From Pseudofulvimonas gallinarii (GTDB lineage Bacteria > Pseudomonadota > Gammaproteobacteria > Xanthomonadales > UBA2363), in contig NZ_SMAF01000019.1 in NCBI RefSeq assembly GCF_004343305.1, forward strand, positions 1-56,720: 56,720 nt of DNA, in the 5' to 3' direction. A model generated the notes under the pieces. That model did no database searches and had not been told where the DNA came from. It saw only the letters and a program-made list of their open reading frames with translations. Below are positions 1 through 56,720 of this stretch, piece by piece. A program made the position numbers and the translations under genes. Each line of letters begins with the position of its first letter. Positions within the stretch are counted from its first letter, which is position 1.

Positions 1-139
1 ACGCATCGCACGACCTCGCTATACCTGAGTGCGGTATCGCAAATCGAAGGCGGCAAAGCAAGCGCTGGCGCGGGAGAAAAGCAACAGGCTGCTAGCGGTG
101 GGAATGGAACTGCGGCTATCCGGCCGGATCCGGTTCGCC

Positions 140-384
140 GATCCGTTGCCTGCCTGCAACTATGAACTGGCCATCACGCGGCAGAACCAGGGTCGCCGCG
201 TCCTGGCCCACCAGCTGCCGACCGCGATGGCCGACACGGTGACAGTCATCTGGGCAGCCATCGCGACCCGGGTGTCGACAGCCGCTTTGGCGCACCCGGC
301 AAGGGGCGCCTGCCCGTGGCGATGGCCGCCAACGTCCAGCTCGATTCCAGCACGTCGATCGCACGGGCGCAGGCCAGCGGGTAG
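140..384 (+). pseudogene. Decayed delta-60 repeat remnant
   Basis: No intact gene is convincing in the first 668 bases, but two pieces in different plus-strand frames look like one broken delta-60 (DUF5122) beta-propeller repeat. The first, near 150-185, reads NYELAITRQ, like the usual 'DYALARL' strand. The second, 238-384, reads DPGVDSRFGAPGKGRLPV and then stops; this matches the 'G.LD..FG..GKG....V' signature of the repeat. An intact gene of the same family lies at 2425-3828. The frame change and stop suggest a degraded paralogue. Seen: the two peptide pieces. Inferred: that they were once one gene. Confidence 0.35.
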
Positions 385-668
385 CTGCCCCGGCTCCGCG
401 CGCACCGGGCAGAACAACACACCGGTTCCGGCGATGCCGAATCAGGAGCGGGACGGGCTGTTCTTCGATAGCTCCGGCCGGTGGGCGTGGGCGCGCGCGG
501 TCGCCACGCCGAAGACGGCGAGGTCGATGCAATCCTGAAGCCGTTGCCGCGACCGCGGTTGCCGGACGCAGGCATCCGGCCGGCGCGGAACGCGGTGCCG
601 ATGATCACTGCACGTCGCCGCCGCGGCTTCCGTCGCCGGCGGCGTTGCAAAGGCGTGCGGGCCGACCT
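385..668. other. Gap with no recognisable gene
   Basis: This GC-rich stretch is open in several frames, but none has a convincing start, ribosome-binding site or family signature. It separates the delta-60 remnant from the 3' end of the PD40 propeller gene on the other strand. No terminator-like hairpin with a T run was seen. Confidence 0.4.
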
Positions 669-2000
669 TTACGGCACGATCGACTCGAAGCCGTTCGCGA
701 ACAGGGTGTCGTCCCAGAACGGGTTGTCGGCATAGAACACGTCCCATGTGCCGTTGGTGTCGCCGGGCACCAGGTCGGTGGAGTTGGAGAACCAGACGAC
801 GCCGCGGCCGTCGGGGCTGATGCGCACGCCGAACATGTTGCCACCGGCCGGCTGGTTGCCCGGCCTCCGGCTGAGCAGTTCAAGGTCCCCGGTCCAGCGG
901 TCGAGGATGTACACGCCGCCGAGCATGGTGCCGGGCAACAGCATGTTGTCGGACTGGAAGGCCAGCCAGCGGCCATTGGCGGAGAAGTCCGGCTCCTCGC
1001 CCCAGCCCTCGTGCACGCCGGAAGACGGTACGGAAACCGGGACGGTGTGATCCAGCGCCGGCGTGCGCACGTACAGCACGGACTCGACGTTCGGGCCCCA
1101 GCCGGGCAGGTTTTCGCTGTTGGTGGCGAAGGCGACGACGCTGCCGTCGCCGCTCAGTCCGGCGATGGCGGAGCTGGCGTTGATCGGCTGCAGCTGTCCG
1201 GAACCGAGGCTGACCCGCTGCGTCTGGCCGGCGAGGTTGGACACGAAGATGTCGCGCACTGCATTGGTGTCGTTGGCCACCAGGTTGTCGGCGGCCGTCG
1301 AATAGATCACATGCGTGCCGTTGCCGCTGATGCGCGGGGTGTCGGCGTGCTGGTTCGCCTGCACGCCAGCGGGACCCAGGTTGACGCGCACGGTGGTACT
1401 GGTCTGCAGGTCGCGCACGAAGACGTCGACCCAGCCGTTGGTATCGGCGCCGGGGCCCAGCAGGTTGATGTTCGACGAGGTGAAGGCGACGCGCCGGCCA
1501 TCGCGGCTGATCGACGGCGCGCTGCAGTTCGACGTTGGCGCCGGCGTGCCGCTGGCTTCGCGGTCGATGATCTCGATGGCACCGGTGACCCGGTTCTTGG
1601 CATAGCAGTGGAACCACACGGTCTGCGGATGCAGCATGCCGTACGACATGAACGTCACCATCTGGCCGTTGCCGGAGATGGCCGGCCGCGTCGCCGGGCC
1701 GGTGACCTGCCCGCCGGCCGGCGTGACGCTGACGCGCACGGTGGTGCCGGTCTGGCGGTCGTGCACGAAGACGTCGGTCTGGCCGTTGGAGTCGTCCGCC
1801 ACCAGGTTGCTGGCATCGCTTTCGAAGGCGATGTAACGGCCGCCGTCGGAGACCGTCGGATAACGGCTCTGCGAGTTGCCCTGGCCGCCGCCGGTGGCGA
1901 CGCTGACCCGCTCCACGCCCTGCGCCTGGACGCCGGCAGCCAGAAGCATCGCGAATGTTCCTGCGACGGCGGGGGCGAACGGGGTACGTCTGCTGCCCAT
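669..2000 (-). CDS. Secreted PD40/TolB-like beta-propeller protein with FANGFE tail
   Basis: Exported protein of about 443 residues built from WD40-like PD40 repeats. The pattern 'DVFVHDRQTGTTVRVS ... PAISGNGQMVTF ... NLV..DTN' recurs at least five times, as in TolB-type propellers. The chosen start gives MGSRRTPFAP followed by a hydrophobic stretch and AQG, a plausible signal peptide with cleavage after VQA. A GGAG sits about 8 bases before this ATG; an in-frame ATG nine codons upstream (2027) has poorer spacing. The last residues are LFANGFESIVP, a short tag shared with several other secreted proteins here. It probably stands alone. The ligand or role is unknown; such propellers may be structural or bind partners. 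Confidence 0.85.
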   Translation of the reverse strand: MGSRRTPFAPAVAGTFAMLLAAGVQAQGVERVSVATGGGQGNSQSRYPTVSDGGRYIAFESDASNLVADDSNGQTDVFVHDRQTGTTVRVSVTPAGGQVTGPATRPAISGNGQMVTFMSYGMLHPQTVWFHCYAKNRVTGAIEIIDREASGTPAPTSNCSAPSISRDGRRVAFTSSNINLLGPGADTNGWVDVFVRDLQTSTTVRVNLGPAGVQANQHADTPRISGNGTHVIYSTAADNLVANDTNAVRDIFVSNLAGQTQRVSLGSGQLQPINASSAIAGLSGDGSVVAFATNSENLPGWGPNVESVLYVRTPALDHTVPVSVPSSGVHEGWGEEPDFSANGRWLAFQSDNMLLPGTMLGGVYILDRWTGDLELLSRRPGNQPAGGNMFGVRISPDGRGVVWFSNSTDLVPGDTNGTWDVFYADNPFWDDTLFANGFESIVP

Positions 2001-2062
2001 GTGCCTGCTCCGCGGACGGGATGTCAACCTGCAGGAGTGTTACGCGTTCCGCGCGGAAATCC

Positions 2063-2227
2063 CATCAGCCGATTTTCCGGCCCCCGGCCGGCCAGGTTCG
2101 TGGCAGCGCTCACGAAGCCGACGGGGCGGCCGCCGTCGCACCCGCCGCCCTGGCCATGGGCCTCGCCGCCGCCGGTGGCGACGCGGACCGGTTCCACGGG
2201 CTGCGTGGCGGCGACAGGACTGCGGCG
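2063..2227 (-). pseudogene. Degraded copy of the PD40 propeller N-terminus
   Basis: Just upstream of the PD40 gene on the same strand, a frame reads VEPVRVATGGGEAHGQ and then GFVSAATNLAGRGPE. This aligns with VERVSVATGGGQGNSQ and AFESDASNLVADD near the N terminus of the intact protein. The DNA is also alike: ccgccgccggtggcgacgc occurs in both places. No signal peptide or rest of the propeller follows. It looks like a partial duplication that has decayed, or the stump of a former neighbouring paralogue. Confidence 0.45.
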
Positions 2228-2424
2228 CGCGGGTGCCGCCATGACCGGGCGGGTGAATGCCGGCCGCCCTTCGCCGTGTCACTCCGCTGAGGAATGTCCA
2301 CACTGGATGGAAACGCGATCTTGACGAAATGCCCGCAAGGCATCTTCCGCCGCCGGATCGATGATCCCTGGGCAATCGTGCGTCCGTATGCCGCGGCATA
2401 CCACCCGGTTCGAGGAGCCCGTCC

Positions 2425-3828
2425 ATGAATACCGTTTTCATCAGCCTGCTGGCCAGCGCCGTCCTGGTCCTGGCGGCCACCGCGCCGGTTTCCGCCGCCG
2501 ACGGCGATCCCCTGTACGGATTCGGCACCGACGGGGAATACCCCGGCCACGGTTTCTACGCCAATCCGTGGGGCGCCAACCGGAGCGCCTTGCTGGAATC
2601 GGTGCTGCCCGCGGCGGACGGGCGCATCTACCTGGTGGGCAGCGTGCAGACCGGCGATTCGAGCTGGCGCCTGGCACTGCGCCGGCTGACCCGCGACGGC
2701 TACCCCGATTACGACTTTGCCGAGGGTGGCCTGCGCACCTATGTACCGCCGTGCCCGGACGGCAGGGCAACCACCGGTGCCCTGGACAGCCAGGGTCGCA
2801 TCTGGATGGCGATCGGGGGTTGCGGCGATTTCATCGCCTACCGTTTCACGCCGGCGGGGGACGTGGACACCGGCGTGCAGGGCACCGGGGTTGTCCAGGT
2901 GGCCTTCGACCTGGGCGGTGACGACAGCGATTACCCGTCAGCCCTGAAGGTGACGGACGACGATGGCCTGATCATCGCCGGTTATGCCAGCACCAATGGT
3001 CCGCGTGTCTATGCCCTGGCACAGGTCTCCGCCAGCGGCCAGCCACGCCCCGGTTTCGGTGCGGCCGGCAAGGTGGTCGTGGAGACCGGCGTCAGTGTCA
3101 CCAGCGTCACCGACGTCTTTGAAATGGAGGACGGCAGGATCGTCCTGTCCGGCCGCCGCTTGTGGAATGGCAATACCGAGGAGTACCAGGTGCTGCGCCT
3201 GCAACCGAACGGCCAGCCGGACGTGGGTTTCGGCGCCGATGGGCCCGGCTTCAGCCGTCGCAATCTGGCCGAGATGACGAATTTTGCCGCAGCCACGACG
3301 GTCGGCTCGGCACTGATGGAACGCGACGGTTCGGTGCTGGTGGTCGGCATGTTCCGCGAGGTGGGCGTCCACAGCGGCGACTTCTTCTTGGCCCGCTGGC
3401 TTCCGGACGGCCTGCCGGACCTTGCCCTGGGCCAGTTCGGGGTACGCCGGTTTCCCCTGGACTTCGGCCTGCCCGACCCGCTGGACGCCAGCAACCTAGA
3501 CCGCGCCTATACGATTGCAAGACAGAGCAACGGCCACTACCTGCTGGCCGGATACAGCGCCGACAGCGAAGGCAACAACGGCATGAGCCTGCTGCGCCTG
3601 CGGCCCGGGCTGCAGGTGGACAGCACGTTCGGCGACAACGGAAAGGTCCGCTTCCCGGTCCCCATCTCGGTCAGCGGCTGGCACAACGCCCGGGCGGAAT
3701 TCGTGATTCCGCAGCCGGGCCGCATCCTGGTCGGCGGTACGGCCAACACCGGGCTGGACGCCGCCCGCATCGTGACCCTGCTCGGCCTGGAACTGGACCT
3801 GCTCTTCGCCGACGGTTACGGCGACTGA
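2425..3828 (+). CDS. Delta-60 repeat (DUF5122) secreted beta-propeller protein
   Basis: 467-residue exported protein. A signal peptide (MNTVFISLLASAVLVLAATAP, cleavage near VSA-AD) precedes several copies of the delta-60 repeat, visible as 'RLTRDGYPDYDFAEGGLRTYV', 'LQPNGQPDVGFGADG' and 'RPGLQVDSTFGDNGKVRFPV', each preceded by a 'DGRI.L.G' strand. The family forms a propeller of unknown function in secreted proteins. GAGGAG lies about nine bases before the ATG, so the start is well supported. The protein ends LLFADGYGD, a variant of the FANGFE-type tail of its neighbours. No operon partner: the next gene downstream, ahcY, has its own promoter and riboswitch. Confidence 0.85.
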   Translation: MNTVFISLLASAVLVLAATAPVSAADGDPLYGFGTDGEYPGHGFYANPWGANRSALLESVLPAADGRIYLVGSVQTGDSSWRLALRRLTRDGYPDYDFAEGGLRTYVPPCPDGRATTGALDSQGRIWMAIGGCGDFIAYRFTPAGDVDTGVQGTGVVQVAFDLGGDDSDYPSALKVTDDDGLIIAGYASTNGPRVYALAQVSASGQPRPGFGAAGKVVVETGVSVTSVTDVFEMEDGRIVLSGRRLWNGNTEEYQVLRLQPNGQPDVGFGADGPGFSRRNLAEMTNFAAATTVGSALMERDGSVLVVGMFREVGVHSGDFFLARWLPDGLPDLALGQFGVRRFPLDFGLPDPLDASNLDRAYTIARQSNGHYLLAGYSADSEGNNGMSLLRLRPGLQVDSTFGDNGKVRFPVPISVSGWHNARAEFVIPQPGRILVGGTANTGLDAARIVTLLGLELDLLFADGYGD

Positions 3829-4041
3829 GCCGGCCGGCCACCCGGTCCCCGGCGTAGGGGGCCAGACTTGCGGTCGGCGCCGCTGGTGTTACATGCCCCT
3901 GCTGCTGGGCACGGGCAGTAAGTCGTCCGGGCACAGCCGGCGCCGGCCAGCAGCGTGGACGACCACGGGGCGTTGCAGGATGGCCTGGGGGCACAGGCAG
4001 GACCCGGGGACCCGGGCCAACCGCCTGCCATGCCGGCCACC

Positions 4042-4072
4042 TTCAGGAATCCCGGCGACGGCCCGGTATAAT
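4042..4072 (+). promoter_or_regulatory. ahcY promoter
   Basis: A perfect TATAAT lies at 4067-4072. A weak -35 (ttcagg, 4042-4047) is 19 bases upstream. The predicted transcription start, near 4079-4080, falls a few bases before the first paired base of the riboswitch, so the RNA would start with almost no spare 5' sequence. Confidence 0.6.
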
Positions 4073-4082
4073 CACCGGCCTC

Positions 4083-4164
4083 CCTGTCGAGGGGCGCTGC
4101 ACGTCGTCCGCCATAAGGTGGCGAACCCAGGCTCGACAGGCGATTCACGTACAACGGCGCCCGG
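4083..4164 (+). promoter_or_regulatory. S-adenosylhomocysteine (SAH) riboswitch
   Basis: The sequence matches the SAH riboswitch class known upstream of ahcY. P1 pairs cctgtcgag (4083-4091) with ctcgacagg (4132-4140) perfectly over nine base pairs. The core gggcgctgc follows at once. A small hairpin, cgcca-taagg-tggcg, sits inside. The conserved ccaggctcg is present, and gggcgc (4092-4097) can form the pseudoknot with gcgccc (4157-4162). In this class ligand binding turns on expression of SAH hydrolase, which removes the ligand. The ahcY start codon lies 70 bases further on, behind GGAG. Confidence 0.92.
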
Positions 4165-4233
4165 CCAACCCGATCCCAGCCTGCCCTGGCCCTCCGGCCA
4201 GCGCGGCCGTGGTCACGAACCGGAGCAACATCC

Positions 4234-5682
<1,449 letters not shown>

Positions 5683-5721
5683 TCGCCGCCGCCGCGTGCG
5701 CGGCGCTCGCAGCGACACCGG

Positions 5722-5751
5722 ACGGGCGCCCCAGGGCGCCCGTTCCTTTTT
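5722..5751 (+). terminator. Rho-independent terminator after ahcY
   Basis: A perfect nine-base-pair stem, acgggcgcc with ggcgcccgt, closes a ccag loop and is followed by tccttttt. Confidence 0.88.
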
Positions 5752-5815
5752 ACGCCCTGGTCCGCGAAGGGGACGCGCGCAAACGCCGCTGGCCGAACGC
5801 GGCGTCGCGGCAAGG

Positions 5816-8254
5816 TCAGTCCTGCCGCAGCGCGGTGAGGGGCTCGACGCGGAGGGCGAGGCGCGCCGGCAGCGCGGCGGCGAGCAGGGCGACCAGCGCC
5901 AGCACGGCGACGGCGAGCAGCCAGGCCGAGGGCTGCGCCGGACCGATCTCGTAGAGCACCACGCGCAGTTCGCGTGCGAGCAGCCAGACCAAGGGCAATC
6001 CGGGCAGCAGGCCCAGAAGCGCGGGACGCAGGGCCTGTCCCAGTACCAGCGTCAGCACACTGCCGCTGTCCGCGCCCATGGCGCGGCGCAGGCCCAGCTC
6101 GCGGGTGCGCCGCAGCACCGCGTGCGCCAGCGTGCTGTAGACGCCGATGCCGGCGAGAAGCAGGCCAGACAGCGCGAACAGCACGGTGATCCGGCTGATC
6201 GCACGCGGCATGGCGATGGCGGCATCGACACGATCCTGCAGCGGGCGCAGGTCGGCCATGGCCAGTGCCGGATCAAGCTGGCGGACCGCCTGGCGCATGC
6301 TGGCCATCACCGCCACCGGGTCGGAATCGCTGCGCACGGTCAGGAACAGGTTGCGGCGCGGCATCGCCTCCAGCGAAAGATAGGCGGTCGGCGTCTGTGC
6401 CTGGTCGACGCCGAAGAAGCGGAGGTCATCGACGACGCCGACGATGTCGAACCATTGCGTGCCGTCGTCCCCGTCGACGCCGAGGCGCCGCCCGAGCGGG
6501 CTCCTGCCATCGAAGTGCTGGCGCACGAAGGCGGCGTTGACGATGGCGGGCCGGGTGTGGCCGCTGGCGTCGCCGGGATTGAACCCACGGCCTTCGCGCA
6601 GGCGCACGCCGAGGGTGTCGAGGAAGTCGTGCGACACCCAGTTTATCCAGGCGTGCGCGCGGCCGTCGGCGCGCGCGCCCGCCTGTCCTTCGATATGCAA
6701 CAGTGCATCGGAGAAACTGCGCGACAGCGGAACGCTGGTCGAAAACGCCACGGCATCGACGCCGGGAATCGCCTGCAGCGATTCGCGCAGGCGCTGCTGC
6801 GCGCCACGGAGTTCCGGATCGTCCGGATAGGCCATCGACGGCAGCAGCAGGCCACCGGCGACGACACCCTGCGGACGGAAACCCAGGTCCACCTGCTGCA
6901 GGCACCGGTGGCTGTCCAGGAGCAGGATCGACGCCACCGTCACCGCCAGCGCCAGTGCGAAATTGCCGGCGACCAGCGCATTCGCCAGCCGGTTGCCGGC
7001 GCGTGCGCCGATGCTGCGCGCGCCGGTCTGCGCATTGGCGTCCGCCAGCGTGGCACGACGGGTCGCCGACGCCGACGCGCCTGCGATCACCAGTGCGACG
7101 GCGCCCGACAGCGTGATGGCGGCGAGCACGGCGCTCGCACCTGGCTGCACGTCCCAGGCCTGCGCGAAGCCCGGCGGGAACAGCGTGGTCAGCAGGCGCA
7201 GGCCGACGCCCGCCAAAAGCAGGCCGGCAAGGCCGCCGGCGACGGCCAGCTGCAGCGACTCGGCCAGCAGCAAGCGCCACTGCCGCCAGGGACTGGCGCC
7301 AAGGATCCCGCGCAATGCGAATTCGCCGCGTCGGCCGGCGCTGCGCGCGACCGCCAGGCTGGCCAGGTTGACGGTGGCGATGAGCAGCACCATCAGCGCC
7401 GCGGCCTGCAGCACCAGCACCTGCGCGCGGACATGGCGGCCCAGCGATGCCTGCAGGGGTTCGACGAACAGGCCGAGGCCGCGCTGGGTGTCGGGATACT
7501 GCCGGCGCAGCCGTGCGGCGAGCAGGTCCAGCTCCCGCTGCGCCTGTTCGATGCCGACGCCCGGTGCCAGTCGCGCGAACTGGCGCAGGGCGGCCTGGCC
7601 GCGATCGCCGGTCCGTTCCTGCAGCACGGCAAAGACCTCCGCCTCGGGCAGGTCGGGAAAACGGAATCCAGCCGGCATGACGCCGACCACGGTGTGGCGC
7701 ATGCGGTTGAATTCGACCACGCGACCGATCACGTCCGGATCACCGTTGAAGCGCCGCTGCCACAGTCCGTGGCCGATGACCGCGACCATGGGCGCGTCGA
7801 TCACGCCATCCTCCGCCGCGAAGCCTCGACCCAGCACCGGTTGCACGCCCAGCACCTGGAAGGCATTCCAGGTCGCGGCGCCGCCGACCAGGCGTTCGGC
7901 TTCACCGCGCCCGTCGCCGAGCACCGGATTCCAGCCGCGCCACGCGGCGATGCCTTCCAGGCTGCGCGCGTTGTCGCGCACGTCGAGGTAATGATCGAAG
8001 CTGGTCCACTCGCGGCGCGGATCCTGGATGCCGATCTCGCCTTCGATGCCGGATGCGTCGACCCAGACCGCCAGCAGCCGATCGGCCTGCGCGTAGGGCA
8101 GTGCACGCAGGAACACCGCTTCGACCATGGCCCAGGTCGCCAGCGTGGCGGCGCAGGCGATGGCCAGGGTCAGCACGGTTGCGACGGTGGTCAGCGGCGC
8201 CCGCAAGAGGCTGCGTGCGGCGGTGCGCAGGTCGTGCAGCGCGGTGGCGATCAT
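5816..8254 (-). CDS. ADOP-type FtsX/MacB-like ABC permease
   Basis: About 812 residues with two MacB-periplasmic-core plus FtsX units, the duplicated layout of the 'acidobacterial duplicated orphan permease' (ADOP) family. The N-terminal LRTAARSLLRAPLTTVATVLTLAI and FRFPDLPEAEVFAVL, and the C-terminal 'VGVVDDLRFFGVDQ...PTAYLSLEAMPRRNLFLTVRS', are typical. Membrane segments occur near the N terminus, in the middle (VLQAAALMVLLIATVNLASLA) and in a C-terminal group. The ATG at 8254 has GGGAG upstream; a much longer open frame extends further but lacks support. As the family name implies, no ATPase or adaptor gene is adjacent. The substrate is unknown; a separate MacAB set lies at 39-43 kb. Confidence 0.88.
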   Translation of the reverse strand: MIATALHDLRTAARSLLRAPLTTVATVLTLAIACAATLATWAMVEAVFLRALPYAQADRLLAVWVDASGIEGEIGIQDPRREWTSFDHYLDVRDNARSLEGIAAWRGWNPVLGDGRGEAERLVGGAATWNAFQVLGVQPVLGRGFAAEDGVIDAPMVAVIGHGLWQRRFNGDPDVIGRVVEFNRMRHTVVGVMPAGFRFPDLPEAEVFAVLQERTGDRGQAALRQFARLAPGVGIEQAQRELDLLAARLRRQYPDTQRGLGLFVEPLQASLGRHVRAQVLVLQAAALMVLLIATVNLASLAVARSAGRRGEFALRGILGASPWRQWRLLLAESLQLAVAGGLAGLLLAGVGLRLLTTLFPPGFAQAWDVQPGASAVLAAITLSGAVALVIAGASASATRRATLADANAQTGARSIGARAGNRLANALVAGNFALALAVTVASILLLDSHRCLQQVDLGFRPQGVVAGGLLLPSMAYPDDPELRGAQQRLRESLQAIPGVDAVAFSTSVPLSRSFSDALLHIEGQAGARADGRAHAWINWVSHDFLDTLGVRLREGRGFNPGDASGHTRPAIVNAAFVRQHFDGRSPLGRRLGVDGDDGTQWFDIVGVVDDLRFFGVDQAQTPTAYLSLEAMPRRNLFLTVRSDSDPVAVMASMRQAVRQLDPALAMADLRPLQDRVDAAIAMPRAISRITVLFALSGLLLAGIGVYSTLAHAVLRRTRELGLRRAMGADSGSVLTLVLGQALRPALLGLLPGLPLVWLLARELRVVLYEIGPAQPSAWLLAVAVLALVALLAAALPARLALRVEPLTALRQD

Positions 8255-8460
8255 GGCGGCTCCCGGAACGAAAACGGCTAGGCGTGGGCAGTCCTCGGAA
8301 CATGCAATCCGGGTGCCAACGGCCAGGCCGGCAATCCGCGGCGCCTTGCCGGCGATGTCGGGCCGGGTTGTCCGGACACGGACATCATCGCGTCCGGAAT
8401 CGTCGCGGTCACCGCCAACCGGCCCGGTCGGAGCGCTTCGATGCCGGCATGGGCGGGAGC

Positions 8461-9081
8461 TCAGTCCCCCGGCGTGATCGGTAGGCGCCAGACCAGGCAG
8501 CGATTGTTCGCCGGCATCGCCACGTCGGCGACCCCCTGTAATCCGGCAGCGCCTGCGAGGGCATTTACCCATTCGAAGTCGCGGATGCCCGATCGCGGGT
8601 CGCGCGCCTTCAGCCAGGCATCGAAGTCGCGGTTGCTGGCGCTGGTATGGCGGCCGCCGTAATTGAACGGCCCGTAGGCGACCACGGTGCCGCCCGGCAC
8701 GTCGGCGAGCAGTCGGCCGCAGCCGGCGAAGAATGCCTGCACGGCCGCCCGGTCCATGATGTGGAGTGTGTTGGCCGTGAATACCGCGTCCGCCGCCACG
8801 TCCGGCCATTCGCCCGTTACATCCAGTTCCAGCGCCGCCGGCGTGTTGGCCAGTGCGGCGTCGTCGAGCCAGGCCTGGATGCCCGCCAGGTGTTCCGGGC
8901 GGTCACTGGCCTGCCAGACCAGCCACGGCAGGTCGGCAGCGAAATGGACCGCGTGCTGCCCGGTGCCGCTGCCGATCTCCAGCACATGGCGGGCACCGGC
9001 GAAATGTTCGCGAAGCACATGGAGGATGGGATCGCGGTTGCGATCGCATGCCGGCGAATGCGGCTTGTCGGGGCGTTCCAT
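8461..9081 (-). CDS. DUF938 family SAM-dependent methyltransferase
   Basis: 206-residue soluble protein of the DUF938 family (PF06080). It has the SAM-binding glycine motif VLEIGSGTGQHAVHFA, followed by WQASDRPEHLAGIQAWL, ELDVTGEW, FTANTLHIM and YGPFNYGGRHTSASN, all characteristic of this family. The natural substrate is not known. It is transcribed away from the hybrid regulator gene at 9241; the 159-base gap should hold both promoters. Confidence 0.9.
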   Translation of the reverse strand: MERPDKPHSPACDRNRDPILHVLREHFAGARHVLEIGSGTGQHAVHFAADLPWLVWQASDRPEHLAGIQAWLDDAALANTPAALELDVTGEWPDVAADAVFTANTLHIMDRAAVQAFFAGCGRLLADVPGGTVVAYGPFNYGGRHTSASNRDFDAWLKARDPRSGIRDFEWVNALAGAAGLQGVADVAMPANNRCLVWRLPITPGD

Positions 9082-9206
9082 GCCTCATCGTCGCCCGCCG
9101 CGATGCCGGCGCGCAAACCCGCGCGCAGATCCGCTGGCGGCCGGTGCGCAAATCCGTGCGTCAATTCCGGTGGCCTTGCCGCCGCGAAGCCACGCAGGTG
9201 CCGGGT

Positions 9207-9212
9207 TATGCT
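9207..9212 (+). promoter_or_regulatory. Candidate -10 box (TATGCT) for the hybrid regulator gene
   Basis: TATGCTTGCCGC begins at 9207, with a likely transcription start near 9219 and the ATG at 9241. The same 12 bases occur just before the pdsR gene at 51955. No good -35 box is visible. Confidence 0.35.
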
Positions 9213-9240
9213 TGCCGCTCCGCACGACCCCGCAGTGGTG

Positions 9241-12200
9241 ATGCCCCGCTCGACCCGTTCCTCCTTCGCCAAGACCTGTCTCCGGGCCAGCCTGGCGGGC
9301 ATGCTGCTGGTTGCATCGCTGGTCAATGCGGGCCCCGGCACGCGCTGGGTCGAGCGGCAATACGGGCCGGCGGACGGCCTTCCGGTCAGTAGTGCCAGCG
9401 CCGCGCGCATCGATGCCGACGGCTTCCTGTGGGTGGCCACGCATGACGGCCTGGCGCGCTTCGACGGCGAGCTGTTCGATGTCCACGACTCGATGCGCTT
9501 TCCGGCGATGTCCGGCAACCGCGTATTGACGCTGCACGATGACGGCGATGGCAGACTGTATGCGCTGACCGCGCATGGCGACTGGTTGCGGGTGCGCTCC
9601 GGCCAGATCGACCGCGTCAACCTCGGCGCGCCGCTGCCGGTGATCCATGTCGACCCGCCCAGCCTGTGCGTGACGACACCGGCGGCCGTGCATTGCCCGG
9701 ATGGCAGCGGCGCCTTCCCCGTGCGCGTGCAGTTCCCCGATGGCGTGCTTGCCACCAAGGCGTTGCCGGGTCACGCCGACGATACCTGGCTGCTGACCGT
9801 GGGCGGCGAGATCTGGCGGCACAGGAACGGCCGCTGGGAGTCGGCATGGTCGCGACCGTCGGGCGTCGCGCCGCTGCATTCGCGTCCGGCACTGGTGGCG
9901 TCGGACGGCAGCTTCTGGACCAGCATCGAAGGCCCGCTGCTGCGCATCTCCATGGCTGGCGAGGCAACGGTCTGGGACGACGTCGATGCGCCGCACCAGG
10001 TCCTGCAGTTGCGTGAGGACGCCTCCGGCCGGGTGTGGATCGGCAACCCGGGCGCGCTGTTCCGCAGCGAAGGCGGCCGGCCGGTGAAGGTGTTCGCCGT
10101 CGGCGGTGAGGGGGAAAACGGTTACCACCTGAGCTGGCAGGCGCCGGACGGCGCGCTGTGGGTGCGTGCCGGCCCGCGACTGTGGCGCTTCGAAGACGGC
10201 GACGGCCCCTTCGATCCGCGATTGCCACCGGTCCTGCACGTGCAGGGCCTGACGCAGGACCTGCTGTTCGCCGATGATGGCGCGGTCTGGGTGATGACGC
10301 TGCGCGGCGGGCTGTACCGCCTGGTGCGCGCGCGCGTCGAACTGCTCGATGCCGGTTCGCCGCTGGGCGGCGGCAATGTCTACGGCGTGACGCGCGACAG
10401 CGCAGGCACGATGTGGATGGGCACGCTGGGCGACGGCATCAAGGGCGTCGATGACCGCGGCAACGTGCAGCGGCTGGGCAGCGAAGAAGGCCTGCCCGGC
10501 GTCAACCCCTGGCTGGTCGCGGCGGCGCCGGATGGCACGCTCTATGCTGGCACTTACGCGCCCGGACTGTGGCAACGGCCGCCCGGCGCCATCCGTTTCG
10601 AGCCGGTGCCGTTGCCTGACGAACTGTTCGGCGAACAGGTTCTGGCGCTGCATTTCGACGACTTCGACGCGATGTGGCTGGGCAGCACCGCCGGTGCATG
10701 GCGACGCGATCGCCAGGGCTGGCAGCGGCAATGGCCGCTGGAAGGCGAGCGCCGCCGCGTCAACGCGCTGGCGATGTCGGGCGACGCGGTCTGGTTCGGT
10801 GGCGCCGGTGGTGTCTGGCGCCGGCACGGCGATGGGACGCATGCCGTCGCGCCGACCCTGCTGGCCAATACATCGGTGCGCGACCTGTATGTCGGTCGCG
10901 ACGGCGCCCTGTGGATCAGTACCGACGGCCGCGGCCTGATCCGCGTCGCCGCCGACGATCCGCGGGGTTACCGCGCCATCCGCCTCGGCCGCGCACAGGG
11001 GCTGCCGTCGAACAGTCCGCACGCCGTGCGCGAAGACCATGAAGGCCACCTCTGGGTCAACAGCAACCAGGGCATCTTCCGGCTCGCGCGCGGCAACCTT
11101 GCCGACCTCGTTGATGGCCGCACGCGCCACCTGTCGCCGCTGGTCCTCGGTCTGTCCGATGGCCTGACGGAACTGGAAGGCAATGGCGGCGTGCAGCCGT
11201 CGGCGGCCTTCGATGCCCAGGGACGCCTGTGGTTTCCCTCGCAGCGCGGTGTCGTGCGCTTCGATCCGCGCGCGATGTCGATCCGCACGCGCACACCGAA
11301 GGCGGTGATCGACACGCTGGAAAGCCAGGGCGAGCCGTTGTCGTTGCCGGCGGGCGATCCGTCGCTGCCGGTCGGCGTACGCTCGCTGACGGTGCGCTAC
11401 GCCGCCGCCGACCTGCATGCCGGTGCCGCGCTGCGGTTCCGTTATCGCCTCTGGCCCCTGCAGCAGGGCTGGACCGACGCGCTGGGCAGCCGGACTGCGA
11501 CGTTTGCCGGGCTCGGCCCCGGCCAGTACCGCTTCGAAGTGCTGGCCGGCAACAGTGACGGCATCTGGGCCAGCGATCCGACGGTGCTCGAGTTCGAGGT
11601 GCCGCCGCGCTGGTACGAAATGTCCACGGTGCGCGGCGCCGGCCTGGCGTTGCTGTTGCTCGTCGCTGCCGGCGCGGTGCGACTGCGCGGCCATCGCCTG
11701 CGCCAGCGCGCCGTCGAACTGGATCGCCAGGTCCATGAGCGCACCGCCGAACTGCTGACCGAAAAAGGTCGCGTCGAAAGCGCCCTTGCGGAACTGTCAC
11801 GCGCGCATGCGCAGCTGGCGCAGACGCACGAACAGATCGAGGACAGCAACCTGCGCCTGGCCGCGCAGGCGCAAAGGCTGGAGGCCCTCGACCAGTTCCG
11901 AACACGGCTGCTTGCCGACGTCAGCCATGAGCTGCGCACGCCGGTCATGCTGGTGTCGATGCCGCTGGAGGAGCTGTCCCGCAACGGTCGCGGGCTCACT
12001 GCCGGGCAGCGTGACGCGCTCGCCATGTCGATGCGCCAGCTCGACCGCCTCGGCGGGCTGGTCGAGCAGCTGGTCGGGCTGGTGCAGGTCGAGTCCGGAC
12101 AGATGCCGTTGCGCGCCAGCCGCTTCGATATCGTGGCGTTCCTGCAGGAACTGGCGCGCGGCTATCGGCCGGTCGCCGAGCAGGCTGGCGCGACCGTGGT

Positions 12201-13341
12201 CGTCCGCTCCACCGCGACCGCCTGCGAGGTGCTGGCCGACCGCCAGCACCTGACGACGATCTTCGGCAACCTGGTGGACAACGCGCTCAAGCACGCGCCG
12301 CATGGCAGCAGCGTGGACGTCGATGTGTCATCGGACGACGACCATGTCTTCGTCGAAGTGGCCGACTACGGCCCCGGATTCGATGGCGAGGCGGCACAAC
12401 GGCTGTTCGAGCGCTTCTTCCGCGTCGCCGGCCCGCCGCGGCAGGGACGCGAAGGCCTCGGCATCGGCCTGGCGCTGGCGCGCGAACTGATCGAGCTGCA
12501 CGGTGGCCGCATCAGCGCGAAGAGCACGCCGGGCGAGGGCGCGACCTTCCGCGTCGAGTTGCCGCTGGGCAGCGCCCACGTCGCCCTCGACGAGCTGGCG
12601 CTGGATGCCACCAGTCCGGCAGCCGCGCCAAGGCCCGGCATGCCCGACCGCGGCGACGGCCGCGTGCTCCTGGTCGAGGACCACCCGGATCTCGCCGCCT
12701 ATCTGGCGGACCGCCTCGGTGAACACCTCCCGGTGACCAGCGTGGGCAGTGCCGAGGCGGCGCTGGCGGCGCTGGAAGCCGACCCGGGCATCCGGCTGGT
12801 CGTCAGCGACATCGTGTTGCCGGGGCAGAGCGGCATCGAACTGTGCCGCCAGCTCACCAGCGGGCCGTCGCCGGTGCCGGTCATCCTGATCTCGGCGAAG
12901 GCCGGCCGGGATGCGCGCCAGGCCGGCATGGAAGCCGGGGCCCGCGCCTATCTCGCCAAGCCGTTCGCTTTCGATGCCTTGCTGGCGGACATCGCCGCCG
13001 CCTGGCCGGCGGTCGCCCGACGCCTCGGAAGCGCGCCGACCGATCCGTCCGGGGCCGATCCGCTGCTGGCGATCGCCCTCTCGCGCCTGGAAGACCCCGC
13101 CTTCGCGGTCTCCGAATGGGCGGCGCGCGCCTTCCTCGGCGAGCGCCAGCTGCGGCGCCGCGTCAACGAGCTGACCGGGCAGTCGCCGCAGACCTGGCTG
13201 CGCGAGCAGCGCCTGCTGCGGGTCCGCCACCTGCTGGCCCGTGGCGAATGCCGGACCCTGGCCGAAGCCGGTGCCCGTGCCGGCCTGGACAATCCGTCCT
13301 ACCTCTACCGCAGCTACCGCGCCCGTTTCGGCGACCAGTAG
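9241..13341 (+). CDS. Hybrid two-component regulator (HTCS-like): sensor propeller, kinase, receiver, AraC HTH
   Basis: One protein of about 1366 residues holds a full signalling pathway. After a signal/anchor (ASLAGMLLVASLVNAG) come periplasmic two-component propeller repeats ('DGFLWVATHDGLARFDGE', 'GRVWIGNPGALFRSEGG'), a Y_Y_Y domain (about 710-790), one membrane span (about 800-818), a coiled linker, a HisKA domain with His896 in DVSHELRTPV, a HATPase domain, a receiver (about 1140-1250, phospho-Asp in VVSDIVLPG, Lys in AYLAKPF) and a C-terminal AraC-type HTH (about 1282-1366, LGERQLRRRVNELTG). This layout is best known from Bacteroidetes HTCS proteins that sense glycans and switch on neighbouring loci. 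Start choice is uncertain (GTG at 9235/9238, ATG at 9208). It probably controls the sulfatase and beta-helix genes downstream. Confidence 0.92.
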   Translation: MPRSTRSSFAKTCLRASLAGMLLVASLVNAGPGTRWVERQYGPADGLPVSSASAARIDADGFLWVATHDGLARFDGELFDVHDSMRFPAMSGNRVLTLHDDGDGRLYALTAHGDWLRVRSGQIDRVNLGAPLPVIHVDPPSLCVTTPAAVHCPDGSGAFPVRVQFPDGVLATKALPGHADDTWLLTVGGEIWRHRNGRWESAWSRPSGVAPLHSRPALVASDGSFWTSIEGPLLRISMAGEATVWDDVDAPHQVLQLREDASGRVWIGNPGALFRSEGGRPVKVFAVGGEGENGYHLSWQAPDGALWVRAGPRLWRFEDGDGPFDPRLPPVLHVQGLTQDLLFADDGAVWVMTLRGGLYRLVRARVELLDAGSPLGGGNVYGVTRDSAGTMWMGTLGDGIKGVDDRGNVQRLGSEEGLPGVNPWLVAAAPDGTLYAGTYAPGLWQRPPGAIRFEPVPLPDELFGEQVLALHFDDFDAMWLGSTAGAWRRDRQGWQRQWPLEGERRRVNALAMSGDAVWFGGAGGVWRRHGDGTHAVAPTLLANTSVRDLYVGRDGALWISTDGRGLIRVAADDPRGYRAIRLGRAQGLPSNSPHAVREDHEGHLWVNSNQGIFRLARGNLADLVDGRTRHLSPLVLGLSDGLTELEGNGGVQPSAAFDAQGRLWFPSQRGVVRFDPRAMSIRTRTPKAVIDTLESQGEPLSLPAGDPSLPVGVRSLTVRYAAADLHAGAALRFRYRLWPLQQGWTDALGSRTATFAGLGPGQYRFEVLAGNSDGIWASDPTVLEFEVPPRWYEMSTVRGAGLALLLLVAAGAVRLRGHRLRQRAVELDRQVHERTAELLTEKGRVESALAELSRAHAQLAQTHEQIEDSNLRLAAQAQRLEALDQFRTRLLADVSHELRTPVMLVSMPLEELSRNGRGLTAGQRDALAMSMRQLDRLGGLVEQLVGLVQVESGQMPLRASRFDIVAFLQELARGYRPVAEQAGATVVVRSTATACEVLADRQHLTTIFGNLVDNALKHAPHGSSVDVDVSSDDDHVFVEVADYGPGFDGEAAQRLFERFFRVAGPPRQGREGLGIGLALARELIELHGGRISAKSTPGEGATFRVELPLGSAHVALDELALDATSPAAAPRPGMPDRGDGRVLLVEDHPDLAAYLADRLGEHLPVTSVGSAEAALAALEADPGIRLVVSDIVLPGQSGIELCRQLTSGPSPVPVILISAKAGRDARQAGMEAGARAYLAKPFAFDALLADIAAAWPAVARRLGSAPTDPSGADPLLAIALSRLEDPAFAVSEWAARAFLGERQLRRRVNELTGQSPQTWLREQRLLRVRHLLARGECRTLAEAGARAGLDNPSYLYRSYRARFGDQ

Positions 13342-13394
13342 CCGGCGCCCGCAGCCTGCCCGTGGCGCGGGCATCCGCGCGCCGCCGCCGTCAC

Positions 13395-13433
13395 GATGTC
13401 CGCTCCGTGCATGCCGGCGTCCGGCCGGGGCAT
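13395..13433 (+). promoter_or_regulatory. Tandem direct-repeat operator candidate upstream of the sulfatase
   Basis: Two 18-base half-sites, gatgtccgctccgtgcat (13395-13412) and ggcgtccggccggggcat (13416-13433), agree at 13 of 18 positions and are 21 bases apart, i.e. two helical turns. The first half-site is identical to one at 18345, upstream of the beta-helix gene. The last half-site ends 85 bases before the sulfatase ATG. Head-to-tail sites on one helix face suit an AraC-type DNA-binding domain such as that of the preceding gene. Confidence 0.6.
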
Positions 13434-13517
13434 GGGCATTGCCGGGCGGCTCCTCCACGCTGGATCCCGGCAACACCGGACCCGGCTCGTCGGGTCGAAC
13501 CCAACTGGAGGACCACC

Positions 13518-15734
13518 ATGAAACGCTCGCTCAACCCCGTCGGGCTGGCCGCGTGCCTGCTGCTTGCCGCCGCTGCCGCCCGTGCCGACACCGAACCCCC
13601 ATCCGCCGCGGCCGCGGGAGACCCCATCTTCGCGAACGGCTTCGAACAGCGACCCAACATCCTGCTTGTCATCCTCGACGACGTCGGCGTCGACCAGATT
13701 CCCTCCTTCGGCTACGGCGGCGCCAATCCGCCGAGCATGCCCACCATCGATGCGATCGCCGAAGGCGGCCTGCGCTTCCGCAACACCTGGGCGATGCCGG
13801 AATGCTCGCCAGGCCGCTCCACCCTGCTGACCGGCCGCTTCCCGATCCGGAGCAACGTGAACCAGGCCCTCGGGCCCAACGACCTGGCGAACTCGCAGGT
13901 CAATCCTTATGAAGTGACGGTGCCGCGCCTGCTCGACCATGCCGGCTACGTCAGCGGAAAATTCGGCAAGACCCACATCGGTGGCCCGGAAAACAACCAG
14001 GCCGGGCAGGGCGTGCTGGGCCAGCTCGGCTGGGACTATTTCCAGGGCTGGACCGAAGGCGTTCCGGCCTCCATCGACACCACGGCGGGCGGCGTCGCCG
14101 CCAGCGGCACCTACAGCTGCGGTTTCGTGCCTGATACTGCGCGCGATCCCGAAAACGGCGCCGACAGTGGCGCCTGCTACACGCGCGATGCGGCGGGCGT
14201 CACCTGCAGCCTGATCAGCGGCAACAGTCCGGAAGGCGATCCGCCCGGCCTGCAGTGCCTGACCCGCGGCGGCATCCTGGTCCCGGATGCGACCTGCCAG
14301 AACCCGGCGCCGGCGAACCTGGCCTGGGAAAAACAGAACGCGCACTACGTGTCCTCGCTGGTGATCAACGAAGGCACGGACGTCACCGAAGCCGGCACCC
14401 TCGATCCGCGCAGTCGCGGCTACCGTGCGACGCTGGAAGTCGATGCCGCCTCGGCCTGGATCCGCGAACAGCAGAAGGCCGGCCATCCCTGGATGGCGAC
14501 CGTCAGCTTCAGCAACGCGCACACGCCGATGCAGCATCCGCCGGCGGCCCTGCTTCCTTCCGGGGCCTCGGCACAGCTGCTGGCCGACTGCACCTCGGCG
14601 CGTCCGCTGAACATGCGTCGCCTCTACGACGCCATGATCGAGGCGACCGACACCGAGATCGGCCGGCTGATGCTGGAGACCGGCCTGGCGACCCCGGATG
14701 GCAACGGCGGCATCGTCTATGACCCCGCGGCCAGCAACACGGTGATCGTGCTGGTCGGCGACAACGGCTCGTTCTATTCGACCGTGAAGGTGCCGTTCGA
14801 TCCGTCGCGGTCCAAGGGCACCGCCTACCAGACCGGCGTCTGGGTGCCGCTGATCGTCTCCGGGCCGATGGTCAACGAACCGGGTCGGACCGTGGAACAC
14901 ATGGTCAACATGGTCGACATCTACCACCTGTTCGGCGAAGTCGCCGGGCTCGACGTGCCGGCACTGGTGCCGCGCGTGGTCGATGGCGCGTCCATGTACC
15001 CGTATCTCGTCGATCCGGCGCATCCGTCCATCCGCGCCTTCAACTTCACCCGCGGCGGATTGAACCTGCAGGCCAACGGCGGCCGCAACGGTCCCTGCGT
15101 CATCGGTACGCAGTGCTCGCACACGCCGATGACGAAGGCGATCTGCGAGGACAACAACGGCACCTGGTGGGGCGTCGGTGCGGACCCGGGTTCGGTGATC
15201 AAGGGCGACCTCGAGCAGTGCTGGCAGGTCAACCAGGTGATCTTCCACCAGGATCCAACGGCCTATGCCACCAACAAGGTGACGATGGGCCCGACCGACT
15301 ACCGCGCGATCCGCAACGAACACTTCAAGCTGGTGCGCAACGCGACCACGGACTACGACCCGGCGACCGATGCCGGCGTCGACGTGGTCAGCGAGGAGCT
15401 GTACCTGGTCAACCAGGCCGTGCCGGTGCCGTTGCTGGATCGCGAACAGCACGACCTGCTGGCCGACGGGAAGCTGACGCCGCACCAGGCGATCAACTAC
15501 GCGCAGCTGGTGCAGGCCCTCGAAGCGCTGCAGGACTCGGTGGTCCCGTGTCCCGGCGACGGCAACATCGACGGCCGCGTCGACCAGGCCGACATCGACA
15601 ACTACCACGCCATCGTCGCCGACTGGAGCGGGTCGAGTGTCTACGACTTCAATCTCGACGGCATCACCGACGACAGTGACCTGCAGATCATCCAGGACAA
15701 CCTGGGAACGGTATGTTTCACGATGTCGCCCTGA
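13518..15734 (+). CDS. Secreted sulfatase with C-terminal dockerin-like repeats
   Basis: 738-residue exported type I sulfatase. A signal peptide (MKRSLNPVGLAACLLLAAAAA) is followed by the tag DPIFANGFE at residues 35-43, and then the sulfatase fold. It has metal-binding Asp-Asp in NILLVILDDVG, the formylglycine motif C-S-P-G-R at Cys96 within ECSPGRSTLLTGR, GKTHIGG, and a C-terminal metal site VGDNGSF. Such enzymes remove sulfate esters, often from polysaccharides, after Cys96 is oxidised by a maturase; none is seen in the window. The last ~60 residues (GDGNIDGRVDQADID and DFNLDGITDDSDLQII) are two calcium-binding dockerin-type repeats. GGAGG before ATG supports the start. The 3' end overlaps the cytochrome gene by 22 bases. 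Confidence 0.93.
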   Translation: MKRSLNPVGLAACLLLAAAAARADTEPPSAAAAGDPIFANGFEQRPNILLVILDDVGVDQIPSFGYGGANPPSMPTIDAIAEGGLRFRNTWAMPECSPGRSTLLTGRFPIRSNVNQALGPNDLANSQVNPYEVTVPRLLDHAGYVSGKFGKTHIGGPENNQAGQGVLGQLGWDYFQGWTEGVPASIDTTAGGVAASGTYSCGFVPDTARDPENGADSGACYTRDAAGVTCSLISGNSPEGDPPGLQCLTRGGILVPDATCQNPAPANLAWEKQNAHYVSSLVINEGTDVTEAGTLDPRSRGYRATLEVDAASAWIREQQKAGHPWMATVSFSNAHTPMQHPPAALLPSGASAQLLADCTSARPLNMRRLYDAMIEATDTEIGRLMLETGLATPDGNGGIVYDPAASNTVIVLVGDNGSFYSTVKVPFDPSRSKGTAYQTGVWVPLIVSGPMVNEPGRTVEHMVNMVDIYHLFGEVAGLDVPALVPRVVDGASMYPYLVDPAHPSIRAFNFTRGGLNLQANGGRNGPCVIGTQCSHTPMTKAICEDNNGTWWGVGADPGSVIKGDLEQCWQVNQVIFHQDPTAYATNKVTMGPTDYRAIRNEHFKLVRNATTDYDPATDAGVDVVSEELYLVNQAVPVPLLDREQHDLLADGKLTPHQAINYAQLVQALEALQDSVVPCPGDGNIDGRVDQADIDNYHAIVADWSGSSVYDFNLDGITDDSDLQIIQDNLGTVCFTMSP

Positions 15735-18070
15735 TCCGGGGCACACTCCGGACCGTGCTGCCGGCAGCGTTCGCGCTGCTGGTGGCCGCCTGCTCTGCGC
15801 CGGAAACGGCGCAGGTGCAGGCGGTCGGCGGGGGCGGGGTGTCGCAGGCATTCCTGCCACTTTCGGGCAGCGACGGCCACGTCGGCGCCAAGGTCTGTGG
15901 CCAGTGCCACCGCCAGGCGCTGGAGGACTGGCAGGGTTCGCACCACGACCTCGCCATGCAGCCGGCGACGCCGCAGTCGGTGCTGGGCGATTTCGAGGGC
16001 GCGACCTTCGACTATGCCGGCACCACCACCGAATTCCGCCGCCGCGGACGGCGCTTCTTCGTATTCACCGACGGCCCCGATGGCGAGCCGGCGGAATTCG
16101 AGATCCTCTACACCTTCGGGCACCGGCCGCTGCAGCAGTACCTGATCGAGCTGCCGGGCGGCCGCCTGCAGGCGTTCGGCATCGCCTGGGACAGCCGCGA
16201 CGCCGAAGCCGGTGGCCAGCGCTGGTTCCACCTCTATCCCGACCAGCGCCTGACAGCCGGCCATCGACTGCACTGGACCGGACCCGACCAGAACTGGAAT
16301 TTCATGTGCGCCGAGTGCCACAGCACCGGCCTGAAGAAGAACTACGACGCCGACAGCGACGGCTACGACACGCAATGGACCGAGATCGATGTCGCCTGCG
16401 AGGCCTGCCACGGCCCTGGCCTCGCGCATGCGCAGTGGGCGGTGGGCGGCCAGCCAGCCGACACTCCCGACAAGGCCCTGGCGGTGACGTTCCACGAACG
16501 CGCCGGCGTCGAATGGACGCGGCTCGAAGGCAGCGCCTTCGCCGTGCGCAGCCAGCCACGCACCACCCGCATCGAGATCGATGCCTGCGGCCGCTGCCAC
16601 GGTCGCGCCAGCCGCCTGCTCGGCGACGAGGTGCATGGCGCCGGCCTGCTCGCCAGCCACCGTCCGGCGCTGCTTGATCCCGACCAGTACTGGCCGGATG
16701 GCCAGATGCTCGGCGAAGTCTTCAACTGGGGCCCGTTCCTGCAGAGCCGCATGCAACAGGCGGGCGTCACCTGTTCGGACTGCCACCAGCCGCATTCGCT
16801 GGCCTTGCGCGCCGAAGGCAACGCGCTGTGTGCGCAGTGCCATGACGGGCAACGATTCGACCAGCCGGCGCACACGCACCATGCCGGCGACGGCGAGGGC
16901 AGCCGCTGCGTGGCCTGCCACATGCCGACCACCTCTTTCATGGGCGTCGACGACCGCCATGACCATGCCTTCCGCATTCCGCGTCCCGATCTGTCGGCGG
17001 CGCTGGGCGGTGCGCCCGATGCCTGCACCGGCTGCCACCAGGACCGCTCGCCGGACTGGGCCGCGCAGGCGCTGCGCGAATGGTTTCCCGACAGCCGCCA
17101 TCGCGGCGCGCACTCCGGCGAGGTCCTGCAGGCGGCGCACCGCGGCGAGCCGGGCACCGGCACGCGCCTGGCGCAGCTGGTCGCCGACCCCAGCCAGCCG
17201 GCCATTGTCCGCGCCAGTGCGCTGCGTGCCTTCGGTCCCTGGCTGGATGGCGATTCACTGGTGGTGGCGACGCCGCTGCTGGCGGAATCCGATCCGCTGC
17301 TGCGGCTGGCGGCGACCGAACTGCTGTCGCAGCTGCCGCCCCCGCAGCGGGCGGCGCATCTGGCGCCGATGCTGGATGACCCGGTCCTCGCCGTGCGCCT
17401 GGAGGCCGCGGATGCGCTGGCGGGCGTCGCCGAAGCCTGGCTGTCGCCGGCGGCGCGACGCCTGCTAGAGCTGGCCGTGGCCGAACTGGAAGCGTCGCTG
17501 GCCTTCAATGCCGATCGTGCCGACACGCTGGTCAGCCTGGGCGACCTGCGGCGCCGCCAGGGTGACCCGGGCGAAGCGGAGCGGGCCTACCGCCGCGCGC
17601 TGCAGAAGGACGGCGACAGCCTGGCGGCCACGCTGCAGCTGGCCGACCTCGCCCGCGAGCAGGGCCGCGAGGCCGAAGCCGATGACGTCCTGCGTCGGGC
17701 GCTGCGCATCCGTCCGGGTTCGGCCGAGCTGAACCACGCGCTGGGCCTGTCGCTGGTCCGCCAGCGGCGCGGTGAGGAAGCCCTGCAGCGGCTGCAGCGG
17801 GCCGCCGAACTGGCACCGGGGCAGGCACGCTATGCCTATGTACTGGCCGTGGCCCGCCACGATCTGGGTGATGCCGCTGCCGCCCGCGACGGGCTGCGCG
17901 AGGCGCTGCGGCGCCACCCGGACAACGTCGAGCTGTTGCACGCACTGGCGACCTACGAGCTGGAGGCTGGGCACCGGGACGAGGCCCGGGCCCTGGCGCG
18001 GCGGCTGGTGTCGATCGACCCGGAGAATCCCTCGGGTCGCGAACTGCTGAACTGGCTCGACCGGCGCTGA
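15713..18070 (+). CDS. Octaheme c-type cytochrome lipoprotein with TPR repeats
   Basis: 785 residues. The N terminus has a lipoprotein signal with lipobox LVAAC (Cys27). Eight CxxCH heme sites follow: CGQCH (62), CAECH (~199), CEACH (~228), CGRCH (~291), CSDCH (~354), CAQCH (~373), CVACH (~399) and CTGCH (~437). The arrangement resembles cytochrome c554-type domains. The C-terminal half has HEAT-like helices and then TPR repeats (about 590-785: 'GDPGEAERAYRRALQKDGDS...'). It should be a periplasm-facing electron carrier or enzyme anchored in a membrane by lipid. It starts inside the sulfatase gene (22-base overlap), so the two are very probably co-translated. The substrate is unknown; the link with sulfatase suggests a role in sulfated-substrate use, but that is inference. 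Confidence 0.9.
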   Translation: MFHDVALIRGTLRTVLPAAFALLVAACSAPETAQVQAVGGGGVSQAFLPLSGSDGHVGAKVCGQCHRQALEDWQGSHHDLAMQPATPQSVLGDFEGATFDYAGTTTEFRRRGRRFFVFTDGPDGEPAEFEILYTFGHRPLQQYLIELPGGRLQAFGIAWDSRDAEAGGQRWFHLYPDQRLTAGHRLHWTGPDQNWNFMCAECHSTGLKKNYDADSDGYDTQWTEIDVACEACHGPGLAHAQWAVGGQPADTPDKALAVTFHERAGVEWTRLEGSAFAVRSQPRTTRIEIDACGRCHGRASRLLGDEVHGAGLLASHRPALLDPDQYWPDGQMLGEVFNWGPFLQSRMQQAGVTCSDCHQPHSLALRAEGNALCAQCHDGQRFDQPAHTHHAGDGEGSRCVACHMPTTSFMGVDDRHDHAFRIPRPDLSAALGGAPDACTGCHQDRSPDWAAQALREWFPDSRHRGAHSGEVLQAAHRGEPGTGTRLAQLVADPSQPAIVRASALRAFGPWLDGDSLVVATPLLAESDPLLRLAATELLSQLPPPQRAAHLAPMLDDPVLAVRLEAADALAGVAEAWLSPAARRLLELAVAELEASLAFNADRADTLVSLGDLRRRQGDPGEAERAYRRALQKDGDSLAATLQLADLAREQGREAEADDVLRRALRIRPGSAELNHALGLSLVRQRRGEEALQRLQRAAELAPGQARYAYVLAVARHDLGDAAAARDGLREALRRHPDNVELLHALATYELEAGHRDEARALARRLVSIDPENPSGRELLNWLDRR

Positions 18071-18344
18071 GCCGGTCGGGCGTCCCGCCGACGCCGCTGC
18101 CCTCCGGGCATCGGCCGGCCGGGCGATCGGGTTCCCGTCACGCCATGTGAACGGTCGTGCACACCTTGTCTGGCGAGCCGCCGGGCCGATACATCGGTGC
18201 CCAATCTGCGGGTGCCGCGCCGGAAGCGTGGGTGCCTGTCACACCTTGGATACCTCCGTCGATGTTGTTGCGGGCGGCCACCGGCACTGCGGCTGCACGG
18301 TGCAAGTGCCTGATTTACAAGTGCAGGATCCGACACATGGTCGG
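18071..18344. other. 5' part of the control region before the beta-helix operon
   Basis: No coding frame is credible here. The stretch has two copies of cacaccttg about 80 bases apart (near 18162 and 18241) and a direct repeat caagtgc (18303-18309 and 18318-18324, 15 bases apart) just before the tandem operator. These may be further regulatory sites. No T-run terminator follows the cytochrome gene. Confidence 0.4.
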
Positions 18345-18383
18345 GATGTCCGCTCCGTGCATGCCGATGTCCGATCCCTGCAT
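18345..18383 (+). promoter_or_regulatory. Tandem direct-repeat operator candidate upstream of the beta-helix operon
   Basis: gatgtccgctccgtgcat (18345-18362) and gatgtccgatccctgcat (18366-18383) agree at 16 of 18 positions and are 21 bases apart. The first copy is identical to the half-site at 13395. The second ends 84 bases before the ATG at 18467, against 85 for the sulfatase. A weaker partial match (atccga...cat) begins near 18325. The matching sequence, spacing and distance point to one shared regulator. Confidence 0.62.
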
Positions 18384-18466
18384 TTCCCGCCAAGTCCCAA
18401 CCGGCCACTCTGTCGCGCATCCGCGGACCCAATCAACTGCCGTCTGCCAGAACTCCAAGGATCACC

Positions 18467-21400
18467 ATGGTCGCTCGCCCTTCCATCAGCACGGTATCGC
18501 CCGTAACCCCGCACCGCGCTTTTCCCTTGCTGGGGTTCGCACTCCTCCTGACTGTTATCTGTCCAGCCGCCCAGGCCGCCACGTTCGAAGTGGTCAACGC
18601 CAACGACTCGGGGACCGGCAGCCTTCGCGCGGCGATGACGTCCGCGCTGGCCCAACCGGGCGACCACACCATCACGTTCAGCGCGTCCGTGAATGGTCAG
18701 CCGATAGTGCTGGACTCGCCATTGCCGCCGATGGCTTCCAACGTCACGCTTCGAATCCACGGCAATGGCGTCCAGGACACCATTATCGATGGCAACCAGC
18801 AATACAGGCCTTTTAAAGCGGAGTGGGCCAACAACCTGCAACTCCATTTGCGTGACCTGACCGTGCGAAATGGCTTTGCCGACCAGCTGGAAGGCGGCGC
18901 GGGCTATTTCATCGGCGCTACCAACAGCAAAATTTTCGTGCAGGACGTGGAATTTGTCGACAACCAGGCCACCTACGGCGGCGGCGCGATCCACGCTCAG
19001 GTGCCGATCCAGCTCACCCGGGTCACCTTCACTGGCAATCGATCCTATACACACGGCGCCGCGATGTATCTAGAAGCCGATGACACCTCGCTGCGCGATG
19101 TCACGATTGCCGGGAACCATGCGCAGGTTTCCGTCGTGCGCCTGAGCGGCCCATACGCATACACATTCACCAACGTGACCATTGCCCGCAACCAGACGAG
19201 TTCGGTCACAGTGCACGTCCGCAATGACGCCCAGCTTGCGCTGATCAATTCGCTGATTGACGCAGAGGACGAAGTCCGGCCCGTAATGCTGCTGGTTGAA
19301 GCGGGCTCATCGATTTCCCAGCCGGCCTCCAGGAACAACCTCATCACCTGGCCTGGAGCCGGTGGACTGGTCGATGGCAGCAACGGAAACATCATCCGGG
19401 AGATCGACGCTCTCGTAGGGCCATTGGGCATGTACGGCGGGAAAACGCGGACCCTCCCGCTGCTGCCCGGCAGCCCCGCGATCGACGCAGGCCCAAGCTC
19501 TGGCGCTGGATCCACCGATCAGCGTGGCGTGACGCGCGTCGGCGCGCCGGACATTGGCGCCTTCGAATCCCGTGGTTTCTCGCTTGCCGCCGTCAGCGGG
19601 GGAGGACAGGCAGCACCGGTATCCAGCACCTTCCCGAATCCTCTGGTCGTGGGCGTCACCGCCACTCATGCCACGGAGCCTGTGGAGGGAGGGAAGGTGG
19701 CATTCAGCGCGCCCACCGCTGGCGCATCAGCCACTTTCGGGAATAGTGTCGCGGTCATCGACAGCGACGGTCGGGCCCAGACCACCGCAACCGCCAACGG
19801 TGTCGTCGGCGGGCCCTACCACGCCACGGCAACACTGGGCGATGTCCCGGCCATCAACTTCCAGCTCACCAACCTCACCGGGGTTTGCGGCGCCTTCGCC
19901 TTCCCCTACACGCTGAGCGCCAGTGACAACGCCGAGCGGGTTGCGGAACTGCGCCAGGCCATCGAATGCGCCAACGGCAACGGCATGGCCGACGAGATCG
20001 ATCTGGGCGGTCACACACTGACCTTCAGCGACGGACCGTACCTGTCCGCCAACGGCGCCAATGCCCTTCCGGTCGTCACCTCGGCGCTGGTGCTGCGTAA
20101 CGGCACCCTGCGTCGCGCTGCCCCGACCAGTTTTCGCCTGCTGGAAATCGACGCCTCCGAGGAGACGCGACTGGAAGACCTCACCCTGCGCGGTGGCAAT
20201 TCGATCAGGGAAGGTGGCGGGCTGCGTGTGGCCGGCGCCACGTCCACGTTGCGCAACGTGGTGTTCGACGGCAACCGGTCGTCCATCCACGGCGGTGCGA
20301 TCTACAGCGAGGCGTCGATGCTGGTCATCGGCGGCGCCCGCTTCAGCGACAACCGCGCACCGGACGGCGCCGTGATTTCGCATGACAACTTCGTGCTCGC
20401 GATGAACCTGCGTGTCCAGGAGCATGACGACGTCATCAGCCGGTCTCTGTTCCATGGCAGCCAGATTCTCGCCCTGATCAACACGCTGGTCGCCGGCAAC
20501 AACCTGGCGGCGACGGACAGCAGCCTGTTCGACTACACCTTCCGGCCGGAGCTGCGCGGCGTCACCATCGCCGACAACCGGATGACCGGAATGATGGTGC
20601 ACTCGCCTGACGCCGGCGCCATCGGCCACAACATCATCATCTGGGACAACGAGTTCGCCGGACTCGGCCACATCGGCGTGCAGTTCGCGATCGTGCAGGG
20701 CGCGCCCCCGGGCATCGAGCATGTCAGCGGACTGCCGCCAGGCTTCGTGGATCCGCCGCACGACTACCGGCTGGCCGCTGGCAGCCCGGCCATCGATGCC
20801 GGCGACCGTGGCTACAGCTGGTTCGACATACTGGATCTCGACGACAACGGCGTGCTTGATGAGTACCTGCCCGATCTCGACGTCAACCCCCGCCTCGTCG
20901 ACGACGCCAACGTCGCGGACACTGGCGAAGGTCCCGCGCCGCACATCGACCTGGGCGCGTATGAGCGGCAGGCCGATTCCGGACCCCGCGGCATCACCGT
21001 GGCCGGCGCCGACGGCCTGCAGACCAGCGAGAACGGCGGCACCGCGACGTTCAGCATCGTCCTCGACCGCTACCCGTCGGCGCCGGTGACCATCGCGCTG
21101 TCCAGCAGCGACACCAGCGAAGGGGTCGTGGCACCGGCAACGCTGGTGTTCACGCAGGCGGACTGGAACCGGCCTCACGTGGTCACGGTGATGGGCGTGC
21201 CTGACGGCGTCGTCGATGGTGACCAGACCTTCCAGGTCGAATTCGAGCCGGCGGCGAGCGCCGATCCCGGCTATGACGGCCTCACGCTGGCGAGCGTCAC
21301 GGTCACCAACATCGACACCGACGCGGTCGCGCCCTCGCTGGCCCTGGGCGGGACCGTGATCGGCCTGGCCGGCAGTGGTCTGGTCCTCGACCTGAACGAC

Positions 21401-22582
21401 GGCGACGAACTGCTGCCGATCGCTGCCGATGGCAGCTTCGTCTTCGCGACGCCGCTGTCGACGGGCGACGACTACGTTGTGGCGGTGCAAGCGCAGCCGT
21501 CGCAGCCGGCCCAGTCCTGCGTCGTCATCAATGGCAGCGGCACCATGGGCGGTGTCCCGGTCGGCAACGTGGTGGTGAACTGCGGCTCCGCCGTGACCCA
21601 TTCGATCGGTGGCAGTGTCTCCGGCCTCACCGGCACCGGCCTGACCCTGCAATTGAACGGGGGTCCGACGCAGCTCGTGGCCGCGAACGGCCCTTACGCG
21701 TTCGGCCCGCGCCTGGCCGACGGTGCCAGCTACGTCGTCAGCATCTCGGAACAGCCGACCGGCCAGTGGTGCCTATTGTCGAATGCCACCGGCACTGTGG
21801 CCGGCAGCGACGTGGACAACGTCGATGTCGCCTGCACGACCGCCCAGGCGCAGCTGCAGCTGCAGATCGACGACGGCCACGCGTACACCCGCTACGGGCA
21901 GGTCCGCGACTATCTCGTGACGGTGTCGAACAGCGGCAACGCCGTCGCAAGCGGCGTGCAGGTCATTGGCACCTTCAGCCCCGCCTTCGATGTCGCCCAC
22001 GTCACCTGGTCCTGCCTGCCCGGCAGCGGCAGCCCATGCAGCGGCGGCGCCCATGGCCAGGCCGACGTGCCGGTGGGCGGCAGCGTGACCTGGATCGTCA
22101 GTGCGCCGATCCTGTTCCGCAGCACGGAATCCGAGGCCACGTTCACTGTCACCGCCGACGGGCTGGCAGACGCCGACACCAACACGCTGGTGATCCTGCG
22201 CGACGGTTTCAACGAGCCCTACGGTGATGGCGCCAGCGGCGCCGGCGAAGCGCAACCGCTGGCAGCGGACGAGATCGTGCTGCTGGACTGGAGCGGGAAC
22301 CAGCCTGGCGAGCTCGCCACACTGGGCCGCTTTGCCGCCGAAGGGGCCACCGTCGAAGTGCAGCGCCTGCACTGGCGGGGCACCTGGCTGGTGCGCCTGC
22401 TGGCCACCGATGCGGCCGGCCAGGAACGCAGCACGCCGTTTGTCGTCGTGGACAGCGGTGCCAGCCTTGGCCTGGCGCGTGTCGGCGACGCCCATGACAC
22501 AGGGATCGAGTGGCTGCTGGAAGGGGCCACGCAGCCGCTCTCCCTGTCCCTTGCCGACAACGTCGAGGACACCGGCCGATGA
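18467..22582 (+). CDS. Giant secreted beta-helix protein with two choice-of-anchor Q regions
   Basis: 1371 residues. A long n-region, hydrophobic core and AQAA cleavage site form the signal peptide; AAGGA precedes the ATG. The N-terminal half is a parallel beta-helix (repeated 'L.DVTI.GN', 'VEFVDNQATYGGGAIH') closing with the choice-of-anchor Q signature LLPGSPAIDAG...DIGAFE. A second beta-helix closes with AGSPAIDAG...HIDLGAYE. Then come a Calx-beta-like segment (SENGGTATFSIVLDRYPSAP), two 'GG.V.GL.GSGL.L.L..G' repeats ending in V-N-C, and a DUF11-like domain with LVILRDGFNEPYGDG. About 120 further residues follow that the paralogue downstream lacks. The stop overlaps the next start (ATGA). 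Function unknown; likely an adhesin or polysaccharide-binding surface protein. Confidence 0.85.
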   Translation: MVARPSISTVSPVTPHRAFPLLGFALLLTVICPAAQAATFEVVNANDSGTGSLRAAMTSALAQPGDHTITFSASVNGQPIVLDSPLPPMASNVTLRIHGNGVQDTIIDGNQQYRPFKAEWANNLQLHLRDLTVRNGFADQLEGGAGYFIGATNSKIFVQDVEFVDNQATYGGGAIHAQVPIQLTRVTFTGNRSYTHGAAMYLEADDTSLRDVTIAGNHAQVSVVRLSGPYAYTFTNVTIARNQTSSVTVHVRNDAQLALINSLIDAEDEVRPVMLLVEAGSSISQPASRNNLITWPGAGGLVDGSNGNIIREIDALVGPLGMYGGKTRTLPLLPGSPAIDAGPSSGAGSTDQRGVTRVGAPDIGAFESRGFSLAAVSGGGQAAPVSSTFPNPLVVGVTATHATEPVEGGKVAFSAPTAGASATFGNSVAVIDSDGRAQTTATANGVVGGPYHATATLGDVPAINFQLTNLTGVCGAFAFPYTLSASDNAERVAELRQAIECANGNGMADEIDLGGHTLTFSDGPYLSANGANALPVVTSALVLRNGTLRRAAPTSFRLLEIDASEETRLEDLTLRGGNSIREGGGLRVAGATSTLRNVVFDGNRSSIHGGAIYSEASMLVIGGARFSDNRAPDGAVISHDNFVLAMNLRVQEHDDVISRSLFHGSQILALINTLVAGNNLAATDSSLFDYTFRPELRGVTIADNRMTGMMVHSPDAGAIGHNIIIWDNEFAGLGHIGVQFAIVQGAPPGIEHVSGLPPGFVDPPHDYRLAAGSPAIDAGDRGYSWFDILDLDDNGVLDEYLPDLDVNPRLVDDANVADTGEGPAPHIDLGAYERQADSGPRGITVAGADGLQTSENGGTATFSIVLDRYPSAPVTIALSSSDTSEGVVAPATLVFTQADWNRPHVVTVMGVPDGVVDGDQTFQVEFEPAASADPGYDGLTLASVTVTNIDTDAVAPSLALGGTVIGLAGSGLVLDLNDGDELLPIAADGSFVFATPLSTGDDYVVAVQAQPSQPAQSCVVINGSGTMGGVPVGNVVVNCGSAVTHSIGGSVSGLTGTGLTLQLNGGPTQLVAANGPYAFGPRLADGASYVVSISEQPTGQWCLLSNATGTVAGSDVDNVDVACTTAQAQLQLQIDDGHAYTRYGQVRDYLVTVSNSGNAVASGVQVIGTFSPAFDVAHVTWSCLPGSGSPCSGGAHGQADVPVGGSVTWIVSAPILFRSTESEATFTVTADGLADADTNTLVILRDGFNEPYGDGASGAGEAQPLAADEIVLLDWSGNQPGELATLGRFAAEGATVEVQRLHWRGTWLVRLLATDAAGQERSTPFVVVDSGASLGLARVGDAHDTGIEWLLEGATQPLSLSLADNVEDTGR

Positions 22583-25167
22583 ACACTGCAACCGGAACGA
22601 ACGCAACCATGGCCCTGTCCATGCCATCGAGGCCGCGGCGGTTCCTTGCGCTGTCCGCCCTGCTCATGGGCTTCGCCAGCCCCGTCCTGCATGCCGGCAA
22701 CGACGTCTGTCGCGTCGCCACGGATGGCGCCGCCGGCCATGATGGCGCCAGCTGGGCGCAGGCGAAAACCCTGCACGACGCACTGGCGACGCCCACCTGT
22801 GGCGAGCTGTGGATCAAGGCCGGCGTCTATACGCCGACCACCGGCAGCGATCGGAACGCAAGGTTCAATGTGCGCGGCGGTACCGCGCTCTACGGCGGCT
22901 TCGACGGCACGGAGACGGATCGCGGGCAGCGCGATCCGGCAATCCACCGCACCGTGCTGTCCGGCGACATCGGTGGCGACGACATCGTCGACGAACATGG
23001 CATCACCCGGGATGCCTCCGACATCGTCGGCCTCAACAGCCACAACGTGGTGTGGATCGAGACGGCGGGCGACCTGCCGGTGCGGTTCGACAGCCTGACC
23101 ATCACCGCCGGCATGGCCAACGTCACCGAGCCGGTAGGGGCCCCGGCGGACGTTCGTTGCAGTGCAAGCGCCTTTGCCGATTGTGCGGGCGATCTGCTGC
23201 GGCCCCAGGGCGAGGAATCGATGCTGGGCGGCGGTGGCATCCACTGCACGGCCTGGCCGCCGGGCGAGGTTTGCGCCATTCAGCTGGACAGGGCCGTGCT
23301 GCGTGGCAACGTCGCCAATCAGTCCGGCGCCATGGTCTGCTACGCAAGCGACGGCGGCCACTGCCAGGTCGATATCGAAGCGAGCAGTTTTGTCGGCAAC
23401 GCGGCCCACAGCTGGGGCGGCGCGCTGGTGGTGGTGGCCAACACCGAATTCTCTTCCGCTTCCCTGGATGTGCGTACATCGACGTGGGCAGGCAACCGCG
23501 CCCAGCTCGGCGGCGCGATCGTGTTTGCGCCGTCTGGCACCGGCACCGAACACCTCGACCTGCGGCAATCCACGATCGTCGGGAGCCGGACGCCGGAGGC
23601 CGCTGCCGCGCTGATGCTTTTCGGCGCCGCTTCCGTCGGCATCGATGGCCTGTTCGCGTGGGACAACGGCGAGGACGCCTTCATGTTCGCTTTCGACACG
23701 GGCGCGATCGTGAGTCGCAGCCTGCTGCAGTACGGCTGCCCGCTTTACGTCAATTGCGGTTCGATGGTGTGGGGCGACCCGGGCCTGCTCCCGCTGCATG
23801 AAACGGGTGCGACGCCCCATGTCCCGGTGGCGGCGCACAGCGCCGTGGTCGACGCCATGGACTGTTCCGGATCGCCCGCGACGGACCAGCGTGGCGTGGC
23901 GCGGCCCCAGGGTTCGCGTTGCGACGTCGGCGCCTTCGAGCTGCGCCAGGCCAGGGTCGGTGTCGAGGCGACCGGCGGCGGCGCGGTGACGGCCGTGATC
24001 GTCCCCGCCCCGATGTCCGGCGCGATCCTGCAGTGCCGCCAGGATTCAGGCGACTGCCAGGCGCACTACGATCTGGAAACGTCGTCGCCGGAGCTGCGCC
24101 TGCTGCTCGTTCCCGATGCCGGCCAGCGCCTGGCGTCGGTTGCCGGTTGTGGCGGCCACCTCGCCGGCCAGGTCTGGGTGATCGACGCACTGGATGGCGA
24201 CTGCACCGTGACGGTGGACTTCGCCGAGCCGACCCATTCGGTCGCGGGCACCGTCACCGGATTGCTGGGCAGCGGCCTGTCGCTGTCGCTCGGCGGCGGC
24301 GAGCCACTGTCCATCGGCAACAACGGACCCTTCGCATTCAAGGATCTCCTGCCATCGGGCGCGGCGTACTCGATTGCCATCGTCACCCAGCCCGCGCAGC
24401 CGAGCCAGACCTGCGTGGTGTTCAACGGCAGTGGCGTGATCGACGGCCATGACGTCGACAATGTCGTCGTGCATTGCGGCCCGGTGAACACCTACACCGT
24501 GGGCGGCACGCTGTCCGGCCTGGCCATGGGCGGGAGTGTGGGCGTGTCCCTCAACGGCGGCCCGGCGCTGACGCTGGCCGCCAACGGCGCCTACGTGTTC
24601 CCGCAGATCTTCGGCAGCGGCGAAGGCTACAGCGTCGACGTGGTCCAGCAGCCCGATGGCCAGTACTGCGCCTTCGACCGTGACAGCGGCGTGGTCGGGA
24701 ATGCCCCGGTCACCGACCTGGACATCAGTTGCGTCGTGGGCGGAACGCAGTTGCAGCTGACGCTCAGCGACAACGGCGACTACGCCGCCTACGGCCGTGC
24801 ACGCAGCTACCAGGTCACGCTGAGCAACGCCGGTCCGGCCACCGCCACCGACATCGCCGTCAGCGCCACCTTCGATCCGGCCTTCAATGTCGATGGCGTG
24901 CAGTGGGCCTGTGTCACCGGCGCCCCGGGCGCCAGCTGTGGCGCTTCCGGTACCGCGGGCTTCAGCGACAGGGCAACGCTGCCGGCGGGTGCCACCGCGG
25001 TCTGGATCCTGGCGGTGCCGGTGCGCTTCGACAGCCAGGCCGCCGAGGCCACGCTGGTGATCCACGCCGACGGTGCAGCGGACGTCAGTGACACCAATAC
25101 GCTGGTGCTGTTCCGCGACGGCCTCGACGTGCCCTACGGCGAGGCCGGCGACGACCTGCTCGACTGA
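22579..25167 (+). CDS. Secreted beta-helix protein, paralogue of the preceding gene
   Basis: 862 residues, starting at the ATG that overlaps the previous stop. A signal peptide (ALSALLMGFASPVLHAG) leads into a right-handed beta-helix of the choice-of-anchor Q type (WIKAGVYTPTTGSDRNARF, ALYGGFDGTETDRGQRDP, closing with TDQRGVARPQGSRCDVGAFE). Cysteine pairs are more frequent than in its partner. Two 'G.V.GL.GSGLSLSL.GGEPL' repeats and a DUF11-like domain then mirror the partner's C-terminal part. It ends LVLFRDGLDVPYGEAGDDLLD, the same position and form as LVILRDGFNEPYGDG in the partner. The two probably work together at the cell surface; the role is unknown. Confidence 0.85.
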   Translation: MNTATGTNATMALSMPSRPRRFLALSALLMGFASPVLHAGNDVCRVATDGAAGHDGASWAQAKTLHDALATPTCGELWIKAGVYTPTTGSDRNARFNVRGGTALYGGFDGTETDRGQRDPAIHRTVLSGDIGGDDIVDEHGITRDASDIVGLNSHNVVWIETAGDLPVRFDSLTITAGMANVTEPVGAPADVRCSASAFADCAGDLLRPQGEESMLGGGGIHCTAWPPGEVCAIQLDRAVLRGNVANQSGAMVCYASDGGHCQVDIEASSFVGNAAHSWGGALVVVANTEFSSASLDVRTSTWAGNRAQLGGAIVFAPSGTGTEHLDLRQSTIVGSRTPEAAAALMLFGAASVGIDGLFAWDNGEDAFMFAFDTGAIVSRSLLQYGCPLYVNCGSMVWGDPGLLPLHETGATPHVPVAAHSAVVDAMDCSGSPATDQRGVARPQGSRCDVGAFELRQARVGVEATGGGAVTAVIVPAPMSGAILQCRQDSGDCQAHYDLETSSPELRLLLVPDAGQRLASVAGCGGHLAGQVWVIDALDGDCTVTVDFAEPTHSVAGTVTGLLGSGLSLSLGGGEPLSIGNNGPFAFKDLLPSGAAYSIAIVTQPAQPSQTCVVFNGSGVIDGHDVDNVVVHCGPVNTYTVGGTLSGLAMGGSVGVSLNGGPALTLAANGAYVFPQIFGSGEGYSVDVVQQPDGQYCAFDRDSGVVGNAPVTDLDISCVVGGTQLQLTLSDNGDYAAYGRARSYQVTLSNAGPATATDIAVSATFDPAFNVDGVQWACVTGAPGASCGASGTAGFSDRATLPAGATAVWILAVPVRFDSQAAEATLVIHADGAADVSDTNTLVLFRDGLDVPYGEAGDDLLD

Positions 25168-25176
25168 TGCCGTCGT

Positions 25177-25200
25177 GACCGGCGGCGCCCGCCGCCGGTC
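25177..25200 (+). terminator. Strong hairpin after the beta-helix operon
   Basis: gaccggcggc and gccgccggtc form a perfect ten-base-pair stem around gccc, ten bases after the stop codon. There is no T run on either side, so it may stabilise the 3' end or act with Rho rather than be an intrinsic terminator. Confidence 0.45.
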
Positions 25201-25310
25201 AAGGGCGATGCGCGGTGCCGCGTGGGTACGCGGCTTCCGCGACGCCAGCTGCAAGTTTCACATTGTCGTCCTGCCATGTCGGCGACGGCTGCGGCACAAT
25301 GGCCACCATC

Positions 25311-28300
25311 ATGCCCGTCGACGGACAACCGGATTTCCGGCTCTATCATTCCAACGCGCTGGACGTGCTCGCCGGCATCCTCGCCGAGGTGCTGCGCCAG
25401 CCGCTGCCGGACGTGTCGCCGCTGCAACCGGAAACGGTGCTGATCCCGCAGGTGGCGATGCGCCGCTGGCTGCAGGCGACGCTGGCACAGCAGCACGGCA
25501 TCGTCGCCAACATCGAGTTCCTGACGCCCGGTGAATTCGTCGGCCGCGTCCTCGACGCCAACGTCCCCGGCGGCGATGACGACCTCGACACGCCGGCGCT
25601 GCACTGGCGCCTGTACGCGGCGCTGCGCGACCGGGCGCTGCTGGCGCGGCCGGCGATGGCGCAGATCGCGGCCTACCTGTCGGCATCGGCGACGGACGCA
25701 GGCGATGCGCTCAAGGGCTGGACGCTGGCCGGCGAGCTGGCATCGGTGTTCGAGAAATACCAGGCCTGGCGCCGCGACTGGCTGCTGCGCTGGGAGGATG
25801 GCGCCGATCCCGATGACCCGCAGGCGATCCTCTGGCGCGTGATCGCGGCCAGCCACAGCTATCGCGCCCGTCGCATCCAGCACTACCTCGACCGCTTCGG
25901 CGCGGACGACCGTCCGTTGCCGCAGGGCCTGCCGGCGCGGCTGTTCGCGTTCGCGACGCTCAATGTCTCGCCCGACGTGCTGCGCATCATCGCCAGCCAG
26001 GCGCGCGTCGGCACGACACACTTTTTCATGCCGACGCCGTCGCGGAACGACTGGGGTGACATGGAGGTGCTGCGACAACGGTTGCGCGAGGGCGAAGCCG
26101 ATCCGCTCGCCGACAGCGCCGGTGACAACCGCCTGCTTCGCGCATGGGGCGCGGCCGGTCGCGATTTCGTCGCGCTGCTGGGCAGCTATGAAGTCGTCCA
26201 TCCGCGCGGCGAGGTCAGCGCCTTCGTCGATCCGGACCGTCGAAGCGGCAGGACGCTGGCCGGAGACGGCCTGTCGGACAGCCTGCTGCACCGCCTGCAG
26301 GGCGACCTGTTCCATCGCCGTCCACCGCCACCGGCGGTTGCCGGTGCGGACGACCCGCGTACGCCGCTGCCGGGCGTGCGCTGGAACGATCCCAGCCTGC
26401 AGTTCCACGCCTGCCATACCCGCCTGCGCGAACTGCAGGTGCTGCACGACCAGTTGCGCGCGCTGTTCGAGGACAAGCGCTTCGATCCGCCGCTGCAGCC
26501 GCGCGAGGTCGCGGTGCTGGCGCCCGACATCGACCTGTACGTGCCGTACCTGGACGCCGTGTTCGGCGCCGGTGCCGAATCCGCGCGCATTCCCTATGCC
26601 GTCGCCGACACCAGCCCGCTGGCCGGCGAGACGCTGGCCGATGTCTTCGTGCAGCTGCTCGGCCTGCCGGTGTCGCGCTTCGGCCTCGGCGAGATCCTCG
26701 ACCTGGTGGCCAGTGCCCCGATCGCCGACGCGGCCGGGCTCGACCTGCCGGCGATCGAACGGCTGCGCGGCTGGCTGCAGGAAGCCGGTGCCCGCTGGGG
26801 ACTGGACGCGCGTCATCGCGAAGCACACGAAGCGCCCGCCGATTCCTCCTGCACCTGGCAGTTCGCGCTCGACCGCCTGATACTGGGACATGCCACCGGT
26901 ATCGACGCCGACATCAAGGCCGGCGACGGCCTGGTCGCGCCGCTGCCGCTGCTGGAAGGCAGCGCGCTCGATGGACTCGACACCCTGGTCTCACTGCTGC
27001 GCCGCCTGGTGCGTTTCCAGAACCGGATGGGGCAGGCGCAGACACCGGCGCAATGGCGCGAGCTTCTGCTTGGCATGCTCGACGACCTGCTGCCGGTGCC
27101 GCCGGGCGACGACGCCGGCCAGCGCGCCCTCAAGCGCCTGCGCACGCTGGTCGATGATTTCGCCCGCGATGCCGAACGCGCCGGCTTCGACGAGGCGGTG
27201 TCCTGCGACATCGTCAGCCACCACTTCGCATCACGGCTGTCGGATGCCGACACGCGCGCGCCGCTGCTGACCGGTGGCGTCAGCTTCGCGCGCATGGTGC
27301 CGATGCGCCTGCTGCCGTTCCGGGTCATCTGCGTGCTCGGCCTCAACGACGGCGACTACCCGCGCCGCGATCCGGCCTTCGGGCTCAACCGCCTGACCGC
27401 GGTGCGCGGCTCGCCGGCGTGGCGGCCTGGCGACCGTTCGCTGCGCGACGACGACCGCTTCCTGTTCCTGCAGCTGTTCGCTGCCGCCCAGGATGTGTTC
27501 TACGTCAGCTACCTGGGCGCCGACCCGCACGATGCGAGTACCCGCGAGCCTTCGGCACTGGTCAGCGAACTGCTCGACGAAGCCGCACGTCAGCATGCGG
27601 ATGCGCCGGCCGCCGCGAAGGCGCTGGTAGTCAGACACCCGCTGCAGCCTTTCGCACCGGCCGCCTTCGGTGCCGAGGGCGAGCCGCGACGCTTCAGCTA
27701 TCGCGGCCACTGGCATGCGGCGGCAGCCGCCCTGGCCGGCCACGCCCGTTCGCCGCTGCCGCCCTGGTTCAGCGGGGCGCCGCTGCCGATTGAGGACACG
27801 CCGGCGCGCGTGTCGCTGGATCAGCTGCGTCGCTTCCTGATGTCGCCGGCCCAGGCCTTCATCGAACAGCGCCTCGGCCTGCGCCTGCCGGAGATCGACG
27901 AAGGCGTGGAAGACCGCGAGCCGCTGCTGCCGCCGTCGCAGGGTCTAGAACGCCATGCACTGCAGCGGGCGGTGTTCGAAGGCGTCCTGCGCGGCGAGGA
28001 CGATGCGCTATTGCATGCGCGCCTGCGTGCCCGCGCGCTGTTGCCGGCGAACCGCATCGGACTTCGCGCCCTGCAGGACCTGCGTGACCAGTTGGAACCG
28101 TATGCGCGCGCATTCGCCCGCTGGCGCGATGGGAAGATGCCCGGATCATCGGGCTGGCTGGAAGTCGAAGTCGGCGGGACCGTCATCCATGGACGCCTCG
28201 ACGATGTCTATGAGCACGGCATCATGCGCCTGCGCTTGGGCAAGCGCAGCGGTCCGTCGGTGATCCGGCATGGCCTGGACTGGCTGCTCGCCAGCGCTGC

Positions 28301-28835
28301 CGGCCTCGGGTTGCCGCTGGTCGAGTTCCATGAAGCCGACGACGGCCCCGGACCCCATCCGCGCGCGTTGCTGCAGCCGGGGGAAGCGAAGGACGCCCTA
28401 CGGACACTCTTGGCGCTGCGCCTTCGCGGCCTGTGCGCGCCCCTGCCGTTCGCGCCCTACAGCGGCTGGGCCTTCTTCAACGCCGGCGACGACGGGGAGG
28501 CTGCCCTGCGCGCCGCCGCGCAATGCTGGCATGGCGGCGAATACCAGTTCGGTGAAAGCGGGCATCCGGCGATCCAGCTCGCGTTCCGCGGCCATGATCC
28601 CTTCGCCGACGATGACAGCAGCACCGCCTTCGCCGAACTGTCCAGGACGATCTTCTCGGCGCTCACGCCGGCCGCCGGCAACGATGGCGACAAGGCCAAG
28701 GGTGACGGCGGCGGTGCCGGACCCGACAGCGGCCCCGATGCCGGTGGCAGCCCGCCCGCCAAGGCGCCATCGCGCAAACGAAAGGCGGCCGCGCCGGACT
28801 CGACGCCCATCAAGTCATTCAGGGTGACCGGATGA
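25311..28835 (+). CDS. recC: RecBCD enzyme subunit RecC
   Basis: About 1174 residues, close to E. coli RecC. The N-terminal RLYHSNALDVLAGILAEVL matches the start of RecC (YHSN...LDVL), and later motifs such as DDDRFLFLQLFAAAQDVFYVSYLGAD and LNDGDYPRRDPAFGLNRL are typical. RecC is the inactivated helicase-like subunit that holds RecB and RecD and reads Chi in single-stranded DNA. An ATG four codons upstream (25299) is possible, but 25311 aligns better with RecC and lies ten bases after a CACAAT -10-like box. The last ~55 residues are a Gly/Asp/Pro then Lys/Arg-rich tail (about 1120-1160) absent from E. coli RecC. The stop overlaps recB (ATGA). Confidence 0.95.
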   Translation: MPVDGQPDFRLYHSNALDVLAGILAEVLRQPLPDVSPLQPETVLIPQVAMRRWLQATLAQQHGIVANIEFLTPGEFVGRVLDANVPGGDDDLDTPALHWRLYAALRDRALLARPAMAQIAAYLSASATDAGDALKGWTLAGELASVFEKYQAWRRDWLLRWEDGADPDDPQAILWRVIAASHSYRARRIQHYLDRFGADDRPLPQGLPARLFAFATLNVSPDVLRIIASQARVGTTHFFMPTPSRNDWGDMEVLRQRLREGEADPLADSAGDNRLLRAWGAAGRDFVALLGSYEVVHPRGEVSAFVDPDRRSGRTLAGDGLSDSLLHRLQGDLFHRRPPPPAVAGADDPRTPLPGVRWNDPSLQFHACHTRLRELQVLHDQLRALFEDKRFDPPLQPREVAVLAPDIDLYVPYLDAVFGAGAESARIPYAVADTSPLAGETLADVFVQLLGLPVSRFGLGEILDLVASAPIADAAGLDLPAIERLRGWLQEAGARWGLDARHREAHEAPADSSCTWQFALDRLILGHATGIDADIKAGDGLVAPLPLLEGSALDGLDTLVSLLRRLVRFQNRMGQAQTPAQWRELLLGMLDDLLPVPPGDDAGQRALKRLRTLVDDFARDAERAGFDEAVSCDIVSHHFASRLSDADTRAPLLTGGVSFARMVPMRLLPFRVICVLGLNDGDYPRRDPAFGLNRLTAVRGSPAWRPGDRSLRDDDRFLFLQLFAAAQDVFYVSYLGADPHDASTREPSALVSELLDEAARQHADAPAAAKALVVRHPLQPFAPAAFGAEGEPRRFSYRGHWHAAAAALAGHARSPLPPWFSGAPLPIEDTPARVSLDQLRRFLMSPAQAFIEQRLGLRLPEIDEGVEDREPLLPPSQGLERHALQRAVFEGVLRGEDDALLHARLRARALLPANRIGLRALQDLRDQLEPYARAFARWRDGKMPGSSGWLEVEVGGTVIHGRLDDVYEHGIMRLRLGKRSGPSVIRHGLDWLLASAAGLGLPLVEFHEADDGPGPHPRALLQPGEAKDALRTLLALRLRGLCAPLPFAPYSGWAFFNAGDDGEAALRAAAQCWHGGEYQFGESGHPAIQLAFRGHDPFADDDSSTAFAELSRTIFSALTPAAGNDGDKAKGDGGGAGPDSGPDAGGSPPAKAPSRKRKAAAPDSTPIKSFRVTG

Positions 28836-31800
28836 GCGGCGCATCCGAAGACCGCTACCTGAAGCTGTCCCTGGAAGGCGTGCATGCCATCGAGGCATCG
28901 GCCGGGACCGGCAAGACGTTCACGCTGGCGACGCTGGTGCTGCGCCTGCTGGTCGAGTGCCGCCTGCGCATCGGCGAAGTCCTCGCCGTCACCTTTACCG
29001 ATGCGGCCACACAGGAACTGCGGGCACGCATCCGCGCGCGCCTGCTGCTGGCGCTGAAGCTGCTTGACAGCGACAGGGCGGCACTGGATCCGCCGGATGC
29101 GAAGGTAACCGCCGCGGTGCTGAAGTCGTGGCTGCGGAAGAGTGGCGAGTCGCAGGCCGCGCTGCGGCTGCGCCTGCGCGAAGCGGCAGATGGCATCGAC
29201 CTGGCCTCGATCTTCACCATCCATGGTTTCTGCGCCCGCGTGCTGCGCGAGCATGCTTTGGAAAGCGGGCAGGGCTTCGATGCGCCGGAACTGCTGGCCA
29301 ACGATCGCCATCTGCGACGGGAGGTCGCCGCCGACCTGTGGCGTGCGCATGCCGTGGATCCCGTCGATGCCGACGGCTTGCTCGCATTGTGGCCGGAGGG
29401 CCCGGAGGCGCTGGCCGATGACCTGCCGGTGCTGGCAGCGGACATCGAACTGCGACCGTCGCGGCCGTCCAGGCCGGCAGACCCGACGCAGGAACTGCGG
29501 GATGCCGCCGACGCCCTGATGGCGGCGGTGCGCGACGACGGCGAGCGCTTCCGCAAGGCCCTCCTCGAGGCCATGACGGCGAAGGTCCTCAACGGCAACA
29601 GTTTCAAGGCGGGCTGGGTGCACGCGCTGTTCGACGACCTGCGCGCGTGGACCGAGGCCGGCGACAACGCGGTCCGGTTCCCCACGGACCTGCTGGCCAG
29701 GCTCGACCGCGACTTCCTTCTGGGCAAGACCAACAAGGGCAAGGAGGCGCTCTGTCCCGACTCGTCCATGTGCGCGGCTGTCAGGCGCTACGGCGAAGCG
29801 CAGCAGGCAATGGCCGGCTTCCTCGAACTGCGCTGCGCGCAGCTGCTGCACACCTTGCGTGCCGAAGCGCGCCATCGCCTGTCGCGGCGCAAGGCGCAGT
29901 TGCGCGTGCTGACCTATGACGACCTCATCGACCGCGTTGCCGATGCACTGACCGGTCCCTTCGCCGGGTCGCTGGCGATGCGGCTGCGCCAGCAGTATCG
30001 CGTCGCCCTCGTCGACGAATTCCAGGACACCGATCCACGGCAGTGGCTGATCTTCAACCGCGTTTTCGGCGCCGACAGCGACGCGCCGGCGCTGTTTCTG
30101 ATCGGCGATCCCAAGCAGGCGATCTACGGATTCCGCGGCGGTGATGTCGACACCTACCTGGCCGCGGTGCGGACTGCCGATGCCGCGCCGCCGCTTGACC
30201 GCAATTTCCGCTCGCGTCCCAGCGTGCTGAAGGCGGTGGAAACGCTCTACGACGCGGCCGGCGACGACGCCTTCCTCGTCGAAGGCATCCGCTTCCATCC
30301 GGTGTCGCCCGGCGGTGTACGCGCGGATGAGGATTTCCGGCTCGACAGGTCGAAGGCACCGGCGCTGACCATCTGGCAGGCGCCGCAGCCGGAGGCGGAC
30401 GGGAAAGGCAGGATCAGGTCCTACACCGCCGAGACGGCCCGTGCCCTTGCGACGCGCGCCTGCGTCGCGCAGATCCATCGCCTGCTCTCGGCGGCGCGTA
30501 CGGGCGGCGCGACGATCGACGGCGAAGCGCTGCGCCCCGGCCATATCGCCGTGCTGGTCCGTGCCCATCACGAGGCCACGCGTATCCGCGATGCATTGGC
30601 GGAAGCCGGCATCCCGGCGGTGGCAGCCGGACGGCGCAGCCTCTTCGACACCGCCGAAGCGCTGGAACTGCACGCACTGCTGCTGGCGCTGCTGCACTCG
30701 GCCGATGACGGCCGCCTGCGCGCGGCACTGGCAACGGTGCTGGTCGGCATGGACGCCCGCGCGATCGCCGGGCTCGATCGCGACGGACCGGCCCTGCGCG
30801 ACGCACGCCTGCGCGCGCTGCACTGGCGCGAGCGCCTGCAGCGCGGCGGCGTGCTCGCGCTGGTCAACGAGTTGTGCGCCGCGAACGCCGGACGGCTGTT
30901 CGGCCTGCTCGACGGCGAACGTCGGGTCAGCAATTACCTGCAGCTGGCCGAACAGTTGCAGGATGTGCAGGCGCGGACGCTGGGACTGGCCGGCCTGGTC
31001 GACTGGCTTGCGCGCGCGATCGCGGAGGCCGACAGCAGCGACGAGACACAGATGCTGCGTCTGGAATCCGATGCCCGCCGCGTGCAGGTGTTGACGCTGC
31101 ACAAGAGCAAGGGCCTGGAATATCCGCTGGTGTTCCTGCCCTTCGCCACCATTGGCGGCAAGACGCGCTCGCCCGGCCGCCACGTCACCGTGCGCGAGTC
31201 GGGCCGCCGCGTGCTGCACTGGAGGTTGCCGCTGGCCAACCCGGGATGGACGCAGGCGGCCGTCGCCTGGGAAGAGGCGCAGCGCGCCGAGGACGCGCGC
31301 CTGCTCTATGTCGGCCTGACCCGCGCCAGCCACGCGCTCTGGCTGGCGACTGGACCGTTCAATGGCCAGGCGGCGACCCCGCTGGGCCGGATGCTGGCCG
31401 ACCTCGGCGCGCTTGCGCGCGCGGGGAAGAAAACGATCCGGCTGGATGACGGCACGCCCCCGCAATCGCTGGCCTGGCTGCCGCCGGACGGCGACGGCAT
31501 GCTGCCGCCGGCACGACGGCCGCGGCGATCGCTGGCTTCCGACTGGTGGATCTACAGCTTCACGCAGTTACGGCACGCCGACGCCGGACACGCGGCAACG
31601 GCCGCGGCGACCGAAACGCCAGCGGCCGCCGCCGACGAGCCGGCACTGGACGTCGCCGACATCGACGCCGGCACGGTGGGCACGATCGATGCGTTGCTGG
31701 GCGGCTCGCGATTCGGCAACGCCCTGCATGCGGCGCTGGAACGCGTCGATTTCGCCGCCTGGTCGGACTGGCGTCCGGGCGACGGCGCGCCGCCGGGACA

Positions 31801-32461
31801 AACGCCGCTCCTGGTCGAAGCGCTGCGTGGCGAGGGTTATACCCGCGAGCACCTGGATGCCGGCGTCGAAGTGCTGGTTTCGCTGGTCGGTCGCACGCTG
31901 ACCACGCCGCTCCCGGAAGGTGGCGCGCTGTGCGGCCTGCCCGCGCCTTCGCGCCGCGCCGAGATCGAGTTCCACTTCGCGATGCAGCGCACGCCGGTGC
32001 CCGCCCTGGTCGAACTGCTGCACCGCCATGGCGTGGTCACGGCGCGACGCGGTTTCGGACTGCGCCAGCGCCTGGAAGGCCTGATGACCGGCAAGATCGA
32101 CCTCACCTATGTACGCGACGGCCGCTGGTACGTGCTCGACTACAAGTCGAACCGGCTGCCGCGGTACGACGCAGCCGGCATTGCCGAGGCCATGGCGCAG
32201 GGCGAGTACGACCTGCAGGCCTTGATCTACACCCTGGCGCTGCACCGATGGCTGCGCTTCCGGCTCGGCGATGCCTACGACTACGGACGTGATTTCGGCG
32301 GCGTGCGCTACCTGTTCTGTCGTGGCCTCGACGGCAGCGGCGAACGCGGCATCCATGCCCATCGTTTCGCGCCGGAACTGGTCGCCGGTCTTGACGCCCT
32401 GTTCGCCGCGCGCGCGGACGCGGCGGACGGCGACGGAGAGGCGGCGGAGGACGAGTCATGA
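28832..32461 (+). CDS. recB: RecBCD enzyme subunit RecB (helicase-nuclease)
   Basis: 1209 residues. This is the 3'-5' helicase and nuclease subunit of exonuclease V, acting in double-strand break repair and degradation of foreign DNA. Walker A EASAGTGKTF is at residues 21-30; motif II VDEFQDTDPRQW and the UvrD-type motifs IGDPKQAIYGFRGGD and LLYVGLTRA follow. The C-terminal nuclease domain shows GLMTGKIDL and YVLDYKSN at about 1080-1105, with the metal-binding Asp...Asp-Tyr-Lys arrangement. Start and stop codons overlap recC and recD as ATGA, so the three subunits are translationally coupled. Confidence 0.97.
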   Translation: MSGASEDRYLKLSLEGVHAIEASAGTGKTFTLATLVLRLLVECRLRIGEVLAVTFTDAATQELRARIRARLLLALKLLDSDRAALDPPDAKVTAAVLKSWLRKSGESQAALRLRLREAADGIDLASIFTIHGFCARVLREHALESGQGFDAPELLANDRHLRREVAADLWRAHAVDPVDADGLLALWPEGPEALADDLPVLAADIELRPSRPSRPADPTQELRDAADALMAAVRDDGERFRKALLEAMTAKVLNGNSFKAGWVHALFDDLRAWTEAGDNAVRFPTDLLARLDRDFLLGKTNKGKEALCPDSSMCAAVRRYGEAQQAMAGFLELRCAQLLHTLRAEARHRLSRRKAQLRVLTYDDLIDRVADALTGPFAGSLAMRLRQQYRVALVDEFQDTDPRQWLIFNRVFGADSDAPALFLIGDPKQAIYGFRGGDVDTYLAAVRTADAAPPLDRNFRSRPSVLKAVETLYDAAGDDAFLVEGIRFHPVSPGGVRADEDFRLDRSKAPALTIWQAPQPEADGKGRIRSYTAETARALATRACVAQIHRLLSAARTGGATIDGEALRPGHIAVLVRAHHEATRIRDALAEAGIPAVAAGRRSLFDTAEALELHALLLALLHSADDGRLRAALATVLVGMDARAIAGLDRDGPALRDARLRALHWRERLQRGGVLALVNELCAANAGRLFGLLDGERRVSNYLQLAEQLQDVQARTLGLAGLVDWLARAIAEADSSDETQMLRLESDARRVQVLTLHKSKGLEYPLVFLPFATIGGKTRSPGRHVTVRESGRRVLHWRLPLANPGWTQAAVAWEEAQRAEDARLLYVGLTRASHALWLATGPFNGQAATPLGRMLADLGALARAGKKTIRLDDGTPPQSLAWLPPDGDGMLPPARRPRRSLASDWWIYSFTQLRHADAGHAATAAATETPAAAADEPALDVADIDAGTVGTIDALLGGSRFGNALHAALERVDFAAWSDWRPGDGAPPGQTPLLVEALRGEGYTREHLDAGVEVLVSLVGRTLTTPLPEGGALCGLPAPSRRAEIEFHFAMQRTPVPALVELLHRHGVVTARRGFGLRQRLEGLMTGKIDLTYVRDGRWYVLDYKSNRLPRYDAAGIAEAMAQGEYDLQALIYTLALHRWLRFRLGDAYDYGRDFGGVRYLFCRGLDGSGERGIHAHRFAPELVAGLDALFAARADAADGDGEAAEDES

Positions 32462-34323
32462 GCGCGACGCCGCTGTTCGACGCTCTACGGTCCTCCGCGC
32501 AACTGCGCACGCTCGACCTGGCGTTCGCGCAGGCGCTGCGACGCCTTGAGCCGGACACTGACGACCGCGTGCTCGCTGCGGCCGCGCTGGCATCGTTCGC
32601 CATCGCCAACGGCCACGCCGGTTTCGCCATCGAAAATCCCGGGGAACTGCTGGCGCTCGACCCTCCCTGGCCTGCGGCGGCTGACTGGGCCGATGCCCTG
32701 CGCCGGTCGCGCTGGTGCGCGCTGCCTGCGGCCGGCAACGAGGTGGCGGCGCCGGATGCGCCGCTGGTGCTGGAAAGCGGCCTGGTCTACCTGCGCCGCT
32801 ATCGCGAATACGAGCGCCAGCTGGCGGCGGGACTTAAGCGCATCGCAGGCAACACGGTCGACGCGGGCGATCCAGCGAAGCTGGCAGCGCTGTTCGCGGT
32901 CCTCTTTCCCGGTAAAGACCGTGGCGATGACCGCCAGGCACGCGCTGCCGCGCTGGCGCTTCTTCATCCGCTGCTGCTGGTCACCGGAGGACCCGGCACC
33001 GGCAAGACGACCACCATCACGCGACTGCTGGTGCTGCTCGCCGAACAGGCGGCGCAGTCCGGCAAGCCGGCGCCACGGATCGCGCTGGCGGCACCGACCG
33101 GCCGTGCCGCCGAACGCATGGCCGAAAGCCTGCGCCTGGCGATGCAGTCGCTGGCCGTCGCCGGTGTCGATGCGGACAGGCTGGCGGCGTTGCCGGACAG
33201 CGGCAGTACGCTGCATCGCCTGCTCGGCACGATTCCCGATTCGCCGCAGTTCCGCCATCACGCCGGCAACCCGCTGCCGTTCGACGTCGTCGTCATCGAC
33301 GAGGCGTCTATGATCGACCTGCCGCTGATGGCGAAGCTGGTCGATGCGATCGCGGCGCACACACGCCTGATCCTGATCGGCGATCCCGACCAGTTGCCGT
33401 CGGTGGAGGCCGGCGACGTGCTGAGCGGCATCCTGCGCGCGGCCGGTGCCGGTGACCGCGTCGATCCTCCGGATGCCGATGCGCTGGCACCGCTGCTGGG
33501 CCGGCTGCCCGCGGCGTCGACCCGTGAGCAAGCGGAGCAGGCCTTCCGGGGCCGACGCGTCCACCTGCTGCGCGGCTGGCGCCAGAGCGAATCACTGCAG
33601 TTGGCGCCGCTGGCGGAGGCGACGCGCAGCGGCGATGCCGACACGGCGCTGGCGCTGCTGCGCAGCGGTGGACTCGCCAACGTCCACTTCCACGAAGGCG
33701 AGGGCGATCCGCTGCAGACGCATGGCGCGCAGCTGCTGGCGCACTGGCGCGCGCTGGCCGAGGCGGCAAGTCCGGCCGCGGCGCTGGCGATGGCCGCGCG
33801 TCTTCGCGTGCTCACGGCCGTGCGCGAAGGCCCGCAGGGCGCGCGCAGCCTCAATGCCCGCATCGAGGAACTGCTGGGTGGCGGCCAGCGTCGCCTCGAT
33901 GCGCACTTCCATGGCCGCCTGCTGCTGGTCACCGAGAACAGCTACCGGCATGGCCTGTTCAACGGCGACATCGGCATCTGTTTCGACGACGGCCAAGGCC
34001 GCGTGATGGCCTGGTTCCCCGGCGTCGATCCTTCCAGCCCGCGCGTGTTCCATCCCGCCGCATTGCCCGCGCACGACAGCGCCTTCGCCATGACCGTGCA
34101 CAAGTCGCAGGGCAGCGAGTTCGACAGCGTCTGGCTGCTGCTGCCCCAGCGCGGCAACCGCGTGCTCAGTCGCGAACTGGTCTATACCGGCATCACCCGT
34201 GCGCGCAGCGAGCTGCACCTGGCCGCAGGCGAAGCCGTGCTGCGCGAAGCGCTGGCGCGCCACGCCAGCCGCTGTTCCGGGCTGGCCGGGCGTCTGGTGG
34301 CTGAGGACCGCGATCCAGCGTGA
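32458..34323 (+). CDS. recD: RecBCD enzyme subunit RecD (5'-3' helicase)
   Basis: 621 residues, the usual size. Walker A TGGPGTGKTTTITRLLV is near residue 175, Walker B VVIDEASMIDLPLM follows, and the C-terminal FAMTVHKSQGSEFDSVWL and VYTGITRARSEL are the SF1B helicase signatures of RecD. RecD is the fast 5'-3' motor of RecBCD. It is the last gene of the operon; no clear T-run terminator follows before the next gene at 34545. Confidence 0.96.
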   Translation: MSATPLFDALRSSAQLRTLDLAFAQALRRLEPDTDDRVLAAAALASFAIANGHAGFAIENPGELLALDPPWPAAADWADALRRSRWCALPAAGNEVAAPDAPLVLESGLVYLRRYREYERQLAAGLKRIAGNTVDAGDPAKLAALFAVLFPGKDRGDDRQARAAALALLHPLLLVTGGPGTGKTTTITRLLVLLAEQAAQSGKPAPRIALAAPTGRAAERMAESLRLAMQSLAVAGVDADRLAALPDSGSTLHRLLGTIPDSPQFRHHAGNPLPFDVVVIDEASMIDLPLMAKLVDAIAAHTRLILIGDPDQLPSVEAGDVLSGILRAAGAGDRVDPPDADALAPLLGRLPAASTREQAEQAFRGRRVHLLRGWRQSESLQLAPLAEATRSGDADTALALLRSGGLANVHFHEGEGDPLQTHGAQLLAHWRALAEAASPAAALAMAARLRVLTAVREGPQGARSLNARIEELLGGGQRRLDAHFHGRLLLVTENSYRHGLFNGDIGICFDDGQGRVMAWFPGVDPSSPRVFHPAALPAHDSAFAMTVHKSQGSEFDSVWLLLPQRGNRVLSRELVYTGITRARSELHLAAGEAVLREALARHASRCSGLAGRLVAEDRDPA

Positions 34324-34544
34324 TGCCGTTGCCGTCGCGGGCCGCGGAGCGGTCGGCGCCGGTGCCCGCGCACGAATGCTCCGCCACGTCACCGTCGGGA
34401 TGCAGATGCCGGCTTGCCGAAGCGCTCCCGGCCCGCGACCGGCCGGCTCGCCCCTGATCGTCCTCCAGGAATGTCGCAACCGGGCTCCGGACCGCGTTAC
34501 GCGCAGTCGCGGCAGCAGGCCGTACACCAAGGAGGACCCGGGGA

Positions 34545-36839
34545 GTGTTGATATCGATCTTGTGGCGCGGCATCGGTTGTGCCTGCGTCCTCATCCTGAT
34601 TTCGGGCGGCCCGTTCGCCCGCGCGGCGGTCTTCACCGTCGGCAATGACAATGACTGCCATTATCAGCAGGTGCAGGCGGCAATCGACGCCCTCCCTGCG
34701 GGCGGCAGCCATGAAATCCGCATCAAGAGTGGCACTTACACCGCGCAGGCGATCAAGATCGAAAGCCGGGCGCTGACCCTGAGCGGGGGCTATGCCTCGT
34801 GCGGCGCGACGGCCGCCAATGGCCTCAGTCGACTGGATGGAACCGGCGGCAACCTCGACAGCGTGATCACCATCACCGGTTCCAGCGACATCGTCCTGGC
34901 CGGGCTGGTGATCGAGAACGGCGATGAAACCCCCTCGTCGCACGGTGGCGGCATCGACTTTGACGGCGTCGGAACCCTGCTGGTCAAGGACACCACGATC
35001 AGCGGCAATTACGCCGGCTATGGAGGGGGCATCAACTTCAACGCACCTGCCGGTTCGACCCTCTACATCGACGCCAACACGCAGATCATCCACAACACCG
35101 CCCAGTACTCCGGTGGCGGCGTGCGCATTACCGGCGGCGCCGAGCTGAGGATGGAGGGAACCGGTGTGATGGTGGCCTGGAACTCCGCCCTGGGCACCAT
35201 TCCGGGCGCCGGCGAAAGTGGTGGCTACGGCGGCGGCATCCTGGTCGCCAACGGTTCGGAGGCGACCATCACCGCCGGCCAGTTCCTGGAAGCACCGCTG
35301 ATCTTCGACAACAGCGCCCGCTATGGCGGTGGCATCGCGGTGAATGCGGACACCAACGGCGCGAGCACACTGCGCATGTTCAGCCGCCAGGCCGGCAAGC
35401 CCCTGCGTATCGGCAGCAATCGTGCCAGCCGTACCGGCGGTGGCATCCACCTGTCCGGCAGCAGCGTCGCCGATTTCGCCCGTGCCTGCCTGTGGGACGT
35501 GTCGCTGATCGACAACGTGGCGCAGAACGGCGCCGCGCTCTATGCCGATTCGCCCGGCAACAGCCGGCCATCGGTGAGCATCAATGCCGACACCCAGTAT
35601 TGCGGGCTGCGACCACAGTTCAGCCAGCCGTGTGGGGCCGGGGCTGGCTGTGGCCTCGTCTCCGGCAACCGCACCCGCACAGCCGACGACCAGCACGTCG
35701 ATGGCGCCATCATCCTCATGCAGAACCGCTCGCGCTTCTCGGCAATGGCGCTGCGCCTGATCGAGAACGAAGGTGGCAGCCTCTATCACGCCTTCACGGA
35801 CGGCGACACCAGCCACAGTTTCCGTGCCTGCCTGGCGGCCGACAACGTGGTGACTGGCCCCCTGTTCCGCTTCGAGGGCGACCGCGACTTCATCTTCGAG
35901 GGCTGCACGGTGACCGGCAATGCCATTCCCGGCGGCAGCAGCGTGATCAGCCGCACGGGAAGCGGCAGGCTGTGGAACTCCATCGTCTGGCAACCCGCCC
36001 GCCAGGTCGTCAACGGCGGACCGGTGGTCTCGGCCAGTGCCGTGATTGCCAACGAATCGACCTCGCTGTACGGCATCGGCAACCAGGTCTGGGTGAGCAC
36101 GCCGCTGTTCGCCGATCCGGTCAGGGGCGACTACCGGCCCCACCCGGCCTCGCCAGCCGTGGATGTCATCGATGTACCGCAGTTCCCCACCGACGTTGAG
36201 GGCCACTGGCGCAGCGTCGATCTGCCCATCGTCCCCAACTACCACGGCCCGGCGGACATCGGCGCCTACGAGCTGCGCGACCAGCTCTCGCTGGTGCGCA
36301 ATGGCGATTTCAATGGCGACCTGCGCTACTGGGTCGGCCCGCCGGCGATGAGCTATAGCAGCAACGGCAATGTCAGCGGCGACGGTGCCTCGGGCGTGTT
36401 GCGACTCTCCGGCCCGGTGGCACAGGGGGAATCGATCGCCGCCATGCAATGCGTGCCACTGCCGGGTCCGGGCACGTACTGGCTGCAGGCGTGGGCGCGG
36501 ACGACCGGCGCGCCGATCCTGGGTGCCGATTCCGCGCTGATCGGATGGAGCGTGATTCCCGACGATCCGGCCCACGACTGCACAGGCACGCAGGCCGGAT
36601 ACGACCAGGTCCTGGCTGGACTGGGTGGCACCTGGCGGCAGCTGGAGCCGCAGGCCGTGGAGCTGGATGCGCGGAACTGGTCCGGCCGTGCCAGCCTGAG
36701 GCTGGTCCTGATCGCCAAGGACAACGCGGTGACCGGCGGCAGCCAGAGCGTCACCGCGGAATTCGATGGCATCAGGTTGACACCGGCCGAGCCACCCTCG
36801 GACGACCTGATCTTCGCCAACGGTTTCGATTTCGATTGA
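34545..36839 (+). CDS. Secreted beta-helix protein with CBM-like domain and IFANGFD tail
   Basis: 764 residues starting at GTG, chosen because AAGGAGG lies nine bases upstream; a TTG one codon on is less likely. Signal peptide: WRGIGCACVLILISGGPFARA. A parallel beta-helix rich in GGGI/GGGV turns (SHGGGIDFDGVGTLL, YGGGINFNAPAGS, YSGGGVRITGG) fills about 60-560 and closes with a PHPASPAVDV...DIGAYE choice-of-anchor-Q-like segment. Then comes a jelly-roll, carbohydrate-binding-like domain (LVRNGDFNGDLRYWVG, LPGPGTYWLQAWARTTGAP). The protein ends LIFANGFDFD, the same tag as several other secreted proteins here. Its own terminator follows. Function unknown. Confidence 0.85.
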   Translation: MLISILWRGIGCACVLILISGGPFARAAVFTVGNDNDCHYQQVQAAIDALPAGGSHEIRIKSGTYTAQAIKIESRALTLSGGYASCGATAANGLSRLDGTGGNLDSVITITGSSDIVLAGLVIENGDETPSSHGGGIDFDGVGTLLVKDTTISGNYAGYGGGINFNAPAGSTLYIDANTQIIHNTAQYSGGGVRITGGAELRMEGTGVMVAWNSALGTIPGAGESGGYGGGILVANGSEATITAGQFLEAPLIFDNSARYGGGIAVNADTNGASTLRMFSRQAGKPLRIGSNRASRTGGGIHLSGSSVADFARACLWDVSLIDNVAQNGAALYADSPGNSRPSVSINADTQYCGLRPQFSQPCGAGAGCGLVSGNRTRTADDQHVDGAIILMQNRSRFSAMALRLIENEGGSLYHAFTDGDTSHSFRACLAADNVVTGPLFRFEGDRDFIFEGCTVTGNAIPGGSSVISRTGSGRLWNSIVWQPARQVVNGGPVVSASAVIANESTSLYGIGNQVWVSTPLFADPVRGDYRPHPASPAVDVIDVPQFPTDVEGHWRSVDLPIVPNYHGPADIGAYELRDQLSLVRNGDFNGDLRYWVGPPAMSYSSNGNVSGDGASGVLRLSGPVAQGESIAAMQCVPLPGPGTYWLQAWARTTGAPILGADSALIGWSVIPDDPAHDCTGTQAGYDQVLAGLGGTWRQLEPQAVELDARNWSGRASLRLVLIAKDNAVTGGSQSVTAEFDGIRLTPAEPPSDDLIFANGFDFD

Positions 36840-36862
36840 GCCGCGCCCACGGCGCCGGGATT

Positions 36863-36895
36863 GCGGTGACCGGCGCACCGGTCACCGCTTTTTTT
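36863..36895 (+). terminator. Rho-independent terminator after the beta-helix gene
   Basis: An 11-base-pair perfect stem, gcggtgaccgg with ccggtcaccgc, around cgca, followed by seven T. It separates this gene from the convergent egtD. Confidence 0.93.
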
Positions 36896-36950
36896 CTCCG
36901 GTTCCCGCGGTCCCGGACAGGGTCGGCCGCGGGTGGCGAGTCCGGCGCGG

Positions 36951-37910
36951 TCAGGACGAGCGTGACAGCAGGCGCAGGCCGAAGCCGGTGCCCTGGTCGC
37001 CCCAGCCGTCGATGACCCGCAACCCGGCCTGTGAAGCCAGTGCCGCGAAGCTCTCGTCGCGGTACTTGTGGCTGTATTCGACGCGCATCGCCTCGTCGGC
37101 GGCGAAGTCCACGGTCCGTCCGGCGACCTGCACGGTCTGTTCGCGCAGGCTGACGATATCGGTCTCGATGCGCTCGCGTTCCTGTGCGTAGCGAGCGCGG
37201 TGCGCGAAGGCGCCGAGGTCGAAATCGGCGCCCAGCTCGCGGTTGATGCGCGCCAGCAGGTTGAGCGTGAAGGCGGCGGTGATGCCGGCGGCATCGTTGT
37301 AGGCCGCCTCGATGCGCCTGGGGTTCTTCACCAGGTCGATGCCGATCAGGGCCATGCCGTCGTCGGCGATGGTGGCTGCCATGGAACGCAGCAGCGCCAC
37401 CGCTTCGTCGTCGCGGAAGTTGCCCAGCGTCGAGCCGGGGAAAAACACCAGCACCCGGCCACCTTCGCCGGCAAGGGGCAGGTCCAGCGGTTGCGTGAAG
37501 TCGGCGAGCAGCGGATGCATCGCCAGGCCGGGAAAGCGCGCGCCCAGTCGCGCGACGCTGGCGTTCAGCGCCTTCGGCGAGATCTCCACCGGCGTGTAGG
37601 CGCGCGGCGCGTCCAGCCCGGCCAGCAGGGTGCGTGTCTTCAACCCGCTGCCACTGCCGTACTCGACGACATGGCATTGCCGGCCGACGCGCGCGGCGAT
37701 GGCCGGCATGCTCTGCGCCAGCAGACCCTGCTCGACCCGCGTGAGGTAATACTCCGGCTGTCGCGTGATCGCCTCGAACAGCGCCGAGCCCCGGGCGTCG
37801 TAGAAATACTTCGAAGGCAGTCGCTTCGGCCGCCGGCTGAGTCCGGCGATGACGTCGCGGCGCAGCGTCGCCGACGGATCGGCCTGGCCGTCTGCGGGGA
37901 TGGAATTCAT
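36951..37910 (-). CDS. egtD: L-histidine N-alpha-methyltransferase EgtD
   Basis: 319 residues. This is the first enzyme of ergothioneine synthesis, which trimethylates histidine to hercynine using SAM. Typical sequence: RLPSKYFYDARGSALFEAI, TRVEQGLL, the SAM motif VVEYGSGSGLKTRTLL, FFPGSTLGNF, IGIDLVKNP, AYNDAAGITAAFTLNLL and YSHKY. The ATG overlaps the stop of egtB (ATGA), giving a coupled egtB-egtD pair. A longer open frame upstream is only read-through of the egtB region in another frame. Confidence 0.96.
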   Translation of the reverse strand: MNSIPADGQADPSATLRRDVIAGLSRRPKRLPSKYFYDARGSALFEAITRQPEYYLTRVEQGLLAQSMPAIAARVGRQCHVVEYGSGSGLKTRTLLAGLDAPRAYTPVEISPKALNASVARLGARFPGLAMHPLLADFTQPLDLPLAGEGGRVLVFFPGSTLGNFRDDEAVALLRSMAATIADDGMALIGIDLVKNPRRIEAAYNDAAGITAAFTLNLLARINRELGADFDLGAFAHRARYAQERERIETDIVSLREQTVQVAGRTVDFAADEAMRVEYSHKYRDESFAALASQAGLRVIDGWGDQGTGFGLRLLSRSS

Positions 37911-39226
37911 GGCCGGTCCTTTGCCAGGCGCAGGCCGGCGAACTGCCAGCGTGACGCAGGTGGAAAGAAATTGCGGTAGCTGGCGCGCGCGTGGCGGGAC
38001 GGCGTGACCGCGCTGCCGCCGCGCAGCACCCACTGCCCACACATGAACTTGCCGTTGTACTCGCCGACTTCGCCCGGCCAGGGGCGATAACCGGGATACG
38101 CGGTGTAGGGACTGGCGGTCCATTCCCAGACATCGCCGAAGAGCTGCAGCAGGCCCTCGGCGGCCGCCGCCGGCTGCGGTTCCAGGAAGCCGCTGTCGGC
38201 AAAGCGGCCAAGCACCGCGCGCAGGGACGCAGCGCGTTCCCACTCGGCCTCGGTCGGCAGGCGCCCGCCAGCCCAGCGGGCGAAGGCGTCGGCCTCGAAA
38301 TACGACAGGTGGCACACCGGTGCATGTGGATCGAGGCCGCGCGGGCCCGCGAGGGTGAAGGCGTGCTCAAGGTCCGGTTGCCAGTACAGCGGCCGCTGCC
38401 AGTCCTGAGCCTGCACCGTGGCCCAGCCCTCGCTGAGCCAGAGTTCGGGACGCCGGTAGCCGCCCTCTTCGATGAACTGGCGGTACTCGCCATTGCTCAC
38501 CGGCCGGTTGGCGAGCGCATGCGCAGCCAGCAGCACGCGATGGCGCGGCGATTCGTTGTCGAAGGCGAAGTCGCCACTGTCCATGGGCCAGCGATCGTGG
38601 CCGATCTCGGCAACGCCTTCGTCACGGGCGATCCAGCGCAGCGGAACCGCCTCGCCGGTGATGACCGGAAGGTGGTTCGCGTAGGCCGGCATCAGCGCAT
38701 TGCAGGAGAACGCGTGCTTGATGTCTGTCAGCAGCAGCTCCTGGTGCTGCTGCTCGTGATGCAGGCCCAGCTCGACACGATGCAGGGCCGCGCTGTCGAA
38801 GCGGCCACTCGCCATCAGCGCCGGCAGCGTTGCATCGAGCTCGCGCCGCCAGTCCAGCACGTCCTGCAGCGTCGGCCGCGACAGCAGTCCCCGCTGCGGG
38901 CGCGGGTGCCGCGGCCCGGCGCTTTCGTAGTAGCTGTTGAACAGCGCGTTCCACTGCGGCCGCAGCGGCGGTAGGCCCGCGGCCTGCAGCACGAAGCGGT
39001 CGAAGAACCAGGTCGTATGGGCCAGGTGCCATTTCGCCGGACTGGCGTCGGGCATGCTCTGCAGCATCGCGTCTTCGGCCGACAGTGGCGCCGCCAGGCG
39101 CAGGGTCTCTGCGCGCACCGCGGCGAACCGCTGCGCCAGCCAGTCCGCCGGCGCCGCCGGACTTGTCGCGGTGGCGTGCGTGTTTCCAACCATGTCGGGT
39201 GCTGCAGGGACCTGGGTCCGCAGCAT
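37907..39226 (-). CDS. egtB: Ergothioneine biosynthesis protein EgtB
   Basis: 439 residues. This is the non-heme iron sulfoxide synthase that joins hercynine to a thiol substrate. The N-terminal DinB-like half carries the iron ligands (KWHLAHTTWFF and LHHEQQHQELL), and the C-terminal half is FGE-sulfatase-like (GGRLPTEAEWERAA, GDVWEWTASPYTAYPGYRPW, FMCGQWVLRGGSAVTP, RNFFPP). Start: ATG at 39226 has AAGG only three bases before it and lies inside a TATGCT -10-like box. The ATG at 39193 (428 residues) would give a normal short leader and is a serious alternative. egtD overlaps its 3' end. Confidence 0.95.
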   Translation of the reverse strand: MLRTQVPAAPDMVGNTHATATSPAAPADWLAQRFAAVRAETLRLAAPLSAEDAMLQSMPDASPAKWHLAHTTWFFDRFVLQAAGLPPLRPQWNALFNSYYESAGPRHPRPQRGLLSRPTLQDVLDWRRELDATLPALMASGRFDSAALHRVELGLHHEQQHQELLLTDIKHAFSCNALMPAYANHLPVITGEAVPLRWIARDEGVAEIGHDRWPMDSGDFAFDNESPRHRVLLAAHALANRPVSNGEYRQFIEEGGYRRPELWLSEGWATVQAQDWQRPLYWQPDLEHAFTLAGPRGLDPHAPVCHLSYFEADAFARWAGGRLPTEAEWERAASLRAVLGRFADSGFLEPQPAAAAEGLLQLFGDVWEWTASPYTAYPGYRPWPGEVGEYNGKFMCGQWVLRGGSAVTPSRHARASYRNFFPPASRWQFAGLRLAKDRP

Positions 39227-39245
39227 AGACCTTGTCCGGACAAGG
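39222..39245 (-). promoter_or_regulatory. egtB promoter with palindromic operator candidate
   Basis: On the minus strand a TATGCT box (39227-39222) lies three bases after a perfect 16-base palindrome, ccttgtcc-ggacaagg (39230-39245). The palindrome therefore fills the -10/-35 spacer, a place used both by repressors and by MerR-type activators. The regulator is not identifiable from the window. Confidence 0.5.
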
Positions 39246-39262
39246 CGGCGCCATCCGCGCGC

Positions 39263-39299
39263 GAAAATATTTCAGGGGCAGCGGCAGGCGCTGCCCCTG
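39263..39299 (-). terminator. Terminator after the MacAB-like operon
   Basis: On the minus strand, caggggcagcg pairs with cgctgcccctg (11 base pairs, five-base loop; 39273-39299) and is followed by aaatatttt. It lies just past the stop of the permease gene. Confidence 0.8.
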
Positions 39300-39305
39300 C
39301 AGCGT

Positions 39306-40574
39306 CTACTGCCGCAGCGCTTCGATGGGATCCAGGCGCGCCGCCTTGCTGGCCGGGTAATAGCCGAAGAACAGGCCGGTGGCGACGGCGAAGGCGGTCG
39401 CCAGCAGGATCACGTTCTGGTTCAGCGCGATCGGCAGGTCGGTGAAACCGCCGACCGCGAGCGCGCCGGCGACCCCGATGAGGATGCCGATCAGGCCGCC
39501 TCCCAGCGAAATGATCATCGCTTCGGCCAGGAATTGCGCGCGCACCGTCGAGGGCCCGCCACCGATGGCCATGCGCAGGCCGATCTCCTTGATGCGTTCG
39601 GTGACCGACACCAGCATGATGTTCATGATGCCGATGCCACCGACGACCAGCGAGATCGTCGCGACGGCGCCGAGCAGCAGCGACATCAGCCGCGTCGTCT
39701 GCGTGCGCGTGGCGACCATCTGCGAGATGTTGCGTACCGCGAAGTCGTCTTCGGCGCCGGGCTGGATGCGATGGCGCTGGCGCAACAGGCGCGTCGCTTC
39801 CTCCTCGACGTAGCCCAGGTCCTCGGCGCGCGCCACGGCGATGGTGATGCCGTTGACGCGGTCGGTCGGCATCATCACGGCGGGGCGGCCGGTGCCGGAG
39901 GCTGGTGCGGCCGAGCCGGCGCCCATCAGCCGTCGACGCGCCGTATCCAGCGGCAGCATGACGACATCGTCGGCATCGCCGCCCCAGCCGGTCTGGCCCT
40001 TGCTGGCCAGCACGCCGACCACCGTCAGCGGCACCTGCGCGATGCGCACGGTGGCACCGACGGCTTCGCCATCGCCGAACAGTTCGCGGCGCACGGTCTC
40101 GCCGATGATGACGACCTTGGCCGCGGTGCTGTAGTCACGCGGCTGGAAGAACTCGCCCTGCGACAGCTGCCAGTCGTTGATGACGAAGAAATCCTCGGTG
40201 ACGCCCTGCCAGCTCGACGACCAGTTCTTTTCGGCATAGACGACCTGGCCACCACCGCGCACGTTCGCGGTGATGTACTGGATCTCCGGGATTTCCTGGC
40301 GCAGCGCTTCCATGTCGCCGGTGGTCAGCGACGGCAGGCTGCCGGCGGCCATGCGCACGCCGCCGCCGCGGCCGCCACCGGGAAACACTTCCAGGCGGTT
40401 GGAGCCGAGGGTGCTCATGATGCGGTCGAGTTCGGCCTGCGTGCCCTGGCCGACCGAGACCATGACGATCACCGCGGCGATACCGATGATCACGCCCAGC
40501 GCCGTCAGGATGCTGCGCAGCCAGTTGCCGCGCAGCGCGAACAGGGCCATGCCCAGGGTGTCGGTGGTTTTCAT
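39306..40574 (-). CDS. MacB-like ABC transporter permease
   Basis: 422 residues. One N-terminal membrane span (LRSILTALGVIIGIAAVIVMV) and a MacB periplasmic core are followed by three C-terminal spans typical of FtsX (LMSLLLGAVATISLVVGGIGIMNIMLVSVTERIKEIGLRMAIG). The C terminus YPASKAARLDPIEALRQ is the family ending. Unlike E. coli MacB, the ATPase is a separate protein encoded by the preceding gene, whose stop overlaps this ATG. It probably exports a small molecule or peptide through the adaptor and an outer-membrane channel encoded elsewhere. Confidence 0.93.
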   Translation of the reverse strand: MKTTDTLGMALFALRGNWLRSILTALGVIIGIAAVIVMVSVGQGTQAELDRIMSTLGSNRLEVFPGGGRGGGVRMAAGSLPSLTTGDMEALRQEIPEIQYITANVRGGGQVVYAEKNWSSSWQGVTEDFFVINDWQLSQGEFFQPRDYSTAAKVVIIGETVRRELFGDGEAVGATVRIAQVPLTVVGVLASKGQTGWGGDADDVVMLPLDTARRRLMGAGSAAPASGTGRPAVMMPTDRVNGITIAVARAEDLGYVEEEATRLLRQRHRIQPGAEDDFAVRNISQMVATRTQTTRLMSLLLGAVATISLVVGGIGIMNIMLVSVTERIKEIGLRMAIGGGPSTVRAQFLAEAMIISLGGGLIGILIGVAGALAVGGFTDLPIALNQNVILLATAFAVATGLFFGYYPASKAARLDPIEALRQ

Positions 40575-41296
40575 CGGGTCACCTCGCTGGCCGGATCGAA
40601 CAGGCGGCCGTCGCGGATGTGGATGGTGCGGTCGGCATGTTCGGCGACATGCGCGTCGTGGGTGATCAGGATCACCGTGTGGCCGTCGTCGCGCAGGCGC
40701 TTGAACAGTGCCAGGATCTCCTCGCCCGTGCGCGAATCCAGGGCGCCGGTCGGTTCGTCGGCGAGCAGGATCGGCGGCGAGTTGATCAGCGCGCGCGCGA
40801 TCGCGACGCGCTGCTGCTGGCCGCCCGACAGTTCGCTGGGCCGATGGCGCCCACGCTCGCCGAGGCCGACGGCGGCGAGGGCCTGTTCGGCCAGCGCCGC
40901 GCGTTCGCCGCGCGGCACGCCGGCATAGACCAGCGGCAGCATCACGTTTTCCAGCGCGCTCATGCGCGGCAGCAGGTGGAAGCCCTGGAACACGAAGCCG
41001 ATCTTCGAAAGGCGCAGCTGCGCGCGCTGCTCGGCGTCCAGCGTCGCGACATCGACGCCGTCGCAGAGGTAGCGGCCGGCGGTCGGCGTGTCGAGGCAGC
41101 CGATCATGTTCATCAGCGTCGACTTGCCGGAGCCCGACGGCCCCATGATCGCCATGAACTCGCCACCATGGATGTCGAAGGTGACATCGTCGAGCGCGCG
41201 CACCTCGCCGGGCGTGCCGGCGTTGTAGATCTTGCTCAGGTGCTCGACCTGGATGATCGGGACCGGCTTGGAGGCGGTCATCGCGGCCTCGCTCAC
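40571..41296 (-). CDS. MacB-like ABC transporter ATPase
   Basis: 241 residues (GTG start) with Walker A GPSGSGKST, Q-loop FQGFHLL, signature LSGGQQQRVAIARAL, Walker B ILLADEPTGALD and H-loop LITHD, as in LolD/MacB-type ATPases. The GTG overlaps the stop of the adaptor gene (GTGA); an ATG five codons in (41281), behind GAGG, is an alternative start. The stop overlaps the permease start, so the three genes form a coupled operon. Confidence 0.94.
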   Translation of the reverse strand: MSEAAMTASKPVPIIQVEHLSKIYNAGTPGEVRALDDVTFDIHGGEFMAIMGPSGSGKSTLMNMIGCLDTPTAGRYLCDGVDVATLDAEQRAQLRLSKIGFVFQGFHLLPRMSALENVMLPLVYAGVPRGERAALAEQALAAVGLGERGRHRPSELSGGQQQRVAIARALINSPPILLADEPTGALDSRTGEEILALFKRLRDDGHTVILITHDAHVAEHADRTIHIRDGRLFDPASEVTR

Positions 41297-42840
41297 GGCG
41301 TGCGCTCGATGCCGGTGACCAGCTCGGCGCCCGGCTCAAGGCCGCTGAGCACTTCGCTGAAGCTGTTGTCGGCCAGGCCGATGCGCACCGGCACCTGCTC
41401 CGGCTTGCCGTTGCGCAGGACGTGGACGGTGGCGCGACGGCTGTTCGCCATCAGCGAAAGTTCCTCGTCGAGCAGGGCCTGCTGTTCGGCGTCCAGTTGG
41501 GCGCGCAGCGGCTGCAGCGCTTCGGCCATGGCTTCGGCGCTGCGGCGGCGACGGGTGTCCTCGCTCTGCGCGGCGGCGGCCTGGGCGCCACCCTGCTGCA
41601 TGCGCGCCATCATGCGCTGGCGCATCTGCGCCATCGCCTCGTCGAGGGCGGCGCGCTGCGTGGCGTCGAGCCTGAGGCGCGCCGCCAGTTCATCGACCTG
41701 CTGTTGCGCCTGCGCGCGCATGCGGGCGATCGCTTCCGGGCTGGGCGGGCCATCGGGCGCGGCCGCGGCGGCTTCACCGGGCGGACGGTAACGCAGCGCC
41801 GCGTTCGGCAGGCGGATGGCATTCTCGCGTTCGCTGACCAGCACCTCGGCGCTGGCGGTCATGCCCGGCAGCAGCGAGCCGTCGGCGTTGTCGACATCGA
41901 CGATGACCGGATAGGTGATGACCGTGGAGGTTTCCGTCGCGGCCAGTCGGATCTGGCGGACGCGGCCGCTGAATTCGCGACCCGGGAAGGCATCGACCGT
42001 GAAGCGCACGGCCTGGCCGGCGCGGATCTGGCCAACGTCGGATTCATCGACGGTCAGTTCGATCTGCATCTTCGACAGGTCTTCGGCGATGCTGAAGAGC
42101 ACCGGCGTCTGGAAGCTGGCGGCGACGGTCATGCCCGGCTCGATGGCACGCAGCAGGACCACGCCATCGACCGGCGAGCGGATGATCGTGTAGTCGAGGT
42201 CGAGCTGCGCGTTCGCCACCGCGGCGCGACGCTGCGCGACCTGCGACTGCGCCACCTTCACCGCGGCCTGCGTCGAGGCGACGCGGGCCTGCGCCTGGTC
42301 ACGGGCGGCGACGGCGGCGTCATAGTCGGCGCGAGAAATCAGGCGGCGTTCCCAGATCGCGGTGACGCGCTCGTAGTTGGCCTCGGCATTGCGCAGCGTC
42401 GCCTGCGCCTCGCCGGCATTGGCGCGGGCGGCATCGAGGTTGGCCAGCGCGCTGGTGAGGTCGGCTTCCGACTGTTCCAGGCGCGAACGGAAATTCGCCG
42501 GGTCCAGATGGGCGATGGCCTGGCCGGCCTCGACGCGGTCGTTGTAGTCGACTTCGACCGACAGCACCAGGCCCGAGACCTGCGAGCCGACATCGACCGT
42601 GGACAGCGCGCTCAGCTTGCCGGTCGCGGCGATGGCGACACGGATCGTGCCGGTGTCCACCTTGGCGGTGCGGTAGCGCACTTCGCCGGCAGCCGGCCAC
42701 AGCCACCACGCCAGCACCGCGACGATGGCGGCGACGCCGAGGAACAGCGGCCAGCGCGGGCGGCGCCGGGCGGACGGCGCGGCGCCGGCGCGAGGGGCCG
42801 GGCGGATACCGGTGGGCTTGGGCGAAGAGGTGTCGGCCAT
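41293..42840 (-). CDS. MacA-like periplasmic adaptor with an inserted helical segment
   Basis: 515 residues, longer than the ~370 of E. coli MacA. After a membrane anchor (WPLFLGVAAIVAVLAWWLW) come lipoyl and hairpin regions (GSQVSGLVLSVEVDYNDRV, a long alpha-hairpin about 100-170) and the beta-barrel (FTVDAFPGREFSGRVRQIRL). An extra segment of about 110 residues, Ala/Gln/Met-rich and probably helical (LRLDATQRAALDEAMAQM, LRAQLDAEQQALLDEELSL), sits before the last domain (VHVLRNGKPEQVPVRIGL). It recalls LTxxQ/Spy-like helices. First gene of the operon with the ATPase and permease. Confidence 0.9.
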   Translation of the reverse strand: MADTSSPKPTGIRPAPRAGAAPSARRRPRWPLFLGVAAIVAVLAWWLWPAAGEVRYRTAKVDTGTIRVAIAATGKLSALSTVDVGSQVSGLVLSVEVDYNDRVEAGQAIAHLDPANFRSRLEQSEADLTSALANLDAARANAGEAQATLRNAEANYERVTAIWERRLISRADYDAAVAARDQAQARVASTQAAVKVAQSQVAQRRAAVANAQLDLDYTIIRSPVDGVVLLRAIEPGMTVAASFQTPVLFSIAEDLSKMQIELTVDESDVGQIRAGQAVRFTVDAFPGREFSGRVRQIRLAATETSTVITYPVIVDVDNADGSLLPGMTASAEVLVSERENAIRLPNAALRYRPPGEAAAAAPDGPPSPEAIARMRAQAQQQVDELAARLRLDATQRAALDEAMAQMRQRMMARMQQGGAQAAAAQSEDTRRRRSAEAMAEALQPLRAQLDAEQQALLDEELSLMANSRRATVHVLRNGKPEQVPVRIGLADNSFSEVLSGLEPGAELVTGIERTP

Positions 42841-43041
42841 GTATCGATCAATCCTGCGGGCAATAAGGGAGGCGGCGATTGGACAGCAGTCCGGCGCCGT
42901 GGTTCACGGGCGCTATTGTCGTGCCGCTTCGTGGAGAAATCGTGCCGGAGTCTGTCGCCTGCATGAATGCTGCGGCAAGGCGGGCGTCAGCGCCGCCATG
43001 GCGAGATCGGCGCGGTGGCGGGCCAGGGCGGCGAATTCCGG

Positions 43042-43047
43042 TAGCAT
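43042..43047 (+). promoter_or_regulatory. Candidate -10 box giving a near-leaderless mRNA
   Basis: TAGCAT lies nine bases before the ATG at 43057, so transcription would start two or three bases before the codon. No Shine-Dalgarno sequence is present. Confidence 0.35.
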
Positions 43048-43056
43048 GCCGGCACC

Positions 43057-43809
43057 ATGACCGCCCTGCCGCCGCCCGGGAACAAACGACTTGGCCTGGT
43101 GATCGACCTCGACACCTGTGTCGGTTGCCATGCCTGTGCCGTGGCCTGCAAGCAGTGGAACGATGCCGGCGCCTACGGCCCGCTCAACGACCAGGACGGC
43201 TACGGCGCCGAGCCGGATGGCGCCTGGCTCAACCGGGTGCACAGCTATGACGTGGTCACGCCGGAAGGCGACGCCACGACGCTGCACTTTCCGCGTTCCT
43301 GCCTGCACTGCGAGAACGCCGCCTGCGTCACCGTCTGCCCCACCGGCGCCAGCTTCAAGCGCGCCGAGGACGGCATCGTGCTGGTCAACCCGGACACCTG
43401 CATCGGCTGCAAGCTGTGCGCCTGGGCCTGTCCCTACGGCGCGCGCGAGATCGACCCGGTCGAGAAGACCATGAAGAAGTGCACGCTGTGCGTCGACCGC
43501 ATCGACAACCCGGCGCTGCCCGCGCACGACCGCCAGCCGGCCTGCGTGCAGGCCTGCCCGACGCGCGCGCGCCACTTCGGCGACCTCGGTGATCCGCAGT
43601 CGGCGGTGTCGAAGCTGGTCGCCGAACGCGGCGGCCAGGCACTGGCGCCGGAACTGGGCTACAAGCCGACCAACCGCTACCTGCCGCCGCGCAAGCGCCG
43701 CCAGCGGGCCGGTGATACCGGCGCACCGGCGCGGCTCGACGACCACGGTTTCGACGCGCAGAAGGCATCGCCACTGCTGCGCTGGGCCGACCGCCTGCTG
43801 TCGCGCTGA
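43057..43809 (+). CDS. Four-cluster 4Fe-4S protein of the DmsB/SoeB type
   Basis: 250 residues with four cysteine sets that would bind four 4Fe-4S clusters: CVGCHACAVAC, CLHCENAACVTVC, CIGCKLCAWAC and CTLCVDR...CVQAC. This is the electron-transfer subunit of membrane molybdopterin oxidoreductases (DMSO reductase, sulfite dehydrogenase SoeABC, polysulfide reductase). No Tat or Sec signal is visible, so a cytoplasmic location as in SoeB fits. It is followed 18 bases later by the membrane-anchor gene. The molybdenum catalytic subunit is not encoded next to it. Confidence 0.9.
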   Translation: MTALPPPGNKRLGLVIDLDTCVGCHACAVACKQWNDAGAYGPLNDQDGYGAEPDGAWLNRVHSYDVVTPEGDATTLHFPRSCLHCENAACVTVCPTGASFKRAEDGIVLVNPDTCIGCKLCAWACPYGAREIDPVEKTMKKCTLCVDRIDNPALPAHDRQPACVQACPTRARHFGDLGDPQSAVSKLVAERGGQALAPELGYKPTNRYLPPRKRRQRAGDTGAPARLDDHGFDAQKASPLLRWADRLLSR

Positions 43810-43827
43810 GCGGGGAGCGCACGACGC

Positions 43828-44769
43828 ATGCATCCGGCCGCTTCGGTCATCCTCTTCACCACGCTGAGCGGCGCCGGCTACGGGCTGCTGTTCTGGCTCG
43901 GCCTCTGGCTGCTTGCAGGGCGTGAGACGCTCCCGGATCTCGCGCTGCCGGCGCTGGCCGTCGGCTTCGTGCTGGTGTCGGTGGGCCTGCTCGCCTCGGT
44001 GGCGCACCTGGGCCGTCCGCTGCGCGCGTGGCGCGCCTTCAGCCAGTGGCGCAGCTCGTGGCTGTCGCGCGAAGGCATGATCGCGGTGATCAGCCTTGCC
44101 ATCCTGGTCGCGCTCGCCTTCGCACTCGTTGCGGGCGCAGCGCGCGGACGGGTGGATGTGCTGGCGCTGGCATTGTGCGTCGCCGCCGCACTCACGATCT
44201 ATTGCACCGCGCGCATCTACTCCAGCCTGCGTCCGATACCGGCCTGGCACAATGCCTGGGTGCTGCCCGGCTACGCCGTGCTCGCAGCCGCCACCGGCGC
44301 CGCCTGGCTGTCGCTGCTGGCTGCATTGGTGGCGCAGGCGGAAGCGCTGCGCATGGTCGCGCTGGCATCGCTGGCGCTGTTCGTGCTGTCCGTGGTCGTT
44401 AAAGTGGCCTACTGGCGGCACGTCGATCGCCACGGCGCCGGTGTCGATGCGGCCAGCGCGCTGGCCCTGCCGGCCGGCAGCCGGGTGATGCCGTTCGAGG
44501 CGCCGCACACCGAAGCCAACTTCCTGCTCAAGGAGATGGGTTTCGCGCTGGCGCGCAAGCATGGCCGGCGCCTGCGCCGCATCGTCGTCATGCTGCTCTG
44601 CCTGGCGCCGCTGCCTGTCCTCGCGGCCGCGTTCCTGCAGGCCGGCGGTGTGCTGGCAGGCGCCATCGGCGTGCTGCTGGCGATGCTCGCCGTGCTGGTC
44701 GAGCGTTGGCTGTTCTTCGCCCAGGCGCGCCATGTCGTGATGACCTACTACGACGCACGACCCAGCTGA
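43828..44769 (+). CDS. DmsC/SoeC-like membrane anchor subunit
   Basis: 313 residues with about eight hydrophobic spans (for example YGLLFWLGLWLLAG, LAVGFVLVSVGLLASVAHLG, ILVALAFALVAGAA), the pattern of the DmsC anchor family (PF04976). GRPLRAWRAFSQWRSSWLSREG is the characteristic loop. It would pass electrons between quinone and the iron-sulfur subunit encoded just upstream. GGGGAG precedes the ATG. The pair probably serves a sulfite- or sulfoxide-type enzyme whose catalytic subunit is elsewhere. Confidence 0.88.
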   Translation: MHPAASVILFTTLSGAGYGLLFWLGLWLLAGRETLPDLALPALAVGFVLVSVGLLASVAHLGRPLRAWRAFSQWRSSWLSREGMIAVISLAILVALAFALVAGAARGRVDVLALALCVAAALTIYCTARIYSSLRPIPAWHNAWVLPGYAVLAAATGAAWLSLLAALVAQAEALRMVALASLALFVLSVVVKVAYWRHVDRHGAGVDAASALALPAGSRVMPFEAPHTEANFLLKEMGFALARKHGRRLRRIVVMLLCLAPLPVLAAAFLQAGGVLAGAIGVLLAMLAVLVERWLFFAQARHVVMTYYDARPS

Positions 44770-44847
44770 TAGGCGCAGCGGGCAGCCGAAGCTGTCGCGC
44801 CGCTGACCCGGCACTGCGGAATTAATCCGCGCTTCAGACGCGCCGCC

Positions 44848-44853
44848 TATGCT
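44848..44853 (+). promoter_or_regulatory. Candidate -10 box (TATGCT) for the DUF481 gene
   Basis: CTATGCTGCGG here is the same 11-mer found (on the other strand) at the egtB promoter. A start near 44860 would give a leader of about 57 bases to the ATG at 44917. Confidence 0.4.
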
Positions 44854-44916
44854 GCGGCCCCTTGCCGCGGCATCCGCCACGCGCAACGTCTTTCACACCT
44901 GTTTCCGGAGTCCACC

Positions 44917-45684
44917 ATGAAAGCCCTTTCGGCCACCATCGCGCTTGTTCTTGCTGCACCCGTCGCCTTCGCACAGGACGGCAACGCCGACGACCGGGGG
45001 TGGAAGGGCACCGGCGAGCTGGGCTTCGTGTCGTCCAGCGGCAACAGCCGTTCCGACAGCATCAATGCCAAGCTCAACTTCAAGTTCGAGGACGCGCAGT
45101 GGAAGCATGACCTGTTCGCCGCCGGCTTCCGCCAGCGCGCCGAGCAGACCGTGCTGGCCGATCCGGCCGATCCGGACAGCGCCACGCGCGTCATGGAAGT
45201 CAGCGCCAACCGCTACGAGCTGGGTGGCACCACCGCCCGCAAGCTCGACGACCGCAACGCGCTTTATGCCTCGCTGCGTTACGAGAACGACGACTTCGCC
45301 GCCTTCGACTACCAGGCGACGGTGTCCGTCGGTTGGGGCCACCAGGCGATCAAGAGCGACGACACCAACCTGTATTTCGAGGTCGGTCCGGGTTACAAGC
45401 ACGTCAAGGACCGCGTCACCGGCGACTCCGACGGCTACTTCATCGGCCGCGGCAAGATGGACTACAGCCACAAGCTGACGGAGAACACCAGCCTGGTCGA
45501 TACCTTCCTGGTCGAAGCCGGCAGCGACAACACCTACATGCAGAACGATTTCGGCGTGCAGGTGGCGATGAGCTCGCGCCTGGCGATCAAGGCCGGCCTG
45601 CAGCACCGCCACAATACCGACGTGCCGGATGGCGTGAAGAAGACCGACCGCCTGACCACGGTCAACCTGGTCTACAACTTCTGA
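44917..45684 (+). CDS. DUF481 (YdiY-like) outer-membrane protein
   Basis: 255 residues. The signal peptide MKALSATIALVLAAPVAFAQ is followed by alternating strands of an outer-membrane barrel of the DUF481 family (PF04338): GELGFVSSSGNSRSDSINAK at the start, repeated '.WKHDLFAAGFRQ' strands, and a terminal aromatic, VNLVYNF, as outer-membrane proteins require. A Shine-Dalgarno-like CCGGAG lies before the ATG. Monocistronic, with a terminator after it. The function of the family is not settled. Confidence 0.92.
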   Translation: MKALSATIALVLAAPVAFAQDGNADDRGWKGTGELGFVSSSGNSRSDSINAKLNFKFEDAQWKHDLFAAGFRQRAEQTVLADPADPDSATRVMEVSANRYELGGTTARKLDDRNALYASLRYENDDFAAFDYQATVSVGWGHQAIKSDDTNLYFEVGPGYKHVKDRVTGDSDGYFIGRGKMDYSHKLTENTSLVDTFLVEAGSDNTYMQNDFGVQVAMSSRLAIKAGLQHRHNTDVPDGVKKTDRLTTVNLVYNF

Positions 45685-45693
45685 CCAGACCGC

Positions 45694-45717
45694 AGGGCCC
45701 GCCGGAAGGCGGGCCTT
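45694..45717 (+). terminator. Probable terminator after the DUF481 gene
   Basis: agggcccgcc pairs with ggcgggcctt (ten pairs, one G-U) around ggaa, followed by gcgtttg; the T run is short. Confidence 0.6.
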
Positions 45718-46112
45718 GCGTTTGCGGCGACGGTCGCAGTGCCGCCCGCCGTCAGCGGAACGTCGGGACAGACGGCATCAAGACCACGCAGCGTCAGTCT
45801 GCCACCCGACACGACCGGTTCCACGGCGGTGGGTGTAGACAAGGTCGCCGGTCACGGCCACAGAGCCGGCGCGCAGCTTGACGACGCTGTCCTCGCCGTC
45901 GGTGGCCGCGGAAGCCCGCACCGAGACCCGCTGCTGCACCGTGCCGACGCAGTAGTCGGCGGCGCGAACGGTGCCGGCGGACAGGACAAGGCGCAGTGGA
46001 ACCCGGGCAACCGGACGCAGGAACAGTGGCGGTCATCCTTGGAAAGACACGTCATCCCGGGAACTGTGACCGCGAGGGCGGCGTTCCTGTGCCGCGGTCG
46101 CGGCCGTGCAAC
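45718..46112. other. Gap holding only a startless protein-like frame
   Basis: No complete gene is evident. On the minus strand, 45778-46032 is open for about 84 codons and reads protein-like (VPLRLVLSGTVRAADYC, then DSVVKLRAGSVAVTGDLVY), with a possible signal-peptide end, but it has a stop just upstream and no ATG or GTG before the conserved-looking part. It may be the stump of a secreted-protein gene. Confidence 0.3.
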
Positions 46113-46697
46113 TCAGGCTGCGGCGAACGGCGTGAATTCGCGCCGCAACAGGCCCATGACCAGGCCGTCCTGCGTTTCGCCGGCGACGCGCCAGCGCTCG
46201 CGCATCAGGCCTTCGTGCTGGAAGCCCAGGCGTTCCAGCAGCCGTTGCGAAGGTTCGTTGCGCGGATCGACGTCCGCCTCGACGCGCTCCATGCCCAGCG
46301 TGTCGAAGGTCCATGCGAGGGCGCGCGACACCGCTTCGCTGGCCAGGCCACGTCCCCAGCGATCCGGCGACAGGATGAAGCCGACTTCGCAGCGGCGATG
46401 TTCGGGCGAGAACAGGAACAGCGTGACGGTGCCGATCACGCGGTCGTCCCCGGGCGACGCGATCCCCCACTGCATGCCGCCGCGGCCGGCGAACCAGGCC
46501 AGGATCTGTTCGATGTAACCCGACGCCTGCGCCGGGTCGGTCATCGGCGGGCTGCTCCAGTAGCGCATGGCGCGCGGATCGGAAAACACAGCGTAGAGAT
46601 CGTCGCTGTCCGCTGGCGTCAGCGCGCGCAGGTACACGCGCTGCGCTTCAAGTCGCGGCATGACGGTCGGGAAGCTCCACTGCGCTGCGCTGTCCAT
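46113..46697 (-). CDS. GNAT N-acetyltransferase (RimJ/RimL-like)
   Basis: 194 residues with the full GNAT pattern of the RimJ/RimL group: TVMPRLEAQRVYLRALTPAD at the start, MRYWSSPPMTD, the acetyl-CoA strand VIGTVTLFLF, EVGFILSPDRWGRGLASEAVSRAL, ERVEADVDPRNEPSQRLLERLGFQHEG. The target could be a ribosomal-protein N terminus or a small molecule. The ATG at 46697 lies six bases after a CACAAT -10-like box with no Shine-Dalgarno sequence, suggesting a leaderless mRNA; longer upstream frames lack support. Confidence 0.9.
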   Translation of the reverse strand: MDSAAQWSFPTVMPRLEAQRVYLRALTPADSDDLYAVFSDPRAMRYWSSPPMTDPAQASGYIEQILAWFAGRGGMQWGIASPGDDRVIGTVTLFLFSPEHRRCEVGFILSPDRWGRGLASEAVSRALAWTFDTLGMERVEADVDPRNEPSQRLLERLGFQHEGLMRERWRVAGETQDGLVMGLLRREFTPFAAA

Positions 46698-46791
46698 GGC
46701 CGCATTGTGCGCGCTTTGCCCGCCGCCGGGTGCGCGTTGTGCGATCGTAACGCTGGCAAGGTCTTTCCTGCCTGGCCACCTGTGAGGGTAC

Positions 46792-47379
46792 TCAGGCCGC
46801 GTGCGCGAGCCGCCGCGGTTCCGGCAGGGCCGCGAGCGCATCGTTCATCGCCTTCTCGCGCGTCTCCGGCGACAGGTTGACACCCTGCGCGCGCACGACC
46901 TCGATGTCCTGGATGCCCAGGAATCCGAACAGGAAACGCAGGTAGCTTTCCTGGAAATCGCTCGCGCTGCCCGGCGCATGGACGCCGCCCTGTGCGATGG
47001 CGAGGATGACGCGCTTGCCGCCGGCCAGGCCTTCGGCGCCGTTGGCGGTGTACCGGAACGTCCTGCCGGCGACGGCAATGCGGTCGATCCAGGCCTTCAG
47101 CGTCGAGGGAATGCCGAAGTTGTACATCGGCACGCCGATCACGATCACGTCGGCGGCGAGGAAACCATCAAGGACAGCCCGGGCGCGATCGGCCTCGACC
47201 GGATCGGCGCCGGCCAGGCTGGCGGCGGTGAGGTGCGGCAGCGGGCTGGCGTCGAGGTCCAGATGTTCGACGTCCATATCAGGCCCGGCAGCCTGGAAAC
47301 GCGCCACGATGGCGGCGCTGAGGGTGCGGCTGACGCTGTGGTCGCCGAGCGCGCTGGCGTCGATATGAAGCAGTTTCAT
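46792..47379 (-). CDS. azoR: FMN-dependent NADH-azoreductase
   Basis: 195 residues, a flavodoxin-like fold. The flavin-binding N terminus LLHIDASALGDHSVSR, VPMYNFGIPSTLKAWIDRI and the C-terminal FLGIQDIEVVRAQG are typical of AzoR. The enzyme reduces quinones and azo compounds with NADH and often protects against electrophile stress. It is divergent from a LysR-type gene 126 bases away, which is very likely its regulator. GAGAG lies before the ATG. Confidence 0.94.
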   Translation of the reverse strand: MKLLHIDASALGDHSVSRTLSAAIVARFQAAGPDMDVEHLDLDASPLPHLTAASLAGADPVEADRARAVLDGFLAADVIVIGVPMYNFGIPSTLKAWIDRIAVAGRTFRYTANGAEGLAGGKRVILAIAQGGVHAPGSASDFQESYLRFLFGFLGIQDIEVVRAQGVNLSPETREKAMNDALAALPEPRRLAHAA

Positions 47380-47429
47380 GGACTCTCTCCCGGTCTGGAT
47401 GACATGGAATGAGTCTATGGGTGCATCTG

Positions 47430-47457
47430 GTTGCTGATAATCCGGTTAAAACGCAAC
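47430..47457. promoter_or_regulatory. LysR-type operator candidate between azoR and its regulator
   Basis: gttgc (47430-47434) and gcaac (47453-47457) form an inverted repeat with an 18-base spacer. Inside it, taatccggtta is itself nearly palindromic. The region is AT-rich for this genome. A TATGAT box at 47471-47476 can serve the regulator gene. The layout fits divergent control of both genes by the LysR protein. Confidence 0.5.
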
Positions 47458-47505
47458 GCCTCGTTCCGGATATGATCGCAATCAACGACCGCCCGGAGCC
47501 GCGCC

Positions 47506-48468
47506 ATGACACCTGCCGCCTCGCTCGACGACCTCTACTACTTCGCCAAAGTGGTCGATCACGGCGGTTTCGCCGCCGCCGGCCGCGCCCTGGGCATCCC
47601 CAAGTCGCGCCTGTCGCGCCATGTCGATGCCCTGGAGACGCAGCTCGGCATGCGCCTGCTGCAGCGCTCGACGCGGCGTTTCCAGGTCACCGATGTCGGC
47701 CGCGAGGTCCATCGCCATGCACTGGCCATGCTGGCGCAGGCCGAGGCCGCCTTCGAAGCGGCGGCGACGGCGCGCGCCGAACCCTGCGGCACCTTGCGCG
47801 TGGCCTGTCCCGTCGCCGTGGCCGGCACCATGCTGGCGCCCTGCCTGCCGGACTTCCTCGCCCGCTATCCGAAGGTGAACGTGCTCCTCGACGTCGACAA
47901 CCGTCGCGTCGATGTGCTCGCCGAAGGCTTCGATGCGGCGCTGCGCGTGCGCACCGTTCCCAGCGGCGAGGATGGACTCGTCATGCGCAGCTTCGCGCAG
48001 TTGGAGGAAGTGCTGGTCGCCAGTCCCGCCTACCTGCAGCGGCACGGCGTACCGGCGCACCCGGACGAACTGGCGGGCCATGCGACGCTGAGCTTCCAGA
48101 CCGACCACGACCGCCAGGCCTGGAGCCTGACGAATTCCGGCGGCGACACCGTGCGCGTCGAACACACGCCGCGCCTGCGCTGCCACAATTTCGCGGTGCT
48201 GCAGATGTCCGCCTATGCCGGCCACGGCATCGCGCTGCTGCCGGAAAGCACAGTTCGCGATGCGCTCGGCGCCGGCGTGCTGGTGCGCGTGCTGCCCGAA
48301 TGGCACCTGCCGCAGGGTGTATTCCACGTCGTGTTCCCGCATCGACGCGGCATGCTGCCGGCCGTGCGCGCCTTCATCGACTTCCTCGCCGAGACCATGC
48401 CGGCGGCCGCCAGTGGCGCCCCGCGCGATCCCTGCACCGAACAGATCCTCGCATCGGAGAAGCCCTGA
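47506..48468 (+). CDS. LysR family transcriptional regulator
   Basis: 320 residues. An N-terminal winged helix-turn-helix (LDDLYYFAKVVDHGGFAAAGRALGIPKSRLSRHVDALE) is followed by a LysR substrate-binding domain (GTLRVACPVAVAGTMLAPCLPDFLARYP ...). The sequence resembles the DsdC/YafC-like group that flanks azoreductase and quinone reductase genes. It is divergent from azoR and probably senses an electrophile or redox-active compound to control it. Confidence 0.93.
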   Translation: MTPAASLDDLYYFAKVVDHGGFAAAGRALGIPKSRLSRHVDALETQLGMRLLQRSTRRFQVTDVGREVHRHALAMLAQAEAAFEAAATARAEPCGTLRVACPVAVAGTMLAPCLPDFLARYPKVNVLLDVDNRRVDVLAEGFDAALRVRTVPSGEDGLVMRSFAQLEEVLVASPAYLQRHGVPAHPDELAGHATLSFQTDHDRQAWSLTNSGGDTVRVEHTPRLRCHNFAVLQMSAYAGHGIALLPESTVRDALGAGVLVRVLPEWHLPQGVFHVVFPHRRGMLPAVRAFIDFLAETMPAAASGAPRDPCTEQILASEKP

Positions 48469-48727
48469 CTGCTGCGGCCGCGCGCCAGTTCGCCGCCGCG
48501 CGCGACCCGCGATACGTCGTCATACGTCCAGATCGCCATCCGGCATCGCGCTATCAATGCGTGAGGCGGCGACACGGAGACATGCCCGCCATCGACACGA
48601 TCCGGAAAACGCCAGCGCCGCTGCGGTCCGGAACCGTCACAGGCGCCACGGCAACCTCGCCCCGTGACAGCCAGCGATGAAGCGGGACGCGTGCCAGCGC
48701 CGCGCTGCATCAGCCACGGTCGCCGCA

Positions 48728-49441
48728 TCATTCCGGCTCCAGCGCCTGCGCCGCGGCATCGTCGACTGGCTGCGCGCTGACGACATAGCGCAGCGGGCCG
48801 CCGGGCACGACGGCGTCGAAGGGCCAGCAGGTGACCAGCAGCAGGCGGTCGTCGCCGCTGTGGACGTCGATGCGTTCGTGGCGCGAGTCGGCGACGCGCG
48901 TGCCCGTCACCGCATAGCTGCGCGTACCGTGGACGCCGTCGAGTTGCAGGCGGTCGCCGGCCTGCAGTTGCGCCAGCCAGGCGAAGTGCGTGTCGCGATG
49001 ACCGCTGATAACGGTGATGCCGCCGCGACCGGGCACGCCGCTGGCCTGCGCCCAGCCGGGACCAAAGGCCAGCGCACGGCCGTCATCGCCGGCTAGCACG
49101 ATCTGCGCCTGCCGCAGGCGCGGTGCATGGATCTTCGCCACCGGCCAGGTGTCGGCCCAGGGCCAGGGCCGGTGCGTGCCGCCTTCGGCCAGCGTTTCAT
49201 TCCAGGCGCGTTCCAGCAGCACCTGCGCGAGCATCGCCTTGGCGTGGATCCAGCCGGCATGGGCGAGGCAGGACAGCGCGGCGGCCGACAGCAGCACGAC
49301 GGCGAGGCGCCGCCGGGAAACGTCCCTGTTCCCGGCGGGCTTGCGTGCACGGACGTCCCTGTCCGCGTGCCGACCGCGACCGGTGCGCATCGCCGCGTCG
49401 GGCATGGGGTGGCAGCGGCGCGTCGCAGTGAGGAGGCCCAT
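48728..49441 (-). CDS. Class GN sortase of a proteobacterial dedicated sortase system
   Basis: 237 residues. An Arg-rich N-terminal tail and one membrane anchor (RLAVVLLSAAALSCLAHAG) precede a sortase domain with catalytic His148 (ISGHRDTHF), Cys205 (VTCWPFDA) and Arg218 (GGPLRYV). AAGGA lies eight bases before the ATG. Class GN sortases serve one dedicated substrate, here the VIT/vWA protein encoded upstream on the same strand. It is the last gene of that unit; the two-component genes of the system diverge at the other end. Confidence 0.93.
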   Translation of the reverse strand: MGLLTATRRCHPMPDAAMRTGRGRHADRDVRARKPAGNRDVSRRRLAVVLLSAAALSCLAHAGWIHAKAMLAQVLLERAWNETLAEGGTHRPWPWADTWPVAKIHAPRLRQAQIVLAGDDGRALAFGPGWAQASGVPGRGGITVISGHRDTHFAWLAQLQAGDRLQLDGVHGTRSYAVTGTRVADSRHERIDVHSGDDRLLLVTCWPFDAVVPGGPLRYVVSAQPVDDAAAQALEPE

Positions 49442-49490
49442 GCGTGTCCTTCCGGTCCGGTGTTCGTTGTGACGGTTGAAGGGGTGAAGC

Positions 49491-49691
49491 TCAGAGCGGC
49501 TGCCAGTCGGCCATCGCGTCTTCGGCGCGACGCGCGCGCCAGATCCGCGGCCAGCCCGGCTGCGGCTGGCGATCCGGCATCGGCCGGAAGCCCATGCGGC
49601 GCAGCGCCAGCTGCAGCGAATGCGGCCGCGGGGTCTCGGCGGTATCGCCCTTCAGGGTTTCGATGCCGCGGGTGTCGAAGGTGAGGTCCAT
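49491..49691 (-). CDS. Small unknown protein between sortase and its target
   Basis: 66 residues, starting MDLTFDTRGIETLKGD behind AAGGAGA with ideal spacing; it ends RRAEDAMADWQPL. No signal peptide or membrane span. Composition is basic and Pro/Arg/Trp-rich in the middle. It lies 51 bases after the sortase-target gene and 49 bases before the sortase gene, all on one strand, so it should be co-transcribed. I do not recognise the family. Confidence 0.7.
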   Translation of the reverse strand: MDLTFDTRGIETLKGDTAETPRPHSLQLALRRMGFRPMPDRQPQPGWPRIWRARRAEDAMADWQPL

Positions 49692-49742
49692 GGTGTTCTC
49701 CTTGTTCCGTCCATCCATGTCGATGCGACGCGCGCAGCGCGG

Positions 49743-51824
49743 TCAGTCAATGTCCTTGCGCAGGCGTCCGGGCGCGGGCGTCTCCTCGCGACGCCGACCC
49801 ATCAAGGCCAGCGCCAGCACCGCCAGCAGCAGGCCGAGGCCCAGGCTCAGGCGCGCGCCGGTGGAACCGTTCGCGTAGGCCAGGCCGTTCGGCGCCGCGT
49901 TGGCGAAGGCGGCGGAAGCGAGGTCGGCATCGACCGGACGCACCGGCGTGCGGTCGACCGCAACCAGGCTGGTGTAGCGGCTCACCAGGCCATGGCGCAG
50001 CGCGACTTCGAGGATCCGGGCGCGGATGTCCTCCTCGCTGGCGCCGTCGCGCAGCTGGTCGTCCAGCTCGGTGATCCGGGCGCGTGCCCAGAGCCGGGCG
50101 ATGCCGCGACCGTCGGCGCGCGTCGCGGTGAGCAGGTCCACCGCGTCGCGCCAGCCCTGGTGGCGGCCCTGGCCTCGCGCCTCGATGCGGCCGGCGGGTG
50201 ACGACAGCTTTGCGACCACGCGCAGCGGCTCGCCGACATAGAGGTCGGGCAGGCGCGAGGGATACATCTCGGCGACGCCCGGCCAGCGGATGTCGAGGTC
50301 TCGCAGCGCCGGCTGGTCGAGCCGGGCCAGCAGCGCGTCGGTGCGCGCGCGGACTTCGCCGGTGTCGCGCACCATCACCTGCGCACCGCGGCCCAGTTCG
50401 ACGGCACGCCGCAGGAAGTGTTCGTTCGGCGCACTGCCGATGCCGACCGCGAACAGGCGCGCCTCGTCGCGGCGCGATTCGATGTAGGCCAGGAGCTGCT
50501 GCTCGTTGTCGATGCCGGCGTCGGTCATCAGCACGATCTGGCGCAGGTAGCCCGGCGTCGCGGCATCGGCCAACGCCAGTTCCAGCGCCGGCAGCAGCTC
50601 GGTACCGCCTTCCGCCTTCAGCCGCTGCACGAAGCGGCGCGCATGGGCGACATTGTCGGCACTGGCGGGCACGGCGTGCTCGAACACCGCTTCGGTGGTG
50701 TGGTCGAAACGGATCACGTTGAAGCGGTCGTCCGGACGCAGGCGCGACAGCGCGCGGTCGAGCGCGGCGATGGCCTGGACCATCGGCTCGCCGTACATGG
50801 AGCCGGAGTTGTCGATCACCAGGATCAGCTCGCGCGGCACCGGCTCCACCGGCACCGTCGGCGGCACCAGCATCAGCTGCGCGTAGAACTCGCCCTCGAC
50901 TTCCTCGACGAACAGCGACTGCTGCGGCACCGCGCTGGCGCGCGGCGTCCAGCGCAGCTCGAAGTCGCGGTCGCTGGCCTCGACCAGGTTCGCCAGGCGC
51001 ACGCGGTAGCCGCGTCCGGCCGGTTCCACTTCGATGGCATGGCTGGGGCTGGTGACGCTGGCCAGTGGCAGGCCGGCGTCGAGATCGACGCTGATGCTGA
51101 CGTTCGGCTCGTAGGTCATGCCCAGGTCGATGGCGCTGTCCTCGGCGTTGCGCACCACCGCCGGCACGTCCAGCGCCTCGAGCGTGTCCAGGCCCTTGCT
51201 CTGGTAGCGCGGCACCAGCGTCAGCGGCAGCGCCACCGAGAACGCGCCGTCGCTGAAGTCCACCGACTGCCAGTAGCCGATGTGGATCTCGACCGATTCG
51301 CCCGGGCCGATGTTGGCGACCGCGGTGTTGAACAGGTTCGGGCGGTTCTGCTCGACCAGGCTGGCGCTGCGGCCGGACGCTGCGGCGGCCGCGTATTCGG
51401 CCTGCGCCTGCGCCTTCTCGCGGATCTCGCCTTCGATGATGCGGTCGCCGACCAGCAGGCGCAGCGCGCCAACGGCGGCATCGCCGGGCAGCGGCAGCAG
51501 GTAGCGGCCTTCCAGCCACTCGCCGCTGTCGTTGTGGAAGCGCTGCGTCACCGTCACCTCCGCGAGCAGGCCGCGGATGCGGTAGTCGACTTCGGTTTCC
51601 AGCGCCACGGTTTCGCGCCAGTCGCCGCCCTGCGGACGCACCAGCAGGCCTTCCGGGCCGTCGGCGGCACGCGCCTGCGCGGCGACCGACGCCAGCAGCG
51701 CCAGCCAGGCGGCGATGCGCAGGCCGCGCCGTTCCGGCGTCCGGCTGCGCATGCACCTGGGAACGACATGGACCGCCCTGGCGCGGGCCGCGGTGTCGAT
51801 CGGGATGGTCGGGGTCTGCATCAT
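49743..51824 (-). CDS. Dedicated sortase target protein with VIT and vWA domains
   Basis: 693 residues. The ATG at 51824 has GGAG nine bases before it and gives an extended (~54-residue) signal peptide ending VAAQARA-AD. A VIT domain follows (about 60-190: VDYRIRGLLAEVTVTQRFHNDS, EGRYLLPLPGDAAVGAL), then a vWA domain with the MIDAS motif DNSGSMYGEP (about 340) and LMTDAGIDNEQ. The C terminus has a membrane span and basic tail (LSLGLGLLLAVLALALMGRRREE) as a cell-surface sorting signal, but the residues before it are LAYANGSTGAR rather than the LPxTxT-type box expected. Matches the marine proteobacterial sortase target family in layout. Confidence 0.9.
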   Translation of the reverse strand: MMQTPTIPIDTAARARAVHVVPRCMRSRTPERRGLRIAAWLALLASVAAQARAADGPEGLLVRPQGGDWRETVALETEVDYRIRGLLAEVTVTQRFHNDSGEWLEGRYLLPLPGDAAVGALRLLVGDRIIEGEIREKAQAQAEYAAAAASGRSASLVEQNRPNLFNTAVANIGPGESVEIHIGYWQSVDFSDGAFSVALPLTLVPRYQSKGLDTLEALDVPAVVRNAEDSAIDLGMTYEPNVSISVDLDAGLPLASVTSPSHAIEVEPAGRGYRVRLANLVEASDRDFELRWTPRASAVPQQSLFVEEVEGEFYAQLMLVPPTVPVEPVPRELILVIDNSGSMYGEPMVQAIAALDRALSRLRPDDRFNVIRFDHTTEAVFEHAVPASADNVAHARRFVQRLKAEGGTELLPALELALADAATPGYLRQIVLMTDAGIDNEQQLLAYIESRRDEARLFAVGIGSAPNEHFLRRAVELGRGAQVMVRDTGEVRARTDALLARLDQPALRDLDIRWPGVAEMYPSRLPDLYVGEPLRVVAKLSSPAGRIEARGQGRHQGWRDAVDLLTATRADGRGIARLWARARITELDDQLRDGASEEDIRARILEVALRHGLVSRYTSLVAVDRTPVRPVDADLASAAFANAAPNGLAYANGSTGARLSLGLGLLLAVLALALMGRRREETPAPGRLRKDID

Positions 51825-51954
51825 GGTCGGCGTCTCCGGTTGGGGCGTGACCATTGCAGCGCCGCCATCTGCCCCAACCGTGGCGGTCGCGGGCAGGGCG
51901 CTGGCGAGTTGTGGCGATTTGCGGGCAGCCGGCCGCGCGCCGCCGGGTGGCGGT

Positions 51955-51960
51955 TATGCT
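51955..51960 (+). promoter_or_regulatory. Candidate -10 box giving a near-leaderless pdsR mRNA
   Basis: TATGCTTGCCGC, identical to the sequence at 9207, ends just before the ATG at 51969; only eight bases separate the box from the start codon. No Shine-Dalgarno sequence is visible. Confidence 0.4.
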
Positions 51961-51968
51961 TGCCGCCC

Positions 51969-52658
51969 ATGAGTTACCGCATCGCCATCGTCGAGGACGA
52001 ACCGGCCATCCGCGCCAATTACGCCGAGGCCCTGCGCCGCTACGGCTACCAGGTCAGCGATTTCCCCGACCGCGCCAGCGCGCTGCAGGCCTTCGCGCAG
52101 GCGCTGCCCGACCTGGTGCTGATCGATGTCGGGCTGGGCGACGAGGCCGAAGGCGGCTTCGACCTCTGCCGCGACCTGCGCGCCCGCGTGCCGCACCTGC
52201 CGATCCTTTTCCTGACCGCGCGCGATTCCGATCTCGACGTGATCTCTGGTCTGCGGCTCGGCGCCGACGACTACCTCAGCAAGGCGATCAGCCTGCCGCA
52301 GCTCACCGCCCGCGTGCAGGCGCTGTTCCGCCGCCTGGAGGCACTGCGCGCGCCGGTCGCCAAGGAGTCGGTGCTGCGCCTGCGCGCGCTGCGCGTCGAA
52401 GTCGAGCGCATGCGCGTCAGCTGGAACGACCAGGACGTGCCGCTGACGGTGACCGAGTTCTGGATGGTGCACGCACTGGTGCGCTACCCCGGCCACGTCA
52501 AGAGTCGCGAACAGCTGATGCGCGAGGCGCAGATCGTCGTCGATGACGCCACGGTGACCTCGCACGTGAAGCGCATCCGCCGCAAGTTCGAAGCGCTGGA
52601 CGCCGGTTTCGACGAGATCGAGACCATGCACGGCGCCGGCTACCGCTGGCGGCCGTGA
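51969..52658 (+). CDS. pdsR: Dedicated sortase system response regulator PdsR
   Basis: 229 residues. The receiver domain has acidic residues in VEDEPAI, phospho-acceptor Asp53 in VLIDVGLGD and the conserved Lys in LSKAIS. An OmpR/PhoB-type winged helix follows (LTVTEFWMVHALVRYPGHVKSREQLM ... VTSHVKRIRRKF). The gene diverges from the sortase-target gene and is followed 16 bases on by the kinase gene, the arrangement that defines this dedicated system. It probably controls expression of the sortase and its target. Confidence 0.93.
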   Translation: MSYRIAIVEDEPAIRANYAEALRRYGYQVSDFPDRASALQAFAQALPDLVLIDVGLGDEAEGGFDLCRDLRARVPHLPILFLTARDSDLDVISGLRLGADDYLSKAISLPQLTARVQALFRRLEALRAPVAKESVLRLRALRVEVERMRVSWNDQDVPLTVTEFWMVHALVRYPGHVKSREQLMREAQIVVDDATVTSHVKRIRRKFEALDAGFDEIETMHGAGYRWRP

Positions 52659-52674
52659 CGGCGCGACGCCCTTC

Positions 52675-54702
52675 ATGAAACTGCGCGGCAAGCTGCTGCT
52701 GGTGGCGCTCAGCGTCCTCGTCCTGCCATGGGCGGGCTGGCAGCTGCTGCACCTGCTCGGCGACGTGCTGCGTGAAGGCGAGGAACAGGCCTTGCGTGCG
52801 ACCGCCGAAGCGGTGGCACGTGGATTGTCGCTGCGTCCGGCGCAGTTGCCGGCGGCGGGCGAGGGCGTATTCGCACCGGCGCTGTTGCGCGCGCCGCGAC
52901 TGGACGGCCGCGTCGATGACTGGTCTGGCGCCGATGCCAGCTACGCCTTGCAGGGCGACGGCGACGCCTCGGCCTCGATCCGTTTCGGCAGCGTCGACGA
53001 CACGCTCTACCTGTTCATCCGCGTCGCCGATGCCAGCCGCCAGCGCGGCGACGCGCACTGGCGGATCGTCGACCGCCTCGACCATGTCCGCCTCGACCTG
53101 CACGGCCGGCAGGGCGTGGTCGAACTGCGCCTGGCCAATTCCGCCAGCGGCGTGCTGATCGCCACCGGCAGCGACGGCGCGACGTTGCCGGTGCAGCTGC
53201 GCGGCACCTGGCTCGACACCCCGGACGGTTACGCCATCGAACTGGCGCTGCCGCAGGGCTACGCCTTGCGCGCGTTGTCGGTGCGCGTCGTCGACGCTGC
53301 CGAAGAACGTCCGCCGCAGGTGCTGGTAAACGCCGGCAGCGCCGATGCGCCGGTGAGCTGGCCAGTGCTGACCGAGTCACCGGCACTGGCCGGTTCACTG
53401 TCGCAACTGCTGCCACCGGGCACCCAGGCGCAGCTGCGCGAGCGCGGCGGATGGCGCATCGCCCGCGCCGGCTCACTGGCCGACCGCAGCCAGGCGCCCA
53501 CCGTGCCGGCGTGGCGGCGCTGGCTGTACCAGCGCGTGCTGTTCAAGCCCGTGCTCGGCGATGCCGAAGCGCCGGTGCAAGCAGATGACTACGCCGCGTC
53601 GGATGACCACGACAGCGATATCGACGATGCCGATCCCCTGGCGTGGTACCGCAGCGACGGCGCCGACCACGCGGTGCTCGCCGTCACCGTGCCGGTCACC
53701 GTGGCCGGCGAGACGCGCGCGCAACTGCAGGTGCAGCGGCGCAGCGATGCGCTGATGCGCCTCACCGACCAGGCCTTCTCCGGCCTGCTGATGCTGACGC
53801 TGCTGGCGCTGGCCGCGGTGGTCGTCGGCCTGGTGCTGTTCGCAGGCCGGCTCAGCGCGCGCATCCGCCACCTGCGCGACGCCGCCGGCACCGCGCTGGA
53901 CCGCGACGGCCGCGTACGCGCGTTCCCCGTGTCCAGCGCGCGCGACGAGATCGGCGACCTGTCACGCAGCTTCGCCGCGCTGCTCGGCGAAGTCGGCGTC
54001 TATACCGGCTACCTGCGCAGCCTGGCCGGCAAGCTCAGCCACGAACTCAACACGCCCATTGCCATCGTTCGCACCTCGCTGGAAAACCTCGAGGCCGACC
54101 CGCAGGGCCCGTCCGCAGCCACCTATCTGGAACGTGCGCGCGGCGGCATCGAACGCCTCGGCGCACTGGTGCGCGCCATGAGCGAGGCGACGCGCATCGA
54201 ACACGCCATCGCCGGCGCCGAGCTGGAAACCTTCGACCTGCGCGCGCTGGTCGCCGACTGCGCCGAAGGCTACCGGCCGCTGCTGTCCCCGCGCGACCTG
54301 CGCCTGGAACTGCCGGCCACGCCGCTGCGCCTGCATGGCGCGCCCGAACTCGTCGCCCAGGCGCTCGACAAGCTGATCGACAACGCCATCGGCTTCTGCC
54401 CCGACGACGGCTGGATCCGCATCGGCCTCGCCGCCGAAGGCGACGGCGCCCGCCTCTCCGTCGCCAACCGCGGCCCGCTGCTGCCGGCCGCCATGCGCGA
54501 CAAGCTGTTCGACTCGCTGGTCAGCCTGCGCGAGAAGAGCCGCGACGGCGGCGTACATCTTGGTTTTGGCCTCTACGTCGTCAAGCTCGTCACCGACCTG
54601 CACCGGGGGCGGGTTGAGGCCGCCGACCTGCCGGCCGGCAATGGCGTGGAGTTCATTCTGCACCTGCGCGGCGCCGTCGAAGGAATGGCTGGCAAGGACT
54701 GA
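52675..54702 (+). CDS. pdsS: Dedicated sortase system histidine kinase PdsS
   Basis: 675 residues. One N-terminal span (LLLVALSVLVLPWAGWQLLHLLG) and a large periplasmic sensor with a carbohydrate-binding-like jelly-roll (RLDGRVDDWSGADASYALQGD ... TLYLFIRVADASR) are followed by a second span (LLMLTLLALAAVVVGLVLFAG), HAMP, HisKA with His456 in GKLSHELNTPIAIV, and HATPase (DKLIDNAIGFCPDDGW, LGFGLYVVKLV). Length and layout match the kinase of proteobacterial dedicated sortase systems. The OmpA-like partner PdsO often found with it is not in the window. Confidence 0.93.
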   Translation: MKLRGKLLLVALSVLVLPWAGWQLLHLLGDVLREGEEQALRATAEAVARGLSLRPAQLPAAGEGVFAPALLRAPRLDGRVDDWSGADASYALQGDGDASASIRFGSVDDTLYLFIRVADASRQRGDAHWRIVDRLDHVRLDLHGRQGVVELRLANSASGVLIATGSDGATLPVQLRGTWLDTPDGYAIELALPQGYALRALSVRVVDAAEERPPQVLVNAGSADAPVSWPVLTESPALAGSLSQLLPPGTQAQLRERGGWRIARAGSLADRSQAPTVPAWRRWLYQRVLFKPVLGDAEAPVQADDYAASDDHDSDIDDADPLAWYRSDGADHAVLAVTVPVTVAGETRAQLQVQRRSDALMRLTDQAFSGLLMLTLLALAAVVVGLVLFAGRLSARIRHLRDAAGTALDRDGRVRAFPVSSARDEIGDLSRSFAALLGEVGVYTGYLRSLAGKLSHELNTPIAIVRTSLENLEADPQGPSAATYLERARGGIERLGALVRAMSEATRIEHAIAGAELETFDLRALVADCAEGYRPLLSPRDLRLELPATPLRLHGAPELVAQALDKLIDNAIGFCPDDGWIRIGLAAEGDGARLSVANRGPLLPAAMRDKLFDSLVSLREKSRDGGVHLGFGLYVVKLVTDLHRGRVEAADLPAGNGVEFILHLRGAVEGMAGKD

Positions 54703-55195
54703 GATCGCAGCCAGGCGCGCGGGCCGCGATGCGGATTGGGAGCCGGTGTGCGCCCGGCCATGAGATGGACGCACCACCAGTAACCTCGGCAGCTCCCATG
54801 TCCGCATTCTGGCCTTCTCAGTGGGTGTACCTGTTCGACCGTGCCCGGGGCCCTCTCGATCAATACAGGGTGTCCCGTTCATGCAGGTAATTCAGGCACA
54901 AACGTCGGGGACTTCATCCAACGACGAAAGCCGTACCAGCTGCACATCAGCACGGCAGCGACGTCAGTCATGACGGTGACTTCACCGTGATAACGCATAA
55001 CACTGCACCCATGCCGGATAACTCCTAAAGCGGGGGCCACGTCGACGCCAGCCTCGGTCGCATGCGCCATTGATCCCATTGGATAATTTCGGATTGACGC
55101 GACCTGACGAGGCAAGCTACAACATGCGCTACGCCCCACTTCGGGGTCTAATAGTAGTTAGCCTTTCACCGACAATCGATGCAAGAGGGCGGGTT
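54703..55195. other. Transition from chromosome to low-GC cassette DNA
   Basis: No convincing gene. GC falls sharply from about 54880 onward. A perfect inverted repeat, acggtga-ct-tcaccgt, lies at 54973-54988. gttagcc at 55156-55162 resembles the inner core of an attC site, but the sequence before it does not fold like one. If the next gene is a cassette, its upstream recombination site is either degraded or here in unrecognised form. Confidence 0.4.
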
Positions 55196-56119
55196 ATGAA
55201 GAGTTTCAGAATGTTGCTACTTGTGCTCCTCTCATTGTGGGTCCTACCGGCTCAGGCGGGCTACGAGGTTGAGCCAAACAATTCAACCTCGACTGCCACA
55301 GCAATCCGTTTCGGCGCTCCAGTTTACGGCAACATAGCAACTCTTTCGGATGTTGACATGTTCACCTTTGATGTCGGGTCTACTTCGTCCGTTCGTGTGT
55401 TGTATATGCGCGCACCAAGAAGCTTTCAATACAATCTTGCGCGAATCCGGGTTACGGATGGAACACAAGAGCTTGCGAGCGTCGACGCATATGCGGCGGA
55501 CGTCTTCACGAGTTTTGATGTTGGCGTTAACCCCGAAGGAACGTATTTTATAGAGGTAACGGGCTGCCAAGAGGTCGGGCAGTATCAAGACTGCCCAGAA
55601 CATCGCTCAGAACAATATGAATTAATCGTAATCGGATTGCCCACTCCGACATTTGAATCAGAACCTAATAATTCAATCGCACAAGCTGATCCAATCGGAT
55701 CTAATGCGTGGATTTTTGCTCAACATAGCTCAAAAACGGATGCTGACTACTTCCGCTTTGATGTGCCAGGCCCTGGCGACGTGCTAGTTCACCTTACGCG
55801 CCCAGTCGATAATTATGTATATACTCTGTCGAGGATTGAGATTCTAGATGCGAATGGCAATCTACTTACGGGTGATGATGTGTTTGCGCCAAATGGTCAA
55901 GGGCGTGCCGTGGTTGGGGTAACAAGCCCTTCCACTCTGTACATACGTGTCACAAGCTGTGCAGGTGGTTCTCGATGCGACATAGTCTTTAGTAATCCAT
56001 ATCAGTTTGTTCTGAGTTTTCGGCCCGCGACCTCTTGTGAGATATTTCAAGATGGTTTTGACTGTCCTGCAAGAGCGCAAATTACTGATCCGATTTTAGG
56101 CGTTAGCGCGAGCGAATAA
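55196..56119 (+). CDS. Integron-cassette secreted protein with two pre-peptidase-like domains
   Basis: 307 residues. The ATG behind agaggg gives a clean signal peptide (MKSFRMLLLVLLSLWVLPAQA). Two copies of a PPC-like beta-sandwich follow: YEVEPNNSTSTATAIRFG...DVDMFTFDV and FESEPNNSIAQADPIGSN...DADYFRFDV, each with paired cysteines. Near the end is CEIFQDGFDC, the same tag as in the secreted proteins elsewhere in the window. Codon use is far more AT-rich than all genes to its left. An attC site begins five bases after the stop, marking this as a mobile cassette. The function of the protein is unknown. Confidence 0.85.
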   Translation: MKSFRMLLLVLLSLWVLPAQAGYEVEPNNSTSTATAIRFGAPVYGNIATLSDVDMFTFDVGSTSSVRVLYMRAPRSFQYNLARIRVTDGTQELASVDAYAADVFTSFDVGVNPEGTYFIEVTGCQEVGQYQDCPEHRSEQYELIVIGLPTPTFESEPNNSIAQADPIGSNAWIFAQHSSKTDADYFRFDVPGPGDVLVHLTRPVDNYVYTLSRIEILDANGNLLTGDDVFAPNGQGRAVVGVTSPSTLYIRVTSCAGGSRCDIVFSNPYQFVLSFRPATSCEIFQDGFDCPARAQITDPILGVSASE

Positions 56120-56124
56120 TTTTT

Positions 56125-56187
56125 GGCTAACTAATCGTCCAAGCGGACGCGCGAAAAGCCGCGCGCCGCTTAACTCAGGCGTTAGGC
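56125..56187 (+). repeat. Integron attC recombination site
   Basis: A 63-base imperfect palindrome. It starts ggctaac (one mismatch to RYYYAAC) and ends gttaggc (56181-56187, fits GTTRRRY). In between, aagcggacgcgcg pairs with cgcgcgccgctt around aaaagc, leaving one unpaired A, the extrahelical base that marks the strand for the integrase. The order of boxes matches attC sites of xanthomonad and resistance integrons. Recombination would occur between G and TTAGGC at 56181/56182. Confidence 0.9.
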
Positions 56188-56189
56188 CG

Positions 56190-56621
56190 ATGATCATTGC
56201 ATCCGCTATTCAAACTTCAGCCCAGCTAGTCGGTTTGCCGGATATCGCTCACGTCACGTTTGATACGCGGCGGCTTGAGGTGCAGGGCTTCTTCACTCAC
56301 GCTACAGAACCGGAGTACCGAGTGTCTGCGTACTGTCTATTCTCCGCATGCGTGGGATTTCGTGTGCTTGATGAGGGTGATCTTCTGGAGTTTTGGGACT
56401 TGGGTGCAAGACCCAGCGGATGGCTCTGGCGAATCGAAGCAGGCGGTTGGCTAGAACAGGAAATGAAGAGGGACGGATTTTCCACTTCAAGATCAAATGG
56501 CCCTAACTGGCCGGCTCCGAAGGAGTTTCTTGTCGTCGGGGAGGAGTATTGCGTGAGTGTTCTTTCGCACCGAGAGCCGGTAGTGTGGGTGGCCGAGCCC
56601 TTCACTGGCGTATCGGCCTAA
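56190..56621 (+). CDS. Integron-cassette protein of unknown function
   Basis: 143 residues, starting two bases after the attC site, so the agg of the attC core may serve as a weak ribosome-binding site. No signal peptide or membrane span. The protein is acidic and Trp/Phe-rich (FWDLGARPSGWLWRIEAGGWLEQEM; VVGEEYCVSVLSHREPVVWVAEPF) and looks like a small beta-rich cytoplasmic protein. I do not recognise it. Its stop codon lies inside the first box of the next attC site, as is common for cassettes. Confidence 0.75.
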   Translation: MIIASAIQTSAQLVGLPDIAHVTFDTRRLEVQGFFTHATEPEYRVSAYCLFSACVGFRVLDEGDLLEFWDLGARPSGWLWRIEAGGWLEQEMKRDGFSTSRSNGPNWPAPKEFLVVGEEYCVSVLSHREPVVWVAEPFTGVSA

Positions 56622-56720
56622 CAATGTGTATGGACTCCCCCGTCAACCCCTGACGGCATCACGATGTGAAGCGCCAGCTTCACGGCTTTTGATTCTGCAT
56701 TTTCCATCCTGCTGACGCTC
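56616..56720 (+). repeat. Start of a second attC site
   Basis: gcctaac (56616-56622) is a perfect RYYYAAC box at the end of the preceding cassette gene. Hairpin-forming sequence follows (ccgtcaacccctgacgg; gtgaagcgccagcttcac), but no closing GTTRRRY is reached before the window ends. It may be a longer attC that runs off the window, or a truncated one. Confidence 0.55.

Follow-up and report, generated by a model that had tools for sequence, protein, structure and literature searches.

The window, by which we mean the whole stretch of 56,720 nucleotides analysed here (Pseudofulvimonas gallinarii, contig NZ_SMAF01000019.1, positions 1 to 56,720), carries the gene of a hybrid two-component regulator of 1366 aa (P0004; 9241..13341, + strand), defined from Pfam matches and its translation. 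Its domains are a Reg_prop beta-propeller, Y_Y_Y, HisKA, HATPase_c, a receiver and HTH_18. The sensor part matches Reg_prop (PF07494, 1.7e-25) and Y_Y_Y (PF07495, 1.1e-9) in Pfam and presumably lies in the periplasm, while PF00512, PF02518, PF00072 and PF12833 occur in the one polypeptide, all above the curated cut-off. The AraC-type HTH_18 domain (13117..13332, +), delimited by domain search and HTH alignment, is the proposed DNA binder. The alpha3-beta4 loop of the receiver reads SPVP (by eye, from the translation alone). A MacB/FtsX-type permease gene (5816-8809, -) is divergent from the regulator gene.

The first candidate target is a sulfatase gene (P0005; 13518..15734, +; Pfam PF00884), with a Shine-Dalgarno-like GGAGG before its ATG and a product whose N-terminus is hydrophobic and, by eye, signal-peptide-like. 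Its C-terminus (15540-15734) has two EF-hand-like repeats that we take to recall a dockerin; it has no Pfam match at 1e-3. The second gene of this target encodes a multihaem cytochrome c / HEAT / TPR protein identified by Pfam (P0002; 15713..18070, +), which overlaps the sulfatase gene by 22 bases if read from its first ATG. The second candidate target encodes a right-handed beta-helix protein with Chlam_PMP/POMP repeats and a choice-of-anchor Q domain (P0003; 18467..22582, +; domain searches). It may be followed in the same operon by a further choice-of-anchor Q gene (22510..25167, +; first-start ORF), the product of which has a DUF11 match below threshold. Behind the beta-helix genes, recC, recB and recD-like genes lie in a row (25215-34323). 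No SusC or SusD was found in the 16 window ORFs scanned with Pfam, out of 133 mechanical ORFs in total.

Both candidate targets are preceded by a tandem 39-base site, at 13395-13433 and 18345-18383. The word GATGTCCGCTCCGTGCAT is present at 13395 and at 18345 and each time has a second copy 21 bases on. In operator 1 the distal half-site lies at 13395..13412 (+) and the proximal one at 13416..13433 (+); in operator 2 they lie at 18345..18362 (+) and 18366..18383 (+), all four located by pattern search. A sequence-only reading of this DNA had reported the shared 18-mer and the related half-site exactly 21 bases downstream in both places, and both are as it stated. Its count of 16/18 matches within the second pair also stands, but the first pair matches at 12/18 positions and not at 13/18. 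The distances of 85 and 84 bases to the start that it gave, counted to the A of the ATG, are the same as our gaps of 84 bases (ATG at 13518) and 83 bases (ATG at 18467).

Over their 39 bp, sites 1 and 2 are identical at 32 positions, and the longest exact word common to both has 22 bases (GATGTCCGCTCCGTGCATGCCG); only 19/60 and 18/60 positions are identical in their 60-bp flanks. Inside the half-sites the near-palindrome ATGTCCG-N3-CGGACAT is kept at 10-12 of 14 positions in distal halves and at 7-13 of 14 in proximal ones. Mechanical ORFs on either strand overlap the operator sites. Neither sigma-70-like promoters near either window site nor terminators near the operator sites were found, and the sites therefore cannot be placed relative to a -35 element.

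A search of the 3.45-Mb genome for the tandem pattern with up to two mismatches returned three copies, and none when the pattern was read backwards. The third site (G000 C1:341424-341462; L003:1501-1539) is followed, after 101 bases, by the ATG of a beta-helix gene, whose product is 38% identical to P0003 over 559 columns and has Chlam_PMP/POMP repeats. The sequence-only reading had proposed such a search and had named many copies inside genes as the outcome that would speak against an operator; as there are only three copies, each read as upstream of a gene, this objection fails. A stricter pattern, again with up to two mismatches, was matched in 1 of 299 genomes of the order, namely the host genome with its three sites. 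It misses the sites of relatives, described below, because these are too diverged. In two genomes of the same genus no site was found at E 0.02.

Several controls bear on chance. With up to three mismatches, GATGTCCGCTCCGTGCAT has 3 matches in the window where 0.20 are expected, and 0 of 100 shuffles reach 3. Some repeated 18-mer is held by 70 of 200 Markov sequences of window length; none of the same 200 has a repeated 18-mer whose two copies both have a 12/18 match at +21. By itself, the tandem character of site 1, whose proximal half is weak, falls short of significance, since 12/18 is reached in 91 of 200 resampled 400-bp stretches. Single half-sites of the looser form GNNGTCCG-N6-GCAT, with one mismatch at most, show hardly any enrichment (17 found, 11.7 expected; 17 is reached in 5 of 100 shuffles). 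We dropped single half-sites as evidence, being near chance level; what carries weight is the shared word together with pairing and conservation. Apart from this word, the only exact 18-mer repeat on the window's + strand is a direct repeat of 20 bases at 1884 and 2165.

Orthologues of P0004 were found at E 1e-80 in 6 of 121 sampled genomes of the order, the host included, with 5 candidates per genome scored. At E 1e-100 they were found in 5 of 43 genomes of the family of G098 and 2 of 9 of the family of G021, sets that overlap the 121 genomes. None was found at E 1e-60 in the two genomes of the same genus. Four are close orthologues, one in G021 and three in a single other genus (G098, G123 and G208, the last with a regulator gene cut by a contig end), thus representing two genera and two families other than those of the host; they are 44-48% identical to P0004 by BLAST and 46-50% by genome search. 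Five are distant (G072, G033, G016, G228 and G172; 29-31% identity by BLAST). With P0004 as query, a collection scan turned up 3 distant loci, and a plasmid collection scan gave only matches of <60% identity among the best 5000 records.

In all four close orthologues a beta-helix-like gene adjoins the regulator, with a diverged tandem site before it. A half-site matrix built from the three own sites alone, run on the window with 7 of 51 loci and then on 7 of 59 loci, has its top match in each locus at this site: L046:9255 (+) in G021 with 27.0 bits, L045:11805 (-) in G098 with 19.3, L056:2446 (-) in G123 with 23.1 and L057:7070 (-) in G208 with 23.3. The intergenic DNA holding the match follows the regulator gene in G021 but a response-regulator gene in G098, G123 and G208; it measures 352, 99, 100 and 223 bp respectively within loci of 9-19 kb. 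The G021 and G098 sites were first spotted by eye in the intergenic DNA and the matrix was applied afterwards; for these two loci, ten Markov controls each gave maxima of 14.3 (L046) and 14.4 (L045). The next unrelated matches scored 10.0 in L056 and 9.7 in L057, omitting the response-regulator sites and an overlapping match of 16.0 in L056. A further match in G021, which at 16.3 bits exceeds the control maximum of 14.3 for that locus, falls inside the beta-helix gene.

The beta-helix call is made from likeness to P0003 in G021 (E 6e-25; Pfam shows Calx-beta), from such likeness together with Chlam_PMP repeats in G098, from likeness alone in G123 (E 1.2e-8) and from POMP repeats alone in G208 (34.1 bits). 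Further tandem sites were located between the regulator and response-regulator genes of G098 (L045:12607, 6.3 bits), G123 (L056:3014, 17.4 bits) and G208 (L057:7872, 10.4 bits). These three rest mainly on their place and their boxes, since only that of G123 exceeds noise with the own-only matrix. HTH_18 is present in the response regulators of G098 and G208 and missing from that of G123. From site to likely start codon the distance in relatives is mostly 56-92 bp, the exceptions being the beta-helix genes of G208 (180 bp on) and G123 (at 23, 92 or 185). A short frame in G208 (L057:6851-7031, -), between the operator and the beta-helix gene, starts like the beta-helix gene of G098 and soon stops, as if it were a gene remnant.

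The five distant-orthologue loci yielded no site; their best scores, 12.0-16.4 at offsets of 20-22, never fell directly behind the regulator gene. A blind search for self-similarity at 20-22 bp offsets in the 400 bp behind regulator genes gave 13/18 in G021 (5 of 200 resamples) and 13/18 at 20 bp in G228 (4 of 200), and no signal for G033, G016, G172 and the host's own C28 paralogue. The test is a weak one, because operator 1, G098, G123 and G208 are also silent in it. The distant HTCS locus of G072 has a different direct repeat, CACAACCTGGGTGATA / CACAACCTCGGCGATA (L047:5787-5826, -; 22 bp, 15/18, 0 of 200 resamples), behind the regulator and ~77 bp upstream of the likely ATG of a beta-helix-like gene; it is perhaps the operator of that HTH subtype.

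The comparison was also run in reverse. A model made from the seven sites of relatives alone was searched against the window and 12 of 101 loci (195,938 bases), and its three matches up to E 10 are the three own sites: site 2 at 5.8e-4, the third site at 0.015 and site 1 at 0.039, the latter two partial. This test is not wholly independent, because likeness to the own sites helped to choose the training sites. On the whole host genome, only site 2 reaches E 0.02 with this model (E 0.0104). Under stricter filters, 6 of 151 whole genomes had a match at E 0.02: three training genomes, the host, G134 and G149. We took the matches in G134 and G149 (E 0.017-0.019) as chance, since about 3 are expected at E 0.02 in 151 genomes.

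A ten-site profile, whose training set includes the three own sites, revealed no fourth site in the host genome among the best 150 of 4535 first-look candidates, scores dropping from 30.0 to 13.6 bits after the three. Across 15 genomes the ten-site model gave E <1e-3 only at its ten training sites, followed by G208:C240 (E 0.0031), G098:C113 (E 0.0152), G123:C262 (E 0.021) and G021:C27 (E 0.0371). Those in G208, G098 and G123 lie inside apparent genes and were taken as chance; in G208 and G123 the gene is of one and the same kind, with the match on its opposite strand. The G021 match (L105:3358-3396, -; 16.8 bits) is not clearly inside a gene and lies ~1.6 kb before a stretch resembling the propeller part of P0004.

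Invariant over the ten sites are G4 C6 C7 G8 and, 21 on, G25 C27 C28 G29; C16 and T39 are also common to all ten. In the HTH alignment, P0004 and its four close orthologues have a one-residue insertion in common, along with two recognition-helix regions, RQLRRRV.EL and DN..YLYR.YR. These features recur in part in the response regulators of G098 and G208; all five distant orthologues and the own C28 paralogue lack them. Site and HTH subtype thus occur next to each other in five genomes, which belong to three families. Operator and HTH subtype go together in this comparison: the close set shares helices and sites, and the distant set and the C28 paralogue do not. The earlier suggestion that the HTH encoded just upstream is the natural binder gains support from this comparison, with site and subtype co-occurring in five genomes and neither found in the two genomes of the same genus. 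On the strength of these sequence comparisons, we consider it highly likely that P0004 binds the tandem sites.

Two other readings of the sites have to be set against binding by P0004. They could be real operators of a different regulator, either another HTH_18 protein, of which the genome has five beside P0004 (six matches at E 0.001), or a dimer reading the near-palindrome, which some half-sites approach at up to 13/14 positions. We give this little credence: the sites accompany P0004 orthologues across families, the C28 paralogue (the one of the five covered by the helix comparison) lacks the shared recognition helices, and likeness to the palindrome varies among halves, in contrast to the invariant boxes of the 21-bp repeat. 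Alternatively, the shared word could be due to chance, to a small dispersed repeat or to local duplication in the recent past; repeated 18-mers do turn up in many Markov sequences, and the window itself has another exact repeat. Yet in two further genera, each of another family, diverged copies keep their position next to the regulator, which makes this reading extremely improbable. A dispersed repeat is ruled out by the total of three copies in the genome, and a local duplication by the unrelated flanks of sites 1 and 2.

Binding by P0004 leaves the direction of control to be weighed. P0004 might repress the operons, or both repress and activate them; the want of a recognisable promoter against which to place the site leaves room for this, as does a receiver loop reading SPVP by eye where Bacteroides HTCS have S/CHIP. 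We regard it as unlikely, given binding. AraC-type regulators with direct repeats upstream of the promoter are mostly activators, and the gaps from site to start (84, 83 and 101 bp in the host, 56-92 bp in most relatives) are wide enough to hold a promoter downstream of the site. Activation is hence the likelier direction, from site position and the habit of such regulators, and we are less sure of it than of P0004 as the binder.

Very probably, then, the 39-base site is a switch through which P0004 controls secreted proteins, as it precedes three operons and diverged versions adjoin the same regulator gene in relatives. The periplasmic beta-propeller would sense a ligand, and kinase and receiver would pass phosphate within one protein. 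The AraC-type HTH domains of a dimer would then bind the two direct half-sites, which are spaced by two helical turns and so share one DNA face; each half-site contains a GNCCG box and, roughly one turn further, a CAT-like box. Bound P0004 would most likely activate three small operons: the sulfatase with the multihaem cytochrome/TPR protein, the neighbouring beta-helix protein and the remote second beta-helix protein. What the analysis shows directly is the sites, how rare they are, where they stand relative to genes, and that they are conserved beside orthologous regulators of one HTH subtype. Binding, control by phosphorylation, activation over repression and the signal are what we infer here, and the order from sensor through kinase and receiver to HTH dimer follows from domain order and family. 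That the signal is a sulfated or surface polymer is a guess, made because the targets are a sulfatase and beta-helix proteins.

We think it fairly probable that this is a small HTCS regulon outside Bacteroides, thinly spread over at least three families, which governs beta-helix surface or secreted proteins and not glycan import, and in which the operator stayed with one HTH subtype as the targets changed. If so, the changed targets are the response regulator in one genus, and the sulfatase-cytochrome operon and remote beta-helix gene in the host. The regulator-operator pair would offer a readable code outside Bacteroides, where HTCS operators were worked out, with three target operons defined. 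One signal would tie together a sulfatase, a multihaem cytochrome and beta-helix proteins whose role is not known, so that their function becomes testable. HTH helices and half-sites that go together would also be material for how these domains choose DNA.

Similar operators are known from one-component regulators. At araI1-I2 of E. coli AraC and at XylS/Pm, an AraC-family HTH meets two direct half-sites at a distance of ~21 bp, and within each half-site two boxes are spaced by about one helical turn. AraC and XylS bind ligands themselves, whereas the HTH of P0004 would act at the end of a phosphorelay, and its boxes have other sequences. The closer likeness is to the HTCS of Bacteroides, which, in the account of Ravcheev et al. 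(2013; PMC3878776), join sensor, kinase, receiver and AraC-type HTH in one protein as P0004 does. Their motifs are described there as direct repeats at an average distance of 21 bp, read as bound by dimers on one DNA side, and, as here, they lie beside the regulator gene with some distant members. The lineage here is another one, and the likeness lies in regulator class and operator geometry. In titles and abstract openings of the open-licence literature, a weak basis, no such HTCS operators turned up beyond Bacteroides and other bacteria that use glycans. P0004 also seems, by eye, to lack S/CHIP, a motif of the receiver alpha3-beta4 loop that PMC11253607 ties to keeping the DNA-binding domain off without phosphate; at 84-98% per position in the HTCS of that study, it is typical and not defining. 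SusC/SusD, usual in Bacteroides though likewise not defining, are absent from the scanned ORFs. P0004 and its probable operators are of a known HTCS kind with unusual targets, a sulfatase, a multihaem cytochrome and beta-helix proteins.
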